A stretch of 64,000 nt of DNA from Planctomyces sp. SH-PL14. GTDB taxonomy: Bacteria > Planctomycetota > Planctomycetia > Planctomycetales > Planctomycetaceae. The notes beneath the pieces are model-generated. The model worked only from the letters and a program-made list of their open reading frames with translations, was not told the DNA's origin and did not search any database. Shown in pieces: positions 1-64,000 of this stretch (the first letter of the stretch is position 1; every line of letters starts with the position of its first letter). Location of the stretch: positions 5,970,001-6,034,000 of the forward strand of contig NZ_CP011270.1 in NCBI RefSeq assembly GCF_001610835.1, written 5' to 3'. Both the position numbers and the translations under genes were made by a program.

Positions 1-34
1 TTGGAATCTGTGTTCATCGGTGTTGATCTGTGGC
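1..34. repeat. Single copy of the CACAGAT-type interspersed repeat
   Basis: The window opens with a run reading ATCTGTGTTCATCGGTGTTG followed by ATCTGTGGCT. It matches the arms of the inverted pairs found near 8.0, 9.1, 39.9, 42.7 and 58.8 kb. No partner arm is visible here; it may lie upstream of the window. The rest of the stretch up to 365 shows no convincing gene. Confidence 0.7.
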
Positions 35-365
35 TGACTCCTCCTCGACCCGGAAGAGCGGTGAACACCGCGGGCCGTGCGAAGGGAGCGTGACGGCGCG
101 GGCGTAACCTCAGCAGGGGGGCGGCGGGTATTGCTGGAGCGGGGACCGCCCCTCTTGATTCACGTTCCGCCGCGGCGCGCCGGATTTGCGCGAATTTTCC
201 CTGATCCGCCAAAGCCCCCGGAACGCTTTCCTCCTGAACAACGTCCTGCCTGTCGCCGGCAAAGCCTCACCCCACGCCGGAACGGCCTCGCGTTGAATCA
301 CCGCCCGCCTCGGCCCCCGCGGCGCACGATTTCCCCGAAAACACCAGAAATAAGACCCTTTCGGA

Positions 366-392
366 TTGAACTATAGACAAGTTGTCTATAAC
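366..392 (+). promoter_or_regulatory. Promoter with perfect BlaI-type operator (site 1)
   Basis: TATAGACAAGTTGTCTATA at 372-390 is a perfect 19-bp palindrome around one central base. It is preceded directly by TTGAAC (366-371) and runs into TATAAC (387-392), so it fills a 15-bp spacer between a -35-like and a -10-like hexamer. The same layout is seen at 2065-2091 (plus) and 29716-29742 (minus). As one copy lies just before the blaI gene, BlaI is the likely ligand; that is inference. The site faces the 143-residue gene at 545. Confidence 0.7.
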
Positions 393-484
393 TTGTCGGG
401 AGACGGTGGGACGCCGTACTCCGCAGCCTCGAACGACGAGGCCGGTGGGTCTGACACAGCTTGGTCCTGGGCGGCTCTGCTCGA

Positions 485-528
485 GCCCGCCCCCGCCCCC
501 GCCCCCGCCCCCGCCCCCGCCCCCGCCC
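485..528 (+). repeat. (GCCCCC)n hexanucleotide tandem repeat in a 5' leader
   Basis: Six uninterrupted GCCCCC units (489-524) are flanked by partial GCCC units on both sides. The tract lies between operator site 1 and the ribosome-binding site of the 545 gene, so it would be in the untranslated leader. A hexamer slips without frame effects, but copy number could change leader structure. It reads as alternating Ala-Pro or Gly-Ala if translated, but no reading frame across it is convincing. Confidence 0.85.
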
Positions 529-544
529 TGTTTGAGAGGGTCAC

Positions 545-976
545 ATGAAAGTGCTTTCCCTGCCTCTGGCTGAACTGTCGATCGTCGCCATGCTCCTCGT
601 GGGAGTCCCCGCCCTCGAAGGGATGGTGTCGATTGCCGCCTCCGTCCTCGTCGGCGGGGAGTCGCTGCAGGTCGCCGTCCGGCTGGCCAAGACGGACGGA
701 TCTCTCGCCGTGGGAGCCCGTCACGACGGCGAACTGGGACGACCCGTCTGGAGCGAGAAGTTCGCCGACCAGCTCGCCTACTTCGCGCCGCTGACGCAGC
801 AGATGACGGCCGCTCCGCACGCCGGCGCCGCCGGGCCAGCCCTCACGCCGGTACCCGTCACCCGCGACCCCGGCATCCCCGCGACGCACCTTCCACCCGC
901 CTACCTGCTCGATGCCCGAACAGCGGTCAACCCGCTCTCGACGCAGACCAGTGCCGCTCTTCAGCACGCCCTCTGA
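545..976 (+). CDS. Hypothetical protein, 143 aa, behind a BlaI-type operator
   Basis: Not recognised. The 143-residue product starts with a hydrophobic N-terminal part (about residues 7-40, Leu/Val/Ala-rich) that could be a membrane anchor or weak signal. A middle part contains VAVRLAKTDGSLAVGARHDG, and the tail is Ala/Pro/Thr-rich. The ATG follows GAGAGGG with a 4-nt gap, a fair ribosome-binding site. Third codon positions are strongly G/C as in neighbouring genes, which favours this strand over the overlapping minus-strand frame. The gene lies about 155 bp downstream of operator site 1 and ends convergently with the family A gene at 1137-2023. I infer membership of the BlaI regulon from the site only. 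Confidence 0.5.
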   Translation: MKVLSLPLAELSIVAMLLVGVPALEGMVSIAASVLVGGESLQVAVRLAKTDGSLAVGARHDGELGRPVWSEKFADQLAYFAPLTQQMTAAPHAGAAGPALTPVPVTRDPGIPATHLPPAYLLDARTAVNPLSTQTSAALQHAL

Positions 977-995
977 AAGGCGCGACGGCCACCCG

Positions 996-1015
996 GCCCG
1001 GACATTCGTCCGGGC
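996..1015. terminator. Hairpin between convergent genes
   Basis: GCCCGGAC and GTCCGGGC form an 8-bp perfect stem with an ATTC loop, 20 bp past the stop of the 545 gene and before the convergent family A gene. There is no T-run, so it may be a repeat-type hairpin rather than a classical intrinsic terminator. Confidence 0.4.
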
Positions 1016-1136
1016 TACGTCGGGATGCGGCGGCAAGGCCAGGCGACTCAAGAGAACTCCTTGATGGGCTTCCTCAAACTCACGGGCCAGTGTCGCTGCT
1101 CCAGACAGGCCCTGCTGGCTGATAGCTGACAACTCT

Positions 1137-2023
1137 CTACGGAAACTCCGCCGGCGTATTCCCCGCGGTGTACGGATTGTTGGAACCGGGCCGGCGTAGG
1201 GCTGCTTCCAGACGATCTCGTCATCGAGCTTCATCGTCAGCGTGCTCGGCTGCGACAGGCGGCCGACGCCGTAGCTCCAGCTCGTCCCGTCGGTCTCCAC
1301 AAGCAGTACGAGACCGGGATTCCGGCCGTTGACGAACAGGAAGATCGCCCCGTCCGCCTTGTCGTGCGATGTCGGCTGATAGCGGTCGATCTCCCGCGGG
1401 AGCCGCCGGAGCTGCACCAGCACCCGGTCCGTCTCTTCAATGTCCTGCGTGGCGGTGAACCGCCGCGAGAGTTCTTTGATCTGCGACATCCGCAGCGCCG
1501 CCGTCCCCGCGGGGGCCGGACCGGCGGGGATCGGCTTCATCTCGACCGCCGGGCCGGTCGGGTTCCAGATGAACTTCGTCGAGGCCGCCGCGAACGGCTC
1601 GCGGTTGATCGAGAGGGCGTCATACACGACCCGCGGGCCGCTCCCCAGATAGTTGGGATGCAGCTCCGTTGTGATGATCGCCCGCGGACGGCCCGTGGCA
1701 CCGAGCCGCCACACCGTCCCGTCGATGTAGCCCCGGGTCTCGTCGTCGTAGCGGAAGAGCGGGTCCGCCTGGAGCCGCTCGGGAAAATCCTGCTCCGCCG
1801 CCTTGAACCGGAAGTTCCCGGCGTGCTCGGCCATCACCGCCATCCGGGCGGTCTTGATCTCCTCGGGGGAAAGCTCCGGCGCCTTGTCTTTGGCTCCGGC
1901 TCCCTGGATTTCCACGAGCTTCGGCCCTCCGGGAACAGTCGACCTTCCCGGCTCCTGGGCCAGGGCCGTCCCTCCCAGCAGAGACAGGAGCGTCGCCACC
2001 CGCGGCAGACTCCGAAACGCCAT
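1137..2023 (-). CDS. Family A secreted protein, copy 1, with C-terminal frameshift
   Basis: First of eight paralogues in this window. ATG at 2023 follows GGGAGG, and residues 1-24 form a signal peptide ending near TALAQEP. Family landmarks are IDGTVW...GRPRAII, ALRMSQIKELSRRF, LRRLPREIDRYQ and DGAIFLFVNGRNPGLVLLVE. The uninterrupted frame runs on to 386 through sequence that lacks family similarity. A one-base shift in the CCGGGCC run near 1187-1192 instead gives GSNNPYTAGNTPAEFP and a stop at 1137, which resembles the ends of other copies (for example PYTTFYAGHKTAAEL at 13.3 kb). So the gene is either recently frameshifted or the base is a sequence error. It is divergent from blaI across operator site 2. 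Function unknown. Confidence 0.65.
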
Positions 2024-2064
2024 CCTCAACCTCCCGCACTTTAGGCCCAATTCGAAATTTCGGC

Positions 2065-2099
2065 TTGAAGTATAGACGCTGTGTCTGTAATGTGTCGAG
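2065..2099. promoter_or_regulatory. Divergent promoter region with BlaI-type operator (site 2)
   Basis: TATAGACGCTGTGTCTGTA (2071-2089) is an imperfect version of site 1. On the plus strand it is framed by TTGAAG (2065-2070) and TGTAAT (2086-2091), pointing to blaI. On the minus strand TCGACA (2098-2093), an 18-bp gap and TATACT (2074-2069) point to family A copy 1. One bound repressor dimer would cover both promoters. Autoregulation from such a site is the norm for BlaI/MecI/CopY repressors; its use here is inferred. Confidence 0.65.
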
Positions 2100-2181
2100 G
2101 AGATTCGTCCCGGATTCGCGTTGCGTTCGTCGTCGGTCCCCCTCGCCCTGCTTCGTCACTGTTCCGGAGCTCAGAACATCC

Positions 2182-2586
2182 ATGTCACCTCGAGCGGTCA
2201 GCCTGCCCGACGCGGAACTGTCAGTCCTGCGATGCCTGTGGGAGCACATCTCCGCCTCCGCGCGACAATTGACGTTGTGGCTTTATCCGGAAGGGACCCC
2301 TGCGCAGGTGGCGACCGTCCAGAAGCTGCTGAGCCGCCTGGAGGAGAAGGATTGCGTCCGCCGGAACCGCGACACCTGGCCGCACCTGTTCGAAGCGGTC
2401 GTCGGCCGCGAGGACGTGATCTCCGACCAGTTGCAACAGACCGCCGAGCGGCTGTGCGACGGCGACCTGCACCCGCTCCTGACGCACCTCGTCAAGGCGG
2501 GTAAACTCAGTGCCGAAGACCGCCAGTCGCTGCGGGACCTCCTCGACGACCTGGACGAGCCGCGGAATAAGAAGGGCAAGAAGTAA
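2182..2586 (+). CDS. blaI: BlaI/MecI/CopY-family transcriptional repressor
   Basis: A 134-residue winged-helix repressor. The N-terminal half has the family pattern: LPDAELSVLRCLWEH, then ATVQKLLSRLEEKDCVRRNR for the recognition helix and wing. The C-terminal half (about 80-125) is the helical dimerisation part, and the last residues are Lys-rich. A longer in-frame start exists at 2065 but would overlap the operator; the ATG at 2182, with GGAG upstream, gives the family's usual N-terminus. It is followed 130 bp later by the M56/WD40 protease gene, the classical BlaI-BlaR1 order. Such repressors are inactivated when the partner protease cuts them. No beta-lactamase gene is nearby, so the signal is probably not a beta-lactam. 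It is the presumed regulator of sites 1-3. Confidence 0.9.
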   Translation: MSPRAVSLPDAELSVLRCLWEHISASARQLTLWLYPEGTPAQVATVQKLLSRLEEKDCVRRNRDTWPHLFEAVVGREDVISDQLQQTAERLCDGDLHPLLTHLVKAGKLSAEDRQSLRDLLDDLDEPRNKKGKK

Positions 2587-2716
2587 GCCGCCAAACGGCG
2601 ATGAATCGGAATCGAGAGCAATGACATCGTGAATGCGGGACGCTCCGGCGTCCCAGTTCTCCGCCCGCGGCGGCGAACCTTGACCCTGGTGAGCGTCTCA
2701 AAGAGTCAGGTGTCAC

Positions 2717-4990
2717 ATGATTCGAATCGTCGAATGGGCCATCGCGAATTCGCTGACCGTGGCGGTCCTGGCCCCGATCGTCTTCCTGATCGGGCACGTC
2801 TGCCGCCAGCCGGCGGTTCGCCATGGGCTGTGGGTCCTGCTTCTCATCAAGCTCGTCACGCCGCCGCTGTTCCCGGTCGAGATCTCTCTTCCGGACCTCC
2901 TCCCAAGCCGCGCCGCCGCGACCTCCGCTTCCGCTGTTCCGAGCCCGCAGGTCGTCGGGAGCGTGAGCGAAACGGTCGCTCTGCCGTCGCCGTCGGCCTC
3001 GCTCCCGATCGCTGCGGTGGCCGTCGAGACCGCGACCGTTCCGCAGTCCGTCCTCTCCGCCTTTGAACCGGTCGGTGCGGGATCCACGGCGGTCATCGCT
3101 GAGGCGGCCCCGATCGCGCCGGTGCTGTCGGCGAATCCGACCGTCCCTGTTTCCCCCTCCGTCGTCGGGCCGTTGGTCGCCCGGACGCTCGTCTTCGTCT
3201 GGCTCATCGGGGCGGCGATCCTGCTGTCGGTCCAGCTGTACCGTCTTGCGTCATTCGCGCGGCGGCTGCGGCGCTCGAGCTATCCTTCGGCCGGCCTCGA
3301 TGACGACATGCAGGAAGTCCTCGACGGACTCGGCTGCACGCGGGCGCCCCGGGTCCTGATGGTCAACGGCGTCGTCTCCCCCATGCTGTGGGGCGTCGGC
3401 CGCTGGGCCACGATCCTCTTCCCGGCCGAGCTCTATCAGCAGCTCCGCCGCGACGCCCGCCAGACGCTGCTCCTGCACGAACTGGCCCACTACCACCGCG
3501 GCGACAGCTGGGTCCGGCTCCTCGAATTCGTCAACGTGATCCTCTTCTGGTGGCATCCCGTGGCGTGGTGGTCGCTGCGGGAAATCGAGTCCGCCGAAGA
3601 AGAGTGCTGCGACCAGTGGGTCATGGGCCGCACGCCGTCGTCCGCCCGGTGCTACGCCGGGGCGCTCCTCGACACGATCGACTTCCTCTGCGAGCGGAAC
3701 CCGCTCGCCCCGCCGGTCTCGAGCGGCCTCGGCAATCCCCGCGAGCTGCGGGGACGGCTGGTCAAGATCATGCAGGGGAGCGGCCGCCAGACCATCAACG
3801 CCGCCGGCCGCGTGGGGCTGGCCCTCGTGCTCCTGGGACTGCCGTTCCAGCCGCAGGCGCTCGCGTCGCTCGGCGGCTCGTTCCGCGAAACCCTGCTCAG
3901 CGGCCTCGAACGCATCGAGAGCCTCGCCCCGACCGACCCGGAAACCGAAATCCCGACGGTTGTGGCGACACGGTCCGCCGTGACCGAGCCGGCCATCCCC
4001 GCGCCGCAGGTCCGCCCGACGGCGCCGCGGTCCCGCTCCTCCGTCCGCGAATGGGCGACCGCCGTTTCGGACGGCGGCCGGTACGAGATCCGCGCCCGGA
4101 CCGGGAAGCGGGTCGACCTGATCGACAACGAGACCGGGCGGGCGACGCCGCTGACCGACTGGAACGTGGCGGCCACCGCCTTCGTTCCGGGGCGCGGCGA
4201 GTTCGTGACCGGCGGCTTCGACCGGCAGCTCCGCCTGTGGGACGCGGCCTCGGGAACGATCCGCGCCACGTTCGCCGAGTTCGCCGAGGCGGTCGTCTCC
4301 GTCGCGGTCTCCCGCGACGGCGGACTGGTCGCCGCCGGCGCCCGCAGCGGCGACGTCGCGGTCTACCGGACCGGCGATCTCGTCGAGCCGCTGACGTGGA
4401 AACTCGACGCCCCGATCAACAGCGTCCGCTTCTCCCCGGCGGGTGACCGGCTCCTCGTGAGCGTCGGCGGCTGGCGCTCGGAGCGGAGCGGGGCGCTCGT
4501 CGTGATCGATGTCCGGGGCGGCACGATCCTCCGGACCATTCCTCTCGCCCGCCCGATCGGCGTGGCGGAGTTCACCGCGGATGCGAACACCGTCGTCACC
4601 GGCGGCTGGGACGGACGGATCGACTTCGTCCGGCTCCCGCAGGGGAACGTGATCGCCAGCGTGATGCGCTCCAAGGACGCCGTCTCGGCCGGGGCCTTCT
4701 CACAGGATGTCGAGTCGTTCCCCGGCGTCGACCTCGAAACGGCGCGGGCGGAAGTCGCCCGGCAGGAACTCGAACGGCTGGGGCTGGCGATTGGAACGGG
4801 ATCGCCGCTGCCGTTCCCGAGTCCCGCCGACGCGGTGGCCCGGACTCCCCAGACCCTCTTCCCGTCTCTGTTCGCCGTGGCTCCGAAGAGCGCGGCTTTG
4901 AGGACCATGGCTCCGACGAGTCCGGTTCCGACCACGACGTCGTCGGCGCCCGGCGCTCCGGCCTTGCTCTCGGCTCCCGCTCCCCGCTGA
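2717..4990 (+). CDS. BlaR1-like M56 metalloprotease fused to WD40 repeats
   Basis: A 757-residue membrane sensor-protease. Hydrophobic segments lie at about 10-27, 39-50 and 155-175. The zinc motif HELAH is at 254-258 and a downstream acidic segment SAEEECCDQWV follows a membrane helix (FVNVILFWWHPVAWW), as in M56 peptidases. A further hydrophobic segment lies near 360-380. From about 455 to 660 there are WD40-type blades (FVTGGFDRQLRLWDAASG; VVTGGWDGRIDF), then an Ala/Pro/Ser-rich tail. BlaR1 of staphylococci ends in a penicillin-binding sensor; here that domain is absent and a propeller takes its place. The expected role is signal-dependent cleavage of the neighbouring BlaI. Which side of the membrane the propeller faces cannot be told from sequence alone. 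Confidence 0.85.
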   Translation: MIRIVEWAIANSLTVAVLAPIVFLIGHVCRQPAVRHGLWVLLLIKLVTPPLFPVEISLPDLLPSRAAATSASAVPSPQVVGSVSETVALPSPSASLPIAAVAVETATVPQSVLSAFEPVGAGSTAVIAEAAPIAPVLSANPTVPVSPSVVGPLVARTLVFVWLIGAAILLSVQLYRLASFARRLRRSSYPSAGLDDDMQEVLDGLGCTRAPRVLMVNGVVSPMLWGVGRWATILFPAELYQQLRRDARQTLLLHELAHYHRGDSWVRLLEFVNVILFWWHPVAWWSLREIESAEEECCDQWVMGRTPSSARCYAGALLDTIDFLCERNPLAPPVSSGLGNPRELRGRLVKIMQGSGRQTINAAGRVGLALVLLGLPFQPQALASLGGSFRETLLSGLERIESLAPTDPETEIPTVVATRSAVTEPAIPAPQVRPTAPRSRSSVREWATAVSDGGRYEIRARTGKRVDLIDNETGRATPLTDWNVAATAFVPGRGEFVTGGFDRQLRLWDAASGTIRATFAEFAEAVVSVAVSRDGGLVAAGARSGDVAVYRTGDLVEPLTWKLDAPINSVRFSPAGDRLLVSVGGWRSERSGALVVIDVRGGTILRTIPLARPIGVAEFTADANTVVTGGWDGRIDFVRLPQGNVIASVMRSKDAVSAGAFSQDVESFPGVDLETARAEVARQELERLGLAIGTGSPLPFPSPADAVARTPQTLFPSLFAVAPKSAALRTMAPTSPVPTTTSSAPGAPALLSAPAPR

Positions 4991-5087
4991 GCGGGCTGCG
5001 GAGGGCGGTTCGCTGTCGTCTTCGATCGTTCTGTGTCTCGCTTTCTGTGTCTTTCTTCTTTGTCCGCGGTCTCCCCGGGAGGCGTTC

Positions 5088-5954
5088 GTGGTCCGCGCCT
5101 GGCTTGCCATCGTGATTCTCGCCGCCGTGAACGGCGTCGTCCGGGGCGACGAGGGGTCGCTCTCGGACCGGCAGCGGATCGTGACCGACCTGGCGAAGCG
5201 GACCGTCGAGCTCACGCAGTTCCGCGTCGCAAAGGGAAACGCGCCGCTCGTCCATCACGGGCCGCTCCTGCGGTGGTCGAACCCGACCGCCGGCGAGGTT
5301 CACGGCGAGATCCATCTCTGGACGGAAGACGGCCGCCCGGCGTGCATCGGCTCCGTCTACCGCTGGTTCAGTCCGCAGTGGGGGGCAACGCTCGAAGTCT
5401 CGTCGCTCGTCGACCGGCAGGTCGTTGCGCGGCAGCGGGACCGCGAGTTCTGGAAGCCCCCGGCGGCCGCGATCCGCTGGGAGCCGCTCGCCGGGAGCGA
5501 GGCCCCGGCCGACACCCCCGCCGGGCGGCTGATCCAGATGCGGCGGATCCTCCGCGACTTCGCGGCGACACTCCGCGACACCCGCCGGACCGAAGAACCG
5601 GTCGAGCGCCGCCTGCGGCTCATGCCCCAGCCTCTCTTCCGCTATCCCGCTCCGTCGGCGACGGCGTCCTATCTCGACGGTGCGATGTTCTCCTTTGTCG
5701 AGGGGACCGACCCCGAGGTGCTGATCCTCCTGGAGTGCGACGCGGCCAAGACCGGGGCCGCTCCGGCGAAAGAGACTGAGCCGGCGTGGCGGTGGGGGGC
5801 GGTGCGGATGAACATGGACAGCCAGACGGTCTCGCTCTCCGGCCGGGCCGCCTGGTCCGCGGACGGGCTGGAGCTCTCGCGGGTCCTCTCGGCCCCGGCC
5901 GAGCCCTACGCCTACTTCATGCTGGAAGAGCAAACGGGAGAGGTGAAGCGATGA
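5088..5954 (+). CDS. Family A secreted protein, copy 2
   Basis: 288 residues, GTG start with GGGAGG 5 bp upstream. The N-terminal 20 residues (MVRAWLAIVILAAVNGVVRG) are a signal peptide. Family landmarks in order: RWSNPTAG...GEIHLW..DGRPACIG (about 62-85), RLIQMRRILRDF (near 147), RLRLMPQPLFRYP, and LDGAMFSFVEGTDPEVLILLE (near 200). No cysteine pair, metal motif or known catalytic signature stands out. It lies 97 bp after the M56/WD40 gene and its stop overlaps the next start (ATGA), so translation of the two family A copies is coupled. Function not recognised; the operon position suggests a secreted output of the BlaI circuit. Confidence 0.85.
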   Translation: MVRAWLAIVILAAVNGVVRGDEGSLSDRQRIVTDLAKRTVELTQFRVAKGNAPLVHHGPLLRWSNPTAGEVHGEIHLWTEDGRPACIGSVYRWFSPQWGATLEVSSLVDRQVVARQRDREFWKPPAAAIRWEPLAGSEAPADTPAGRLIQMRRILRDFAATLRDTRRTEEPVERRLRLMPQPLFRYPAPSATASYLDGAMFSFVEGTDPEVLILLECDAAKTGAAPAKETEPAWRWGAVRMNMDSQTVSLSGRAAWSADGLELSRVLSAPAEPYAYFMLEEQTGEVKR

Positions 5955-6871
5955 CTGCGCTCCGGAGCGTCCTCTCCTCGGTCGTCTTGATTGGGACCAT
6001 CCTGTCCGTGGCCGTGCTGCCGGTGGCGGCGCCGCTCCTGGCTGCCGAGCCCGAAGCGGCGCCGTCGACCACGGTCGAGGAGCGCCGGCGACAGCGGCTC
6101 CGCGAAGAGCTGTCGGCCTCGGTCGACTGGAACAGGTTCCTCCTGACGGAGGCTCCCGACGCGAAGGTCGAGCCGGTCCGGGTCCACCGCTGGACGAACG
6201 ACGAGCGGGACCCGCAGGGGGAGGGGATCGCGGTCCTGTGGATCGGCCGCGGGCGGCCCGTGGTGGCGGCCTCGATCTATCCCTGGAACGGGCGGCTCAT
6301 CCACGAGATGGAATCGCTCTCCCGGGAAACGTTCTCCTGCCAGCGGGAGGACGCGCTGATCTGGCAGCCGCGGACCGGCATCGAGTACCACCGCGTCCCC
6401 GACGCCGAGGCTCCCGCGGAGTCTCCGGTCGCCCGGCTCCGCCAGATGAAAGGGATCGCCGACCGGTTCGCGATCACGATGCTCGGCTGGAACGACGACG
6501 ACTCCGACCGCGAGCAGCTCCGGCGGCTGCCGAAAGAGCTCTTCCGCTACCGTCCCGAAGCGGGCGGGCCCCTGGATGGCGCCGTCTTCGCCTTCGTGAA
6601 GGGGACCGATCCGGAGACGCTCCTCGTCGTGGAGGCGGTTGCCGGCGAGAACGGCGGACCGTCCCAGTGGCACTACGCGCTCGCCCGGCAGACGTCCGGG
6701 GGGCTCGAGGCGCGGCTGGGAGAGCAGGTGGTCTGGACCGCGCCGAAGCATGTCTATCGGGGCGACCCGACGAAGACCTTCTTTACGGCCGAGGGGCCGC
6801 TGGCGCCGAGTGCCATCGAGACAGGCCCCGTGGAATCCGGCCCCTTGCGCTCTCCGAACGGGCTGAAGTGA
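5951..6871 (+). CDS. Family A secreted protein, copy 3
   Basis: 306 residues, ATG overlapping the previous stop by 4 bp. A signal peptide of about 32 residues ends near APLLAAEP. Landmarks: HRWTN...AVLWIGRGRPVVAASIY, IHEMESLSRE, ARLRQMKGIADRF, LRRLPKELFRYRP, LDGAVFAFVKGTDPETLLVVEA, then WHYALARQT and EQVVWTAP. The His-Glu pair after the first motif recurs in several copies. The last 25 residues are divergent, as in all members. Function unknown. Confidence 0.85.
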   Translation: MTALRSVLSSVVLIGTILSVAVLPVAAPLLAAEPEAAPSTTVEERRRQRLREELSASVDWNRFLLTEAPDAKVEPVRVHRWTNDERDPQGEGIAVLWIGRGRPVVAASIYPWNGRLIHEMESLSRETFSCQREDALIWQPRTGIEYHRVPDAEAPAESPVARLRQMKGIADRFAITMLGWNDDDSDREQLRRLPKELFRYRPEAGGPLDGAVFAFVKGTDPETLLVVEAVAGENGGPSQWHYALARQTSGGLEARLGEQVVWTAPKHVYRGDPTKTFFTAEGPLAPSAIETGPVESGPLRSPNGLK

Positions 6872-6908
6872 TCGAGACCCTGAACACCGTGTCGGTGAGG
6901 ACAGAGCT

Positions 6909-8012
6909 GTGAAGATCGACGAACAGCGGACCAATCGTCCCCGTGGAATCCTGCGGCCGCTTTCCGCGGCGCTGGGGCTGGGAGCGGCCCTCGCGTGCGG
7001 CGGACCTGCGCGAGGGGAGGAGACGCTCGTTCCGGCCGGGACGTCGCTGACGGCGGCCGACACCGCGGGCGGCGATCGCCCAGGGACCCGGCGGGCGCTC
7101 ATCGTCTGCGGGCATCCCGGCGACGCGGAGCATTTTCAAACTTTCTCCGAGACCGCGGCCCGGCTGCGGGAGGGGCTCGTCAAGACGGCGGGAGTCGCGT
7201 CCGGGGAAGTGAAGCTCTATTTCGGCGTCGATCCCGAGCGGGACGATAAGGCCCTGATCCCCGAGGGGACGATCGGCCCGGCGACGCGGGAGGCCCTGAC
7301 GGCGGCGGTCGAGACGCTGCGGGCCGAGCTCCGGCCGGAGGACACGCTGTGGGTCGTCTTCGCGGGGCACGCGCACTTCGACGGCCGGCGGTCGTGGATC
7401 AACCTGCCGGGGCCGGACTTTCACCAGGACGAAATCGGCAAACTCTTCCGGGGCCTCGCGTGCCGGGAGCAGGTGTTCGTGATCGCCACGGCGGCAAGCG
7501 GCTTCTACGTGAAGCCGCTGTCAGCCCCCGGGCGGGTTGTGATCTCGGCGACCGAGGCGGACCTCGAGGTGAACGAGACCCTCTTCGCCGCGGCCCTCGC
7601 GGAGGAACTGATCCGCCTGGGCGAACCCGCGGTCCCGAAAGCGGCCAGCGCCGCGCCGCCGGCCGCCGAAGCCGCGGCGACTCCCGCCACGCCGCCAGCG
7701 CCCGCAGCCGAGGCCGGGCAGGAGACCGTGGCGCCCCCTCCGTCGCCCGATGCCGACGGCGATGGCGTCCTGACGCTCTTTGACCTCTACATCGCGACGA
7801 CCCGCGGCGTTGCGCAAAAGTACATCGCCGAGAGCCTGCTCATCACGGAGCACGCGCTGATCGACGATAACGGAGACGGCCGGGCCACGGAAGTCCAGCG
7901 GGACTATCTCACCGAGGCCGAAGGGGGCCGCAAGCGGGCGTCGTTCGTGCCGAGCCATCCTGCGGGCCAGGATGGCTCGGCCGCGGCCCAGATCCGCCTC
8001 GCCGTGCCGTAA
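6909..8012 (+). CDS. Secreted caspase-fold (C13/C14-like) protein with two EF-hands, catalytic Cys missing
   Basis: 367 residues, GTG start, signal peptide about 1-36. Residues 62-235 read as a caspase/legumain-like fold: RRALIVCG at the first strand, TLWVVFAGHAHFDG with the expected catalytic-type His at 154, then VFVIATAASGFYVKPL where active members have a D-A-C-x-S-G-like motif. Here the cysteine position is Ala195 and the aspartate position Ala193, so protease activity is unlikely. After an Ala/Pro linker (about 240-280) come two calcium-loop motifs, DADGDGVLTLFD (281-292) and DDNGDGRATEVQ (319-330). It is the last gene of the blaI operon. A pseudoprotease acting as a calcium-dependent binding protein is inference; fold assignment is by motif only. 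Confidence 0.65.
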   Translation: MKIDEQRTNRPRGILRPLSAALGLGAALACGGPARGEETLVPAGTSLTAADTAGGDRPGTRRALIVCGHPGDAEHFQTFSETAARLREGLVKTAGVASGEVKLYFGVDPERDDKALIPEGTIGPATREALTAAVETLRAELRPEDTLWVVFAGHAHFDGRRSWINLPGPDFHQDEIGKLFRGLACREQVFVIATAASGFYVKPLSAPGRVVISATEADLEVNETLFAAALAEELIRLGEPAVPKAASAAPPAAEAAATPATPPAPAAEAGQETVAPPPSPDADGDGVLTLFDLYIATTRGVAQKYIAESLLITEHALIDDNGDGRATEVQRDYLTEAEGGRKRASFVPSHPAGQDGSAAAQIRLAVP

Positions 8013-8025
8013 GGGGATCGAGTTT

Positions 8026-8137
8026 TAGCCACAGATGAACACAGATCAACACAGATAAAGGCAGGGAGGCGTCGTTCGGTTTCGCCTGACACGGAAAACG
8101 AATCCTATCTGTGTTCATCCGTGTTGATCTGTGGCTT
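8026..8137. repeat. CACAGAT-type inverted repeat pair
   Basis: The arm at 8026-8057 (AGCCACAGATGAACACAGAT and on) is the near-complement of 8106-8137. They leave a 48-bp loop and could form a stem of about 32 bp. It lies exactly between the stops of two convergent operons (8012 plus, 8170 minus), so it could act as a two-way transcription end. Confidence 0.85.
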
Positions 8138-8169
8138 ATCCCTCTTCTTCTCAGAAGGCAGGTGCGGCC

Positions 8170-9048
8170 TCAGTCGACGTGGAACGTGACGTAGGTCTTG
8201 TCGCGGCTGGCGGGGTCTCCGCGCTGCGTCGACATCTGCGTCGGGTCGCGCTCGGCCCGCCAGACTTCTTCTTTGGCATACCGGGCGACGATGCCGTCGT
8301 AGTGAAAGCGGGCGAAGGCGTACTCCCACTGCCAGCCCCCGAGATTCCCCTCGGCCGGCCGGGCTTCGAGGAGGAGCAGCGCTTCGGGATCGGTGCCGAG
8401 GGCGAAGGAGAAGATCGCCCCGTCGAGGAGCGTCTCGGAGACGCGGTGGCCGTCGTCCTCCCCGCGCGGCGTCGCGTCCTCTCGCGGGGGCTTCGCTTCA
8501 TAGCGGTAGAGCGGCTGCGGGAGGAGCCGCAGCTCGGTCGCCTCGTCCTTCTCACCGTGGAGCGAGGCGGAGAACTGGCGGGCCATGTCCTTGAGCTGGA
8601 TCGTCCGCAGCCGGGCGCTCTTGGCGGGCCGCGGGGCCTCGGGAACCGGGCGGAACTTGACTCCCGCCTCGGGGCTCCGCCAGGCGATCTGGCCTGCGAA
8701 CCGGGCCGTCAGCGGGACGGTCGCCAGGGACTGGAACTCGTGCTTGGTCCGGACTGCTTGCAGCTTGTAGGTGAAGACGCTCCCGATCACCTGCGGCCGG
8801 CCCTCCTGGAGCCAGAGGAAGACCGCGCCGTCCTCGCTCGTGCGGGCGGGGTTGCTCCAGTGGAGGAGGGGCTTTTCGAGCATCGCGAGCCGCGGGGCGT
8901 TCTTGCCGTCGAGCCGGATGTCATAGGCCGCGACTCCCTGGCGGAAGCCTTCAATGACGTCCGCCGCTTCGCCTGCGGGAGGGGACGCTGGAGGGGCAGG
9001 GGCCTGGGCGATGCACAGGGCGGCGGCGAGCAGGAGAGCGGCGTTCAT
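8170..9048 (-). CDS. Family A secreted protein, copy 4
   Basis: 292 residues with a signal peptide of about 16 residues. The clearest example of the family: LHWSNPARTSEDGAVFLW, GRPQVIGSVF, HEFQSLATVPL, VKFRPVPEAPRPAKSARL, IQLKDMARQF, ELRLLPQPLYRYE, LLDGAIFSFALGTDPEALLL and WQWEYAFAR. Compared with the others there is a charged insertion (about residues 190-205) before LLDGAIF. It is the last gene of the long leftward run, 187 bp after copy 5, with a CACAGAT repeat pair between them. Function unknown. Confidence 0.85.
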   Translation of the reverse strand: MNAALLLAAALCIAQAPAPPASPPAGEAADVIEGFRQGVAAYDIRLDGKNAPRLAMLEKPLLHWSNPARTSEDGAVFLWLQEGRPQVIGSVFTYKLQAVRTKHEFQSLATVPLTARFAGQIAWRSPEAGVKFRPVPEAPRPAKSARLRTIQLKDMARQFSASLHGEKDEATELRLLPQPLYRYEAKPPREDATPRGEDDGHRVSETLLDGAIFSFALGTDPEALLLLEARPAEGNLGGWQWEYAFARFHYDGIVARYAKEEVWRAERDPTQMSTQRGDPASRDKTYVTFHVD

Positions 9049-9107
9049 GACGATCGTCCGAACTTGTGACGAAGAGGCGGCGTGACGGGGGGAGGCGTTT
9101 CAGGTTT

Positions 9108-9206
9108 CAGCCACAGATAAACACAGATGGACACAGATCAGAGGGAAGGGCGGAGCGTTCCGTACCTTATCGCCTTATCCGTGTTGATCTGTGTTCATCT
9201 GTGGCC
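9108..9206. repeat. CACAGAT-type inverted repeat pair
   Basis: Arms 9109-9140 and 9173-9205 are near-complements (CAGCCACAGATAAACACAGA against ATCTGTGTTCATCTGTGGCC). They lie between two family A genes of the same leftward run, so a stem would form inside the presumed transcript. Confidence 0.85.
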
Positions 9207-9235
9207 CCCTCCTCCTGGTCCGAGTTGCGACGCGT

Positions 9236-10084
9236 TCAGGGGGCGGCCGGCGCCGGAGCGGCGTCGGCGCGGGAGAGGAAGAGCCAGTAGGGGTCTTCCG
9301 GGCGGCCGACGACGTTGGGGGTCCGGGGGGCGGACCAGACTTCTTCGTCGCCGAGGGACAGGTGGAGTTCGGCGCTCCCCATGCGGGCGGCCGCGAGTTT
9401 CCATGTGGCGCTGGCCGGTTCGGGGCCGGTCGCTTCGATGAGGACGAGGATCTCGGGGTTCGTGCCGTGGGCGAAGACGAAGACGGTGCCGTCGAGGATG
9501 CCGGCGGCGGGGTCGGCGTAGCGGTGGACGGGCTGGATGAGGAGGCGGAGTTCGTAGCGGGAGTTGTCGGGGTCCCAGAATTCGTGGGCTTTAAGGCGGC
9601 CGGCGATTTCTTTCATCTGTCGGAGGCGGACGCGTTCGGAGTCGCCGATGGGAGGGCCCGTGATGGGGGCCGGTTTGAATGCGGCCGCTTTGGGGGTCCA
9701 GCGGGGGCTCAGGGGGGCTCTCATCTCGACGAGGTCGGTGGAGGTGAGGGAGACGGCGTGGATCCAGAAGCCGCGGTTCTCGTCGCTCTGGTAGAGCTCG
9801 AGGAAACACTTTGGGCGGCCGGCGCGGCCCCAGGCCCAGAGGGTGCCGTTGTCGTTCTGTCGGACGGGGTCGCCGTAGGTGATGAGGGGTTTTTCGATGC
9901 GGTCGAGGGGTTTGCCGGTGGCGAGGGTCGCTTCGCACTGGGTGATGTGCTGGGTAGCGACGCGGATTTTGGCTTCCGCTTCGGAGGTGGGGGAGGTGGA
10001 AGTGGGGTCATCGGCCAGGGCAGAGAAGTGCGGAATGGAGAGGGCGAGGCCGATGGCGGCGATGTGGAGGAGTGAATTCGTCAT
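9236..10084 (-). CDS. Family A secreted protein, copy 5
   Basis: 282 residues; signal peptide about 1-24 ending near FSALADDP. Landmarks: ITYGDPVRQNDNGTLWAWG, AGRPKCFLELY, VRLRQMKEIAGRL, ELRLLIQPVHRYADP, ILDGTVFVFAHGTNPEILVL and DEEVWSAPRTP. The usual WSNP is replaced by YGDP, and the His-Glu pair is His-Ala. Upstream lies a 290-bp interspersed element, which separates it from the 900-residue VWA gene. Function unknown. Confidence 0.8.
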   Translation of the reverse strand: MTNSLLHIAAIGLALSIPHFSALADDPTSTSPTSEAEAKIRVATQHITQCEATLATGKPLDRIEKPLITYGDPVRQNDNGTLWAWGRAGRPKCFLELYQSDENRGFWIHAVSLTSTDLVEMRAPLSPRWTPKAAAFKPAPITGPPIGDSERVRLRQMKEIAGRLKAHEFWDPDNSRYELRLLIQPVHRYADPAAGILDGTVFVFAHGTNPEILVLIEATGPEPASATWKLAAARMGSAELHLSLGDEEVWSAPRTPNVVGRPEDPYWLFLSRADAAPAPAAP

Positions 10085-10132
10085 TGGTCACGTTGTTGGT
10101 GATGAGCGTGAAGTGGATGGGCTTGATTCACC

Positions 10133-10416
10133 GGGTCCAGGGGCACCCTGGTGGGGAGTGCAGAGGGGCAACGCCCCTTTGCCCGCCGGAGGCCGTCTCG
10201 TCGAGAACTGTCTGAAGGAGTGAGTGTCCAAGCGCGGACACCGTGTCGGATGCCCCCACACCAACCCGCGGCGGTTGCAAAGCGAGCGGCGAGTCCTCGA
10301 CGCCGGCTCCACAAAGGGGGCGTCCGTTGCTGACCACGGTTCCTCGTGGAAGTGCCTCCGGCGGCAAGGGGGTGAGACCCCCTTGACCCCAGCGGCCGTG
10401 GCACGATGGGTTTGAG
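10133..10416 (+). repeat. 290-bp interspersed element, copy 1
   Basis: Begins GGGTCCAGGGGCACCCTGGT and ends GGCACGATGGGTTTGAGC. Near each end is a complementary module: TTGCCCGCCGGAGGC on the left and GCCTCCGGCGGCAAG on the right. Internal pieces (GAAGGAGTGAGTGTCCAAGC; ACAAAGGGGGCGTCCGTTG) recur in copies at 29.8, 56.4 and 63.4 kb. No open reading frame is conserved between copies. This copy fills the gap between copy 5 of family A and the VWA gene, inside the leftward run. Confidence 0.85.
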
Positions 10417-10499
10417 CGAGCACAGCCGTGCCGGCAAGGACGTGGTTTGAGCATTGATGACGATCGAAGCTGACTCACCGCGTCATCTCCACGCGCCAC

Positions 10500-13202
10500 T
10501 CACGCCAGCCCGACCCGCCGACGCCACAACCACTCCGCCGTCAACAAACCGACCAGCCAGCACCACAACCACCACGAACTCCAGATCGGACTCCGGCTCA
10601 CCACCGGAGCACCCACCTTGATCGGGATCTCCCCCAGCACCTTCGCCAGATCGTCTGCCCCCGACAGGACTTTTCCTCCCGACAGCGTCGCGATCCGCTT
10701 TAAGAGGTCATGGTTCGGGAACGGATTCTGAAGCTCAAACGGATCATGCAGAATCTGGACGTCGAGCGACGTACTGTCGACCTGCGTCTGGTCCTCATAC
10801 GCGGTCAGCTCCAGCCGCAGCGACTGACTCGCCGCTCCCGACAGCAGCGTGTCGGCGATCGCGAGCTTCAGGCCATAAGCCGGCTTGTCCCCCTCGGCCA
10901 CCAGCGGGATCTCCAGCTCCTCACCCCAGGCGATATAGGGCCCCTCCTCGCCGCTCGTGCGCGGAATCCCCTCCGGCCACTTCAGCGGCGAGTAGTCGCC
11001 GGGGATCTCCTTGAGCGAGCTGTTGGGCTCGATCATCGCCACGATCCGGTAGTCCTTCGTCTGCCGGGCCAGCTCGTTGAACGCGGACGACGTGATCTCG
11101 ACCGCGTCCCCGGGGTGATAAAACCGCTTGTCCGCCCCCGCGATCAGCCGCCGTCGGCCGATCGATGAGTTCTCCGTGAGCCAGTAAACGAGGTTCCGCC
11201 AGAACCGGGCATAGTTCCCCTGGTCTCCGCCGCCGACTCCCCCCTCCTGCTTCCAGTTCGTGTTGAACTCGGCTGCCCACGGCGGCGTGATCGCGTTGCG
11301 GAGAGCGATCGTCCGCCCCCGCCCGTAACGACCGACGACCAGCGCCGCCGTCACTCCGCGAGCCGCGGCCCCGCCGGCAGGATTCGCCTGCCGCTCGGTC
11401 GACTCCGGCCCCGTTTCGACGAGGCGGCGGAAGAAGTCCTGAACGCTCGCCGCGTCCCCCTGCGGGACGGCGCCGGCCGGGGGCGTCGACGACCCGGTGA
11501 CGGTGCCATCGGCCAGCGTCAGCGTGAGGTTCGGCTTCACCGCCGCGAACTGGTTCGCTCCCAGGAGCGGCGGGATCGCCGCCAGGGCCTCCCGCGTGCG
11601 TCGCTCTTCGGTGTAGAGCGACCAGATCGGATGGGCCTCGGTCCCCGGAAGCGGCTTCCAGGCGATCTGCTCCGAGGAGTTCCAGTCGGGACCCGGCAGC
11701 ATCTCGACCGGCAGCATCTCGGCGATCTTGGTCTCGTGCCAGCCCCCCGACGAAAAGCTCCGCGGGCCCCCCGCCATCAACAGCCCGCCGCCCCGCTGGC
11801 CGATCCACTCCTCGATCCAGTCGACCTGCTGCTGCGTCAGGAGCCGCTCGGGGATGTCGCTGAGGAAGATGGCGTCGAAGGCCGCGAGCTCGGCCTTGGT
11901 TTCGGGGAAGCCGCGGCTGCGGTCGAAGCCGGTCTCGCCGATCCGCACGAGGTCCCCCCCGCCGCCGGCGCTCGCCACCACGACGCACTCGATGTCGTCG
12001 TCCCCCGTAAGGGCCTTGGCGACGTCCGAGTGCGCCCCGCGGATCACCTGCCGCGTCCCGACCACCGTGGCCGAGAGCGGCTGAGACGACCCTTCGAGGT
12101 ACAGGATCCGGATCTTGGTCCGGTCGATCGCGATCTCGCTCGTGAGGCTGTTGTTGGCGTCGGAGATCTCCTCGTCGGCGGTCGGGATCCCGACCTGGAC
12201 CTTGTGCGACTCGATCGTGCTGCGAAAGGAGACGGTCGCCGCCTGGAAGCCGCTGCGGAGCGTCACCGGGACGCTCGCCAGCTTGCGGGCCGGCTTGCCG
12301 CCGCCCGCCGGGACCGTCAGCTCGACCTCGGTCCGGTAGCCGTCGAAGCCGAAGCTGCGGATGAAGACCTGGACCTCGACCTCCGAGAACTTGCGGACCC
12401 GCGGCGGGACGACGGCGGCGACGATCGAGATGTCCCCCCGCTTCCCGAGCCCCCCCGTCGGCATGACGTGGACCGGGACCTGCAGCCGCCCGAACTGCGA
12501 GACGATCTGGTCGACGCCTCCTTCCTCGTCGCGGGTCCGGCCGTCGGAGAAGACGACGATCCCCGCCGGCGGCTTGTGGCCGAAGCGGCTGGAGATCTGC
12601 CGCAGCGCCGTGATGAGCTGCGTGTCGGAATCGGTCGGGGCGAGCGGCGCGATGGTCTTCGCGGCGGGGGCGGCCGGCCCGACGTTCCGCGTTACGTCGG
12701 CGGCGTAGGCGGGAGCGGTCAGCGAGAGGGCGCCCGACGCCCGTTCGGCCTGCTGAGTGCCGGGGCCTGCGCCGGCGCCAATCTGCCCGGCTCCAATCTG
12801 GTCCAGACCGCCGCTCGCGAGGAGCCGCTGGCCGAAGCGGAAGAGCTTCACATCAACGGGGCTGCCGCTCGCCTGGGCGGCGGCGTCCCGCATCGCTTCG
12901 AGGGCGTCTTCCCAGCGGGTCGTCGGCTCGCCGAGGGTCATGCTCTGCGAACTGTCGACGAGGTAGAAGAGCTCCGGCCGCTCGGCGATCCCCGGCGTCT
13001 GGGTGACCCGCACCGGGTTCAGGAGAATCAGGACCAGCGTGGCGACGAGCAGCCCGCGGAGGACGAAGAACCCGGTCCGCCGCGAGATCCCCGCCGGCGG
13101 GCCGAGCGCGCGGCGGAACAGGGCCCACAGCAGGACCGCGGCGAGCGCGATCCCCGCCAGGAGCGGGAGGGTGACGGGCGATTCGAACGCGAGACGCGAC
13201 AC
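10500..13202 (-). CDS. Membrane protein with VWA and amidotransferase-like domains, 900 aa
   Basis: GTG start with GGAG upstream. Two N-terminal membrane helices (about 10-28 and 45-63) are followed by a von Willebrand A domain from about 78, with the MIDAS motif DSSQS and later GIVVFSDGRTRDE. A beta-rich part follows (about 265-370). Then a class I glutamine amidotransferase-like segment is recognisable by FDAIFLSDIPERLL and GGGLLMAGGPRSFSSGGW (about 460-520). A last membrane helix lies near the end (SWWLWCWLVGLLTAEWLW). This architecture recurs in planctomycete proteins next to MoxR/BatA genes. The role is unknown; a scaffold or chaperone-type complex at the membrane, driven by MoxR, is the usual proposal for such sets. 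Confidence 0.8.
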   Translation of the reverse strand: MSRLAFESPVTLPLLAGIALAAVLLWALFRRALGPPAGISRRTGFFVLRGLLVATLVLILLNPVRVTQTPGIAERPELFYLVDSSQSMTLGEPTTRWEDALEAMRDAAAQASGSPVDVKLFRFGQRLLASGGLDQIGAGQIGAGAGPGTQQAERASGALSLTAPAYAADVTRNVGPAAPAAKTIAPLAPTDSDTQLITALRQISSRFGHKPPAGIVVFSDGRTRDEEGGVDQIVSQFGRLQVPVHVMPTGGLGKRGDISIVAAVVPPRVRKFSEVEVQVFIRSFGFDGYRTEVELTVPAGGGKPARKLASVPVTLRSGFQAATVSFRSTIESHKVQVGIPTADEEISDANNSLTSEIAIDRTKIRILYLEGSSQPLSATVVGTRQVIRGAHSDVAKALTGDDDIECVVVASAGGGGDLVRIGETGFDRSRGFPETKAELAAFDAIFLSDIPERLLTQQQVDWIEEWIGQRGGGLLMAGGPRSFSSGGWHETKIAEMLPVEMLPGPDWNSSEQIAWKPLPGTEAHPIWSLYTEERRTREALAAIPPLLGANQFAAVKPNLTLTLADGTVTGSSTPPAGAVPQGDAASVQDFFRRLVETGPESTERQANPAGGAAARGVTAALVVGRYGRGRTIALRNAITPPWAAEFNTNWKQEGGVGGGDQGNYARFWRNLVYWLTENSSIGRRRLIAGADKRFYHPGDAVEITSSAFNELARQTKDYRIVAMIEPNSSLKEIPGDYSPLKWPEGIPRTSGEEGPYIAWGEELEIPLVAEGDKPAYGLKLAIADTLLSGAASQSLRLELTAYEDQTQVDSTSLDVQILHDPFELQNPFPNHDLLKRIATLSGGKVLSGADDLAKVLGEIPIKVGAPVVSRSPIWSSWWLWCWLVGLLTAEWLWRRRVGLA

Positions 13203-13272
13203 GTCGGAACTCCAGTGGCCCGTCTCCGCCGGTCGAGCGGAGCGGGCCGGTCGGCTTTGTCAGTCGGCTTCT

Positions 13273-14241
13273 TCAGGATTTGGGGGCGGGCGCGGGGGCG
13301 TCGGCCGGCAGGGGCCGGGGGAGGGCCCCGGTGCTTTCCGCCGGCTCCGCTGCGGGCTGGGCGGCGCGGAGGTCTTTCAGCTCCGCGGCGGTCTTATGTC
13401 CGGCGTAGAACGTGGTGTAGGGACGGGTGATGGCCCCCGCTTCCTCCGTGTGGGTGTCGACCCGCCACACCTCGGCGTCTCCCAGGCGGATCCAGGCGGG
13501 ACGGTTCGTGATCCGGGCGGGGGCGTACTGCCACTGCCAGTTCCCGTCAGCCCCCTTGCGAGCCTCAACGAGGACGAGAACCTCGGCATCGGTCCCGGTC
13601 GTGAGGACGTAGGTGAAGACCGCCCCGTCGAGCCATTCCGATGACGGGTTCTCGGCAGGCCGCTGGTAGCGGAACATCGGCTGGGGGAGGAGCCGCAGCT
13701 CCCACTCCGCTCCGTCGAACTGCGTCCGAACGTCGAACGCGCGGGCCAGGGACCGCATCTGGGTCAGCCGGGCCTTCTCGGTCCCGGCGGGGAGCGGCGC
13801 ATCGGGGATCGGGCGGTACTCGAGGCCCGTGGTCCGCGGGATCCAGTCCTGGCCGTCGGGCAGCTTCTGGGGAGCGAGCGGCGCCGTCGAGAGGGCGTGG
13901 AACTCGTGGAAGAACATCCGGTCGCCGCCGGGCTGCGGTCCCGACAGGATGCAGCCGACGACCTCCGGCCGTCCGCCGCGCTGCCAGATAAAGAGGTCCC
14001 CCGACCAGTCGTTGGGGCTCGCCCAGTGGAGGACCGGCTTGGCCTCCCGCTCGAGCTTCACCTTGTGCTCCGCGTCGGCGAAGAACTGGTACGTGTCGGC
14101 CCCCTGGCGATAGAGGGTCTGGAGGAACCGCGACTGCGCCTCGGCATCGTCCTCGGCCCGCGCGGCCGGGCTGGCGGCGACCATCGCGCCGACCGCCATC
14201 CAGAGGGCGGCGGCCAGTCGTGTTCTTCGTTGTCCGGTCAT
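13273..14241 (-). CDS. Family A secreted protein, copy 6
   Basis: 322 residues from ATG at 14241; the signal peptide ends near AARAEDD (about 33). Landmarks: LHWASPNDWSGDLFIWQ, GGRPEVVGCIL, FFHEFHALSTAPL, ARLTQMRSLARAF, ELRLLPQPMFRYQRP, WLDGAVFTYVLTTGTDAEV and WQWQYAPARI. The tail is extended by about 25 Ala/Pro/Glu-rich residues. It sits between two large membrane proteins of the VWA module, 70 bp upstream of the 900-residue gene, which ties family A to that module. Function unknown. Confidence 0.85.
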   Translation of the reverse strand: MTGQRRTRLAAALWMAVGAMVAASPAARAEDDAEAQSRFLQTLYRQGADTYQFFADAEHKVKLEREAKPVLHWASPNDWSGDLFIWQRGGRPEVVGCILSGPQPGGDRMFFHEFHALSTAPLAPQKLPDGQDWIPRTTGLEYRPIPDAPLPAGTEKARLTQMRSLARAFDVRTQFDGAEWELRLLPQPMFRYQRPAENPSSEWLDGAVFTYVLTTGTDAEVLVLVEARKGADGNWQWQYAPARITNRPAWIRLGDAEVWRVDTHTEEAGAITRPYTTFYAGHKTAAELKDLRAAQPAAEPAESTGALPRPLPADAPAPAPKS

Positions 14242-14260
14242 GGTTCCCCTCGCGTTGTGG

Positions 14261-14362
14261 TTAAACACCAAGGCACCAAGGAGGCACCAAGAGCACAAAG
14301 GTCAGATCCTGCGGAGTCACGCCTTTGTGGCCTTGGTGAACTCTTTGTGTCTTGGTGTTTAA
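14261..14362. repeat. ACCAAG-type hairpin repeat
   Basis: TTAAACACCAAGGCACCAAG at the left and CTTTGTGTCTTGGTGTTTAA at the right are complementary over most of their length, leaving about 50 bp between. The same unit recurs at 21583-21669, 33912-34014 and 52857-52960. It lies between two genes transcribed in the same direction. Confidence 0.85.
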
Positions 14363-14368
14363 CTCCCC

Positions 14369-17300
14369 CTACTTCGGCTCCGGCCGCTTCTGCTTGGCAA
14401 GGACTTCGTAGTACCGCTCGACAAGCTCGGAATACTGCGGCGGAGTCACTTCGTCCTTGCTGCTCAGGAGGTCGCCGAGCAGGAGTTCCTGGATATGGGC
14501 CTGGACCTCCTGGACGACGTTCCGGACCGCCATGCCATACCCCACCGGGACGTCGATCCGCTCCCGGTTCCGGTCGATGATCCAGCCTTCGCCCTTCACC
14601 TTGAAGTGCTCCGCGTCCTCGGACCAGCCCGCCTCCTTCATCATCTCTTCGAGCTTCTCCCGCAGCCCCTCGGCGATCTTCATGTCCTCCATCTTCTGGA
14701 GGAGCTTGCCGGCGTCGACGTGCCATTCGACGACGTCCCGCTCATTCTGCAGCTCGTTGAGCTTCTCCTGCAGGCTCTGGAGCTTCCGCTCGATGTCCAT
14801 CAGCTCTTCCAGCCGCGGAGCCGCGACCTCCCGGAAGGCGGTACTCAGCCGGTTGGCCGCCGCTTCCCAGCGGTCGGCGCTGTCGGCCGCCGTCACTTGG
14901 GCGTCGCCGTACTGCCCCTCGCGGAGCTGCTGCGGCAGTCCTTCCATCCGGCCGATCGTCTCGTCGAGCTTGTTCTCCTTGAGGATCGCCTCGACCTTGG
15001 CGATCACGTCCTTGTCGGCCGGGTCGGTCGACTTGAGGATCGACTGCAGGATGTCGACGACCGTCTTGCCCGCCTGGGCATTCCGTTCCGCTTCCTTGGC
15101 CAAGCCTTCGGCCCGGGCTTCCTGATCCGCTTCCGGATCGGCGCCGCCCCCCTGGCCCTCGCGGTCCTTCATCGGCGGCATCTTCCCGCCGCCCCCCGCC
15201 ATCGGGTTCTCCATCGGGTCCTTCGCGGGATCGCTTCCCGAGCCCGGCATCGGCTTCTGATCGTCGGGCTTCGGCTCGCCTGCTCCGCCTCCCTGGGGAT
15301 CGTCCATCTCCTGCGGCTCGCTGCCGCTCCCCATCGGCATCGGGGCCTTCGCCCCGCCGCCGGGGTTCTCCTTCTTTTCGGACTTGTCGTTCTTCATCTC
15401 TCCCTGCTGGCCGTTGGGGCCGGGGGTCTGGGCGGCGAGCTCCTTCTGGGCTTCGGCCACCTCCGCGGCGAGTTCGCGGGCGGCGTTGAGCCGTTCCGCC
15501 GCTTCCGCCTTGGCGAGCGCATCGACCTGCTTGGCGAGTTCGTCGAGCACGTTCCGGGCCTGGCCCGACTGCTCGAGCGCCCCGGCCGAGTCTCCGCGGT
15601 CGAGCGAGCTGTTCGCCCCTTCGAGCGACTTGTTGGCCTCGGTCATCCGCCCCTTGGCAAGGTCCGTGATGTTCTTGAGCTTGCCGAGCGCCTTGTCGAT
15701 GTCCTGCCCTTCGAGGACGTTGTCGAGCTGCCGGTCGCGGAGCTCTTCCCGCGACATCCGCCGCGGTGGGGCGTCCCCCTCCTTGCCCCCCATGGCGTCC
15801 TTGTTGCCGGCCCCCTTCGGCGGGTTGGCCTCGCCCTTGTCTCCTTCGCTCTTGTCCCCTTCGCTCTTGTCCCCTTCGCTCTTGTCGGAGGGCTTCTCCA
15901 TCGGCGCTCCGTCCTTGTCCCCCTCGGCCATCGGCTGGGGAGTCTTCGGATCGGTTCCGTCTTTCGGCATGGGCGTGGGCATCGGCGAATCGGCAGCGTC
16001 CTTCGGCTCGCCGCCCCCTTCGCCCGTACCCCCTTCCTGCATTCCGCCTGTCAGCTCGGCCTCGATCTCCTCCTGCGCGGAGGCGAGCTGCTTGATCCGG
16101 CGGACCACTTCCTCTGCCTCCTCCTTGTCGGACTTCGGGCGGCGGAGCTTCTGGGCCAGGCGGCGGTCGGCCGCCGCGAACCCGCGGAACTTGCTCGGGT
16201 TCTTCTGGATCTCCTCCCGCAGCTTGTTGCGGCCTTCGATCAGCTCCTTGAGCGCGTCCCGCTCCTGCAGGACCGCGGTGTCGTACTTGCCGGCGGCCAG
16301 CGAGTCGACCGCCGCCAGCATGTGGGCCTCCGCCTGCAGCAGGAGCTGGATCTCGTCGATGAGGTCGTCGTTCATGAACACGGAGAGGCTGTCGGCCAGC
16401 TGCCGCGTCGCCGTGGCGATCTCGGCCTCGGACTTCACCAGGCTGTCGATCGCTCCCAGGTCGATCTTCTCCTTCCGCTCCGCCCGCATGGCGACGGTCA
16501 TCGAACGGTTCAGGTTGAACCGCTGCCGCTTGATGAGCTCTCCGAGCGAGGCGATTTTGGGAGGGGGAGGCCCGTCCCCGTCCCCATCGGGGTCGTCCCG
16601 GACGGCGTAGCGGATCCGGAACGGACGGATGTCGACGAACCGCAGGTCGGTCACCGAACGGTGCGGCGTCCCCGGGTAGTTGTCCTCCGCGAAGGCGTAG
16701 TAGGCGACGCTGTCGGTCATCTTGAGCTCGAAGAACTCGAGCGGCAGGACCTTCTCGAGGGCCGCCTGGGTGTCGGGCGTCAGCTTGCCGAGCTTCTGGA
16801 GCTCCTCGGCCGCCGTGGCGAAGTCCTCGCTGAGGAGCGGGTACTCCTCTTCGTTGTTGACCTCGAAGATGATCCCCGCCCGCGAGAGGCCGAAGTCGTC
16901 CCGGACCCGGATCCGCATCAGGACCTCGGCCAGCGTGTGGACTTCGAGCTCGTCCCCCGGCTCCTCGAAATAGACTTCCGGCGGCTGGTCCGGCCGGACC
17001 CGCACGCGGTAAGAGTTCTCCGGCAGCCGCTGCCCTTCGCTCGTCTCGGCGATGATCGAATACTTCATGTCCCCCGTCAGCGGGAGGAGGGCCGTGAGCT
17101 CTGTCCCCGCGATTTCCAGCGGGACGGTCCGGGTTGAAGGAGGGGCGGCTTCGTCGTCGCGGCGGGCGAGGTCCCGGATGACAAGCGACGCCGTCCGCGG
17201 CGGCTGGTCGAGCGTGATCGCGAACCGGGCCGAGCTTCCTTCGACGACGGTCAGGTTCGGGTCTTCGGTCGTCTTCGGCGGGTGGTTCGTGTAGGCCGGC

Positions 17301-18199
17301 GGCGTGACTTCGATCTTCACCTCCTTGAGCGCCAGCGGGTAGCGGACGTCGATCCGGTAGATCGGGCTCTCGAGGTCTCCGGCCGCCGCGCGGTACTCCA
17401 TCGGCTTCTTGACCGAGTCGATCCGGGCAGTGAACGTGAGGAACCGGTCGCCCCGCTCCGTCGCCTGGCTGGCGCTGAAGTCCCGCTGCGACCAGACCCC
17501 CTGCGGGTCTCCGGCGGGGCGGGTCAGGAGTTTCACGTCGCGGTCGGTGCGGCCCGAGAGGGTCCATTCGATCTCGACCGGCTTCCCCTGGTCGACCTTG
17601 ATGTTCCCCGGCGCGACCCGGAGCTGGCTGTACGGCGTTTCTGAAAGCAGCGAGCGGGCGGCCGCGACCCGGACTTCCCAGTTGAGGCTCATCGTCCCCA
17701 GAAGCAGCACGACCGAAGCCGCCAGCCCCCCGGCGATGAGCCACATCCGCCGCGCCGGGACGATCGAGTCGAGATGCAGACCGCGGGACCGCGAATGGGT
17801 CTCGTCTTCGAGCGCCGAGACGAGCCCGCTCCGCACGCCGGCCGCCTGGATCTGGTCGGTCGAGGCTTCGCCGTACTGGACCGTCGTCCGGATCGACTGC
17901 CCGAGCTGCGGGAAGGACCGCTCGATCTCCGCCGCCGTCCGGGGCCGGGTCCCGCCGCGGCGGAACTGCCGCCACAGCTGCCAGGCGAAGACGCCGGCCA
18001 GCCCGATCCCGATCCCGATCCCGGCGATGCGGGCCCCCCGCGAGAGCTCGAGCCAGAAGTCGGCTGCGATCAGGGCGATCCAGACCGCGAGGACCGCCAG
18101 CCCCCACACCGTAAGCGACTGCCCGAACTGAACCCGCCGCAGCCGCGCCCACAGGGCGTCGAACCGGCGGAGAAAAGGGGACTCGTGGATGGTGGACAT
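14369..18199 (-). CDS. Large membrane protein, DUF4175-like, with long coiled coil, 1276 aa
   Basis: ATG at 18199 begins MSTIHESPFLRRFD. Two membrane helices lie at about 30-48 and 55-72 and a third near 170-188. They are followed by Ig-like beta segments (about 200-420; IKVDQGKPVEIEWTLSG, YTNHPPKTTEDPNLTVVEGS). Most of the remainder is predicted helical and highly charged, with Gln/Glu/Lys/Ala-rich coiled coil. A KSEGD repeat is near residues 770-786, and Gly/Pro/Met-rich linkers follow (about 960-1070). The N-terminus and layout resemble DUF4175 proteins, which occur in BatA/MoxR-type clusters. It is one gene downstream of the BatA/VWA gene. The role is not established. Confidence 0.75.
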   Translation of the reverse strand: MSTIHESPFLRRFDALWARLRRVQFGQSLTVWGLAVLAVWIALIAADFWLELSRGARIAGIGIGIGLAGVFAWQLWRQFRRGGTRPRTAAEIERSFPQLGQSIRTTVQYGEASTDQIQAAGVRSGLVSALEDETHSRSRGLHLDSIVPARRMWLIAGGLAASVVLLLGTMSLNWEVRVAAARSLLSETPYSQLRVAPGNIKVDQGKPVEIEWTLSGRTDRDVKLLTRPAGDPQGVWSQRDFSASQATERGDRFLTFTARIDSVKKPMEYRAAAGDLESPIYRIDVRYPLALKEVKIEVTPPAYTNHPPKTTEDPNLTVVEGSSARFAITLDQPPRTASLVIRDLARRDDEAAPPSTRTVPLEIAGTELTALLPLTGDMKYSIIAETSEGQRLPENSYRVRVRPDQPPEVYFEEPGDELEVHTLAEVLMRIRVRDDFGLSRAGIIFEVNNEEEYPLLSEDFATAAEELQKLGKLTPDTQAALEKVLPLEFFELKMTDSVAYYAFAEDNYPGTPHRSVTDLRFVDIRPFRIRYAVRDDPDGDGDGPPPPKIASLGELIKRQRFNLNRSMTVAMRAERKEKIDLGAIDSLVKSEAEIATATRQLADSLSVFMNDDLIDEIQLLLQAEAHMLAAVDSLAAGKYDTAVLQERDALKELIEGRNKLREEIQKNPSKFRGFAAADRRLAQKLRRPKSDKEEAEEVVRRIKQLASAQEEIEAELTGGMQEGGTGEGGGEPKDAADSPMPTPMPKDGTDPKTPQPMAEGDKDGAPMEKPSDKSEGDKSEGDKSEGDKGEANPPKGAGNKDAMGGKEGDAPPRRMSREELRDRQLDNVLEGQDIDKALGKLKNITDLAKGRMTEANKSLEGANSSLDRGDSAGALEQSGQARNVLDELAKQVDALAKAEAAERLNAARELAAEVAEAQKELAAQTPGPNGQQGEMKNDKSEKKENPGGGAKAPMPMGSGSEPQEMDDPQGGGAGEPKPDDQKPMPGSGSDPAKDPMENPMAGGGGKMPPMKDREGQGGGADPEADQEARAEGLAKEAERNAQAGKTVVDILQSILKSTDPADKDVIAKVEAILKENKLDETIGRMEGLPQQLREGQYGDAQVTAADSADRWEAAANRLSTAFREVAAPRLEELMDIERKLQSLQEKLNELQNERDVVEWHVDAGKLLQKMEDMKIAEGLREKLEEMMKEAGWSEDAEHFKVKGEGWIIDRNRERIDVPVGYGMAVRNVVQEVQAHIQELLLGDLLSSKDEVTPPQYSELVERYYEVLAKQKRPEPK

Positions 18200-18244
18200 G
18201 GCGGTGAAGGGCCAGGGACCAGGGGGACGAGGACTACGACGGGG

Positions 18245-18386
18245 AAGTATCAAGTGGCAAGTATCAAGTATCAGTTGGAGGGCGAGTCTGGCTGGGGGCG
18301 ACGCTTTCTCCGGCTTGCGGCTCGGCAGGAGCCTCGCCCTCCCAATCTGCCTCTAACTGACACTTGCTACTTGTTACCTGATACTT
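18245..18386. repeat. Inverted repeat with AAGTATCAAGT arms
   Basis: AAGTATCAAGTGGCAAGTAT at the left is answered by ACTTGCTACTTGTTACCTGA at the right. The centre holds GGAGGGCGAGTC...GGAGCCTCGCCCTCC, a unit related to those at 41208 and 45803. It fills the 189-bp gap between the BatA/VWA gene and the DUF4175-like gene. Confidence 0.7.
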
Positions 18387-18388
18387 CC

Positions 18389-20515
18389 CTAACTCACCGT
18401 TCGATTCGCCACGAACGACTCCAGTAACATCAGCCCCACCAGGACCACGGCGGCCCAGTGCCACTGTTCGTCCTGGCGGAGGTCGGTGGCGGCGAGGGCG
18501 GCGGCGGCGGCGTTGGCCGGGCGGACGAGGGGCTCCCCCGGCTTCTCCGCCAGGGTGAGCTGGAACCGTTCCGCGAACTCTTCATTCGTGCACCGGTCGG
18601 TCTCCGACTCCCGCGGGCTCGGATTGATGACCTGGTTGTGATTGGGGCGGCGGGCGACTTCCGGCCGGGCGTCGACCGAGGCGGCGGCGTCGATCAGGGT
18701 CGGGCGGACCGGGCCCCCGTCGTTGAGGCCGAGCGGCTCGCCGACGATCTGGTGGACGAGCGGCAGGTAGAGTCGCGAGCTGGGCCACTCCCCCCAGCCC
18801 CGGTCGCAGGTCGAGGTGAACCAGACCGCCGTCCCCTGGCCGAACCGCTGCTCCAGGATCGCCGGGTCCCCGCCGCGGAACTGGGCCAGGACACGGACAT
18901 CGGAGGTCGCCGCGGGAGCCGGGGCGTCCTTGCTTTCGGAGGAGCCGCTCGGCTTCGAGGCCGCGGCCGGGACGACGATCTTCGTGTAGCCGCGGAAGGC
19001 GAGCCGGCGGAGGTCGCCGTGCTGCGGGTCCGCGAAGGGGCGGATCAGGGGATGCTTGTCCTCCCACTGGTCGATCCGGAACGGCAGGTCGCTGGCGTGG
19101 ACCGGGCCGGCGATCTGTCCCGGCACGAGCCCCGCCGCCCGCAGCGTCTCGTACCCCCGCGACTGGATCTTGTCCCCGCCGAAGACCACGAGGCCCCCGC
19201 CGGTCCGGACGAACTCCGCCAGGCGGCTCGCGTCGTCCGCCGCGATCTCGGCGACGTTCGCCAGGACGACGACCCGCGCGTCCGTCAGCGAGGGGAGCTC
19301 GTCCCCCGGCTGGAGCGGGACCACGACCGGGTCGAAGGGGGATTCGGAATACTCTTCGCCGTCGGGCGCGAGGCGGAGCGACGTGGCGAGGAAGTAGGTC
19401 TCGCTGAGAAACGGAGAGGTCGAGGGGGCGCCGTCGGCAATGACGACGCGGCTCGGCCGGACGGCGAGGACCGCGACCTGCCGGGAGTTGTCGAAGCGGA
19501 GATCGTCGTCGGTCTCGATCGAGACGGTCCCGGTCCAGAGGCCCGCGTCGAGGGCCGGGATCTCGAACTTGGCGCTGCCAGTCGAGCCCGGCTCCAGCTT
19601 GACCCGCTCCCGCAGGCTGAGCTTGCCGGCCGGGCTTTCGAGCTTCAGCAGCACCTGCTGCTCGGCGACCGGGAAGGGGGTGCTGTTGAGGACGGTCGAG
19701 AGGATCGTCGTCGGCTCGCCGGGGCGGACGACGCCGCGGATCGGGCGGGCCTCGGTCACGGCCAGGTTGCTGACGACCGCCCGGCCGAGGTCGTGGATGT
19801 GGACCTGGACCGTCTCTGGCAGCGGATCGACCTCGGCCCAGTCGAGCCCCGACCGCTGGAGGTCGGTGAAGAGGTGCAGCTCCTGCTCCGTCGCCGCGAC
19901 CCGCACCGCGAGGTCGCGGGCCCAGTTGATCGCCGCGCCGTAGTTGGTGGCGTGGTACAGGGGACCGGGCGCGGGGACGTCCGCCAGGAGCTTCGACGCG
20001 GTGTCGCGGTTGCCCCCCACGGTCGGCTTCCCGGCGGTCTCGTTCCGACCCGCCGCTTCCGTCCCCCCCTCGTCAGTCGAGACCCCGTCGAGCGGGCGGA
20101 GGGCGTCGTCGAAGAAGGCGACTTCAATGCGGGTCCGCTCCGCCTGCTGGGAGACGATGTGGCGGGCCTCGGCGATCGCCTGCTCGACGAGCCGCCCCTG
20201 GTCCCCCTTGAGGTCCATGCTGGCGGAGCGGTCGATCAGGATCATGACGAGCCGCCGGTCGCCGCCGGGGGCCGCCTCGACGAAGTAGGGCCGGGCGAAG
20301 AGGAACGCCAGCAGGAACACCGTGGCGATCCGCAGGGCGAGCAGCAGCCACCGCATGATCCGCTGCCGCTGCGCGTTCCGCTCCAGGACCTGCCGCAGGA
20401 ACCGCAGCGTTCCCAGGTTCACCCGCCGCGCCTGCGAGCGAAACATGAGGTGGACGATGACCGGAAGGGCCACCGCCGCCGTCGCGAGCAGGAATGCGGA
20501 CTGGACGAAGTGCAT
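18389..20515 (-). CDS. BatA-type N-terminal domain / VWA membrane protein, 708 aa
   Basis: The first 80 residues are the aerotolerance/BatA N-terminal region: a membrane helix (FLLATAAVALPVIVHLMF), RRVNLGTLRFLRQV, and a second helix (WLLLALRIATVFLLAFLFA). A VWA domain follows with the MIDAS motif DRSAS (about 95-100). Later come a beta-sandwich (about 270-340) and an amidotransferase-like part containing FVRTGGGLVVFGG. A C-terminal membrane helix ends the protein (AAVVLVGLMLLESFVA). It lies directly downstream of DUF58 and MoxR genes, the standard MoxR-DUF58-BatA order. These modules are thought to act as MoxR-driven assembly or chaperone complexes. Confidence 0.85.
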   Translation of the reverse strand: MHFVQSAFLLATAAVALPVIVHLMFRSQARRVNLGTLRFLRQVLERNAQRQRIMRWLLLALRIATVFLLAFLFARPYFVEAAPGGDRRLVMILIDRSASMDLKGDQGRLVEQAIAEARHIVSQQAERTRIEVAFFDDALRPLDGVSTDEGGTEAAGRNETAGKPTVGGNRDTASKLLADVPAPGPLYHATNYGAAINWARDLAVRVAATEQELHLFTDLQRSGLDWAEVDPLPETVQVHIHDLGRAVVSNLAVTEARPIRGVVRPGEPTTILSTVLNSTPFPVAEQQVLLKLESPAGKLSLRERVKLEPGSTGSAKFEIPALDAGLWTGTVSIETDDDLRFDNSRQVAVLAVRPSRVVIADGAPSTSPFLSETYFLATSLRLAPDGEEYSESPFDPVVVPLQPGDELPSLTDARVVVLANVAEIAADDASRLAEFVRTGGGLVVFGGDKIQSRGYETLRAAGLVPGQIAGPVHASDLPFRIDQWEDKHPLIRPFADPQHGDLRRLAFRGYTKIVVPAAASKPSGSSESKDAPAPAATSDVRVLAQFRGGDPAILEQRFGQGTAVWFTSTCDRGWGEWPSSRLYLPLVHQIVGEPLGLNDGGPVRPTLIDAAASVDARPEVARRPNHNQVINPSPRESETDRCTNEEFAERFQLTLAEKPGEPLVRPANAAAAALAATDLRQDEQWHWAAVVLVGLMLLESFVANRTVS

Positions 20516-20578
20516 TGGGGGGAGGACGTGGGTAGTGGGTGGTTGGTCGCGGGTCGCGAGTGGGTTACGGGACTCACG

Positions 20579-20637
20579 CTAGCCCGAAGCGCAAGCGAGG
20601 GACGGAGGGGGAAATCCCTCGCTTGCGCTTCGGGCTG
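20579..20637. repeat. TAGCCCGAAGCG hairpin repeat
   Basis: TAGCCCGAAGCGCAAGCGAG and TCCCTCGCTTGCGCTTCGGG are complementary over about 24 bp with a short loop. The same unit occurs at 31575 and 56720. It lies between the DUF58 and BatA/VWA genes, with no spacer rich in T, so termination is uncertain. Confidence 0.85.
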
Positions 20638-20672
20638 TTGTAGGGTTGTTCTCTCTCATCCTTTGTGACACC

Positions 20673-21566
20673 TCACAGCACTCTCGACCGCCGGACGAGG
20701 TAGTCGAGGAGGGCCTGGTCGAGGGGGTCGTCGGTCGTCAGTTCGACGCGGTCGATGGCGCGGTTGCGGCATTCGACTTCGATCCGCTGCCGCCACTCGG
20801 CGACCGCGTCCCGGTAGGCATCGCGGATTCCTTCGACTCTCGTGCTCAGTTCCGCGCCGGTCTCCAGGTCGTGGAACCGGATGTTGCCGTCGAGCGGCAG
20901 GTCCCGCTCCCACGGGTCCCACAGGTGGAACAGGACCACCTCGTGGTTGCGGAACCGGAGGTGTTCGAGCCCCTTCACGATGGCGTCGATGTCGTCGAAC
21001 AGGTCGCTGATGATCACCACCATCCCGCGGTGCCGGCAGAGCTCCGCCGACTGCTGGAGGGCCCGGGCCGCCTCGGACTGCGGACGGGCCTCGGTGGTGG
21101 CGATGAGGCGGAGGATCTCGTCGAGCTGGTGCGGCTTGGCCCGCGGCGCGAGGTGGCCCAGGACCCCGTCGGCGAAGAGCGTCACCCCGACCGCGTCCCG
21201 CTGCTTGAGGGCCAGATGCGCGAGGGCCGCGGCCAGCGACGCTCCGTAGTGGAGCTTCGTCCGGCCGGTGTTGGCGCACTCCATCGACCCGCTCACGTCG
21301 AGCAGGATGTAGAGGTTCATGTTCGTCTCCGCGTCGAACTCTTTGACGTAGAGCCGCCGCTGGCGAGAGAACAGCTTCCAGTTGATGTACCGCGGATCGT
21401 CCCCCGGGACGTACTCCCGGTGCGAGGCGAACTCGACGCTGAACCCCACGAAAGGACTGCGGTGCAGCCCGGTCAGAAAGCCTTCGACGATCGACCGCGC
21501 ACGGAGCTCCAGGCTCTCCATGCGGGAGAAGAAGGCGGGGTCGGTGAGGGAGCGGGGATCGATCAT
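20673..21566 (-). CDS. DUF58 domain (VWA-like) protein
   Basis: 297 residues from ATG at 21566 (MIDPRSLTDPAFF). Typical of the family: FVGFSVEFASHREYVPGDD, the DPRYINWKLFSR block, then LYILLDVSGSMEC with the DxSxS metal site. No membrane helix is visible, so it is probably cytoplasmic or peripheral. It lies 111 bp downstream of moxR, with an ACCAAG-type hairpin between. DUF58 proteins regularly pair with MoxR ATPases and are thought to be their partners or adaptors. Confidence 0.9.
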   Translation of the reverse strand: MIDPRSLTDPAFFSRMESLELRARSIVEGFLTGLHRSPFVGFSVEFASHREYVPGDDPRYINWKLFSRQRRLYVKEFDAETNMNLYILLDVSGSMECANTGRTKLHYGASLAAALAHLALKQRDAVGVTLFADGVLGHLAPRAKPHQLDEILRLIATTEARPQSEAARALQQSAELCRHRGMVVIISDLFDDIDAIVKGLEHLRFRNHEVVLFHLWDPWERDLPLDGNIRFHDLETGAELSTRVEGIRDAYRDAVAEWRQRIEVECRNRAIDRVELTTDDPLDQALLDYLVRRSRVL

Positions 21567-21582
21567 GGATCGGGAAATGCGT

Positions 21583-21669
21583 TCAACACCAAGACACAAA
21601 GCCGCACGAAGAGGAGCAGGCTCAGTATCGCTTCGGGACCTTTATGCCTCTTTGTGTCTTCGTGTTTCA
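21583..21669. repeat. ACCAAG-type hairpin repeat
   Basis: AACACCAAGACACAAAG at the left pairs with CTTTGTGTCTTCGTGTTT at the right, with about 50 bp between. It occupies almost the whole gap between moxR and the DUF58 gene. Confidence 0.8.
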
Positions 21670-21676
21670 GTCTTCT

Positions 21677-22687
21677 TTACCCTTCGGTCGGGACCGCGTT
21701 GAGGAGATTCCCCACCAGCACGTCGGCATCGACGCCGTCCGCGCGGGCGTGGAAGTTGAGGACGAGGCGGTGCCGGAGGACCGCCGGGGCGACCGCCTTG
21801 AGGTCCGCGAAGTCGACGTGGTACCGCCCCGCCAGGATCGCCCGGGCCTTCGCGCCGAGGACGAGGTACTGCGACGCCCGGGGGCTGGCGCCGTAGTGGA
21901 TGTACTTGTGGAGGCCCGCGTAGGCCTTCGGTCCCGATTGTCCCGGGGCGGCGGGGCGGGTGGCGGCGACGAGGCGGGCCGCGTACTCGATCACGCTGTC
22001 GGCGATCGGCACTCCGCGGACGATCGCCTGGAGCTGGAGCAGTTCGTCGGCCTTGAGGACCGATTCGGCACTCGCGGTGAGCGTGCTCGTCGTCCCCTTG
22101 ATGATCTGGACCTCTTCGCTCACCGTCGGGTACTTGACCCGCAGGTTGAACATGAACCGGTCGAGCTGCGCCTCGGGGAGCGGATAGGTCCCCTCCATCT
22201 CGATCGGGTTCTGCGTGGCGACGACGAAGAACGGCGGCTTCAGGGTGTAGGTCTGTCGGCCGACGGAGATCTCCCCCTCCTGCATCGCCTGGAGGAGCGC
22301 CGCCTGGGTCTTGGGCGGGGTCCGGTTGATTTCGTCGGCCAGCAAAAAGTTGGTGAAGACGGGGCCCGGCTGAAACTCGACGAAGTGCTTCCCCGCCTGG
22401 TCTTCCTTGAGGACGTCCGCCCCGGTGATGTCCGAGGGCATGAGGTCCGGCGTGAACTGGACCCGCCGGAACTCGAGCTCCAGGCAGCGGGCCAGCGTGC
22501 GGGCCATGAGAGTCTTCCCGAGCCCCGGCACCCCGTGCAGGAGGACGTGGCCGCGGCACAGGAGGCAGACGAGGAGCGACTCGATGATGTCGTCCTGGCC
22601 GACGATGACGCGGGCCATCTCGGTCTTCACCGCCCGCTGCGCTTCGCGGAGGCGGGCGATGACGGCGGTGTCGTTCGGTGTGTTCAT
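21677..22687 (-). CDS. moxR: MoxR-family AAA+ ATPase
   Basis: 336 residues from ATG at 22687 (an ATG 15 bp upstream is also in frame). Walker A is HGVPGLGKTLMA (about 54-65), Walker B FLLADEINR, and the sensor-1 region FFVVATQNPIE is present. The C-terminal lid carries PRASQYLVLGAKARA, typical of MoxR proteins. It is cytoplasmic and energises a module encoded by the next genes (DUF58, BatA/VWA, DUF4175-like, VWA/amidotransferase-like). The gene upstream encodes the 11-loop EF-hand protein. Assignment to family is firm; the client is unknown. Confidence 0.92.
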   Translation of the reverse strand: MNTPNDTAVIARLREAQRAVKTEMARVIVGQDDIIESLLVCLLCRGHVLLHGVPGLGKTLMARTLARCLELEFRRVQFTPDLMPSDITGADVLKEDQAGKHFVEFQPGPVFTNFLLADEINRTPPKTQAALLQAMQEGEISVGRQTYTLKPPFFVVATQNPIEMEGTYPLPEAQLDRFMFNLRVKYPTVSEEVQIIKGTTSTLTASAESVLKADELLQLQAIVRGVPIADSVIEYAARLVAATRPAAPGQSGPKAYAGLHKYIHYGASPRASQYLVLGAKARAILAGRYHVDFADLKAVAPAVLRHRLVLNFHARADGVDADVLVGNLLNAVPTEG

Positions 22688-22791
22688 GGATCCGGGTTTC
22701 AAGGATGTAAAAGTTCTGTTTCGGGCGAGCGGGGGACGTCAGTCCCCTGATGGCGGTGTCCTGAGAACGGCGCGGAGCTGCGCGCCAGGCG

Positions 22792-24498
22792 TCAGTCGGG
22801 CGGCCCCTTCTGCGCGTCGGCGACCTCGCCGGACTTCCGGTGGTACTCCTCGTCGGCCCGCTGGGCTTCATTCGGGTCGATGAGCTGGTCTTCGTCGGTG
22901 TCGATCTGGTCGAAGTCCTGCCGCGAAGCCTGGAACTCCTGCCACGAGAGGTCGCCGTCGTTGTTGCGGTCCATCGCCTGGAACCAGGCCGGGCCCACCG
23001 GCGGGCGCCGCTGGAAGGCGGGGAGCTGCGAGGCGGCGGCGGTCTGGTCCGCCCCGCCGAACAGGAGATAGGTCCCGCGGACGAGCTCCAGGTGGTAATG
23101 CCGGATCGGCTCGTTCGGGGTGATGACGCCGCTCGAGTCCCGGTCGAGCTGCCCGAGCGACTTGTGCATCGCCCGCCGCTCCCGCTCCGAGATCCGGCCG
23201 TCCCCGTTCCGGTCGAGGTACAGGAAGTAGCCCGCCCCGGTGTCGTACAGGTTGACCCGGCAGGTCGTGGCGGCCGGCTCGCCCCGGGCGGCGACGAACC
23301 GCTTCATCTCGTCCCCGAAGACCTTCTGGTCGTTGTCGACGTCCATCAGTTCGAAGAGGCCGTTCTCGAGGCGGATGCTGTCCTTGACCTCGGCCCGGTC
23401 GAGGTAGCCGTTGGCGTCGATGTCGAGCCGGTTGAAGACCCGCATGGCGGACTCCATCGTCCGGGCGATCGGGTCGATGTGCCGGTGCGAGAGGCTGATG
23501 ACCGCATCCCGGAACTGGACCTTGGCGAAGTCCGGCCGGTCGTCGCCGTCGAGCCGCTGGACCCCCGCCGTCAGGATCCGGATGCCGGGCTGCTTCCCCG
23601 GTCCGGGGTCGAGGTCGACGGCGATCTCGAGGTCGACTTCGCTCTCCGTGATCCGCGCCAGCTCGCCCGCGTCGAGGAGCCGGTCCCCGTTGCCGTCGAG
23701 CGTGGCGACGCGGGGCTCGCTCCAGCCGATCTCCGCCGCCGAGAGCGACTTGCTCCCGTCCCGGTCGTACAGCTGCAGGAGCCGGCGGGCCACGAACGGG
23801 TCCGCGAGGTCGCGGAGCTGCTGCGAGGCGGTCGCCGCCGGCTTGGGGGTCGCGTTCAGGGCGGCGAGCGGGTCGTTGACCGGGGGGGCGGGCGGGAGGA
23901 ACTCGTCGAACGTGACGCACTCGTCCCTGTCGCCGTCCTTGGCCAGGATCCGGTCCGCCGCCGAGGAGATCTCGTCCGCGTCGATCGACTCGTTGCCGTC
24001 GGCGTCGAGGAACGCGAAGACCTGTTTGTCCGGCTCGGCGGCGGAGGTGTCCTGGCGATAGACAACCGTTTCGCCGCCGAACCGTTCGATCGTCCGCTCG
24101 ATGTCCCCCTGGGCCAGCGTCCGTTCACCCGCCCCGATCGACTGCAGAAACCCCTTGGCGGACTCCCGCTGCTTCGTCCGCAGGAGCGGCGACTGGCTCG
24201 CCTCGTCGCGGCTCAGCTTGCCGTCACCGTTCGTGTCGAGCGTCTTCAGCAGCTCCTGGGCGTACTCGCGTCGGCGGGCGGCGAGCGTCTTGCCGCCGAG
24301 GCTGATGTGAACGCGGAGATGGAGCGGTCCCCCTTCGAGCAGCAGGATCGAGTCCCGGCTCTCTCCGGCCTGTCCCGCGCCGGGAGCGTCCGCCGCGACG
24401 GCCGCCATCGGAACGGCGGCCGCGGCGGCGCGGGAGCTCACGGCCGGGTTGGGATCGGCTCCGAGCAGCGAGGCGGCGATGAGGAAGAGTTCAGTCAT
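22792..24498 (-). CDS. Secreted EF-hand protein with about eleven calcium loops
   Basis: 568 residues with a hydrophobic N-terminus (about 4-14) that could be a short signal peptide. Eleven 12-residue loop motifs can be read. They include DTNGDGKLSRDE (88), DADGNESIDADE, DGNGDRLLDAGE, DIDANGYLDRAE, DRNGDGRISERE, DRNNDGDLSWQE and DTDEDQLIDPNE (near 540). Between loops 5 and 6 a stretch with LRVHISLGGK-like beta features breaks the array, and a similar beta stretch lies before loop 1. EF-hand proteins of this type are common in planctomycetes, but one between moxR and family A genes is notable. Together with the EF-hands in the caspase-like protein it suggests calcium sensing outside the cytoplasm (inference). 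Confidence 0.85.
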   Translation of the reverse strand: MTELFLIAASLLGADPNPAVSSRAAAAAVPMAAVAADAPGAGQAGESRDSILLLEGGPLHLRVHISLGGKTLAARRREYAQELLKTLDTNGDGKLSRDEASQSPLLRTKQRESAKGFLQSIGAGERTLAQGDIERTIERFGGETVVYRQDTSAAEPDKQVFAFLDADGNESIDADEISSAADRILAKDGDRDECVTFDEFLPPAPPVNDPLAALNATPKPAATASQQLRDLADPFVARRLLQLYDRDGSKSLSAAEIGWSEPRVATLDGNGDRLLDAGELARITESEVDLEIAVDLDPGPGKQPGIRILTAGVQRLDGDDRPDFAKVQFRDAVISLSHRHIDPIARTMESAMRVFNRLDIDANGYLDRAEVKDSIRLENGLFELMDVDNDQKVFGDEMKRFVAARGEPAATTCRVNLYDTGAGYFLYLDRNGDGRISERERRAMHKSLGQLDRDSSGVITPNEPIRHYHLELVRGTYLLFGGADQTAAASQLPAFQRRPPVGPAWFQAMDRNNDGDLSWQEFQASRQDFDQIDTDEDQLIDPNEAQRADEEYHRKSGEVADAQKGPPD

Positions 24499-24547
24499 TC
24501 CCGGCAGGGGAGAAGGGGGAAAGGATTCAGGAGTTAGGATTCAGCGT

Positions 24548-25477
24548 TCAGGACTCGCGGCCGAGGGACAGGGGGTTTGGCCGGACCGGTGGCGCGGTCG
24601 CGGGTGTCGCCGCGCCGGTTGCAGGCTTCTCGCGGCTTTGGGCCGGCGGATCGAGGACCATGACTCCGTCGCGGGCTTCGAGGTACGGGTCGTCGGGAGA
24701 CTTCGGGTTCTGCCAGAAGTTCGCCGCGGTGAAGATCTGCTTCCCGTCGAGCCGGACTTCGAGCTGGCGGGACGTCATCCGCGCGACGGTGTACCGCCAG
24801 GACTTCTCGCCGTCCGCTCCCTTGCGGGCTTCGATCAGGAGCAGGATCTCCGGGTCGTTCGCTTCGACGAAGGCGAACATCCCCGCGTCGAGCAGCCCGG
24901 CCGCCTCGTCCTGATAGCGGTCGATCGGCTGGGGCATCAGCCGCAGCGCGTTGGGCTTGCCGTCCCGCAGGAAGTTCTCGGCCTCGAACCGGCGGGCGAT
25001 GTTCCGCATCGTCGTCAGCCGGGCGACCGGTCGGTCCTCGGGGACTCCCGTCTCTGGCACCGCCTGGTCGAGGAGGCCGCTGCGCTTCGGTGTCCAGCGG
25101 GCCTGTCCCCGCCGCTCGCAGCGGAGGGGCGTCCCGACGAGCGACGTCATCTCGAAGAAGACCGCGTCGGGGTCTTCCGGGCCGCGGATCGAGAACGAGC
25201 AGGCGGCGATCGGACGGATGCCGTCCCGCCAGACAAAGAGCGTTCCGTCCTTCACGAGTCCGCCGCTGGGGTTCGTGTACCGCAGGAGCGGCGCGAGCTG
25301 GTTCTTGAGCGGCTTCGGGGGAGACGCGGTACCGGCCTCGTCCCGCGAGAGGGACCATTCGGCGAACTTGTCCACCACGTACTGGTAGCGTGCCTCGCGG
25401 TCGGGATCCTGCGGATCGTCAGCGCGGACGGTCGGCGCCGCCAGGCCGAAGAGCAGGAGGAGGGACCAGGCTTTCAT
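24548..25477 (-). CDS. Family A secreted protein, copy 7
   Basis: 309 residues from ATG at 25477; signal peptide about 1-19 (WSLLLLFGLAAPTVRA). Landmarks: LRYTNPSGGLVKDGTLFVW, IRPIAACSFSI, FFEMTSLVGTPL, ARLTTMRNIARRFEAE, ALRLMPQPIDRYQ, LLDAGMFAFVEANDPEILLL and WRYTVARMT. An extended frame runs to 26110 but lies inside the DUF1501 gene and is not used. It is sandwiched between DUF1501 (125 bp upstream) and the EF-hand gene (49 bp downstream). Function unknown. Confidence 0.85.
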   Translation of the reverse strand: MKAWSLLLLFGLAAPTVRADDPQDPDREARYQYVVDKFAEWSLSRDEAGTASPPKPLKNQLAPLLRYTNPSGGLVKDGTLFVWRDGIRPIAACSFSIRGPEDPDAVFFEMTSLVGTPLRCERRGQARWTPKRSGLLDQAVPETGVPEDRPVARLTTMRNIARRFEAENFLRDGKPNALRLMPQPIDRYQDEAAGLLDAGMFAFVEANDPEILLLIEARKGADGEKSWRYTVARMTSRQLEVRLDGKQIFTAANFWQNPKSPDDPYLEARDGVMVLDPPAQSREKPATGAATPATAPPVRPNPLSLGRES

Positions 25478-25602
25478 GAGGTCTGCCACGAGTACGGCCC
25501 GGAGGCCGCGGATACGGGAACTATTTGGCGAACAGGAACGATTCCGGGCCGATCGCCGCGCCGTCTGGACGGCGGCGGCCGGACGACAGGCCGGGACAAA
25601 AC

Positions 25603-26934
25603 TCAGACTTTGACGATCTCCTTCACCGGCTCGGCTCCCTTTTCGACAATCGAAATCGGCCGGCCGATGGTGGAGATGTTCTCCTTCGTGTGGTCGATTC
25701 CGACGGCGGCACAGACGGTCGCCAGGAACTCGGGCGGGGTGACCGGGCGATCCTTGACCCCCTCGCCCCCCGGTCCCGACTGGCCGACCACCTGTCCCCC
25801 CTTGATCCCGCCGCCGCACAGGACGGTGCTCCAGGCGTCGGGCCAGTGGTCCCGCCCCTGGTTCGGGTTGATCTTCGGCGTCCGGCCGAACTCCCCCATC
25901 CAGACGACGAGCGTGTCGTCGAGCATCCCCCGTTCGCGGAGGTCGGAGAGGAGGGTCGACCACGCGGGGTCGAGGACGCCGCACAGCGTCTTGACCTGGT
26001 TGAAGTTGTCGCCGTGGGTGTCCCAGCCGAAGGCGTTCACGCCCGCTCCGGTCAAGCCGACCTCGACGAACGAGACCCCCCGCTCGATCAGGCGGCGGGC
26101 CAGCAGGCACCCCTGGCCGAAGCGGTTGCGGCCGTACGAGTCCCGCAGCTTGGCCGGCTCCTCTTCGAGCTTGAAGGCATGCTTGGCCTGCGACTCGATC
26201 ATCTTGCGGGCCTTCTCGGCATTGGCCCGGTGGGCGGCGGTCGAGGTCCCGCTGGCCCGCTTCTGGAAGTCGTTCTGGAGGAAGCTCAGGATCTCGAACC
26301 GCTGCTTCATCGCTTCCGGGGTCGCCTTGGCCGGAGGAGCGAGGTTCTCGATCGAGAGGTTGGCCCGCGCTTCCGGGTCATCGCTCGAGCCGGTCACGGT
26401 CAGGGGAGCGTAGTTCGGCCCGAGGAAGCCGGCCCCACCCGAGTCCCCGAAGCGGAACGGCGAGACGCTGACGTAGCCGGGGAGCATGTCCTCCTCGCGG
26501 CTGAGTTCCTTGGCCACGATCGACCCGATGCTCGGATAGTCGAGGGCTCCCGCCATCGGCCGGTAGCCGGTCGTCATCAGGGCGGTCGCGAGGCCGTGGT
26601 CCCCCTCCTTGGAGGTCATGCTGCGGATGATGGCGAGGTCCTTCGCCTCCTTGGCCAGGAGCGGCAGGTGCTCGCTGAACCGCACGCCCGGAGCGGCGGT
26701 CGCGATCTCCTTGAACGGGCCCCCGTTGGCGTGGCCGGGCTTGAGGTCGAAGGTGTCGGTCTGGCTCGGTCCGCCGGGCATCCACAGCAGGATGCAGGCC
26801 TTACGGTGCGGCCGCGCCTCCCCTTGGGCATCGGCGGCGCGGGCCAGGCGCGGCAGCCAGCCGGAGAACGAGACCCCGAGGGCGCTCGCCACCGACATGC
26901 GGATCAGGTCGCGGCGGGAAAAGTCGTGGAACAT
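25603..26934 (-). CDS. DUF1501 protein with Tat signal
   Basis: 443 residues from ATG at 26934. The N-terminus MFHDFSRRDLIRMSVASALG has a twin-arginine signal. The DUF1501 hallmark KACILLWMPGGPSQTDTFD follows, with GTSTAAHRANAEKARKMIE in the middle and VVWMGEFGRTPKINPNQGRD near the C-terminus. These motifs belong to the alkaline-phosphatase/sulfatase-like superfamily. DUF1501 genes usually sit directly after a DUF1549/DUF1553 gene in planctomycetes; here a family A gene is inserted between the two. No substrate is known. Confidence 0.92.
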   Translation of the reverse strand: MFHDFSRRDLIRMSVASALGVSFSGWLPRLARAADAQGEARPHRKACILLWMPGGPSQTDTFDLKPGHANGGPFKEIATAAPGVRFSEHLPLLAKEAKDLAIIRSMTSKEGDHGLATALMTTGYRPMAGALDYPSIGSIVAKELSREEDMLPGYVSVSPFRFGDSGGAGFLGPNYAPLTVTGSSDDPEARANLSIENLAPPAKATPEAMKQRFEILSFLQNDFQKRASGTSTAAHRANAEKARKMIESQAKHAFKLEEEPAKLRDSYGRNRFGQGCLLARRLIERGVSFVEVGLTGAGVNAFGWDTHGDNFNQVKTLCGVLDPAWSTLLSDLRERGMLDDTLVVWMGEFGRTPKINPNQGRDHWPDAWSTVLCGGGIKGGQVVGQSGPGGEGVKDRPVTPPEFLATVCAAVGIDHTKENISTIGRPISIVEKGAEPVKEIVKV

Positions 26935-27001
26935 GGGGATCTCCGGGCGAGATCGGGAACAGGGACAGGGACGGGGACGGAGGACCGAAACAGGACTCAG
27001 G

Positions 27002-27856
27002 TCACGGACGGGGGTGATACTCGATACAGGCGAACGGCTCGTTGAGGTCATACGGCGGCTGCCGCCAGCCGATCGACCAGACCTCCTGGTCGCGGTCTTT
27101 GGCGGTCAGGGCGTAGCCGGTCATCGGCGCAAGGGCGTGGTGCCACTCGAGCGCTCCCCCCTTGTCGCTCCGCCGGGCTTCGAGGAGCAGTAGCCCCTCG
27201 GGGTCGGTCCCGTGGGCGTAGGCAAAGATCGCTCCGTCCACGACGTCACCCTCGTCGCTGCCGTAGCGATAGAGCGGGGTCGTCATGAGCCGCAGCTCCC
27301 AGCGGCTCTTCCCTTCGAAGTCGTCCTGGAACTGGAACCGCTTGGCGATCTGCCGCATCTGCGTCAGCCGGGCGGTCTTGGTCTCAGCCGGCGCGGGGGC
27401 GTCGGCCAGCGGCTTGTAGGTGATCCCGCCGCGGCGGGGGTTCCAGGTGGTCGCCGTCCCCTGCTTCACGCTCAGCGGACTGGTCGTGAGCGACTGGAAC
27501 TCGTGGAGCCAGAGGTCCTTCGTGTTGCCGAGGATGAAGACCTGCACGATCGCGACCGGCTGGGACCGGGCGTCCTTCCACAGGAAGATCGTCCCGTCCG
27601 GGACGTTGCTGACCGGGTTGTTCCAGCGGAGGAGCGGCTCGGCGATGAGGTCCGCGGGCTTCTCCCCTTCGGCGGGGGTCACGACGTACTCCCCGACCGA
27701 CCGCTTCATGAAGTCGAGCCGCTTCCCCGCCGCTTCCGCCGTTTCCTCCGCTTCGACCCGGGCCGCGGCAATGACGCCGAGCGCCAGCGCAAAGGGGGCG
27801 ACGCGCCACAGGCTGCGGTGCGGAGGGTCGAGGCGGCTGGCACGGACGTCGATCAT
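27002..27856 (-). CDS. Family A secreted protein, copy 8
   Basis: 284 residues from ATG at 27856, with GAGG upstream. The signal peptide ends near AARVEAEE (about 35). Landmarks: LRWNNPVSNVPDGTIFLWK, QPVAIVQVF, LHEFQSLTTSPLS, ARLTQMRQIAKRF, ELRLMTTPLYRYG, VVDGAIFAYAHGTDPEGLLL and DQEVWSIGWRQPP. It lies between DUF1549/DUF1553 (135 bp upstream) and DUF1501 (67 bp downstream). Function unknown. Confidence 0.85.
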   Translation of the reverse strand: MIDVRASRLDPPHRSLWRVAPFALALGVIAAARVEAEETAEAAGKRLDFMKRSVGEYVVTPAEGEKPADLIAEPLLRWNNPVSNVPDGTIFLWKDARSQPVAIVQVFILGNTKDLWLHEFQSLTTSPLSVKQGTATTWNPRRGGITYKPLADAPAPAETKTARLTQMRQIAKRFQFQDDFEGKSRWELRLMTTPLYRYGSDEGDVVDGAIFAYAHGTDPEGLLLLEARRSDKGGALEWHHALAPMTGYALTAKDRDQEVWSIGWRQPPYDLNEPFACIEYHPRP

Positions 27857-27991
27857 CGGTCGGGCCTCGAAAGAGAGGTGTGGGGTCAGGGACGGGGCCA
27901 GGGTCACCGGCGGGGGCCGGGAAATTCGGATCGAGCGGTATGGGGCGCCCGCGAAGGGTCGACCAGGGAACGGGGAATCGGACGAAGGGGA

Positions 27992-29656
27992 TCACCGACT
28001 CAGGACAAACTCGGGACTGTTGAGGAGTCCCCAGAAGATCTCGGCGAACGCCTCCTTCTGCTTCTGCCGGTCCCCCTGTTCCTTGACGTACTTGAGGAGG
28101 AACGCCTGCTCTTCCTCGGTCGGGACGCGGGTGAAGGCGGCGAGGTACAGGGCCTCGAGCTTCTGGTCGTTGCTCAGGAACGGGGCCTCGACGACCGCCC
28201 GCAGGGTGCGGCTCTCGTCCAGGTCGGTCGCCTTGGCGGTGATCTGGCCGTTCATGAGGAGCAGTGTCTGGGGGATCCCGCCTCGAAAGTCTTCGGGGGT
28301 ATTGCCGATCGCCTCGTTGAGCCGGCCGATGAGTTCGTTCATCTGGCCGTTGTGCCGCGGGCCGCCGTCCACCTTCGAGACCGGCAGCGCGAGGGCCTGC
28401 TCCAGGGAGTCGTAGACCTGCTCGGGGAGGAGCGTCTTGACCGGGCGGACGCCGGCGGTCTCGTCCTCGCCGTCGGCGCAGAGCCGCTGATAGGTCCGGC
28501 TCTGGCAGATCCCGGCCATCAGCCAGCGGAGATCGAAGTCGTGCCGCTCGAACTGTTCCGCCAGCTCGTCGAGGATCTTTCGCTCTTCCGGCGTGGCGGT
28601 GTCGAGGTCGTCGACCGCCGCCGTCAGTCCCCGTCCGCAGAGGTACTGCCAGACGCGGTTGACGGCGGTCGAGGCGAAGTTGGGATTGTTCGGCGAGGTC
28701 ATCCACTCGGCGAAGACCTGCCGCGGGGTCTTGTCTTCGGGGAACTGCGGGACGTCGCCCCACAGGAAGCGGGCGTCGTAGTCGGTCGAGTTCGCCTCGT
28801 TGCGGATCTTGGTGACGGATTCATCGAGCCACTCGCCGTTCGGCCCCCGCTTGCTGCCGGCGAAGAAGGCGGCGACTCCCCAGAAGTCGTTCTGCTTCCA
28901 CTCGGCGAAGGGGTGATCGTGGCACTGGGCGCAGCCGATCCGCACGCCCAGGAACGTCCGGGCGAAGGAGTTGGCCAGGTTCTCCGGCGTCGCTCCGACC
29001 GCCTCGTAGAGGACGATCGGGCCTTCCGGCATCGCCCGCACGATCAGGCCGTCGGCGGGCTGCGGCCGGGTGACCGGCTTGGCGGTCACGAGCGAGCGGG
29101 CGAGTTCGTCGTAGTGGACGTTCTGGGCGAGCTGGACCTTGAGCCAGGGGTCGAGCCGCGTGGCCATCGCGGCGCCGGGGCCGTTGCCGGGGACCAGGAG
29201 CCGCCGCCAGACGCGGGCGAGGTGTTCGGCGCAGCGGTCGGTCTGGCGGTTCTGCTGGCCCGCCGTTCCGAGCGTGGAGTCAACGAGGAGGTCCCGTTTG
29301 TATTCCGACGGGTCGGCCATGAAGTCCCGCGTCGTGGAGACGCTGGGGATGGAACCGGTCAGGTCGAGCGAAACCCGGCGGAGGAAAGTGGGGTCGTCGA
29401 CGACGTCGAACTTCGTCCGCTGACCTTCGGCACTGGTTTCGAAGCGGAGGTCGATCCAGTCCGCGAGGTCGCGGGAGGACATCCGGGCGGCCGCGGGATT
29501 GGCGACGAGGGCCGGCGCGGCGGGGACAACAGGGGAGGGGGCCGCGTCCTGGGCGAAGGCGGAGGAGAGGCAGTTCTCGAAGAATCCCGTTCCAGCGAAG
29601 GCCGCCCAGGCGAGGCCGAGATGCAGCGCGGAGGCAAACGGGGAGCGGGGAGCCAC
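27992..29656 (-). CDS. DUF1549/DUF1553 secreted protein
   Basis: 554 residues. GTG start behind GGAGG; the signal peptide ends near SAFAQDA (about 36). DUF1549 begins at about 58 (LADWIDLRFETSAEGQRTKF; FLRRVSLDLTGSIPS). A haem-type motif CAQCHDHPF lies near 240. DUF1553 follows (RQVFAEWMTSPNNPNFASTA, WQYLCGRGL) and runs to LLNSPEFVLSR at the end. The PSCyt1-type cytochrome domain that often precedes DUF1549 is absent, so this is a short form. It is the first gene of the long leftward run, 60 bp downstream of operator site 3. The biochemical role of the family is not established. Confidence 0.9.
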   Translation of the reverse strand: MAPRSPFASALHLGLAWAAFAGTGFFENCLSSAFAQDAAPSPVVPAAPALVANPAAARMSSRDLADWIDLRFETSAEGQRTKFDVVDDPTFLRRVSLDLTGSIPSVSTTRDFMADPSEYKRDLLVDSTLGTAGQQNRQTDRCAEHLARVWRRLLVPGNGPGAAMATRLDPWLKVQLAQNVHYDELARSLVTAKPVTRPQPADGLIVRAMPEGPIVLYEAVGATPENLANSFARTFLGVRIGCAQCHDHPFAEWKQNDFWGVAAFFAGSKRGPNGEWLDESVTKIRNEANSTDYDARFLWGDVPQFPEDKTPRQVFAEWMTSPNNPNFASTAVNRVWQYLCGRGLTAAVDDLDTATPEERKILDELAEQFERHDFDLRWLMAGICQSRTYQRLCADGEDETAGVRPVKTLLPEQVYDSLEQALALPVSKVDGGPRHNGQMNELIGRLNEAIGNTPEDFRGGIPQTLLLMNGQITAKATDLDESRTLRAVVEAPFLSNDQKLEALYLAAFTRVPTEEEQAFLLKYVKEQGDRQKQKEAFAEIFWGLLNSPEFVLSR

Positions 29657-29715
29657 GATATCCTCCGGCGACGACAGGACTGTGGACGATGGGGGGCCGA
29701 GCAGGTTTTTGAGAG

Positions 29716-29742
29716 CGTATAGACTCGATGTCTATAATGCAA
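29716..29742 (-). promoter_or_regulatory. Promoter with BlaI-type operator (site 3)
   Basis: TATAGACTCGATGTCTATA (29718-29736) matches sites 1 and 2. On the minus strand it lies between TTGCAT (29742-29737) and TATACG (29721-29716), again a 15-bp gap, and points to the DUF1549/DUF1553 gene 60 bp away. It therefore heads the 13-gene leftward run. Binding by the BlaI encoded at 2.2 kb is inferred from the shared site. Confidence 0.65.
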
Positions 29743-29802
29743 CGGAAAAGAGTCCGGTGCTGGGAAAAATGTCTTCGCCCACCCGCCGGCAAAGCGTTAT
29801 TC

Positions 29803-30090
29803 GCTCAAACCCAACGTGCTACGGCCGCTGGGGTCAAGGGGGCCTCGCCCCCTTGCCGCCGGAGGCGCTTTAATGAGGAACCGTGGTAAGCAACGGACGC
29901 CCCCTTTGTGGAACCGGCGTTGAGGACTCACCGCTCGGTTTCGAATCCCCGCGTGTTGGTGAGGGGGCATACGACACGTTGTCCGCGCTTGGACCGGTGC
30001 TCCTTCAGACTGTCCCCTACGAGACGGGCCTCCGGCGGGCAAAGGGCATTCTGCCCCCTGCACCCCCTGACCAGGGTGCCCCTGGACCCG
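29803..30090 (-). repeat. 290-bp interspersed element, copy 2
   Basis: Inverted copy of the element at 10133. It begins GCTCAAACCCAACGTGCTAC on the plus strand and ends in CCAGGGTGCCCCTGGACCC. The terminal modules CTTGCCGCCGGAGGC and GCCTCCGGCGGGCAAAG are both present. It lies between operator site 3 and fabF; nothing else is seen in the gap 29743-30166. Confidence 0.85.
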
Positions 30091-30166
30091 ATGAGGGCCA
30101 ATGATCCTGAGTTACGCCGCTCTACCTTCCGCCTTCAGCCTGAATCCCTTCCGCCTCCCTCACGGC

Positions 30167-30208
30167 CCCTCTGCACTCCCCACCAGGGTGCCCCTGGACC
30201 CGGTGAGG
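30167..30208 (-). repeat. Partial end of the 290-bp element
   Basis: Only the outer end (CTGCACTCCCCACCAGGGTG and CCCCTGGACCCGGTGAGGGC) is present, just after fabF. It looks like a truncated copy or a remnant next to full copy 2. Confidence 0.7.
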
Positions 30209-30210
30209 GC

Positions 30211-31500
30211 TTAACTCTGACGGAAGATCAGCGAGACGTTCTGGCCGCCGAAGCCCGAGTTGTTCGACATCACGGTTTGAATCCGACCCTCCCGCGCACC
30301 ACCCGGCACATAATCCAGATCACACTCCGGATCCGGAAACTCATAATTCGCCGTCGGCGGCATCACCTGCTCCTTGAGCGCAAACATCGAAAACATCGCC
30401 TCCAACGCCCCACACGCCGCCACCAGATGACCCGTCGACCCCTTCGTACTCGACATCGGCAGACCCCTCGCCGCCTCCCCAAACACTGACCGCACCGCCC
30501 GCGTCTCCGTCCGGTCATTCGCACTCGTACTCGTCCCATGCGCATTGAGATACGACAGATCCCCCGCATTCAACCCCGCATCCCCCAACGCCTGACGCAT
30601 CGCCCTCGCAATCCCATTCCCATCCGCCGGGATATCCGTAATCCGATACGCATCCGAAGCCACCCCATACCCAATGATCTCCCCATACACCTCCGCCCCC
30701 CGCCGCCGGGCATGCTCGTACTCCTCCAGCACCAGCATCGCCGCCCCCTCGCCGAGAACGAACCCATCCCGCTCCCGGTCAAACGGCCGCGAAGCATGCG
30801 TCGGGTCCTCATTCCGCGTCGACAACGTCGTCAACAGACAGAACCCCGTCAGCCCGAACGGATGAATCATGCTGTGCGACCCACCCACAATCATCACGTC
30901 CGCCTGCCCCTCCCGGATCAACCCCGTCCCCTCGCCAATCGCCTGAGCCGACGCCGCACACGCCGTCAGCGAGTTCAAATTCGGCCCCTCCGCCCCGAAC
31001 AACCCCGCGATCCGCGCGGCTAACACGTTCGGCTCCTGGTTCCGCTCAAAGTCGGCATCCATATGCCGCAGCCCCAGCTCCGTGAACCGGGACGTATCGC
31101 CGCGGTCCAGCTCGTCGATCGACTCCGACAGCAGCCGCATGAACAGCGGAAAATCCTGCGACCCTTCCCCCGATCCAAGATACACCCCCAGCCGCGCCGG
31201 ATCCCCCGGAAACCCATCGGCCAGTCCCGCATCCTGCATGGCCTGGACCGCCGCCGCGACGCCGAACTGAATGTGCGGCCCCGCCTTCTCGAAGGTCTTC
31301 ACCCGATCGGCATCGAGCCAGCGGCCCAGGTCAAAGTCCTTCACCTCCGCGGCGATCTTCGTCGGAAAGCCCTCCGCATCGAATCGGCGGATGACGTCGA
31401 CCCCCGACCGCCCGGCACAGGCCGTCGCCCACGCGTCGCGCGGACTGTGACCGACGGGAGAGATGCATCCGAGACCTGTGACAACGACGCGTCGGTTCAT
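30211..31500 (-). CDS. fabF: 3-oxoacyl-[acyl-carrier-protein] synthase II (FabF-type)
   Basis: 429 residues, full length for KAS II, ATG with AAGGAA upstream. The Cys-His-His triad is intact: Cys181 in SLTACAASAQA, His321 in NAHGTSTSAND and His358 in STKGSTGHLVAACG. It condenses malonyl-ACP with acyl-ACP in fatty-acid elongation. No acyl-carrier protein or other fab gene is adjacent. A FabF-like role in a special pathway is therefore possible, but the sequence looks like ordinary FabF. Codons end mostly in G or T (GCG, GGG, GAT, TTT), unlike the C-ending codons of neighbours. Confidence 0.9.
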   Translation of the reverse strand: MNRRVVVTGLGCISPVGHSPRDAWATACAGRSGVDVIRRFDAEGFPTKIAAEVKDFDLGRWLDADRVKTFEKAGPHIQFGVAAAVQAMQDAGLADGFPGDPARLGVYLGSGEGSQDFPLFMRLLSESIDELDRGDTSRFTELGLRHMDADFERNQEPNVLAARIAGLFGAEGPNLNSLTACAASAQAIGEGTGLIREGQADVMIVGGSHSMIHPFGLTGFCLLTTLSTRNEDPTHASRPFDRERDGFVLGEGAAMLVLEEYEHARRRGAEVYGEIIGYGVASDAYRITDIPADGNGIARAMRQALGDAGLNAGDLSYLNAHGTSTSANDRTETRAVRSVFGEAARGLPMSSTKGSTGHLVAACGALEAMFSMFALKEQVMPPTANYEFPDPECDLDYVPGGAREGRIQTVMSNNSGFGGQNVSLIFRQS

Positions 31501-31574
31501 GGGAAGTTCCTTTGAGTTCTCAGTTGTCAGTCGTCAGCCAGACCCAGGTTCTGTTCGCACCCTCACACCTCACA

Positions 31575-31636
31575 CTAGCCCGAAGCGCCAGCGAGGGAAT
31601 TCCCCGCACCGTCCCTCGCTGGCGCTTCGGGCTAGT
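31575..31636. repeat. TAGCCCGAAGCG hairpin repeat
   Basis: CTAGCCCGAAGCGCCAGCGA and TCGCTGGCGCTTCGGGCTAG are perfectly complementary. It lies 5 bp after the stop of the MATE gene and before fabF, where it could end MATE transcription. Confidence 0.9.
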
Positions 31637-31640
31637 GTCG

Positions 31641-33077
31641 TCAGCTCGCGCTCAGCCCCAGTTCCCGCCGCATGACGAAGACCATGATCAGCGCGTAGGC
31701 CGCCAGTCCCGCCGACATGACGTGGAACACGCTGTCGAGCGATCCCCCCGCGAGCCGCACTGCGACCGCGCCGCCGACGCTCGAGATCAGGAGCCGCGTC
31801 GACGTCGCCAGGAGCGGCGGGACCATTCTTCCCCGACCCTGCGAGGCGAAGTACAGCGCGAGGCCGAGTCCGAGGCAGGGGAACGCCGGCCCGACCCGCC
31901 GCAGGTAAGACTCGCCGATCGCCTGAACCGAGGCATCCGTCGTAAAGAGCCCCATCCAGAGCTGCGGCGCAATCGCGACCGTCAGGCCGACGACGGCGCA
32001 CACCGCCATCCCCAGGAGCGCGCCCGCGCGGGTGAACTGCCGGACCCGGTCCGCGCGGCCGGCACCGTCATTGGCGGCGACGAGCGGAACGAGAGCGGAG
32101 CCGATCCCGAACACGACCGGGATCAGGAGGTACTCCAGCCGCCCCGCCGCGCCGTAGCCGGCAGTCGCCGCTTCGCCGAAGGGCGCGACGAAACCGGTCA
32201 GGACCAGGACCGTGGCGTTCGTCAGGATCGTCCCGCAGCCGCTCGGGATCGCGATCCGCAGGATCTCCACCGTGTGCCGCCAGCGGGGGATCAGCATCGA
32301 CCACGCCGGCCGCACGACCGAGCCCGGCCGCCACAGCGGCCGCAGCAGGGCCAGCATGGCGGCGACGTTGTAGGCCACAATCGCCGCCGCCGCTCCGGCG
32401 ATCCCGAGCCCCGGAAACAGACCGGCTCCGAAGATCAGCAGCGGCGAGACCGCGAGCGTCACGACACCCCCGACCGCTCCCACGAGCGCCGGATAAGCGG
32501 CATTGCCGGTCCCGCGGAGCACGCTCGCCGCCGCGCCGAAGATCCAGAACGGCGTCGCGCTCAGGAACAGGAGGTCCGAATACCGGACCGCCGCCGCGAG
32601 CGAAGGGCCGGACGCGCCGAGTGCCCGGTAGATCGCTCCGCCGCCGAGCTGCATCGCGAGCGTGTAGGCCACCCCGATCAGGGCCGCGAGGCCGAGCGCC
32701 GTCCCGGTCAGTCCGCGGGCCTCCTCAACCTTGCCGGACCCGAGCGCCCGGGCGACCCGCGACGCGACTCCGCCGCCGTACGCGCCGGCGGAGAGCGTCG
32801 TCATCAGCATGACGAGCGGAAAACTGAGCGAGACTCCCGCCAGCGCCGAAGGACCGAGCCGGCCGATGAACGCCGTTTCGCCCGCCGAGACGATTCCCTG
32901 GAGCGACATCAGCGCGATCGTCGGGGCGGCCAGACGGAGGAGCGTCGGCAGGACCGGCCCGTCGAGCATCGCCTCCGCCGCCCGCGGCTTCGCCGGCTCG
33001 GGCCGGTCTGCTGTGGCGGCGGCGACAAACCGCTCGATGGCGGTCTCGGAAGAAACGGAAGACACCGGAGACCTCAC
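31641..33077 (-). CDS. MATE-family multidrug exporter
   Basis: 478 residues, GTG start. Residues 1-36 are a cytoplasmic lead. Then about twelve membrane segments follow in two similar halves, beginning PVLPTLLRLAAPTIALMSLQ, with FIGRLGPSALAGVSLSFPLV typical of MATE proteins. They export cationic drugs or metabolites in exchange for sodium or protons. The gene is divergent from a TetR regulator, with two similar 14-bp palindromic boxes between them, so repression by TetR is likely. Substrate not predictable. Confidence 0.88.
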   Translation of the reverse strand: MRSPVSSVSSETAIERFVAAATADRPEPAKPRAAEAMLDGPVLPTLLRLAAPTIALMSLQGIVSAGETAFIGRLGPSALAGVSLSFPLVMLMTTLSAGAYGGGVASRVARALGSGKVEEARGLTGTALGLAALIGVAYTLAMQLGGGAIYRALGASGPSLAAAVRYSDLLFLSATPFWIFGAAASVLRGTGNAAYPALVGAVGGVVTLAVSPLLIFGAGLFPGLGIAGAAAAIVAYNVAAMLALLRPLWRPGSVVRPAWSMLIPRWRHTVEILRIAIPSGCGTILTNATVLVLTGFVAPFGEAATAGYGAAGRLEYLLIPVVFGIGSALVPLVAANDGAGRADRVRQFTRAGALLGMAVCAVVGLTVAIAPQLWMGLFTTDASVQAIGESYLRRVGPAFPCLGLGLALYFASQGRGRMVPPLLATSTRLLISSVGGAVAVRLAGGSLDSVFHVMSAGLAAYALIMVFVMRRELGLSAS

Positions 33078-33174
33078 GGGAGCAGGGCGGTGGGCCGAAG
33101 GGATTCGGCGGGATGTCGACCGCGGTCGCCGCGACTTCTCGTCACCGCGGCGCTGCGACTCGTCGTCGCCGTGC

Positions 33175-33222
33175 TATAATGACGGTCGACATCAATACGG
33201 CGGAATCATGATGGTCGTCATG
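33175..33222. promoter_or_regulatory. MATE/TetR intergenic operator region
   Basis: Two related 14-bp boxes, ATGACGGTCGACAT (33179-33192) and ATGATGGTCGTCAT (33208-33221), start 29 bp apart. TATAAT (33175-33180) overlaps the first box. This fits a TetR-type operator pair controlling the divergent genes. Confidence 0.5.
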
Positions 33223-33310
33223 TAACGTGTCAAGAGGGGGCCGCGGCGTCGCGGCTTGGTCCGGCGGTTCCGGACGGTGGCCGGGACCCGGAAGAGCAGG
33301 GGAGCGAGCG

Positions 33311-33883
33311 ATGAAAGTGACCCGCGAGCAGGCGGCGAAAAACCGCGAACAGATCCTCGACACCGCCGCCCGACTCTTCCGCGAGCGGGGCCTGGACGGC
33401 ATCGGCGTCGCGGACCTGATGCGGGAAGCGGGCTTCACGCACGGCGGCTTCTACGGCCACTTCGAGTCCAAAGAGGACCTGATGGCCCAGGCCTGCCAGC
33501 GGGCCTTCGAAGGGAAAGAGGAGTGGTGGAACGCGGTCCTGGAAGGCGAGAAGAAAGGCGGCCCGCTCGCCGGGCTGGCGAAGATGTATCTCACCGAAGC
33601 TCACCGCGACGCGCCGGGACAGGGCTGCCCCCTCCCCTGCCTGGCGGTCGACGTCTCGCGCCAGTCGCCGGAGGTCCGCCGCTCCTTCACCGAGGGGATT
33701 CGCCGCGCCTTCGAACGCCTGGCCTCCAAGCTGACAGGCCGTCCGCCGAAGGAGCAGCGACGAGAAGCCATCCGCGGCTGGGCGTCGGTCGTTGGAGCGA
33801 TGGTCCTGGCGCGGGCGGTGGACGACCCGGCGCTGTCGGCGGAGATCCTCCGCGCGGTTCGGGAATCGTTCCAGGAGAAGTAG
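33311..33883 (+). CDS. TetR/AcrR-family regulator
   Basis: 190 residues from ATG at 33311 (GGAGCGAGCG upstream). The N-terminal DNA-binding domain is clear: REQILDTAARLFRERGLDGI, VADLMREAGFTHGGFYGHFE, SKEDLMAQA. The C-terminal ligand domain contains GQGCPLPCLAVDVSRQ, a pattern seen in TetR regulators of small electrophile or drug responses. It is divergent from the MATE exporter and probably represses it. Confidence 0.9.
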   Translation: MKVTREQAAKNREQILDTAARLFRERGLDGIGVADLMREAGFTHGGFYGHFESKEDLMAQACQRAFEGKEEWWNAVLEGEKKGGPLAGLAKMYLTEAHRDAPGQGCPLPCLAVDVSRQSPEVRRSFTEGIRRAFERLASKLTGRPPKEQRREAIRGWASVVGAMVLARAVDDPALSAEILRAVRESFQEK

Positions 33884-33911
33884 ATGACGTGCTTCGTCAT
33901 CGGCTGCGGAG

Positions 33912-34014
33912 GTTAAACACCAAGACACAAAGATCTCACCAAGAGCACCAAGACGTCCGCCTGCGAGATGAGCTCTTAGTGATCTTGGTGCCTCCTTGGT
34001 GCCTTGGTGTTTAA
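33912..34014. repeat. ACCAAG-type hairpin repeat
   Basis: GTTAAACACCAAGACACAAA and TTGGTGCCTTGGTGTTTAAC are complementary at the ends. It lies between the convergent TetR and HxlR genes. Confidence 0.85.
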
Positions 34015-34044
34015 CAACCCGCCCCCAAATCTCACCGGGGCCAG

Positions 34045-34602
34045 CTAGCGGGAGCCGGACGGCTTACGCGCCGCCTTCGAGCTGCGGGCGGTCGCGGCCG
34101 ACTGGGCCGCCGCCTTCGTTCGGGCGTGCCGCTCCATCTTCTCCCGAAAATCCTGGCTCGCGCTCGGGGCGCAGACCAGCCGGAAGTCCGGGTCACTCAG
34201 GTCGCGCCCCGTGTTGCGGTCAATCAACGCCGGATCCGCAATCGTGTCGTTCCGCATATCCTTGATGACGACACTCGCCCCCTCGGGGGAAAAGTGCTTG
34301 CTCCCCCACGCCAGGAGCGCGAACAGCACCGGCTGAAAGTCCCGCCCCTTGTCGGTCAGGACGTACTCGTCCCGTGGCGGATGCTCGCTGTACCGCCGCT
34401 TCTCCAGCAGCCCGTCGTCGACAAGACCCTTCAGTCGCCGCGTCAGAATCGTCGGCGCGATCTCGAGACTCTTCTGGAACGCGTCGAACCGCGTCACCCC
34501 TTCCAGGGCGTCGCGCAGAATCAGGATGCTCCACCAGTCGCCGATCTGGTCGACGCACCGGGCGATCGGACACTCGCAATGGCCAACGCGTTTTCTCTGC
34601 AT
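34045..34602 (-). CDS. HxlR-family regulator
   Basis: 185 residues from ATG at 34602 (a TTG two codons upstream is also in frame). The HxlR signature is complete: CPIARCVDQIGDWWSILILR, DALEGVTRFDAFQ, ILTRRLKGLVDDGLLEKRRY and DEYVLTDKGRDFQPVL. The C-terminal 60 residues form a Lys/Arg/Ala-rich extension longer than in most members. Cys12 and Cys17 could sense redox or electrophiles as in some relatives (inference). It is divergent from the RND adaptor gene, and its start codon overlaps the -35 box of that promoter. Confidence 0.88.
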   Translation of the reverse strand: MQRKRVGHCECPIARCVDQIGDWWSILILRDALEGVTRFDAFQKSLEIAPTILTRRLKGLVDDGLLEKRRYSEHPPRDEYVLTDKGRDFQPVLFALLAWGSKHFSPEGASVVIKDMRNDTIADPALIDRNTGRDLSDPDFRLVCAPSASQDFREKMERHARTKAAAQSAATARSSKAARKPSGSR

Positions 34603-34629
34603 TGACAAATCTTAGCGTGTTACTATTAT
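34602..34629 (+). promoter_or_regulatory. Sigma-70-like promoter for the RND genes
   Basis: TTGACA (34602-34607), a 16-bp spacer and TATTAT (34624-34629). It overlaps the start of the divergent HxlR gene, so HxlR binding here would affect both directions. TTACTATTATGATGGTAGTG around the -10 is partly palindromic. The remaining leader up to 34959 (330 bp) holds no gene that I can support. Confidence 0.6.
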
Positions 34630-34959
34630 GATGGTAGTGACAATCGTTGGCCGGTCGCGCAAACTACGTCGATTGGCCTGCCAAACCGTCTGACCCGTGA
34701 ATGTCGGAGAGGCGGCTGGACTCCCTTCGTCCGGGCCAGCATTTTCCATCGTCAGTGTTCCGCGTCCCTCGGAGGGATTCCGCCCGGTGGCGGATTTCTC
34801 ACCGAACCTGTTCGTCCGTTCCGGCGTCCCGCACGCGCGGACGGCCGACCCCCTCGCTCGTTCAGGAAGAACCGGAGAGAGGAAGGCCCGGTTCGCTGTT
34901 GTGTCGACCGTCCCGCTCGACACCTTTGATTCTACACCTCGTCGGGGTAGTGACCACAC

Positions 34960-36381
34960 ATGCAGTCATTTCGTCATGCCGTCGCGTCGGCGCTCCGGAG
35001 CGGCGCTGTCGCAGCGGGACTCCTCCTGGCGGCAGGCTGCTCGCAGCCCGCGCCACCCCCGGCTCCCCCACCGGTGGAGGTCGTCTCGGCCTCCCCGGTC
35101 AAGCTCTCGATCGTCGAATGGGACGAGTACGTCGGCCGGCTCGACCCGATTGACTTCGTGGAAGTCCGGGCCCGCGTCAGCGGCTACCTCGACTCGACGA
35201 ACTTCGAGGAAGGGCAGATCGTCAAGCAGGGAGAGCTGCTCTGCGTGATCGACCCCCGTCCGTTCCAGGCGGAAGTCCGCCGGGCCCAGGCCGAAGTGAA
35301 CCGGGCCCAGTCGCTCGTCCGGCAGGCCAAGGCGACCGTCGGCCAGGTCGAGGCGGAGATCCAGGAAGCGCAGGCCAAGCTCGATCTCGCCAACAAGCAG
35401 CACGAGCGGTCCCGCCGGCTCGCCCAGCAGAACGCCCTCTCGCAGGACCAGTTTGACGTCACCGAGTCCGAAGTCAGCAAGACCGAGGCGAACCTCCGGG
35501 CGGTCCAGGCGCGGCTCACCCTCTCGAACACGCAGGTCGCTTCCGCCGACTCCGACGTCGCCGCCGCTCAGGCCGCCCTCGCCGTCGCGGACCTGAACCT
35601 CGAGTACACGCAGGTCAAAGCCCCGATCACCGGCCGCGTCAGCTCGCGGCATGTCACCGAGGGGAACCTGATCAGCGGCGGGCAGGCCCAGTCCACGCTG
35701 ATCACGACGATCGTCTCGCTCGATCCGATCCACTGCCACTTCGACGCCGACGAGAGCTCCTACCTCAAGTACGAGCAGCTGGCCAAGGAAGGAAAACTCG
35801 GCAGCTCGCGGCAGGTGAAGCATCCGGTCTACATCGGCCTCGGCAACGAGCCGAACGCCTTCCCCCATCCGGGGCACATGGACTTCGTCGACAACCGCCT
35901 CGACCCCGAGACCGGGACGATGCGGTGCCGGGCGATCCTCGCCAATCCGGATCTCTCGCTGACGCCGGGACTCTTCACCCGCGTCCGGCTCCCCGGAAGC
36001 GGCCGTCACGAATCGATCCTGATCCCGGACTTCACGGTCAGCACGGACCAGTCGGAGAAGTACGTGTTCGTCGTCGAGGCGGACGGAAAGATCCGCCGCC
36101 AGGTGATCGAGCTCGGTCCGATCGTCCAGGGGCTGCGGGTGATCCGCAAGGGGCTCGACGGCTCGGAGAAGATCGTTCTCCGCGGCCAGCAGCGGGTCCG
36201 CCCCGGCGTCACGGTCGTCTCCAAGGATGAGGCGATCGAGCCGGTCCAGGACGGCCTGCCGACCGACAGCGACCCGGTCCCGAAGGAGAAGTGGCTCTCA
36301 CGGCCCGAGCGGGAAGCCCGCCCGCCGTTCTCCGCCACCGGCGCACCGCCGATCGCGGAAGTGATCGAGACCCGCAACTGA
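34960..36381 (+). CDS. RND efflux periplasmic adaptor (membrane fusion) lipoprotein
   Basis: 473 residues. The lipobox LLLAAGCSQ makes Cys27 the likely lipidated residue. The lipoyl half-motif VRARVSGYLDSTNFEEGQIV is at about 70 and a long alpha-hairpin with Gln/Ala heptads at 105-190. The second half-motif (VKAPITGRVSSRHVTEGNLI) and the beta-barrel end (TGTMRCRAILANPDLSLTPG) follow. It links the inner-membrane pump encoded next with an outer-membrane channel. A Pro/Arg-rich tail of about 40 residues is extra. A strong terminator lies 9 bp after its stop. Confidence 0.93.
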   Translation: MQSFRHAVASALRSGAVAAGLLLAAGCSQPAPPPAPPPVEVVSASPVKLSIVEWDEYVGRLDPIDFVEVRARVSGYLDSTNFEEGQIVKQGELLCVIDPRPFQAEVRRAQAEVNRAQSLVRQAKATVGQVEAEIQEAQAKLDLANKQHERSRRLAQQNALSQDQFDVTESEVSKTEANLRAVQARLTLSNTQVASADSDVAAAQAALAVADLNLEYTQVKAPITGRVSSRHVTEGNLISGGQAQSTLITTIVSLDPIHCHFDADESSYLKYEQLAKEGKLGSSRQVKHPVYIGLGNEPNAFPHPGHMDFVDNRLDPETGTMRCRAILANPDLSLTPGLFTRVRLPGSGRHESILIPDFTVSTDQSEKYVFVVEADGKIRRQVIELGPIVQGLRVIRKGLDGSEKIVLRGQQRVRPGVTVVSKDEAIEPVQDGLPTDSDPVPKEKWLSRPEREARPPFSATGAPPIAEVIETRN

Positions 36382-36389
36382 TTTTCACC

Positions 36390-36424
36390 GGTCCGCCCGG
36401 AGTCATCTCCCGGCGGACCTTTTT
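36390..36424 (+). terminator. Intrinsic terminator between RND adaptor and pump genes
   Basis: GGTCCGCC (36390-36397) and GGCGGACC (36412-36419) form an 8-bp stem with inner pairing (CGG/CCC), followed at once by TTTTT. It is 9 bp after the adaptor stop and 117 bp before the pump start, so it should lower pump expression relative to adaptor unless read through. Confidence 0.75.
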
Positions 36425-36540
36425 CGTCGCCGAAGCCCAGTGTTTCCCGGCGGCCACCTGGATTCCCGCGCAACCGGCCGTTCCCCGACCGTCTTTCGGT
36501 CCGGGGTTCCGCCTGCGTCTCTCCTGAGATCTGACTTCCG

Positions 36541-39500
36541 ATGAAGTTCGCTCACTTCTTCATTGACCGCCCGATCTTCGCGACGGTGGTCTCGATCGTC
36601 ACCGTGATCCTCGGCGGAATCGCCTACCGGGCGCTCCCCGTCTCGCAGTATCCCGACATTGTCCCGCCGACGATCGTCGTCCGCGCGGTCTACCCCGGCG
36701 CCTCGCCCGAGGTCATCGCCGACACCGTCGCGACGCCGATCGAGCAGGAAGTCAACGGCGTCGAAGACATGCTCTACATGTCGTCGCAGTCGACGACCGA
36801 CGGCGTGATGCAGCTCACCGTGACCTTCAAGCTGGGGACCGACCTCGACAAGGCGCAGGTCCTCGTCCAGAACCGGGTCGCCACGGCTCTCCCGCGGCTC
36901 CCGGAAGACGTCCGCCGCCAGGGGGTGACGACGCTCAAGGCGTCGGCCGACTTCCTGATGTTCATTCAGCTCATCTCTCCCAAGGGAGAGTACGACCAGC
37001 TCTACATCTCGAACTACGGGCTGATCCAGGTGAAGGACGCGCTCGCCCGCGTGGACGGGGTCGGCAGCGTGATGATGTTCGGCCTTCGCGAGTACAGCAT
37101 GCGGGTCTGGCTCGACCCGGACCGCATGGCCCACCTCTCGCTGACGACCGCCGAAGTTGCCGCCGCCCTCCGCGCCCAGAACGTGCAGGTCGCCTCGGGG
37201 ATCATCGGCCAGCCTCCGCTGGAGAAGTCCGGCGACTTCCAGCTCATCATCAGCACCCTCGGCCGCCTCCTGGATCCGGAGCAGTTCGCAAACCTGATCG
37301 TCCGCACCGGCCAGGACGGACGCGTCATCCGGGTGAAGGACGTCGCCAAGGTCGAACTCGGCGGCCGCGACTTCTCGATGACCGGCTACCTCGACGGCAT
37401 GGACTCGATCGGGATCGGGATGACGCAGCGCCCCGGCTCGAACTCGCTCGCCACGGCCGAGGCGGTCGAGACGATGATGGAGGACCTCTCGAAGAACTTC
37501 CCCGCGGGGATCGAGCACAAGATCGTCTACAACCCGACGGTCTTCGTCCGGAAGTCGATCGAGTCGGTCATCCACACGCTGTTCGAGGCGGCGGTCCTCG
37601 TGGTCATCGTCGTCCTCGTCTTCCTCCAGAACTGGCGGGCGACGCTGATTCCGCTCGTGGCGATCCCGGTGTCGCTGATCGGAACCTTCATCGCCATGGC
37701 GGCGTTCGGGTTCTCGCTCAACATGCTCTCGCTGTTCGGCCTCGTGCTGGCGATCGGGATCGTGGTCGACGACGCGATCGTCGTGGTGGAGAACGTGGAG
37801 CGGCACATCGCGGCGGGGCTCTCCCCGCGCGAGGCGTCCTACAAAGCGATGGACGAGGTGACCGCGGCGGTCATCGCCATCGCGGTCGGTCTCTCGGCGG
37901 TGTTCGTGCCGACGGCGTTCATCAGCGGGATCAGCGGTCAGTTCTACAGACAGTTCGCTCTCACCATCGCGGTCTCGACGCTGCTGTCCGCCTTCAACTC
38001 GCTGACCCTCAGCCCCGCGCTGTGCGCCCTGCTGCTGCGGCCGCACGACGCTCCGAAGGACTGGTTCACCCGCGTGTGGGACTTCCTGTTCGGCTGGTTC
38101 TTCAAGGCATTCAACCGGACCTTCGAGTGGACGACCGGCGTCTACGCCCGCTTTGTCGGCTGGAACCTCCGCAAGGCGTTCATCCCGCTCTTCCTCTACG
38201 CGGCGCTCGTGGGGATGACCGGCTGGGGCTTCAACAAGGTCCCGACCGGCTTCATTCCGGCCCAGGACCAGCAGTATCTGATCACGGTCATTCAGCTTCC
38301 CGACGGAGCCTCGCTGGCCCGGACCGACGCGATCGTCAAGCAGGCGAACGAGATCATCATGAGCCATCCGGGGATCGGCCACGCGGTGGCGTTCACCGGC
38401 TTCTCGGGGGCGACGAACTCGAACGCTCCGAACGCGGCGGCGATCTTCGTCCTGCCGACGGAAGGGAAGAACGGCGAGGCGGAAGGCCCGCCGATCGTGG
38501 ACCAGATCCCCGCTCTCCAGGCGAAGCTTGGAGCGATTCCGGACGCGATGATCTTCGTCATCGGGCCCCCGCCGGTGCAGGGGCTGGGGACGACCGGCGG
38601 ATACAAGTTCCTCGTTCAGGACCGCGGGGGTTACGGCACCAAGGCGCTGCAGGAGGCGACCGACAAGCTGCTGAACGCGGCCTACGCCGAGATGGCTCCC
38701 AAGAAGGACGACAAGGGGAACCCGCTGCCGGGGTCGCCTTTGACGGGGCTCTTCACGACCTACCGGGCGACGACGCCGCAGCTCTTTGCGGACGTCGACC
38801 GGGTGAAGGCGAACATGCTCAAGGTGTCGCTGACCGACATCTTCGACACGCTGCAGGCGAACCTGGGGTCGTCGTACATCAACGACTTCAACCTGTACGG
38901 CCGCACGTTCCAGGTGCTGGTGCAGTCCAAGGAAGATTTCCGCGATCAGGCGGAGGACATCCGGCGGCTCAAGACCCGCAACGCGAGCGGCAAGATGGTG
39001 CCGCTGGGGTCGGTGGTGAACGTCGAGTGGCGGAGCGGTCCGGACCGGGTCGTGCGGTACAACATGTATCCTTCGGCGGAAGTGCTGGGGGATACCGCGC
39101 CGGGGTTCAGCTCGGGGCAGTCGATGGCGGCGATTGAGCGGCTGGCCAAGGAGAACCTGCCGCCGGGGATGGCGATTGCGTGGACGGATCTGGCGTATCA
39201 GCAGCAGCTGGCCGGGAACACCGCGATCTACATTTTCCCGCTGTGCGTGCTGTTCGTGTTCCTCGTTCACTCGGCGGAATATGAGAGCTGGTCGCTGCCG
39301 CTGGCGATCATCATGATCGCGCCGGTCTGTCTGCCGTTCGCCCTTCTGGGAGTGTGGGTCCGCGGGATGGACAACAACCTGATCACGCAGATCAGCTTCG
39401 TGGTTCTCATCGGTCTAGCGGCGAAGAACGCGGTGTTGATCGTCGAGTTTGCGAAGCAGCTGGAGGAGGAGGGGCGGACGCCGTTTGACGCGGCGGTGGA

Positions 39501-39852
39501 GGCGTGCCGGTTGCGGCTGCGGCCGATCATCATGACGTCGTTCGCGTTCATCCTGGGTGTGTTGCCGCTGGCTCGGGCGACGGGACCGGGTTTCGAGCTG
39601 CGGCGGGTGTTGGGGACGGCGGTGTTTGCGGGGATGTCGGGGGTGACGCTCTTCGGGTTGTTCCTGACGCCGACGTTTTATCTGGTGTTGCGGAAGCTCT
39701 CGATGCGGTTCTGGGGTGGATCGTTGGGACATGGCCATCATGGTGGTCATGGAGGGCATGGGCATGGCGGTCATCCATCGCCGACGAGTCCCGCGCCGCA
39801 TGGTCATGAGGCCAAACCGCCGGTCGAGGAACGTGAGCTCCAGTCGGTCTGA
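36541..39852 (+). CDS. RND (HAE1/AcrB-type) efflux pump, inner-membrane subunit
   Basis: 1103 residues, slightly longer than AcrB (about 1050). Begins MKFAHFFIDRPIFATVVSIV as usual. The transmembrane-4 proton-relay Asp pair lies in GIVVDDAIVVVENVERH, and the matching second-half segment is GLAAKNAVLIVEFAKQLEEE. Porter-domain motifs (YPDIVPPTIVVRAVYPGASP; GFIPAQDQQYL) are present. The extra length is a His/Gly-rich tail (from about residue 1062: GHGHHGGHGGHGHGGH). No outer-membrane factor gene follows. The 3' 300 bp change to G/T-ending codons. Substrate unknown; the tail could bind metal. Confidence 0.93.
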   Translation: MKFAHFFIDRPIFATVVSIVTVILGGIAYRALPVSQYPDIVPPTIVVRAVYPGASPEVIADTVATPIEQEVNGVEDMLYMSSQSTTDGVMQLTVTFKLGTDLDKAQVLVQNRVATALPRLPEDVRRQGVTTLKASADFLMFIQLISPKGEYDQLYISNYGLIQVKDALARVDGVGSVMMFGLREYSMRVWLDPDRMAHLSLTTAEVAAALRAQNVQVASGIIGQPPLEKSGDFQLIISTLGRLLDPEQFANLIVRTGQDGRVIRVKDVAKVELGGRDFSMTGYLDGMDSIGIGMTQRPGSNSLATAEAVETMMEDLSKNFPAGIEHKIVYNPTVFVRKSIESVIHTLFEAAVLVVIVVLVFLQNWRATLIPLVAIPVSLIGTFIAMAAFGFSLNMLSLFGLVLAIGIVVDDAIVVVENVERHIAAGLSPREASYKAMDEVTAAVIAIAVGLSAVFVPTAFISGISGQFYRQFALTIAVSTLLSAFNSLTLSPALCALLLRPHDAPKDWFTRVWDFLFGWFFKAFNRTFEWTTGVYARFVGWNLRKAFIPLFLYAALVGMTGWGFNKVPTGFIPAQDQQYLITVIQLPDGASLARTDAIVKQANEIIMSHPGIGHAVAFTGFSGATNSNAPNAAAIFVLPTEGKNGEAEGPPIVDQIPALQAKLGAIPDAMIFVIGPPPVQGLGTTGGYKFLVQDRGGYGTKALQEATDKLLNAAYAEMAPKKDDKGNPLPGSPLTGLFTTYRATTPQLFADVDRVKANMLKVSLTDIFDTLQANLGSSYINDFNLYGRTFQVLVQSKEDFRDQAEDIRRLKTRNASGKMVPLGSVVNVEWRSGPDRVVRYNMYPSAEVLGDTAPGFSSGQSMAAIERLAKENLPPGMAIAWTDLAYQQQLAGNTAIYIFPLCVLFVFLVHSAEYESWSLPLAIIMIAPVCLPFALLGVWVRGMDNNLITQISFVVLIGLAAKNAVLIVEFAKQLEEEGRTPFDAAVEACRLRLRPIIMTSFAFILGVLPLARATGPGFELRRVLGTAVFAGMSGVTLFGLFLTPTFYLVLRKLSMRFWGGSLGHGHHGGHGGHGHGGHPSPTSPAPHGHEAKPPVEERELQSV

Positions 39853-39863
39853 TCCGGCCCTCC

Positions 39864-40116
39864 GATCTGTGTGAATCGGTGGCTCCTTCCCGTCTCGGTT
39901 TTTAGCCACAGATAAACACGGATGAACACAGATCAGACACCCGCCTCCAGGCCGAGCGCGAGCCGAGTCGGCGTCTCTGGATTAGCGGTCATTAGAGAGA
40001 ATCAGTGTTCCGACTCCTCTCCTCGAAAAGAGTTCTGGAACGCTAATTTTCGCTAATGAGTTCGCACGAGCCGCTCTTCGTTTTATCTGTGTGAATCTGT
40101 GTTCATCCGTGGCTCA
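39864..40116. repeat. CACAGAT-type inverted repeats
   Basis: A partial unit (39864-39884), an arm at 39902-39934 (TAGCCACAGATAAACACGGA) and the opposing arm at 40083-40114 (ATCTGTGTGAATCTGTGTTC). Between the arms lies about 150 bp with two CGCTAAT-type pieces and no gene. It separates the convergent RND pump and amidohydrolase genes. Confidence 0.75.
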
Positions 40117-40145
40117 TTCCCTCTCCGGTTTTCGGAGCGAGATGG

Positions 40146-41141
40146 CTACAGAAGCGAGTACAGCTGCCGGCCGTTCGTCAAGAAGATCGCCTCGACCTCC
40201 GCGTCCGACAGCCCCGTCGACATCGCCGCGACCTTGAGCGTCCGCAGCGACTCATGCCCCACGAGCGCCAGCTCGATCCGCCCATACGGCACATCCAGCT
40301 GCGTATTGGCCGCCGAGATCCAGAGAAAGCTGTCCCCCAGCGAGATACACCGCCCCCGCAGGTGCGACACCGGAAAGTCCGACCCGTACAGCACGCGCGA
40401 CGGCCCAAACACCCGCAGGATCGCCTCGATCGCCCCGCTGTCCGTCACCGCCGACGTATCGAACCACACGTTCCCCAGTCCCCGCAGCGACTCGATCCCC
40501 TCGATCGTGTGATGAACATTGAACCCCCGCGCGGCGTGGGCCAGGATCAGCCGCATGTTCGGATACCGCTCGCAATACCGCCGGATCGTCTCCTGGTTCG
40601 CCCGGTCGGCGAGGGCCCGTGAGCGGACCATATGCAGCGTGATCGAAAGCCCCTCGTCGTGAGCGACCGCGACCTGCGGCTCGGGAAGATACTCCTCTAT
40701 CAGGGAGTCGAACGTCGGCCGCCGCGATGAGTAGACGTGGTAGCACTTGAGGCCGACGAAGCCGCACCGCCGGACGGTCTCGCGAAGGAACTCCGGATCT
40801 TGCTGCGGCGTGATGAGCATCTGCCCCCGCGAACCGGGCCGCCGCTTCAGTTCCTCGAAGAGGAACTCGTTCTCGGCATCGACGTCGACTTGAGCATGGG
40901 GATAGGGGAAGAAGAGCCCCTCAGTCTTCCGGCCCGGCGTGATCTTCTCCATCTCCCGGTCGAAGGCTTCGCCGCCGGCCACCGGAGGCCCCGAAGCGAC
41001 GAGCCCCGGTCGCGCTTCTGGAGGAAAGTGATCGGCCCGATACCAGTGGGCATGGGCATCAAAGAGTACGGGCGGAACGAAACTGTTGAGCTCACGCTGG
41101 AACAGCTCGCGGTCGAAGTCGGTGAGAGTCCAGTCGGTCAT
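40146..41141 (-). CDS. Amidohydrolase-family (metal-dependent TIM-barrel) protein
   Basis: 331 residues. Markers of the amidohydrolase-2 group: VLFDAHAHWYRAD near the start (H-x-H), FVGLKCYHVYSSR, LSITLHMVRS, MRLILAHAARGF and VLYGSDFPVSHLRG with the catalytic-type Asp. Members hydrolyse lactones or decarboxylate aromatic or keto acids. It is the last gene of the leftward catabolic cluster. A second, distinct amidohydrolase lies two genes upstream. Reaction not assigned. Confidence 0.85.
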   Translation of the reverse strand: MTDWTLTDFDRELFQRELNSFVPPVLFDAHAHWYRADHFPPEARPGLVASGPPVAGGEAFDREMEKITPGRKTEGLFFPYPHAQVDVDAENEFLFEELKRRPGSRGQMLITPQQDPEFLRETVRRCGFVGLKCYHVYSSRRPTFDSLIEEYLPEPQVAVAHDEGLSITLHMVRSRALADRANQETIRRYCERYPNMRLILAHAARGFNVHHTIEGIESLRGLGNVWFDTSAVTDSGAIEAILRVFGPSRVLYGSDFPVSHLRGRCISLGDSFLWISAANTQLDVPYGRIELALVGHESLRTLKVAAMSTGLSDAEVEAIFLTNGRQLYSLL

Positions 41142-41154
41142 GAGACAAGGATCC

Positions 41155-41280
41155 AGGAGCTAGGATTCAGGATCTGGGATCTGGACATTCGTGGGTCACG
41201 CACCCGGGAGGGCGAGGCTCCCGCCGAGCCGCGAACGTCTGAAACGCATGCCAAGGCTTCCCCGAAACCCGGCGCCTGCC
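41155..41280. repeat. GGGAGGGCGAGGCTCCCGCC repeat unit
   Basis: The block at 41208-41241 (GGGAGGGCGAGGCTCCCGCC then GAGCCGCGAACG) recurs almost unchanged at 45803-45836 and in part at 18276-18345. It is internally palindromic (GGGAG...CTCCC). The flanking GGATTCAGGATCTGGGATCT run is a short imperfect tandem repeat. Confidence 0.6.
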
Positions 41281-41284
41281 CCGA

Positions 41285-42634
41285 CTACTTCACCAACCTC
41301 CGGAACGCGTCCTGCTGCGGATCGCATTCCAGCCGGCTCGGAAGCGTCCCGGAGTCGAGGGCGTCGCGGATCAGGGAAAACGTCTCGCGGGCGGCGGCGG
41401 CGGTCTGGTCGAGTTCCGCGTCTCCCTGGGCGGCATTCAGGTAGAACGAGGCGTAGCCGTGGCAGCCGCGCTTCGCCATTTCCTGGATGTAGAGCGTCGC
41501 CGCCTGGGCGCGGAGGGGCGCGTCGGCGATATCGAAATGGAGGTGCGGGTGGAGGCCGATCCCGCCGCACGACACGGGGCAGCCGGTCTCGCGGGCGATC
41601 GTATTGAGCCGCTCCTTGAGGCGGGCTCCGAAGGCTTCGAGCTGCGGGGAGACGTCGCGGCGGCGGGCTTCCCGCATCGTCGTGAGGGCCGCCGTGAGGC
41701 CGATCGTGTCGCTCCAGTAGGTGCTGGAGATGAACATCCGCGCGGCGGGCTCCATGACCTCGCGGCGGCCGGCGACGACCCCCATTGGGTAGCCGTTCGA
41801 GATCGACTTGGCGAAGACCGCCATGTCGGGTGTCACGCCGAGCCGCCCCTGCGCGCCGCCGGGGCCGTAGCGGAGACCGGCCGAGACTTCATCGAAGATC
41901 AGGACCGCGCCGTGCTCCCGCGCGAGGGCCGCGACCCCGGCGAGATAGCCGGGAGCGGGCCACTCCGAGCGGAGCGGCTCCATGATGACCGCCGCGACGG
42001 TCCCCTTGTTTGCATCGAGGAGTTCGCCGAGCGCCGCAAGGTCCCCGTGGGGGAATGGGATCGCGGTTCCGGCGAGGGCCTTCGGAACGCCGATCGGCTC
42101 GATGCCGGGGAAGAGATGGCTGTTCAGGCCGGCGCCCGCGTCCAGGTTCGCCGCCAGATACCAGTCGTGCCAGCCGTGGTAGCCGCAGAACAGGACCTTG
42201 TCCCGCCCCGTCGCGCCGCGGGCGATTCGGACCGCGATCGCGCACGCCTCGCCGCCGCACTTGGCGTAGCGGACCATCTCGGCGCACGGGATCGCGCGGC
42301 AGAGCTCCTCGGCCAGCTCGACTTCGAGCTCGTGGTTGACCGAGTACATCGTCCCCCGGCCGATCTGCTCCTTGACCGCCTCGTCGACGACCGGATCGGC
42401 GTAGCCCAGGAGGATCGCCCCGATGCCGCTGATCCAGTCGATGTACTCGAACCCGTCGACATCGCGAAACCGCGCCCCCTTGGCCTCGGCGGCATAGATC
42501 GGCGAGACGCCGTAAGCGACGCGGTTCGGCCGGCGGCTCACGAGCTGCGTCCCGCCGGGGATCAGCTCGAGCGCCCGCCGGTACAGCTCCATCGACCGCG
42601 GAATGCGCGTTGCCCGGACATCGTGAGAGATCAC
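41285..42634 (-). CDS. Class III PLP aminotransferase (glutamate-1-semialdehyde aminomutase-like)
   Basis: 449 residues. I chose GTG at 42634 because GGGGAG lies 6 bp upstream; a TTG two codons earlier is too close to it. Typical class III features: YIDWISGIGAILLGYADPVV, KCGGEACAIAVRIARG (cofactor phosphate region), GYHGWHDWYLA, LIFDEVSAGLR with the cofactor-ring Asp, and the Schiff-base lysine in VFAKSISNGYPMG. Whole-length similarity is to the HemL-like branch, often found in catabolic clusters. Neighbouring DapA/NanA-type and D-threonine aldolase-type genes suggest an amino acid or amino-sugar-acid intermediate. Confidence 0.88.
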   Translation of the reverse strand: MISHDVRATRIPRSMELYRRALELIPGGTQLVSRRPNRVAYGVSPIYAAEAKGARFRDVDGFEYIDWISGIGAILLGYADPVVDEAVKEQIGRGTMYSVNHELEVELAEELCRAIPCAEMVRYAKCGGEACAIAVRIARGATGRDKVLFCGYHGWHDWYLAANLDAGAGLNSHLFPGIEPIGVPKALAGTAIPFPHGDLAALGELLDANKGTVAAVIMEPLRSEWPAPGYLAGVAALAREHGAVLIFDEVSAGLRYGPGGAQGRLGVTPDMAVFAKSISNGYPMGVVAGRREVMEPAARMFISSTYWSDTIGLTAALTTMREARRRDVSPQLEAFGARLKERLNTIARETGCPVSCGGIGLHPHLHFDIADAPLRAQAATLYIQEMAKRGCHGYASFYLNAAQGDAELDQTAAAARETFSLIRDALDSGTLPSRLECDPQQDAFRRLVK

Positions 42635-42654
42635 GATCAACTCCCCATCTGTTC

Positions 42655-42733
42655 TGATCTGTGTTTATCTGTGTTCATCTGTGGCTAAACAGAATGAAAT
42701 TGAGCCACGGATGAACACAGATGCACACAGATA
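42655..42733. repeat. CACAGAT-type inverted repeat pair
   Basis: ATCTGTGTTTATCTGTGTTC (right-facing, 42656-42688) is followed after 13 bp by GAGCCACGGATGAACACAGA (42702-42733). The arms pair over about 30 bp, the tightest hairpin of this type here. It separates the aminotransferase and the second amidohydrolase genes, which run in the same direction. Confidence 0.85.
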
Positions 42734-42752
42734 GGAGAGGCGCGAAGGGCGC

Positions 42753-43601
42753 CTAATGTTCAATGCCGAGCAGCGTGAGGCTGTCGCGGTGGATCATCGC
42801 CTCGATGTCTTTCATGTTGAGCCGCGGCAGGGCGGTCCCTTCGAGCATGTCGTTCATGCTCCGCAGCCCCTTGATCGTGGCGTCGACCGTCGTGAACGGG
42901 TAATCGGTCCCGAACAGGAGCTTCCCCCAGACACCGTACTCCTGGACCAGCATCAGGCTGTTGTAGAACTGCCACGGCCGGTAGTGCAGGGCGCTGATGT
43001 CCGTGTAGACATTCGGGTGCTTGCGGGCCGTGACGATGCACTCCCCTTCGTACGGGTGGCCGAGATGGGCCATGATGATTTTCGCTTCGGGGAACCGCGT
43101 CGCCACGACGTCGATGTGCCGCGGGAGCGTGCATTCGAGCGGAGCCTGGGCGATGAAGGTCGTTCCGGTATGGAGCAGGACCGGCAGGCGGTGCTCGGTG
43201 GCGTACTTCCACAGCGGATCGAGCCGCTCGTCGTCGGGACGGAAGCCGGCGTACATCGGCAGGAGCTTGATCCCCTTCATGCCGAGCCCCAGGTGCCCTT
43301 CTCGCAGCTCCCGTTCCCAGCCGGGCTGCGTCGGGTCGACCGAGAGGAACCCGACGAGCCGCGCCGGATCGGCCGCCACGTAGTCGGCGACGTACTGGTC
43401 GTCGATCCATACGCCGCTGAGCTTCGCCTTCCCGCCGAAGACGACCGCTTTGTCTCCCGCCGTCGCGGTTTTGCGGTAGTCCTCGTAGTGGACCGTCAGG
43501 TCGACCTCCATCCCGGCGCGGGCCCGCTTGGCCTGGGCGCGGAAGTCGGGGCTGAAGTGCTGGGGGTCGAGCCAGGCGTGACTGTGGATGTCGACGATCA
43601 T
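42753..43601 (-). CDS. Amidohydrolase-2 family protein
   Basis: 282 residues. MIVDIHSHAWLDPQHF (H-x-H), LGMKGIKLLPMYAGFRPDD, LPVLLHTGTTFIAQ, AKIIMAHLGHPYEGE and KLLFGTDYPFTTVDA mark the TIM-barrel metal site with two N-terminal His, two later His and a terminal Asp. It resembles hydrolase/decarboxylase members acting on carboxylated rings or lactones. It lies 56 bp downstream of the DapA/NanA-type gene. Reaction not assigned. Confidence 0.88.
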   Translation of the reverse strand: MIVDIHSHAWLDPQHFSPDFRAQAKRARAGMEVDLTVHYEDYRKTATAGDKAVVFGGKAKLSGVWIDDQYVADYVAADPARLVGFLSVDPTQPGWERELREGHLGLGMKGIKLLPMYAGFRPDDERLDPLWKYATEHRLPVLLHTGTTFIAQAPLECTLPRHIDVVATRFPEAKIIMAHLGHPYEGECIVTARKHPNVYTDISALHYRPWQFYNSLMLVQEYGVWGKLLFGTDYPFTTVDATIKGLRSMNDMLEGTALPRLNMKDIEAMIHRDSLTLLGIEH

Positions 43602-43657
43602 GGGCGGGCGGAGGGGTTAAGGCGTAAGGCTTAAGGCGGAAGGTAGAGGGCGGGTCG

Positions 43658-44569
43658 TCAGTTGGATTGGACCGCTGCCATCAGGGCTTCGAATCGGCGG
43701 TCGACTTCGCGGCGCGTTTCGTCGTCAAGGTGGAAGCCGACCGGGCCGCGGACGCGGGTGCTGGTGAAGACCCCCTGTTTGACGAGGAGGTGCTTTTCGA
43801 CCGCCAGGAACCCGTCGAGGCCGCACTGGAGCGAGACGATGTCGGTCAGGAGCGAGCCGATGCGGGTGACGCGGGCCTCGTTCCCCGCTTCGAGGGCTTT
43901 CCAGAGGGCGATGATGGCGGTGATCAGGTCCGCCCCGGGCATCGTGCCGACGATTCCCCGGCGGTAACTATCGACGAGGGCGATGCCGCCCGAGCCTTCG
44001 AAGACCTTCGCTTCGCCCTTCGTCGCGTCGCGGAGGGCGGAGAGCCGCGGGCCGATGGGGGTCGCCTCGGGTTTGAAGAGAATTCGCTCGCTGCCGTATT
44101 CGCCGAGAAGATCAGCCAGCATCCCGATCGGGAGCGGACGGCCAACGTAGCCGCTGGCATCTTGGACGATGAGCGGAATGCTGGTCGCCTTCAGCAGAGC
44201 TCGGAAGTAAACGAGGAGGTCCGCGGGATCGCAGGCGGTGGCGACCGGCGGGATCGCCATCATGGCGGTCGCGCCCGAGCGTTCGGCGTGTTCGGCGTGG
44301 CGGATCGCGACGCGGGTGCTCTCCGCTCCGACGCTGATGACGACCTGCCCCCGCTCGCGGCCAAAGCCGCACGCCTGCCGGGCCAGCTCGTCCCGCTCCT
44401 CGCTGCTGAGCCGGAGCGTCTCGGAGACCATCGCCATCACGATCCCGTCCGCCCCCTGGTCATACAGCCAGGCGATCTCGCGACTGAGGGTCTCGAAGTC
44501 GATCGACTCGTCGTCGTGAAGCGGGGTCTGAAAGACCGGGAGAATTCCTCCCGGAGCAGTCCGTGGCAT
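43658..44569 (-). CDS. DapA/NanA-family aldolase/lyase
   Basis: 303 residues from the second ATG (44569), 9 bp after GAGG; the first ATG abuts the GAGG. The fold's markers are GGILPVFQTPLHDDESIDFE, GADGIVMAMVSETLRLSSEE, IPLIVQDASGYVGRPL and the Schiff-base lysine in RILFKPEATPIGP. The usual YNxP motif is replaced by QDASGY, so lysine biosynthesis is unlikely. Relatives cleave or dehydrate 2-keto-3-deoxy sugar acids, N-acetylneuraminate or similar. It is 58 bp downstream of the D-threonine aldolase-type gene. Confidence 0.85.
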   Translation of the reverse strand: MPRTAPGGILPVFQTPLHDDESIDFETLSREIAWLYDQGADGIVMAMVSETLRLSSEERDELARQACGFGRERGQVVISVGAESTRVAIRHAEHAERSGATAMMAIPPVATACDPADLLVYFRALLKATSIPLIVQDASGYVGRPLPIGMLADLLGEYGSERILFKPEATPIGPRLSALRDATKGEAKVFEGSGGIALVDSYRRGIVGTMPGADLITAIIALWKALEAGNEARVTRIGSLLTDIVSLQCGLDGFLAVEKHLLVKQGVFTSTRVRGPVGFHLDDETRREVDRRFEALMAAVQSN

Positions 44570-44627
44570 AACTCTCATCCTCTTAATTGTCTCGTCGGAA
44601 TTTGCTGACGGCTGAACGCGCCCAGCT

Positions 44628-45761
44628 TCACGTCAACTGCCCCCGCGTATCCACAACCGACCGCACCGGCGGCCGGTCGCCGCCGATTGTCCAGAACGCC
44701 TCCTGCAGGTTGACGCAGGGGCAGATGTGGTTGGGGATCACGGTCAGCCGCTCGCCGAGCCGCGGCGGGCGGGGGCAGCGGGAGACGTCGATCTGGCCGT
44801 GCTCTTCGCTGAGGGCGGTGATCTTGGCTTCCGGGTAGTCGACGACGTAGCCCTGGCCGGAGTCGAGGGCCGGGATGCAGCGGTCGGCGGCGAGGGTCTT
44901 TGCGCCGGCGTCGATCACGACCTGCCCGGGGACGGCGGTGCTGACGACCGTGCAGACGACGCGGGCCGCGCAGTCGTCCCAGTCGCAGTAGCCCCCTTCG
45001 ACGGTGTTGCGGTCGTTGAAGATCGACGTCCCCGGCCGGATCTCGGTGAGACCGGGGCAGTGGTGCGAGCGGTACGCGGTCGGGGTCGAGCCGCCGGAGA
45101 CGATCGGGGCAGCGAGGCCGCTCCCCTCCCAGAGGTCGAGCGTCTCGGTCAGCAGCGCGCCGACCGCGGCGAGCCGCTCCGGCTGCGACTCAATGGTCCC
45201 CCAGATGTGGCCGGGGTAGCAGAAGAGACCGTCGAACCGGACCCCGAGCGTGCGGTCGACATGCTGCGCGAGAGCGAGAGTCTCCCGCGGCGTCGCGACC
45301 CCGGTCCGGTGCAGGCCGACATCGAGGTCGACGAGGATCCCGAGCGTGGTCCCTTCGGTTCGGGCTGCGGCCGCCAGGGCGTCGATCCCGTCCGTCGAGT
45401 CGACCGCCACGCGGACGGTCGCGTTTCGGGCAAGGCGGGCGAGCCGCGGGGCGCGGTGCGGGTCGAAGGCGGGATAGGCGACAAGGATGTCGCGGTGGAC
45501 CTCGGCCATCCGCTCCGCCTCGCCGACCTTGGCCGCCGTCAGACCGACCGCCCCCGCCTCGACCTGAAGCGTGGCGAGAGCTTTCGACTTGTGCGTCTTG
45601 GTATGCGGCCGGACGCCCAGGTTGTGCCCGGCGGCATAGGCGGCGAGCTGCGCGACGTTCCGCCGGGCGCGGCCGAGATCGACCACAAGGCACGGAGTCG
45701 CCAGCTCGAGCGTCCGCTCGATCCAGTCGGAGGTCGTCGGGAGATCGGGGGCAACATTCAT
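44628..45761 (-). CDS. D-threonine aldolase / D-serine dehydratase-like PLP enzyme
   Basis: 377 residues from ATG at 45761. Alanine-racemase N-terminal barrel with LATPCLVVDLGRARRNVAQL, and RPHTKTHKSKAL carrying the expected cofactor lysine. GLFCYPGHIWGT, VSGGSTPTAYRSH and RPGTSIFNDRNTV follow. Near the C-terminus VIPNHICPCVNLQ has the His and Cys that bind the metal in this family. It cleaves or dehydrates D-3-hydroxy amino acids. An upstream extension to 45944 is repeat sequence and not coding. Confidence 0.88.
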   Translation of the reverse strand: MNVAPDLPTTSDWIERTLELATPCLVVDLGRARRNVAQLAAYAAGHNLGVRPHTKTHKSKALATLQVEAGAVGLTAAKVGEAERMAEVHRDILVAYPAFDPHRAPRLARLARNATVRVAVDSTDGIDALAAAARTEGTTLGILVDLDVGLHRTGVATPRETLALAQHVDRTLGVRFDGLFCYPGHIWGTIESQPERLAAVGALLTETLDLWEGSGLAAPIVSGGSTPTAYRSHHCPGLTEIRPGTSIFNDRNTVEGGYCDWDDCAARVVCTVVSTAVPGQVVIDAGAKTLAADRCIPALDSGQGYVVDYPEAKITALSEEHGQIDVSRCPRPPRLGERLTVIPNHICPCVNLQEAFWTIGGDRPPVRSVVDTRGQLT

Positions 45762-45779
45762 GGAGGTGCGGGTCTCTAT

Positions 45780-46090
45780 CGTGAGCCGTTCAACGGCATC
45801 CCCGGGAGGGCGACGCTCCCGCGGAGCCGCGAACGTCGGACCAGTGTCGATTCGGATGATGCCTCTCCGGCCCGAATGGGCCAACCGTTCATCCAGCCAG
45901 GGCCACCGGCCCTGGCTGGTCCGGTGGGCATCCTGCCGGCCCAACGGGCCAATCGTTCGTTCCCGATCGAACGGGGAACCGAACGGCCGGCCCTTCAGGC
46001 CTATCGTCTCTCATTCTGCGATGGGTTCCAGGGCCGATAGCCCTGGCTGGGGGAACGACTGGCCCTTTGGGCCGGCATGCTCGGGAACGG
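45780..46090. repeat. Complex palindromic repeat tract
   Basis: This 345-bp gap holds no supportable gene. It contains GGGAGGGCGACGCTCCCGCG (45803, related to 41208). It also has a 12-bp perfect hairpin, CCAGCCAGGGCC / GGCCCTGGCTGG (45893-45919), and several CCGGCCCGAATGGGCC- or GGCCCTTTGGGCCGG-type palindromes. Such mosaics are typical interspersed repeats; the hairpin could also end transcription from the SDR gene. Confidence 0.65.
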
Positions 46091-46107
46091 AGGGAAGGCG
46101 TCCATGG

Positions 46108-46905
46108 TCACCAACTCGTCCACCCGCCGTCGATGACGAGGTTCTGGCCGGTGAGGTAACTGCTGGCGTCGCTCGCGAGGAACACGACCGCCCCCTTGAG
46201 CTCCTCCGGCGTCCCCATCCGCCCCATCGGCGATTTGTCCCTCAGCCGCGTGACGAGTTCCGCCGGGGCCTTTTCCGAGGGGAACGGGCCGGGGCTGAGG
46301 CAGTTGACCCGGACGTGGTCCTTCGCCCAGTAGACCGCGAGGTGGCGGGTCATGTGGACGATTCCCCCCTTGAGGGCGTGGTAAGCGACGGGACTCGCCC
46401 CGCAGATCCCTTCGTAGGTCTCCGGGTAGGAGGCGACGAGGCCGTACATCGACCCGAGGAGGACGATGCTGGCGGGACGGCCGCGGGCGACGGCGTGGTC
46501 TCGCAGGTGACGCGACAGGGCAAAATAGCCGGTGGCGTTGGCGAGGTGCCTCGTGAACGCCTCAGGGGTGACTTTGGTCCAGTCGAGGCCGAGGGGATCG
46601 TGGGCGTTGTTGACGAGGATGTCGATCCGGCCGTGGCAGGCGCGGGCCGCCTCGAAGCCGGCATCGATCGACGCGGGGTCCATGTGGTCGAGCGCGATCC
46701 CGTGATGCCGCTGCTCGCCTCGGACCGGAAGCGTCTCGGCGAAGGCTTGCGCCTTGTCGGCCTCGCGACTCGTCAGGACGACGTGGGCCCCCGCCTCGGC
46801 GAGGGCCCGGCACATCGCGCCGCCCAGGTGGCCGCAGCCGCCGGTGAGGAGCACGACGCGGCCCGTGAGGTCGAAGAGCTGCGGGATCGTCCGTTCCGGC
46901 GTCAT
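46108..46905 (-). CDS. Short-chain dehydrogenase/reductase
   Basis: 265 residues. NAD(P)-binding TGGCGHLGG near residue 21 and DILVNNAHDP are present. The catalytic Ser is in SIVLLGSMYGL and the YxxxK motif is YHALK. NCLSPGPFPSEKAP and the usual end YLTGQNLVIDGGWTSW follow. It oxidises or reduces a hydroxyl/keto substrate, probably a sugar acid. Its ATG overlaps the HEAT-protein stop by 4 bp, so the two are translated together. Confidence 0.9.
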   Translation of the reverse strand: MTPERTIPQLFDLTGRVVLLTGGCGHLGGAMCRALAEAGAHVVLTSREADKAQAFAETLPVRGEQRHHGIALDHMDPASIDAGFEAARACHGRIDILVNNAHDPLGLDWTKVTPEAFTRHLANATGYFALSRHLRDHAVARGRPASIVLLGSMYGLVASYPETYEGICGASPVAYHALKGGIVHMTRHLAVYWAKDHVRVNCLSPGPFPSEKAPAELVTRLRDKSPMGRMGTPEELKGAVVFLASDASSYLTGQNLVIDGGWTSW

Positions 46906-47825
46906 CGCTTCCTCCACTCGACCGGAGGGAGCGACAGAGCAATCAGCGACTGGGCCGCCCGGATCCGGACGTCGAGGCCGGGATCGTCGAGCAACTGGAC
47001 CAGCCGCGGCCGGTGCTCGAAAGCCCGGGCGTGGCCGACATGCTCCGCGGTCGAGGCCCGGATCCCGGGCTCGGTCGACTCCAGGCCGAGCGTCTGGTCT
47101 TTCCTGGCCTGGGCGTCCCCGAGGCAGGCGAGAGCGTTGACGACGTTCGCCCGGGCCAGCGGATCGGTCTCCCGCTCGAGCTGGCGGCGGAGCATCGGAA
47201 CGTCGTCCGCCGTCCCCAGCCGTGCGAGGGCGAAGCAGACCGTGTTGCGGACGAGCTTGTCGTCCGAAGCGAACTTCGTCCGGAGCGACTCCAGAGCGTT
47301 GCGGCTCCCGAGCCGCGCCAGGGCGGCAGCGGACATGAGCTTGAGCGGGACGATCTCGTCCTGCGAAAACGCCTCCGCCAGCCCCGGTCCCTCGGCTGGA
47401 ACGCCGAGCTTGTACAGGCTCTCGGCGGCGTGGATCCGGCCGTTCGACTTCGTGTCGACCAGGATCGCCTGGAGGACCGGCAGCGGAGTGGCATCGCCGG
47501 CCCGGACGATCTCGCGGACGAGACCGCAGCGGCGCTGGTCGTTCGTCTCGTGCGGCAGCTTGTCTTTCAGCGCCGCCACGACCTCGCTCCCGCGGCCCGC
47601 CAGCGTCAGCGCCTCGGCGGCGTGCATCGACGGCCAGAACTCGTCCGAGGCGAGCCCCGTCCGGAGGATCGCGAGGCACCGCGCCCGCTCGTCCGCCGTG
47701 ACCTCGACGGTCTTCGGGGCGGGAGCCTCGGCGCGAACAGGCGTGCAGACGGCTGGTGCCAGCATCAGGGTCAGTCCCAGGAAGGTTCCGGTGAGCTGTG
47801 CTGAGAAGAAGGCGGGGCGTCTCAT
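46902..47825 (-). CDS. Secreted HEAT-repeat protein
   Basis: 307 residues; signal peptide about 1-32 (LTGTFLGLTLMLAPAVCTPV). About six HEAT/PBS-lyase-type helical repeats follow: HAAEALTLAGRGSEVVAALK, IHAAESLYKLGVPAEGPGLA, LMSAAALARLGSRNALESLR, NTVCFALARLGTADDVPMLR and RIRAAQSLIALS. These repeats bind proteins or form scaffolds; no enzyme motif is seen. It is coupled by 4-bp overlaps to the PhyH gene before it and the SDR gene after it, unusual company for a HEAT protein. Confidence 0.85.
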   Translation of the reverse strand: MRRPAFFSAQLTGTFLGLTLMLAPAVCTPVRAEAPAPKTVEVTADERARCLAILRTGLASDEFWPSMHAAEALTLAGRGSEVVAALKDKLPHETNDQRRCGLVREIVRAGDATPLPVLQAILVDTKSNGRIHAAESLYKLGVPAEGPGLAEAFSQDEIVPLKLMSAAALARLGSRNALESLRTKFASDDKLVRNTVCFALARLGTADDVPMLRRQLERETDPLARANVVNALACLGDAQARKDQTLGLESTEPGIRASTAEHVGHARAFEHRPRLVQLLDDPGLDVRIRAAQSLIALSLPPVEWRKR

Positions 47826-48574
47826 TTGGCCACCCCCATCTCGCGGTGCTGCGCGGAGGCGGACTGGAGATACCGCTGGAACGCGGCCTCGTCCCGCTGG
47901 CAACTCTCCCCCTGGAAGACCATCGCGAAGCTGCGGCGATGGCGGGTCGACGAGCGGTTCGCGTCGGCGCGGTGGATCGTGTCGCCGTGATGGATCAGAA
48001 GGTCGCCCGGACGGGCGAAGATCGCCGCTTCGGCCGCATGGTCGTCGGGGCCGTAGTCGGAAATCCCCTGCGAGAAGCCGAGGGTCTTCGTGCGGCTGTG
48101 CGGCCGGATGCCGCGAAGGTGCGAGCCGGGAATGTACCGCAGGCAGCCGTTCTCGGCGTCGACGTCGTCGAGCGCGAGCCACATCGTCAAGACCCGCGGC
48201 GGGGCGAAGCAGAAGTAGAAGTTGTCCTGGTGGGCGGGGGTCGGGTGTTCGGTTCCCGGCGGCTTGTTGAACCACTCGGCCCCCTGGGCGAAGGCCGATT
48301 CCCCAAGGAGATTCTCCGCCGTCGACTTCCAGAGCGGGTCGGTCTTCAGCTCCGCGAAGAACGGGTCCTGCTGCATCCGGTTGAGCTGCTTGAGCGTCTC
48401 CGGGCGGGCCCGATCCTCGTAGAAGGCATCCCCCTCCGGCAGCCGCGGGACGATCTCGGCGATGTAGCGGCCGATGTTCTCCTGCAGCCGGGCGAGGCGG
48501 TCGCCGGTGAGGAAGCCGCGGAGGACCACAAAGCCTTTGTCGTCGTATTCCGCCTTCGCGTCCTGTGGACTCAT
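47822..48574 (-). CDS. Phytanoyl-CoA dioxygenase (PhyH)-family oxygenase
   Basis: 250 residues. Fe(II)/2-oxoglutarate oxygenase core: TPAHQDNFYFCFAP supplies the H-x-D, ENGCLRYIPGSHL is the family-typical loop. LLIHHGDTIHRADANRS provides the distal His and the Arg that binds 2-oxoglutarate. It hydroxylates a small substrate, not identified. It is linked by 4-bp overlaps to the Gfo/Idh/MocA gene upstream and the HEAT gene downstream. Confidence 0.9.
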   Translation of the reverse strand: MSPQDAKAEYDDKGFVVLRGFLTGDRLARLQENIGRYIAEIVPRLPEGDAFYEDRARPETLKQLNRMQQDPFFAELKTDPLWKSTAENLLGESAFAQGAEWFNKPPGTEHPTPAHQDNFYFCFAPPRVLTMWLALDDVDAENGCLRYIPGSHLRGIRPHSRTKTLGFSQGISDYGPDDHAAEAAIFARPGDLLIHHGDTIHRADANRSSTRHRRSFAMVFQGESCQRDEAAFQRYLQSASAQHREMGVAK

Positions 48575-49599
48575 GCTGGGGATCCTGATGAGGGAATGGT
48601 TTGCCAGGCACCGGTCCGGGCGCTTTCGAGGATCGCCCGGTTCACATGGAGAGTCTGCTGCGCTTCATCGAGCGAACACCGCGCCGGGGCTCGGCCGTCG
48701 AGGTAGTCGAGGAACTGGTTTGCCTGGGTAATGAACAGCGTGTCCCGCTCCAGCGGCGGGAGTGACTCGTCCCGCCAGTCGGTCCCGGGCTCGACCTGCC
48801 ACCGCCAGCGGTGGTTGTGGTACTCGAACCGGACGGTTCCCTTCTCGCAGGCGATCGTGATCGTCGACTCGTTGGGGGCCTGATGCTGGTTCAGCGTGAA
48901 GCTGCCGAGAATGTTCCCGTGGCGGGTCAGGACGTGGACCGTGTCCTCGACCGTGACTCCCGGCAGGGCGAGGTGCGCGGCGTCGGCCACGAGCCGCGTC
49001 ACCGGGCCGACGAGCCACTCGACCGCGTTGACCATGTGGGTCAGGGCGTCCTGGACCGCGCCGCCGCCGGTCTCGTGCTTTGTGTAATAGGTCTCGCGAT
49101 AGGCCGGCCGGTAGAACGGAAAATTCTGCCCCGAGACCGTGACGACCTGCAGCGGCTGGCCGAAGCGTCCCGAATGGAGCGCCTCCCGCATTGCCGAGAG
49201 GACCGGGTGGGCGCGGTAGACATAGGCGACCGCGACCCGCGCCGGCCGTTCGCGGACGACGGAACTGAGCTCCGCGACTCCCTCCGTCGTCACGGCCAGC
49301 GGTTTTTCGATCAGGACTTGGCAGCCCGCCTCGACCGCCTGCCGCGCCATCCGGATATGGAGGTTCGCCGGCGTGGCGATCACCGCCGCCGCGGGACGGG
49401 CCGCGAGGGCCTCGTCCCAGTTCGTGTACGCCCGCGTGATCCCGTACCGCTCGGCGACCGCCCGGCACTTCTCCCGGTCGAGCTCGCACAGCGCGACCTC
49501 GACCCGGCCGGTGCCGAGGAAACAGCGGGCATGCCGCTCGCCGATCGAGCCGGCACCGGCAATCAGGACGGTCGGTCGCGGGGACGGGCTCGCGATCAC
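48571..49599 (-). CDS. Gfo/Idh/MocA-family oxidoreductase
   Basis: 342 residues, GTG start overlapping the aldolase stop. The Rossmann motif VLIAGAGSIGERHARCFLG, then AVIATPANLHIRMARQAVEA and the family lysine motif VLIEKPLAVTT are present. GGGAVQDALTHMVNAVEWLV supplies the usual Asp/His pair of the second domain. It acts on a sugar, inositol or related polyol with NAD(P). It forms a four-gene coupled block with the aldolase, PhyH and HEAT genes. Confidence 0.92.
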   Translation of the reverse strand: MIASPSPRPTVLIAGAGSIGERHARCFLGTGRVEVALCELDREKCRAVAERYGITRAYTNWDEALAARPAAAVIATPANLHIRMARQAVEAGCQVLIEKPLAVTTEGVAELSSVVRERPARVAVAYVYRAHPVLSAMREALHSGRFGQPLQVVTVSGQNFPFYRPAYRETYYTKHETGGGAVQDALTHMVNAVEWLVGPVTRLVADAAHLALPGVTVEDTVHVLTRHGNILGSFTLNQHQAPNESTITIACEKGTVRFEYHNHRWRWQVEPGTDWRDESLPPLERDTLFITQANQFLDYLDGRAPARCSLDEAQQTLHVNRAILESARTGAWQTIPSSGSPA

Positions 49600-50420
49600 T
49601 GCATCTTCTCCAGATAGGACGCTTCAGCCGCCAGCCGGTTGTCGAACGTGAACCCGAGCGGGGCGTACTGCTGCTGGATCTTCTCCATCCCCAGCTTGAC
49701 CATGATCAGGTCCGCCCCGTGGCAGATGAACGTGGCCCCCAGGTCCATCAGCTTTCGCGTGTGCTCCGGCGTGCCGCTGACGGTGCCCCACGCCTTGCCG
49801 GCATTCTTCGCCGCGCGGGCCAGGGCTGCGAAGGCGTCGGTGATGATCGGGTGGTCGAACTGGTACGGGATCCCGGCGATGACGCTGAGGTCTCCCGGGC
49901 CGAGCATCAGGACGTCGACCCCCGGGACCTTGGCGATGGCGTCGACCGACTCCAGGGCCCGCGGCGATTCAATCTGCGTGATGACGAGCGTGTGCTCGTT
50001 CGCCGCCCGGAGGTACTGCTTCATCGGCATCGCGCAGTACGGGTTGTCGCCGTTCGCGCCGTCGACCCCTCGCTCACCCAGGGGCGCGAACTTGGCCCAC
50101 TTCACGAGTTCGGCCGCCTCCTCGGCGGACTCGCACCGGGGGTACATGATCCCCTGCGCTCCCGCTTCGAGGATCCGCCCCATCCGCATGAACTCCCCCT
50201 TGGCGGGGCGGGCGATGATGTCCGACGTCCCGACGCGGGCGGCCCGCATGAGCGTGGCGGCGGTCTCGTCGCTTGTGGCGTGGTGTTCGAGGTCGAGCCA
50301 GATCCCGTCGAAGCCCATCAGGCTCGTCAGCTCATAGACGCTGGGGTCGATGAAGTGACAGCAGGTGATGAGGGCGGGCTCGCCTTTGATCAGCTTGGCT
50401 TTGACGCGACTGAAACGCAT
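49596..50420 (-). CDS. HpcH/HpaI-family class II aldolase
   Basis: 274 residues from ATG at 50420. MGFDGIWLDLEHHATSDETA, GAQGIMYPRCESAEEAAEL, VITQIESPRALESVDAIAKV and DVLMLGPGDLSVIAGI carry the conserved His, Arg, Glu and Asp of the metal-dependent pyruvate aldolases. It splits a 2-keto-3-deoxy-type acid to pyruvate and an aldehyde. The longer frame to 50501 has no good start signal. It is 99 bp downstream of the two-propeller gene. Confidence 0.92.
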   Translation of the reverse strand: MRFSRVKAKLIKGEPALITCCHFIDPSVYELTSLMGFDGIWLDLEHHATSDETAATLMRAARVGTSDIIARPAKGEFMRMGRILEAGAQGIMYPRCESAEEAAELVKWAKFAPLGERGVDGANGDNPYCAMPMKQYLRAANEHTLVITQIESPRALESVDAIAKVPGVDVLMLGPGDLSVIAGIPYQFDHPIITDAFAALARAAKNAGKAWGTVSGTPEHTRKLMDLGATFICHGADLIMVKLGMEKIQQQYAPLGFTFDNRLAAEASYLEKMQ

Positions 50421-50519
50421 TGCGGAGACTTTCGGGCTGAATTCCGGGAACAGCAGGAACGAGCGGCGCGCGATTCTCGTTCCTGGCGGGCCAACGTGCA
50501 CGCCTCGCGGGAGGCCGTC

Positions 50520-52826
50520 CTAGGGAACGAACTGGAAGGAGTAGAGGTCCACGTTCTCCAGCGCGAACCGCAGCCGGACCGGCTGGTTCGTCGCGGCCGA
50601 CACGTCGCTCTTTCCCTTCCACTGGACCACGGCATCGATCGCGTCGCCCGTCAGCGGCGTGCAGTCTTCGAGGGCGAAGCCCGGCAGCGGCTTTCCTTCG
50701 GCGTCCTGAAGCTCGACCCGCAGGCGGCCCCCCTCGCTTCCCTTGAGGTTGAGCGACAGCTCCCGGCCCACGACGGTCAGCGGATGCGTGACGACTTCGC
50801 CCGCTTGCGCCCCTGCGTGGAGCGACACGAAGCCGTCCGCGCGGAACGTGAACCGGCGGAGGCGGCTCCCCGGGCCGGCGTAGTAGGCCTCGGTCCCGTA
50901 GACCGTGAGCTCCTTGTCGCCTGGAAGCTGCAGGAGGCCGTAGGTCATGTAGTTGCTGCGGTTGCCGTCCCGGTCCTGCGGGGCGGTAATCGGAATCAGC
51001 GGCTCGGACCACTTGTGGAAGTGCATTCCGTCGCGGCTCGTCATCAGGATCGGCTCGACCTGCTGGTTCTTCGGCTGGAAGCGGGTCGGGAAGCCGACAT
51101 AGAGCTGCGGAGCGCGGGCGTACGGCTGGATGGCGTTCGTGTAGAGGTGCTCGGCCGGGCCGTCGATCTCGAGCGGAACCGGGTCGGTCCAGTGGATGAA
51201 GTCATCGGAGGTCGCGGTCAGAACGTCCCGGACCTTGTTGCGGAAGAAGCGGTGGTAGCTGACGTACTTGCCGCGGTTGGGATCCCAGAAGGCGAGGTTC
51301 TGCGAATCGAAGGCCCCCTTGGTGATGACCGCCTCGGGCTGCATCTGCGTCCAGTGGATGCCGTCCGGCGAGTGAAAGGCCCGCAGCCCCGGCCGTTCCC
51401 CGGCCAGGGCCTTGTACTGCGACTCCGGCGGGCACTTCGGGTTCTGGTCGCGGAAGACCGTGAAGTTGTGCGTCGTATCGTCCTTCGCGGCCCAGACGAT
51501 GTTGTTCTCCTTCGATCCACCAAACTCGAACAGGCCGAGCTTGGGCTTCGTCCAGGTCAGGCCGTCGCGGCTTTCCGCGTAGCAGGTCACCTCGGGGTGC
51601 GTCGACTTTTTGGTCGCCTCATCGAAGTGCGCCCCGCGGTAGTACATCCGGTACAGGTCGCCGTCCTGGAAGATCGTGTAGTAGGCGGAGATGTTCCCTT
51701 CCCACGGCGCGTCGCAGACCAGGGCCACGTCCCGCGGGACCGGCTGGTGCATCTGAAGCGAGACGTTCGACTTCGAGGCGATCAGCTCTTCGTCGACGAA
51801 CAGTTCCCGCTGTGAACCGACCTTCTTCGCTTCGCCCAGGCTCGGCTCGATGACCGCCGCCTTCGCCAGGTAGATGTTCGTCTTCCCCTCGTGCGACGAG
51901 TAGTAGCTGACCCACACGACGCCGTCGTGAAGGACCAGCCCCGCGTAGCTCGTGTCGCCGCCGGAGGGGAGGGGAAGGGCCTCCTTGATGGTTCCCTTCT
52001 CGACGTCGACCCAGCAGAGCGACGTCCGGGCCTTGACGTCATAGAGCCGCACGCACGCCAGGAACTTTCCGCTGGGGAGCTGGATCATGTGCGGGCCGCC
52101 GATCTTGACCCCCAGATCCTTCCACTCCCAGTCCTTATAAGGAGGCTTCGCGATCCCCAGCAGGCCGCTGCTTTTCGCCGCGCCGTCACGGCGGAGGAGG
52201 CAGTAGGCGGTGTCGCCGGCGAAGACGATCGAGGACTCGTTCGGATAGTTCCCGTCCACGAGCCGCGAGACAGCGGTCGTGAACGTCTTGCCGTCGGTGC
52301 TCTCGTAGAGCCGGGCGAACTGGTCGGTCTTCACGACGCTGTAGCCCAGGCCGTACGCCTTGTCTTTGTGCCACGTCGTCCGCCACAGCCACAGGTTCTG
52401 GTCGCCGATGTCGTGCTGCGGCGTCCAGGTCCGGCCGTCCTTCGAGAACCAGGCGAGGGACTGGTGGGTGAACTTGGACTTGTCGTGCATCGCCTCGGCC
52501 CCGGTCAGCATGAGCTGGCCGTCGGGCGTCACGACGATCTTGGCGTCGCGGAGGTCGGAGTCGGGCGAGCTCAGGAGCGCCGCCGATTCCCAGGTCTGGC
52601 CGTCCTTGGAGGCCAGGACCCGCAGGGAGCCGTCGGGCGAGACGTGCCCTTTCCCTTCGCGGAAGACGCAGAACCATTCGTCCTTGAAGCGGACGAGGTC
52701 GGTGAAGGCGTTGTGCGGGGCCTTGTCCCAGATCTTGCGGACCTCAAGCAGCTTGAGGCTGTCGTCGGCGGTCGCGGCGCTCGCCACGGCGAAAGCCGCT
52801 AAGAGCGTAAGCAGGAAGCGCTTCAT
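50520..52826 (-). CDS. Secreted double beta-propeller protein (sialidase-like + GH32/43-like)
   Basis: 768 residues, signal peptide about 1-21. The first half (about 25-335) is sialidase-like, with FREGKGHVSPDGSLRVLASK and repeated DG-x-TW turns (SKDGQTWE, SKDGRTWTP). The second half starts near 340 (RELFVDEELIASKSNVSLQM). It resembles the five-bladed glycosidase group of planctomycetes (DGDLYRMYYRGAHFDE, ESRDGLTWTKPKLGL, SRDGMHFHKW). Both halves could bind or cut carbohydrate, but I cannot point to a full catalytic set. It is the only clearly secreted enzyme-like product of the cluster, so it may release the sugar whose acids the rest degrade (inference). Confidence 0.75.
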   Translation of the reverse strand: MKRFLLTLLAAFAVASAATADDSLKLLEVRKIWDKAPHNAFTDLVRFKDEWFCVFREGKGHVSPDGSLRVLASKDGQTWESAALLSSPDSDLRDAKIVVTPDGQLMLTGAEAMHDKSKFTHQSLAWFSKDGRTWTPQHDIGDQNLWLWRTTWHKDKAYGLGYSVVKTDQFARLYESTDGKTFTTAVSRLVDGNYPNESSIVFAGDTAYCLLRRDGAAKSSGLLGIAKPPYKDWEWKDLGVKIGGPHMIQLPSGKFLACVRLYDVKARTSLCWVDVEKGTIKEALPLPSGGDTSYAGLVLHDGVVWVSYYSSHEGKTNIYLAKAAVIEPSLGEAKKVGSQRELFVDEELIASKSNVSLQMHQPVPRDVALVCDAPWEGNISAYYTIFQDGDLYRMYYRGAHFDEATKKSTHPEVTCYAESRDGLTWTKPKLGLFEFGGSKENNIVWAAKDDTTHNFTVFRDQNPKCPPESQYKALAGERPGLRAFHSPDGIHWTQMQPEAVITKGAFDSQNLAFWDPNRGKYVSYHRFFRNKVRDVLTATSDDFIHWTDPVPLEIDGPAEHLYTNAIQPYARAPQLYVGFPTRFQPKNQQVEPILMTSRDGMHFHKWSEPLIPITAPQDRDGNRSNYMTYGLLQLPGDKELTVYGTEAYYAGPGSRLRRFTFRADGFVSLHAGAQAGEVVTHPLTVVGRELSLNLKGSEGGRLRVELQDAEGKPLPGFALEDCTPLTGDAIDAVVQWKGKSDVSAATNQPVRLRFALENVDLYSFQFVP

Positions 52827-52856
52827 CGGTTCTCCTGAAGAGGCGAGCCATTCGGG

Positions 52857-52960
52857 TTAAACACCAAGACACTAAGGAGGCACCAAGATCACCAAGGCGA
52901 TCCTGCGTGCTGGCCCCTTCTTTGTGTCCTTGGTGCGGTCTTGGTGCCTTGGTGTTTAAT
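52857..52960. repeat. ACCAAG-type hairpin repeat
   Basis: TTAAACACCAAGACACTAAG and TTGGTGCCTTGGTGTTTAA form complementary ends. It lies between the 3-hydroxyacyl-CoA dehydrogenase gene and the two-propeller gene, both leftward. Confidence 0.85.
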
Positions 52961-52976
52961 CCGAACCGGCTGAAGG

Positions 52977-53927
52977 TCAGCCGATCGGGAATTCCTGGTC
53001 GAGCCACGCCTTGACCTGCCAGACGTGACGCCGCTGGCGGTCCTCCCAGGCGTGGGCATCCTGTTCGGTGTAGTCGTAGAAGCCGCGGCCGTTCGCGATC
53101 CCCCGGGCCCCTTCGGCGGCGAGGTCGGCAATCGGGCGAGGGACAGCTCCGTCCGCGGCGAGGGTTGGCAGGACCCGCTCCATGGCGCGGGCATAGAGCT
53201 CGGGGCCGCCGGTCAGGTCGATCCAGCGGAACGGGCCACAGGAGGCCGCCCACAGGCCGAGCGTGTTCCGCAGGCTGCGGTCGATCGTCTCGAAGTCCGC
53301 CACGCCGTCCGCGACGAGCTGCAGCGCCTCGCGGTACATCGCGTAGCCGACGCGGTTCACGATGAACCCCGGGATGTCCTTCCGGCAGACCGTCGGGTCT
53401 TTCCCGACCTGCCGGGCGAGCTGTTCGGTCTGGGCGATCGTGGCGTCGGTCGTCGCTTCGCCGCGGATGATTTCCAGGAACCGCGTCGCGTGTGCCGGCT
53501 CCGCCCAGTGCATGCCGATGAACCGCCCGGGGTGCTGCCGCGTCTGCTGCAGGACGCTGATCGGGATGGCGGAGGTGTTGCTGGCGATCACGGTCTCGGC
53601 GGTGACGGTCTTCTCGAGGGCGTCGAACACCGCCTGCTTCGTCGCCAGGTCTTCGGTGACGCTCTCGATAATGAACCGGCAGCCGGCGAGATCGCCGATC
53701 CGGGTCGTCTGCGTCAGTCGTTGTTTCCAGGACGCGTGGGCCTCGGCCGAGAGCTCGCGCTGGGCCGCGAGTTCATCGAGCATCCCGCCGATCAGCGGGA
53801 GCGCGGCGGCGTGTTCGTCGTCGCTGAGGGCGACGGCGATAACCGGGAACTCCTGCGCGAGCAGGCAGGCCACGATCCCCCGTCCCAGCAGTCCGACACC
53901 GATGACTCCGATGGGGGCTTCGCTCAT
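52977..53927 (-). CDS. 3-hydroxyacyl-CoA dehydrogenase-family protein
   Basis: 316 residues. NAD-binding IGVIGVGLLGRGIVACLLAQ, ETVIASNTSAIPISVLQQ, GRFIGMHWAEPAHATRFLEI with the catalytic-type His, and DIPGFIVNRVGYAMYREALQ. The usual HFFNP after the His region is HWAEP, as in members acting on small hydroxy acids (for example L-gulonate or hydroxybutyrate types). It oxidises a 3-hydroxy acid with NAD. Its ATG overlaps the symporter stop by 4 bp. Confidence 0.88.
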   Translation of the reverse strand: MSEAPIGVIGVGLLGRGIVACLLAQEFPVIAVALSDDEHAAALPLIGGMLDELAAQRELSAEAHASWKQRLTQTTRIGDLAGCRFIIESVTEDLATKQAVFDALEKTVTAETVIASNTSAIPISVLQQTRQHPGRFIGMHWAEPAHATRFLEIIRGEATTDATIAQTEQLARQVGKDPTVCRKDIPGFIVNRVGYAMYREALQLVADGVADFETIDRSLRNTLGLWAASCGPFRWIDLTGGPELYARAMERVLPTLAADGAVPRPIADLAAEGARGIANGRGFYDYTEQDAHAWEDRQRRHVWQVKAWLDQEFPIG

Positions 53928-55495
53928 GACACGGTCTCCGCGACGGGTGTCGGCGCGGGGGCCGGTTGGGCGGAGGTCGTCAGGGCGTCAGGAGACGGTT
54001 TCACCGGAGCCGGTGTCGCCCCTCCGCGGCGTCCGCCGAAGAGGGCGCTCGCCAGACAGCCGACCGAGATCCCGGCCACGAGGGCCGCGGGCATCATCCA
54101 GATGAAGCTGATGCCGAGGTTGAGGCCCAGATCCTCCGAGTACGCGATCGACACCGCCGTGGCGATGCTGGCGGTGAGTCCCAGCCAGGCGCCGATCGGG
54201 TTGGCCCACGGGACAAACAGGGCCAGGAAGAACAGGACGAAGATCGGGGCGGTCAACAGGTTGACCACCTTGAAGCACCGCTCGATCAGGTTCCCGGCAA
54301 TGACGGTGCTGAGCAGGCTGAGGAGGACCGAGACCACTCCGACCCCCCAGGAGAGCCGCTTCATCCGCCGGACCGAGGCGCCGTCCGCCTGCGACATGCC
54401 GGCCATCCCGGAAAGGAAGTCCCGCTCCAGCACGGCACACGTCGAGTTGATCCCGGAGGACAGGCTCGACATCGCCGCCGAGAGGATCGCCGCCAGAACC
54501 AGTCCGGCCAGTCCGGCCGGCATCTGGGTCATGATGAACTTGGGGAACAGCTGGTCGCCGGCGGTCAGGACGGTCTTGCCCGCGGGCAGGTCGGCGGGGT
54601 GGGCCTGATAGAAGCCGAGGAGGGCGATCCCCGCCATCGCCAGGAGCGAGACGACGATCGCGTCGGTGGTCAGCGAGGTCGCCAGCGTCCGCCGGGCCGC
54701 CTTGGCATCGCGGGTCGAGAGGTACCGCTGGATCGCCATCTGGTCGGAGCCGTTTGTGCAGACATGCCACAGGAACGTCGAGAAGACAATGATCCCGAAC
54801 GACAGCCGTGAGCTCGGATCAAAGCCCCAGTTCGGAGTCTGCCAGTTGGCGGGCCACGTCTTCGGCCACCACCCCTCGACCCCGCCCATCCGGTTTGAGA
54901 CGACGAGGAGCGTCGCGACCGCGCCGGCCAGCATGGTGATCGACTGGACGGCGTCGGTGACGATGACCGCCCGGATCCCCCCTTCGGAGGAATAGATCAC
55001 CGTGACGATCCCCAGGATGACGCACAGGACCGGCGTCCAGTTCGGCGAAAGACCGAGCAGGGGGATCAGCACGATATGGCTTGTGGCGTACAGGATCGTC
55101 GCCATCCAGCCCAGCCGCAGGAGCAGGAACGCTGCCGCCCCCGCCTTGCGGATCCCGTTCCCCAGCCGGGACTCCAGGATCTCGTACGCGCTCGTCACCG
55201 GCTGCCGCATCAGGAGCGGGATCAGGCCGTAGCCGACCGCCAGGTAGGTCAACGGGTGGGCCACGATCTGCGTCAGAAACATCGGCCCGTTGGCGATGAC
55301 CTCGCCCGGCCAGGCGAGGTACGAGAGGGTGCTGACGAGGGTCGAAAAGAGCGACAACCCGACGACGATGGGGGACATCCGCCGCCCGCCGACGAGGTAG
55401 TCCTCCGCGGTCGTGTTCTGCCGGGCGTAGTACCAGCCGATCCCGAGCATCAGGAGGGCATAGGCCCCCAGAACTCCCCAATCCAGCCAGGACAT
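53924..55495 (-). CDS. Sodium/solute symporter (SSS family)
   Basis: 523 residues with about 13-14 membrane helices. It starts MSWLDWGVLGAYALLMLGIG, then YLVGGRRMSPIVVGLSLFST (typical of the family), and RYLSTRDAKAARRTLATSL in the middle. SSSLSSGINSTCAVLERDFL-like sequence follows, carrying the conserved sodium-site serines. It imports a sugar, sugar acid or amino acid with sodium. It is the first gene of the leftward cluster and divergent from the GntR regulator, which makes it the likely uptake step. Confidence 0.92.
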   Translation of the reverse strand: MSWLDWGVLGAYALLMLGIGWYYARQNTTAEDYLVGGRRMSPIVVGLSLFSTLVSTLSYLAWPGEVIANGPMFLTQIVAHPLTYLAVGYGLIPLLMRQPVTSAYEILESRLGNGIRKAGAAAFLLLRLGWMATILYATSHIVLIPLLGLSPNWTPVLCVILGIVTVIYSSEGGIRAVIVTDAVQSITMLAGAVATLLVVSNRMGGVEGWWPKTWPANWQTPNWGFDPSSRLSFGIIVFSTFLWHVCTNGSDQMAIQRYLSTRDAKAARRTLATSLTTDAIVVSLLAMAGIALLGFYQAHPADLPAGKTVLTAGDQLFPKFIMTQMPAGLAGLVLAAILSAAMSSLSSGINSTCAVLERDFLSGMAGMSQADGASVRRMKRLSWGVGVVSVLLSLLSTVIAGNLIERCFKVVNLLTAPIFVLFFLALFVPWANPIGAWLGLTASIATAVSIAYSEDLGLNLGISFIWMMPAALVAGISVGCLASALFGGRRGGATPAPVKPSPDALTTSAQPAPAPTPVAETVS

Positions 55496-55536
55496 GGTCG
55501 ATCCCCCTCAGGGATGTGCGGTCGCCGATGGGTGTG

Positions 55537-55553
55537 AATAAATACTATTTATT
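55537..55553. promoter_or_regulatory. AT-rich 17-bp palindrome between symporter and GntR genes
   Basis: AATAAATACTATTTATT is a perfect palindrome around one base, in otherwise very GC-rich sequence. It lies 42 bp before the symporter start and 61 bp before the GntR start. It is a good candidate for the GntR operator or for overlapping divergent promoters. Confidence 0.6.
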
Positions 55554-55613
55554 TGTGTCTGTCGAGTCTGTGTCGGTCGAATTTTCGGAACAATCTCGAT
55601 ATTGTGGGCTTTT

Positions 55614-56333
55614 ATGAGCTCTCTTCGAACGGTCTCGCAGGCCAACGAACTCGCGGACGCGATCCGGCAGCGGATCCAGGCGGAGCAGTTGGCCGAAGGG
55701 GCGCTGTTCATGACCGAGGGGCAGCTCGCTGAGGAATACGGCGCCTCCCGGACCGTCGTCCGCGAGGCGGTGAGCCGGCTGCAGGCGCTGGGGCTGCTGG
55801 AAGGGCGAAAGCGGAAGGGGCTGATCGTCCGGCACCCCGATCCGCTGCGTCTGCTCTCGAACAGCCTGCCATCGCTTGTCGGGTCGCAGGAGGACTGGCG
55901 GGAGCTGGCGATGCTCCGTTATGCCCTCGAGGTGGGGGCGATCGATCTCGCGATCCGGGCCGCCACCGACGAGCAGCTCGCGCGGCTGTCGCAGATCACC
56001 GATGACATGGAAGCGGCCCTGCGGGACGACACGGAGTCGGAGCGGACGGTGGCGCTGGACCTTGAGTTCCACGCTCTGATCCTGCAGATGACCGGCTCGC
56101 GGATGATCGCCGGGATGCAGCAGCTCCTGGTGCAGTTCTTCCAGATCGCCCCGCACGCCGAGAACACGCCGGCCTCGGCGGAGCGGATCATCTGGGAGCA
56201 CCGCGAGTTGTGCAGTGCGATCCGCGACCGGGACGTTGAGCGGGCGCGGTCGATGATCCGGTTGCAGTTCCGTTCGACGTTGGGGGCGGTTGAAAGTCTG
56301 TCGCCGGAGTCGGGGGGAGCCGATCGAAACTAG
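55614..56333 (+). CDS. GntR-family (FCD) regulator
   Basis: 239 residues from ATG at 55614 (a TTG four codons upstream is less likely). The winged-helix part is QANELADAIRQRIQAEQLAE, MTEGQLAEEYGASRTVVREA and RLQALGLLEGRKRKGLIV. The FCD ligand domain follows, with the metal-binding Asp/His set in LDLEFHALILQMTG and WEHRELCSAIRDRD. Such regulators respond to organic or sugar acids. Its divergent position suggests control of the 55.5-40.1 kb cluster. Confidence 0.92.
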   Translation: MSSLRTVSQANELADAIRQRIQAEQLAEGALFMTEGQLAEEYGASRTVVREAVSRLQALGLLEGRKRKGLIVRHPDPLRLLSNSLPSLVGSQEDWRELAMLRYALEVGAIDLAIRAATDEQLARLSQITDDMEAALRDDTESERTVALDLEFHALILQMTGSRMIAGMQQLLVQFFQIAPHAENTPASAERIIWEHRELCSAIRDRDVERARSMIRLQFRSTLGAVESLSPESGGADRN

Positions 56334-56391
56334 TGGACCGAAGGCGGAGTCTGCGCGAACCATAGACGGGCAAAGAGTACGCCGTAGAGTC

Positions 56392-56685
56392 GGGTCCAGG
56401 GGCCACCCTGGTGGCGTGCAGGGGCCACCCCCTGCCCGCCGGAGGCTTTGGCCGTCGAAAGATGTCTGAAGGAGTTTGTGTCCAAACGCGGAAAACGTAC
56501 CGGATGCCCCCTCACCTCACCCCGCCGGGATTGCAAAGCCAGCGAGGTGGTGTGGGGGAGTCCTCAACGCGGGCGACACAAAGGGGATGTCCGTTGTGTC
56601 CCACGGTTCCTCATGGAAAAGGCCTCCGGCGGCAAGGGGGTGAGACCCCCTTGACCCCAGTGGCCGAAGAACATTGGGTTTGAGC
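56392..56685 (+). repeat. 290-bp interspersed element, copy 3
   Basis: CGGGTCCAGGGGCCACCCTG at the left to ACATTGGGTTTGAGC at the right, with the complementary modules CTGCCCGCCGGAGGC and GCCTCCGGCGGCAAG. The GAAGGAGTTTGTGTCCAAAC and CACAAAGGGGATGTCCGTTG blocks are conserved. It fills most of the 547-bp gap between the GntR gene and the propeller gene. Confidence 0.85.
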
Positions 56686-56719
56686 AATGAGAGCCCAGCC
56701 GGCAAGGACGCTTTCATCC

Positions 56720-56782
56720 ACTAGCCCGAAGCGCCAGCGAGGGACGATGAGGGAAAATCCCTCGCTGGCACTGCTGGCTGGT
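56720..56782. repeat. TAGCCCGAAGCG hairpin repeat (imperfect)
   Basis: CTAGCCCGAAGCGCCAGCGA is followed by TCCCTCGCTGGCACTGCTGG. The right arm has diverged at its outer half compared with the copy at 31575. It is adjacent to copy 3 of the 290-bp element. Confidence 0.8.
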
Positions 56783-56881
56783 GTGGGGGGAGTGGCCTGA
56801 AGAAGAGTGATGAGGACGGAGGGCCGCGCCGGCCGCCGTCCGGACATGGTCGCGAGTTGCCGTACCATTCGGAGACCGAAG

Positions 56882-58459
56882 ATGTCTCAGTCTGTCCTGC
56901 TGGATCCCGCGGCGCGACGTCGCGTCGCCCCCGGCGTTCTTCGTGCGGCGGCCCGCCTGCTGGCGCTGGCCTCGCTCCTGTGGACCGCCGACCTGCGGGC
57001 CGGGTCCCCTCCTGCGGCCGCCGACTGGCCGCAGTTCCGAGGGCCGAACTGCTCCGGGATCTCGACCGATGCCCACGATCTGCCGGTCGAATTCTCGCTG
57101 GCGGAGAACGTCCGCTGGTCGGCGCCGGTCGGCGACGGGATCGGCGGGGCGGTCGTGGCTGCCGGCCGGCTGTTCGTCGCCGGGATGACCGGCAAGGAGC
57201 AGGTGAGCCTGTTCGCCTTCGAGGCCCGGACGGGAAAGCCGCTCTGGAAACGGGACTGGCCGACCGGCGAGCTCCCCGAGGTTCACGCCACGAACAGCCA
57301 CGCCAGCTCGACCCCCGCGGCCGATGCCGAGCGGGTCTACTTCTACTTCACGACGCTCGGCCTGATCACGGTCGATGCCCGGACCGGCGCGGATGTCTGG
57401 AAGCAGCCGCTCCCCGAGCCGTTCTTCGTCTTCAAGTGGGGGGCCGGGATGTCCCCCATCCTCCACGGCGAGAAGGTGATCTTCTGCCAGGACGACGACC
57501 TCAGCCCATCGCTGCGGGCCTTCGATCGCCGCACCGGAAAGCCGCTCTGGACCGACGACCGGCTCGATCAGGCGGTGAACTACTCGCACCCGGTCATCAA
57601 CACGGTCGACGGGAAGGACGAACTCGTCGTCGCCGGGACCGGGATGCTGTTGGGCTACGACCCCGAGACCGGCGAGCGGACCTGGAAGGCCCGGACGCTT
57701 CTGCGGAACATCAAGACGACTCCTGTGGCGCAGGACGGAGTCGTCTATGTCTCCGTCCAGAGCAGCGGGATCGCGAACCAGTGGATCGTCGCCATCGATC
57801 AGGCGACGACCGGCAACCGGGACGGCCAGGTCGACCGGGCGGAGATCCAGGCGTACGTCGGCGACAAGCCGATCCCGCCGGCGTTCCTCGACCGGGCCTT
57901 CGCGCGGGGGGATCTCAACAAGGACGGGTTCCTCAAGGGGGAGGAGCTTGACGTCGCCTTCATGGACCCGGAGAACTTCGCCGGCAAACGCCACACGGAA
58001 CTCGGCGAGAGCGCCGCCGAGCAGTTCATCGTGGCGGTCCGCGGCGGCGGCCACGGGGATGTCACCGACTCGCAGGTCCTGTGGCGGCACGCCACGAAGC
58101 ACACGGACCACGTCGTCTCACCGCTGTTCAGTCAGGGGCGGCTGATGCTCATGAAGTCGGGCGGGATCATGACGACGTTCCAGTGCACCGATGGAAAACC
58201 GCTCGGCGGACCGAAGCGGAAAGGGGGGGCGACGAACTACTTCGCCTCCCCGGTCGTCGGCGACGGGAAGATCTACATGGCGGGCGAGAACGGCAAGGTG
58301 ACGGTCCTCAGCGATACCCCGGACTATGAGCAGCTCGCCGTGAACGACCTCGAAGAGGGAATCGTCGCCACACCGGCGATCCACGAGGACGCGCTGCTGT
58401 TCCGGACGCGGACGAAACTGATCTGCATCGGGAAGGGTTCAACCGGCCCCGCGAACTAA
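56882..58459 (+). CDS. Secreted PQQ-like beta-propeller protein with internal EF-hands
   Basis: 525 residues from ATG at 56882; signal sequence about 1-45. The propeller starts with the common ADWPQFRGPNCSGIS and has repeated blades (FAFEARTGKPLWKRDW; TVDARTGADVWKQPL; LRAFDRRTGKPLWTD; LGYDPETGERTWKAR). Between blades, near 305-360, lie two calcium-loop motifs, NRDGQVDRAE and DLNKDGFLKGEE. Blades resume at GGPKRKGGATNYFASPVVGD. Relatives are often annotated as PQQ-binding-like; cofactor binding is not shown by the sequence. It stands alone between repeat tracts. Confidence 0.88.
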   Translation: MSQSVLLDPAARRRVAPGVLRAAARLLALASLLWTADLRAGSPPAAADWPQFRGPNCSGISTDAHDLPVEFSLAENVRWSAPVGDGIGGAVVAAGRLFVAGMTGKEQVSLFAFEARTGKPLWKRDWPTGELPEVHATNSHASSTPAADAERVYFYFTTLGLITVDARTGADVWKQPLPEPFFVFKWGAGMSPILHGEKVIFCQDDDLSPSLRAFDRRTGKPLWTDDRLDQAVNYSHPVINTVDGKDELVVAGTGMLLGYDPETGERTWKARTLLRNIKTTPVAQDGVVYVSVQSSGIANQWIVAIDQATTGNRDGQVDRAEIQAYVGDKPIPPAFLDRAFARGDLNKDGFLKGEELDVAFMDPENFAGKRHTELGESAAEQFIVAVRGGGHGDVTDSQVLWRHATKHTDHVVSPLFSQGRLMLMKSGGIMTTFQCTDGKPLGGPKRKGGATNYFASPVVGDGKIYMAGENGKVTVLSDTPDYEQLAVNDLEEGIVATPAIHEDALLFRTRTKLICIGKGSTGPAN

Positions 58460-58539
58460 ATGATTCAGAATCATTCGTGCTGAAGGCATCGCACCGCAGG
58501 CGAATCGCATCGGCGGGCGATCACCTGCGAGCTTCGATG

Positions 58540-58765
58540 TACCCCGAAGGGGTTTCGTCATAGAGCCCAGGGTTGCCCGCAACGCGGGCTACCCTGGGTT
58601 ACGAGGTGCACGCTGCACCAACCCCATCGGGGTTGCGCCAAAACAGCGATGTTCTGGCGGAACCCCGTTGGGGTTCGACCATCTCATTCTCAAGACCCAG
58701 GGTAGCCGCTCCGCGGCAACCCTGGGCTATTGGGCGCAACCCCTTCGGGGTAGGCGTTTCTCGCC
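58540..58765. repeat. Palindromic repeat tract of AACCCCxxxGGGGTT type
   Basis: A mosaic of short palindromes: CCCGAAGGGG, CCCAGGGTTGCCCGCAACGC with GCGGGCTACCCTGGG, AACCCCATCGGGGTT, AACCCCGTTGGGGTT, and CCCAGGGTAGCCGCTCCGCG with its complement. No gene is supportable between 58460 and 58943. Confidence 0.75.
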
Positions 58766-58833
58766 TCGTTGTGCCTGTTTGCTGCGCTTGGCTTTAGCGT
58801 TGGTCCGATTCAGCTTCGCTCGCCTTGTCTCCG

Positions 58834-58925
58834 CTCATCTGTGTTCATCCGTGTTGATCTGTGGCTCAATTCCTTCCGGGAAAGCGATGAAGGGCCACGG
58901 ATGAACACAGATCAACACAGATGAG
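58834..58925. repeat. CACAGAT-type inverted repeat pair
   Basis: CTCATCTGTGTTCATCCGTG (58834-58869) and GGCCACGGATGAACACAGAT (58893-58925) are complementary over about 33 bp with a 24-bp loop. It lies 18 bp after the stop of the leftward enolase-family gene. Confidence 0.85.
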
Positions 58926-58943
58926 AGAGGAGGGCCGGCCGCC

Positions 58944-60179
58944 TCAGATTGCGTACTTCCGCACGACCTCTTCGCGGATAGTGAGCCCCAGGCCGGGGGC
59001 GTCGGAGACCTGGATGAAGCCCTCTTTGACCGTGATCGGCTCTTCGACGATCTCCGTCCGCCAGGGGTTCTCCGACTGGTCGTACTCGACCATCGGGGTG
59101 TCGGTCGGAAAGCCCCAGTGCGGGTCGGGGAGGAGGGAGACGAGGTGCGTTGTCGCGGCGATCAGGATGGCGCTTCCCCAGCAGTGGGGGATGCACGGGA
59201 CGCCGGAGAGGGCGGCCATTTCGAAGATGAACAGGACTTCGCCGAAGCCGCCGCAGAGGCTGATGTCCGGCTGGATGATGTGGAATGCGCGGCGGTCGAG
59301 GAGTTCCTTCGCCGAGGCTCGTGAGTCGAGCCCTTCGCCTCCCGCGAGCGGCAACGGGAGCTTGGCCCGCAGCTCTTCGTAGCCGGCGTAGTGCGGCGCG
59401 ACCTGCGGGAGCGGTTCCTCGAAGAATTCGAATTGGAGGTCGTGGAGGACTTCCCCCATCTGGAGCGCGGAGCCGAGCGTGTAGGCGGCGTTGCCGTCGA
59501 CCATCAGCCGGACCTCGGGCCCGACGGCGTCGCGGACGGCGCGGGCCACCTTGGCCTCGCGGGCGACGGGGTAGCGGCCGAGCCTCATCTTGAGGGCCCG
59601 GTAGCCGGACTTGACCAGCGCCTCCGCCTCGCGGGGGTAGAGCGCTTCCGGTTCTTCCCCTTCGACATAATTCATCGCCGAGGCGTAGGCCGGAACGCGG
59701 TCCCGCAGCCGGCCGCCGTAGAGCATGTGAACTGGCAGGCCGAGGAGCTTGCCGCGGAGGTCCTGGAGGGCGATGTCGAGGCCGCCGACCGCCAGCGGGT
59801 TGCCGAAGTTCGCGCCCCAGAGCGTCCGCCACAGGAGGCGGTGCTCCAGGGGATTCTTGCCGATGAGCCGAGCGCCGAGCTGCTCGACCGCCTGCTTCGT
59901 GCCGCTGAGTCCCGCGGTCTCCCCCCAGCCGACGACGCCGGTGTCGGTCTCGATCCGGACCAGGAGGGTCGTCCGGGTCTTGTCGAGCGGGACCGAGACC
60001 GAGACGCCGAAGGGCCGCTTGAGGTCGGTCTTGAGGAGCAGGGCCTCCACTTTGGCGATCTTGACCGCGGGGGCCGGCGTGGCCTTGGTTTCCTGGGCGG
60101 CCGCGCGGCTGGTGGCGGCGAGCCCGGCGGCCAGCAGGGATGAGCCGAGAAAGGCCCGGCGGGTCGACGACTCCGGCAT
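58944..60179 (-). CDS. Tat-exported enolase-superfamily (mandelate racemase/muconate lactonising) enzyme
   Basis: 411 residues from ATG at 60179. The twin-arginine signal is in MPESSTRRAFLGSSLLAAGL. The capping domain has RPFGVSVSVPLDKTRTTLLV. In the barrel, YRALKMRLGR holds the K-x-K/R base, and metal ligands are Asp in LMVDGNAAY, Glu in FEFFEEPLP and Glu in LAGGEGLDS. Then comes IIQPDISLCGG, with the opposite His in VPCIPHCWGSA. It abstracts a proton next to a carboxylate; substrate unknown. It is divergent from the GntR-LacI regulator. A longer frame to 60260 lacks the signal at its start. Confidence 0.88.
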   Translation of the reverse strand: MPESSTRRAFLGSSLLAAGLAATSRAAAQETKATPAPAVKIAKVEALLLKTDLKRPFGVSVSVPLDKTRTTLLVRIETDTGVVGWGETAGLSGTKQAVEQLGARLIGKNPLEHRLLWRTLWGANFGNPLAVGGLDIALQDLRGKLLGLPVHMLYGGRLRDRVPAYASAMNYVEGEEPEALYPREAEALVKSGYRALKMRLGRYPVAREAKVARAVRDAVGPEVRLMVDGNAAYTLGSALQMGEVLHDLQFEFFEEPLPQVAPHYAGYEELRAKLPLPLAGGEGLDSRASAKELLDRRAFHIIQPDISLCGGFGEVLFIFEMAALSGVPCIPHCWGSAILIAATTHLVSLLPDPHWGFPTDTPMVEYDQSENPWRTEIVEEPITVKEGFIQVSDAPGLGLTIREEVVRKYAI

Positions 60180-60452
60180 GGCAGGAACCTCCGAGAGAAG
60201 CAGCGGGACGTGGGCCGAGCGCGGTCTCCGGCGGCGTCGGTCCGCGCGGGGCGCCGACATCGGTGAGACGCCGCAGTCTATCAGATCGAGATCCTGACAG
60301 GTACGTAAGGATCGGACCTCTCGTCGTACGGAACCGGACCACCGCGACTCCCGTCAACTGCCGCCGCTTCATGGTCCCTTCAGTGCCGTCAACGGAATTC
60401 CAGTAAAACCCGGTCGATTCGGCTGATTCGCTGTTGTGAATTCGTCGCGAAG

Positions 60453-60474
60453 AGGTACTGTGTGGTTCGTACCT
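60453..60474. promoter_or_regulatory. Candidate operator AGGTAC-N10-GTACCT
   Basis: AGGTACTGTGTGG and TTCGTACCT form 6-bp inverted arms 10 bp apart, 59 bp before the GntR-LacI start. A single AGGTAC half-site occurs again at 60299. Otherwise the 354-bp gap (60180-60533) shows no gene. Binding by the adjacent regulator is inferred from position. Confidence 0.45.
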
Positions 60475-60533
60475 GTGTCGGACCACTTTCCCGTGCAGGC
60501 TGCGTTCGTCTGTCGCGGTTCGGGTTCACCGTG

Positions 60534-61679
60534 ATGTCCATGGCTCTGCCAGATCTGAGCGTCGAAGGGGGGGAGGCGGCTCGTCCGAAGTACGAGCGGC
60601 TGAAGGCCCACCTCCTGACCGAGATGCGCGAAGGGCGTCTCCAGCCCGGTGTCGCCCTTCCGTCCGAGAAGCGGCTTGCCGAATCGCTGAACGTCGCCCG
60701 CAGCACCGTCCGGCAGGCGATGGCGGCCCTTGAGCAGGACGGTGTCGTCTCCCGCATCCACGGCAAGGGGACCTTCGTCCACGACCAGGCGTGGCAGCGG
60801 CTCAAGAGCGGGACCGGGCTCTACGCGCTCGTTGTTCCCGAGACCCAGTTCGGCTTCTATCCCGCGCTCCTCAAGAGCTTCGGCGGGTCGGCCGAGGCGG
60901 CCCACCACCAGGTCGTGGTGTGCAACACCGACAACGACATCGACAAGCAGGGGAACGCGATCCTCCAGCTCATCGACCATGAGGTCGACGGGGTGGCGAT
61001 CGTTCCGACCACCGTCCCCACCACCCCCGCCTTCCAGATCCGCCAGCTCCAGAAGCACGGCATCCCGGTCGTCTTCTGCTCGCGGCGGGTCGACGGCATC
61101 CGGGCTCCGCTGCTCGCCATCCCGTTCGAGCAGGTCGGCCGGCTCGCGGGCGAGGCGGCCCGCGCGGCGGGACATCGGCGGGCGGCCTTCTTCGGCACGC
61201 ACCGGGCCCGGTCGACCGTCGCCTACGAGGCGGGGTTCCGGCAGGCCCTGGCCGCGGACAATCCCGGGACGCGGCTTGAATCCTTCTGCGGCGAAGGGTC
61301 TTCGCCGGCGGTCGCCGACCACGAGGAGGAGTTCGCGGCGGGGCTCAAGCGGCTCATCATCGACCGCGACGACCCGCCGACGGTGATCTTCGCCGGCTTC
61401 GATTCCCTGGCGGAGCTCCTGTACCTGCAGCTCACGCAGGCGGGTTACCGCGTACCGGAAGACATCTCGATCATCAGCTTCGGCGGGACCCAGCGGGCTC
61501 ACGCCGTCGCGCGGCGGCTGACGGCCGTCACCGTGGACGAAGTCGGCATGGGGCGGATGGCGGTCGACTACCTCGACCGGATGCGGCGGGGGACGCTCGC
61601 CGTCGAGTCCGAGGAGACGGTCGATCTCCCGCTCAGTCTCCACGCCGGCGCGACGCTCGGTCCGCCTCGCGGCGGCTGA
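60534..61679 (+). CDS. GntR-type DNA-binding / LacI-type sensor regulator
   Basis: 381 residues. The start is among GTG 60531, ATG 60534 and ATG 60540; I give 60534. The N-terminal GntR winged helix reads YERLKAHLLTEMREGRLQPG, LPSEKRLAESLNVARSTVRQ and VVSRIHGKGTFVHD. From about 90 on it is a periplasmic-binding-protein-like sensor (LYALVVPETQFGFYPALL, GNAILQLIDHEVDGVAIVP, PTVIFAGFDSLAELLYLQL, VPEDISIISFGGT). This is the AraR-type chimera; such proteins sense sugars. The divergent enolase-family gene is the probable target. Confidence 0.9.
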   Translation: MSMALPDLSVEGGEAARPKYERLKAHLLTEMREGRLQPGVALPSEKRLAESLNVARSTVRQAMAALEQDGVVSRIHGKGTFVHDQAWQRLKSGTGLYALVVPETQFGFYPALLKSFGGSAEAAHHQVVVCNTDNDIDKQGNAILQLIDHEVDGVAIVPTTVPTTPAFQIRQLQKHGIPVVFCSRRVDGIRAPLLAIPFEQVGRLAGEAARAAGHRRAAFFGTHRARSTVAYEAGFRQALAADNPGTRLESFCGEGSSPAVADHEEEFAAGLKRLIIDRDDPPTVIFAGFDSLAELLYLQLTQAGYRVPEDISIISFGGTQRAHAVARRLTAVTVDEVGMGRMAVDYLDRMRRGTLAVESEETVDLPLSLHAGATLGPPRGG

Positions 61680-61836
61680 CGAAATCGGCGGGCGGTTCCC
61701 TGCGGTGCCGTCCCGTCTGCAACAGGTTCGCGGCGCGCTCCTCGCACAAGTCCGTTTCGGGTTTCCCGACAGGCCGTCTCAGGCCTCGTTTCGATTGTTC
61801 CCATCCATCCCGTTGTTGTCTCTGGGGTCTGTTCCC

Positions 61837-62793
61837 ATGTCCCGGCTTTCCCGTTCGCGCGGCTTCACGCTCATTGAGCTCCTCGTGGTGATCGCGATCA
61901 TCGCGGTCCTGGTGGCGATCCTGCTCCCCGCCGTTCAGCAGGCCCGGGAGGCGGCCCGCCGCAGCCAGTGCCAGAACAACATGAAGCAGATCGGCCTGGC
62001 GCTCCACAACTACCTGGAGACGCACTCCTGCTTCCCCCGCAGCGTCTGCTTCTCGAACGGACCGTCCGGCGGCTCGTGCACGACCGCCTTCAACGGCATG
62101 AGCTGGATGGTCCTGATCCTTCCCTACATGGACCAGAAGGCCCTCTACGACCAGGTCGATTTCAACAAGCCGATCAGCGACAACGCGGGCTCCCCTTCGA
62201 ACCTCTCGATCGCCCGCAAGTCGATCCCGGCCTATACCTGTCCGAGCGATTCTTACGGCCCGATGAGCCGGACAACCGATCCGTACCTGTGGTCCAACTG
62301 GTGCTTCCCGCAGGCGACCTGTCCCCGCGACCAGCCGCTGGGAGTGGCGCACTACAAGGGGATCAACGGCTACGCCTTCGACATCCCGCTGACGACTTCC
62401 GCTTATCCGCACGGGATGTGGGACCGCCGCACCGGTCCGCCGCTCATGCCGCGGGACCTGGTGGATGGCATGAGCAACGTGATGGCGGTGGCCGAGGTCA
62501 GCCCCGAGTTCCATGCCTGGCCTTCGTGGGCGTCTTGGCACGTCGCGATGAGCACCGAGCGGGGGCCGAACTACACGGTCCGCGTCTACGGCGGCAAGCT
62601 CGGTGCGCGGACGGCGACGGAGCACGGCTACTCGGCGAACATCACGGCGAACAGCTTTCACGGCGGCGGCGTGAACGTCCTGATGGCGGACGGGAGCATC
62701 CAGTTCGTGAGCGAGAGCATCGACCTGCCGACCTATCAGCAGCTGGGGCATCCCCGCGACGCGCGGCCGCTGGGCGGGTTCGTTCCTTACTAG
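61837..62793 (+). CDS. DUF1559 pseudopilin-like protein
   Basis: 318 residues. A short basic lead is followed by the type IV pilin/type II secretion methylation motif GFTLIELLVVIAIIAVLVAI. LLPAVQQAREAARRSQCQNN then opens DUF1559, with YTCPSDSYGPMSR in the middle and the typical C-terminal FHGGGVNVLMADGSIQFVSE. Very common in planctomycete genomes, often followed by a small lipoprotein as here. Its surface or secretion role is not established. The start is chosen at the ATG next to the prepilin motif; a longer frame to 61705 is unlikely. Confidence 0.95.
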   Translation: MSRLSRSRGFTLIELLVVIAIIAVLVAILLPAVQQAREAARRSQCQNNMKQIGLALHNYLETHSCFPRSVCFSNGPSGGSCTTAFNGMSWMVLILPYMDQKALYDQVDFNKPISDNAGSPSNLSIARKSIPAYTCPSDSYGPMSRTTDPYLWSNWCFPQATCPRDQPLGVAHYKGINGYAFDIPLTTSAYPHGMWDRRTGPPLMPRDLVDGMSNVMAVAEVSPEFHAWPSWASWHVAMSTERGPNYTVRVYGGKLGARTATEHGYSANITANSFHGGGVNVLMADGSIQFVSESIDLPTYQQLGHPRDARPLGGFVPY

Positions 62794-62914
62794 ACCGCTT
62801 GACCTTTTCGATTCAGCCGTCCGCGGTCGGACGTGGGCCAGGTTCGACCCGGGCGGCGTTTCCTCTCCTGGATCCCGTTCAATCGGGATCCATCCTCCAT
62901 CCCTTCGCCCCGCC

Positions 62915-63361
62915 ATGCTTTCGTTCTGCCGGATGCCCGTTGCCGTCGCGCTCCTGACTGTCCCGTTCCTGGTGAGCGGATGTGGAAAGAAGCGGGATCC
63001 CCGTTTGCCGCAGACGGTGGGGGTGACGGGGAACGTGATCTATCGGGATGTTCCCCTGGAGAAGGGGACGATCACGTTTCATCCGCAGGGGGGGAAGGGG
63101 AACCCGGCGGATGGCCGGTTGGTGGAGGGAGGGTCTTTCTCACTGTCGACTTACTCGACGGGGGATGGAGCGGTGCTGGGTCAGCACAAGGTGACGATTC
63201 AGTTGCCGCCGCGTCTGGATGGGGAGCCGGCGGGTCCGATGGATACGGTGCCGGTGGAGTATACGTCGGTGGAGGAGACGCCGTTGTCGGCGGAGGTGAC
63301 GGAGGGGGGGAAGAACCACTTTGAGTTCAAGGTGGTGGTGGAGAAGAAAAAGAAGAAGTGA
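62915..63361 (+). CDS. Small lipoprotein with carboxypeptidase-regulatory-like domain
   Basis: 148 residues. The lipobox is in PFLVSGCGKKRD (Cys23). The rest is a single beta-sandwich: TGNVIYRDVPLEKGTITFHP, GRLVEGGSFSLSTYSTGDGA and LGQHKVTIQL. It ends in VVVEKKKKK. This kind of lipoprotein regularly follows DUF1559 genes in planctomycetes (121 bp here). Codons shift to G/T endings within the gene. Role unknown. Confidence 0.9.
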   Translation: MLSFCRMPVAVALLTVPFLVSGCGKKRDPRLPQTVGVTGNVIYRDVPLEKGTITFHPQGGKGNPADGRLVEGGSFSLSTYSTGDGAVLGQHKVTIQLPPRLDGEPAGPMDTVPVEYTSVEETPLSAEVTEGGKNHFEFKVVVEKKKKK

Positions 63362-63392
63362 GTGAGAGTCGCCCAGGGCACCGTGAGATCCG

Positions 63393-63681
63393 GGGTCCAG
63401 GGGGTCACCCCTGGTGGGGAGTGCAGAGGGGCAACGCCCCTTTGCCCGCCGGAGGCCCTCTCGTCGAGAGATGTCTGAAGGAGCGCGTGTCCAAGCGCGG
63501 ACAGCGTGTCGGATGCCCCTTTACCAACCCGCGGGGATTCCGAGGCGAGCGGGGAGTCCTCAACGCGGGTGACACAAAGCGGACGTCCGTTGTGTCCCAC
63601 GGTTCCTCATGGAAGTGCCTCCGGCGGCAAGGGGGCGAGGCCCCCTTGACCCCAGGCTGCCGTGGCACGTTGGGTTTGAGC
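63393..63681 (+). repeat. 290-bp interspersed element, copy 4
   Basis: GGGTCCAGGGGGTCACCCCT at the left to CACGTTGGGTTTGAGC at the right, with TTTGCCCGCCGGAGGC and GCCTCCGGCGGCAAG as complementary modules. The middle (GAAGGAGCGCGTGTCCAAGC; CACAAAGCGGACGTCCGTTG) matches copies 1-3. It separates the lipoprotein gene from the convergent DUF1501 gene. Confidence 0.85.
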
Positions 63682-63698
63682 TGTCAGCGCTGTGCTGG

Positions 63699-64000
63699 CT
63701 AGGACGCGGGGGGAGTTCGCACGACCTCCGCAATCGGCTTCCCCTCCGCAATCTTGAACGGACGACCGATATCGGAAACGTTCTGCCGCTTGGGGTCGAT
63801 CCCCAACGCCCCGCACAACGTCGCCAGCAGATCCCCCACGCCAATCTTCCCCTCCTCCACCGTCATCCCGTCGGCACTCGTCCGCCCATAAGCCTGCCCG
63901 CCCCGGATCCCACCTCCCGCCAGAACCGCCGTCCACGCCCCGGGATAATGATCCCGCCCCCCGCCCCCATTGATCTGCGGCGTCCGGCCAAACTCTCCCA
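63699..64000 (-). CDS. DUF1501 protein, C-terminal fragment cut by the window edge
   Basis: Only the last 99 codons are in the window. The minus-strand frame reads GEFGRTPQINGGGGRDHYPG, AWTAVLAGGGIRGGQAYGRT, LLATLCGALGIDPKRQN and IGRPFKIAEGKPI, stopping at TAG (63701-63699). This matches the C-terminus of the DUF1501 protein at 25603-26934 (GEFGRTPKINPNQGRDHWPD; IGRPISIVEKG). Codons end mainly in G or T. The partner DUF1549/DUF1553 gene may lie beyond the window. Confidence 0.9.
   Translation of the reverse strand, partial: GEFGRTPQINGGGGRDHYPGAWTAVLAGGGIRGGQAYGRTSADGMTVEEGKIGVGDLLATLCGALGIDPKRQNVSDIGRPFKIAEGKPIAEVVRTPPAS

Follow-up and report, generated by a model that had tools for sequence, protein, structure and literature searches.

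What role does a protein with the fold of a cysteine protease have when the residue in the nucleophile position is alanine? The question is raised by a gene of Planctomyces sp. SH-PL14 located at positions 6909..8012 on the plus strand of the window analysed here, a stretch of 64,000 nucleotides that corresponds to bases 5970001-6034000 of a single 8.44-Mb contig. A reading of the sequence alone had correctly placed this open reading frame (367 amino acids; GTG start; stop codon included in the coordinates) and had described its product as an exported, caspase-like pseudoprotease to which two calcium loops are attached. We arrive at a related but more specific view, to which we assign a probability of about 0.55, namely, that the protein is an exported, calcium-stabilised, noncatalytic partner with a legumain fold that belongs to an envelope system of the MoxR/vWA or BlaR1 type.

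Predicted fold and protein architecture

When the protein was scanned against Pfam, NCBIfam and PADLOC, no caspase, EF-hand or defence family was recovered, and no Pfam family was matched at an E value of ≤1, so that neither PF01650 nor PF00656 was among the matches. Two NCBIfam matches (E values of 0.0072 and 0.8) were set aside as composition matches that fall on the Pro/Ala-rich part of the protein. An AlphaFold2 model based on an alignment of 71 family members (alignment A3) had a pLDDT of 85.4 and a pTM of 0.80, and a Foldseek search with this model returned legumains and asparaginyl ligases first (best match, 6l4y; E value of 3.7e-8); the TM-scores of the first 50 matches, normalised by query length, were modest (0.33 to 0.44). 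With VIA-align, 208 residues of the model were aligned to prolegumain 4nol (Z score of 20.1; rmsd of 2.9), and the Z scores were 19.4 for metacaspase-4, 17.3 for metacaspase-9 and about 16 for caspase-7. The same fold was predicted for L100, a relative with Ser in the nucleophile position (pLDDT of 90.9; Z score of 19.5 to prolegumain 4nol). In sequence comparisons, the family profile matched metacaspase-4 among PDB sequences (E value of 3.6e-5), Pfam C13 matched 32 of the 71 family members at an E value of ≤1 (best, 3.4e-8), Pfam C14 matched 6 of the 71, and the Cys-bearing relative L147 exceeded the gathering score of Pfam C13. The caspase/legumain assignment made from the sequence is therefore upheld by structure prediction, Foldseek and VIA-align, and a legumain fold (C13-like, clan CD) can be predicted with confidence.

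Residues 1 to 36 (positions 6909..7016, plus strand) form a hydrophobic stretch with a pLDDT of about 48 that is probably a Sec signal peptide with a putative cleavage site near PARG-EET, and the protein is thus predicted to be exported via Sec. The query and 58 of the 71 A3 members have a hydrophobic N-terminal stretch; 6 of the 13 members without one have ≤10 residues before the core, given the start that was chosen. Gly-His occupies residues 153 and 154 within AGHAHFDGR (residues 152 to 160), and in the alignments His154 (positions 7368..7370, plus strand) takes the place of the catalytic His, while ATAASG (residues 193 to 198; positions 7485..7502, plus strand) takes the place of the nucleophile motif, with Ala195 where active relatives have Cys. 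The retained His and the ATAASG motif had been recognised from the sequence alone, at positions that agree with the translation. A Pro/Ala-rich linker with low pLDDT (residues 236 to 280; positions 7614..7748, plus strand), an insert of ~45 residues between the last core helix and the first calcium loop, is lacking in all 21 sequences aligned with the query in alignment A1.

Calcium loops and conserved residues

Residues were compared across 100 relatives, of which 25 came from a protein search of 40 related genomes and the organism's own genome and 75 came from a named collection, in which the loci are the best 80 of at least 545 candidates; the fragment L101 was left out of this count. The relatives span five phyla, Planctomycetota, Acidobacteriota, Gemmatimonadota, Verrucomicrobiota and Rhodothermota. 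Loop 1 (residues 281 to 292, DADGDGVLTLFD; positions 7749..7784, plus strand) is a canonical EF-hand loop that leads into helix 290-307 and has Asp at position 12, where Glu is found in 77 and Asp in 21 of the 100 relatives. Loop 2 (residues 319 to 330, DDNGDGRATEVQ; positions 7863..7898, plus strand) has D/N/D/G at positions 1/3/5/6 and Gln330 at position 12, and because it ends in Gln, without an acidic residue, it is not fully canonical. Among the same 100 relatives, 75 of them drawn from the best 80 of 545 candidates, position 12 of loop 2 is acidic (Asp or Glu) in 32, D281, D320 and D323 are present in all, and residue 319 is Asp in 95 and Glu in 5. The earlier description of two intact calcium loops thus holds for loop 1 and was slightly too strong for loop 2. 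EF-hand_5 matches 17 of the 71 family members, all weakly (best E value of 0.0049). Nor does "attached" describe the loops well, as in the AlphaFold2 model loop 1 immediately precedes helix 290-307 and loop 2 immediately follows the last core strand (317-319), an order of elements that makes both of them part of the C-terminal half of the caspase-like domain. DSSP bridge letters near residues 289 and 327 of the model give only a hint that the loops are paired. The loops probably bind calcium and would stabilise the fold in a calcium-dependent manner.

The ten most conserved of 235 well-filled columns are G68, D320 (ranked 2nd), G153 (3rd), H154 (4th), D170, E314, G356, D281 (8th), G168 and R209. 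Gly153 and His154 are present in all 100 aligned relatives, of which 75 are from the best 80 of 545 candidates; since Gly-His and LxTEH..DD were the search patterns behind these 75, the conservation of Gly-His and of the loops is partly a product of selection. Among loci found with a profile, the His is kept in 30 of 30, and Gly-His is lost in 2 of the 17 distant profile-found rows of a 103-row alignment (GQ in L151 and TH in L164).

That the loop aspartates are conserved as much as the cleft would suit an envelope protein whose role is structural and calcium-binding, with the legumain fold as a mere scaffold and a cleft that holds no ligand. However, the cleft residues G153, H154, D170, R209 and T215 are themselves within the 13 most conserved columns, and we consider a ligand-free scaffold unlikely.

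Loss of the nucleophile across the family

Residue 195 is Ser in 73 of the 100 relatives, Pro in 21, Ala in 2, Thr in 2, Gln in 1 and Glu in 1, and it is Cys in none of them. One early tally of this residue was made without L036, L074 and L086, which duplicate L008, L012 and L013, and without L051. In the 30 profile-found loci, which were taken from 68 match rows and several of which are genes also present in the relative-genome search, residue 195 is Ser in 22, Ala in 6 and Pro in 2. The conservation of this column ranks 68th of the 235. The dead site is shared by most of the relatives and is not private to the query. With Ala in the nucleophile position, the query is unable to act as a cysteine protease, and the prevailing absence of Cys from its relatives suggests that the fold is used for binding rather than cutting in these bacteria.

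A quick tree of 103 rows, 38 of whose 100 inner branches are starred, was calculated without L101 and without 15 rows that were partial, redundant or nearly identical to others, with the named loci again being the best 80 of 545. Nineteen further regions had been fetched from the 68 profile match rows, the remainder of which includes weak matches in frames of ~860 to 1500 amino acids; the tree takes 17 of these 19 distant loci and leaves out L160 (truncated) and L162 (very divergent). The query belongs to a starred clade with 35 rows, in which residue 195 is Pro in 21, Ser in 11, Ala in 2 (the query and L061) and Gln in 1 (L063). Cys is present in 0 of these 35 rows, in agreement with the missing nucleophile proposed from the sequence. 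Ala195 is not fixed, however, as the near orthologues mostly have Pro and 6 of the 103 rows have Cys. All six are distant: L147, L149, L152 and L153, from other lineages of the phylum, share the motif C-x-S-D, and the far outgroups L158 and L164 read PCHSGG and SCYSGG, respectively. The Cys rows form two separate groups on the tree, with four of the rows nested, and a single clade of all six was weakly rejected (AU test; P value of 0.029; 52 rows) for a group that was defined only once a first tree was available. The presence of these six Cys-bearing relatives, of which four are nested, means that some parts of the family may be enzymes. A search of 29 genomes of the Cys-bearing class revealed no Cys-bearing lineage beyond those already seen. 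Within the subclade of L147, whose members are 45 to 62% identical to L147, L147, L149, L152 and L153 have Cys, while L146 and L148 have Ser.

With Ser being the commonest residue at position 195 in this sample (75 of the 100 relatives being from the best 80 of 545 candidates), His154 being kept and S-x-S-G being widespread, it could be argued that the family consists of serine-type hydrolases, in which Ser195 replaced Cys as the nucleophile in most relatives and the query's branch became inactive late. Against this, position 195 has become P, A, T, G, Q or E on many different branches without loss of the rest of the protein or its operon, Ser is missing from 8 of the 30 profile-found loci, and the residue label changes on starred branches at least 8 times for Ser and at least 7 times for Pro. 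Such drift would not be expected of a nucleophile. We therefore prefer a noncatalytic family to one of serine proteases, and we hold the reading of Ser195 as a general nucleophile, which was set aside, to be rather unlikely.

The conservation of His154 (102 of the 103 rows) and of the oxyanion-side Ser197 (Ser in 96 of 103) speaks against a pure binding role, which does not demand either residue, and would be in keeping with a relocated nucleophile, for instance, Ser197 or another residue of the cleft, that acts on a peptide or other substrate. But Ser197 also stands beside Cys, as C-x-S, in L147, L149, L152, L153, L158 and L164, and since Cys-bearing relatives have it too, it is better explained as a structural element within the motif; Ser197 was therefore set aside as a shifted nucleophile, and relocation appears improbable.

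Gene neighbourhood

Upstream of the gene, the plus strand of the window encodes, in order, a BlaI-like repressor (Penicillinase_R; 2065..2586; PF03965; E value of 4.2e-21), an M56 (BlaR1-type) membrane peptidase with WD40 repeats (2717..4990; PF05569, E value of 3.9e-31; PF00400, E value of 3.6e-9) and two proteins of a family here referred to as p290 (5088..5954 and 5951..6871), the second of which lies directly upstream of the legumain-fold gene. In the M56 peptidase, as well as in those of L043 and L052, the WD40 repeats stand in place of the penicillin-binding sensor domain. Beyond the gene, the minus strand carries p290 copies, a vWA/GATase1-like protein of a MoxR cluster (10500..13202; PF07090, E value of 9.5e-13; PF13519, E value of 2e-5) that resembles the neighbour of other family members, a DUF4175 protein, a BatA-type vWA membrane protein (18389..20515; PF07584; E value of 5.5e-15), a DUF58 protein (20676..21641) and a MoxR AAA+ ATPase (21680..22738). 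The last two are stop-to-stop frames that were recognised with phmmer by their similarity to the DUF58 and MoxR proteins of L066 (E values of 9.9e-64 and 5.1e-110, respectively).

The p290 proteins (~290 amino acids), with 21 matches in the genome, have eight paralogues between positions 389 and 27991 of the window, interspersed among the BlaI/M56 and MoxR/DUF58/vWA genes. Apart from the two plus-strand copies, they are located on the minus strand at 389-2155, 8170-9048, 9236-10084, 13273-14298, 24551-26377 and 27005-27991, some of them as stop-to-stop frames. The four copies that were scanned, including the one at 5088..5954, had no Pfam or NCBIfam match, and the family is also found upstream of the gene in related loci.

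To describe how far these surroundings are shared, we counted neighbours separately within and outside the query's clade, in both cases among loci from the best 80 of 545 candidates. In the 29 loci of the query clade (L036-L065 without L051), BlaI and M56 lie on the same strand in 13, MoxR is present in 12, and p290 is present in 14, all within L036-L050. Neither BlaI/M56 nor MoxR was seen in L039, L040, L045 and L047; the first three of these have less than 2.5 kb of sequence upstream of the open frame of the gene. In L052, L053, L056 and L060, vWA, BlaI, M56 and the gene occur all together, thereby bridging both contexts. In the 49 loci outside the clade (L066-L115 without L101), the vWA/GATase1-like gene is present in 47, with the two exceptions, L079 and L102, beginning at a contig edge, and MoxR and DUF4159 are found in 26 and 24 loci, respectively, within the stretch covered, often together with DUF58. 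The vWA frame overlaps the gene by a few to tens of bases in several loci (e.g., L069, L074, L100 and L107). A second copy in the organism's own genome (locus L165; 36% identical) has the same vWA neighbour, with MoxR, DUF58 and DUF4159 ~9 kb before it. As for the Cys-bearing loci with known surroundings, L147, L149 and L152 have the vWA neighbour, as does the Ser-bearing L146, while none of the neighbour genes sought was found around L158. The vWA partnership is thus common to Cys and non-Cys members.

Distribution and other caspase-fold proteins of the genome

The family is matched in 24 of 40 related genomes and in 56 of the 392 genomes sampled across the phylum. Close orthologues (E value under 1e-40) are limited to 4 of the 40 relatives, and the query's own type is therefore patchy. 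The own genome gave no PF01650 match, in a scan for which the control matches 2 of 14 genomes, and weak matches of the query in it are L006 (E value of 0.139) and L007 (E value of 0.512). At bases 5182582-5185961, this genome also encodes two adjacent C14 (PF00656) proteins (L001 and L002; frames of 1221 and 819 amino acids) that score over the Pfam cut-off.

These two C14 proteins could be the targets if the query regulated active caspase-fold proteases of its own cell, either as a decoy or in a dominant-negative manner. However, they are encoded about 0.8 Mb away, the genome is without a C13 match, and the query is probably exported, whereas MoxR-vWA ternary systems are taken to be cytoplasmic. 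Kaur et al. (2020, PMC7159879) proposed such a function for caspase domains that are inactive and occupy the vWA effector position; for the query, it seems very doubtful.

Discussion

Our preferred reading remains a noncatalytic partner in an envelope system. According to this model, the family would be ancestrally coupled to the vWA/GATase1-like protein in MoxR-DUF58 clusters, and the query's branch would have moved into BlaI-BlaR1(M56)-p290 operons. The protein would most likely be a binding module at the cell envelope, whose former substrate cleft, shaped by calcium, would bind a peptide or a partner, with the vWA protein, the propeller of the M56 peptidase and p290 as candidate partners, and the bound state might then be passed on to the MoxR/vWA or BlaR1/BlaI machinery. 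A bolder version, which we put forward only tentatively and regard as doubtful, is that calcium-gated pseudo-legumains, exported and spread across phyla, are the extracytoplasmic receptor arm of MoxR/vWA machines that in planctomycetes has been rewired to a BlaR1-type propeller protease and BlaI, with Cys being regained in one lineage of a dead family.

Compared with legumain and Peptidase C13, the protein has in common the overall fold (with the Z score noted above), the Gly-His and the catalytic His after strand 3. It differs from them by lacking the catalytic Cys and a PF01650 match, by the loops in its C-terminal half and by its location in bacterial MoxR/vWA or BlaR1 operons. The type II metacaspases 4 and 9 are similar in fold but are active cysteine proteases, and they are not known to have EF-hand-like loops of the kind found here. 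Metacaspases are calcium dependent as a class (PMC9622860).

Inactive caspase homologues have already been described in bacteria. According to Klemencic et al. (2019, PMC6426788), pseudo-versions make up 8.6% of the bacterial caspase homologues, and pseudo-orthocaspases, of which 90% come from Alphaproteobacteria and Cyanobacteria, are p20 (C14-type) proteins that mostly carry Tyr-Ser; neither "Planctomycet" nor "C13" appears in that paper. Both these proteins and the query are bacterial caspase-fold proteins without a His-Cys dyad, but the query keeps the His, has Ala at position 195, is closest to C13 and has no PF00656 match. Similarly, Kaur et al. (2020, PMC7159879) found about 70% of the caspase domains that occupy the vWA effector position to be inactive, and such domains of MoxR-vWA systems were proposed to be peptide-binding or dominant-negative. 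MoxR and vWA genes are also found near the query (10500-22738, minus strand). In those ternary systems, the caspase domain is fused to the vWA component, whereas the query is a separate gene on the opposite strand, and its family consists of separate, probably exported proteins beside a BatA/GATase1-like vWA protein with DUF58 and DUF4159. The view that an exported pseudoprotease of this fold is unusual therefore needs to be narrowed: inactive bacterial versions are known from these two studies, and what appears to be new is the exported, C13-like version with calcium loops, no family of which was found in the literature searched, which covered few subscription papers.

In summary, MoxR-DUF58-vWA clusters are widespread and poorly understood, and a noncatalytic, probably exported calcium-loop protein that is coupled to them provides a concrete component. 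Since the nucleophile drifts freely while the fold, the His and the calcium loops are fixed, the family would be a clear example from nature of how a protease fold can be reused for binding. Cys-bearing relatives are naturally at hand for comparison with the dead members, and the L147-type proteins with Cys and the L146 and L148 proteins with Ser form a natural pair for asking what the Cys does.
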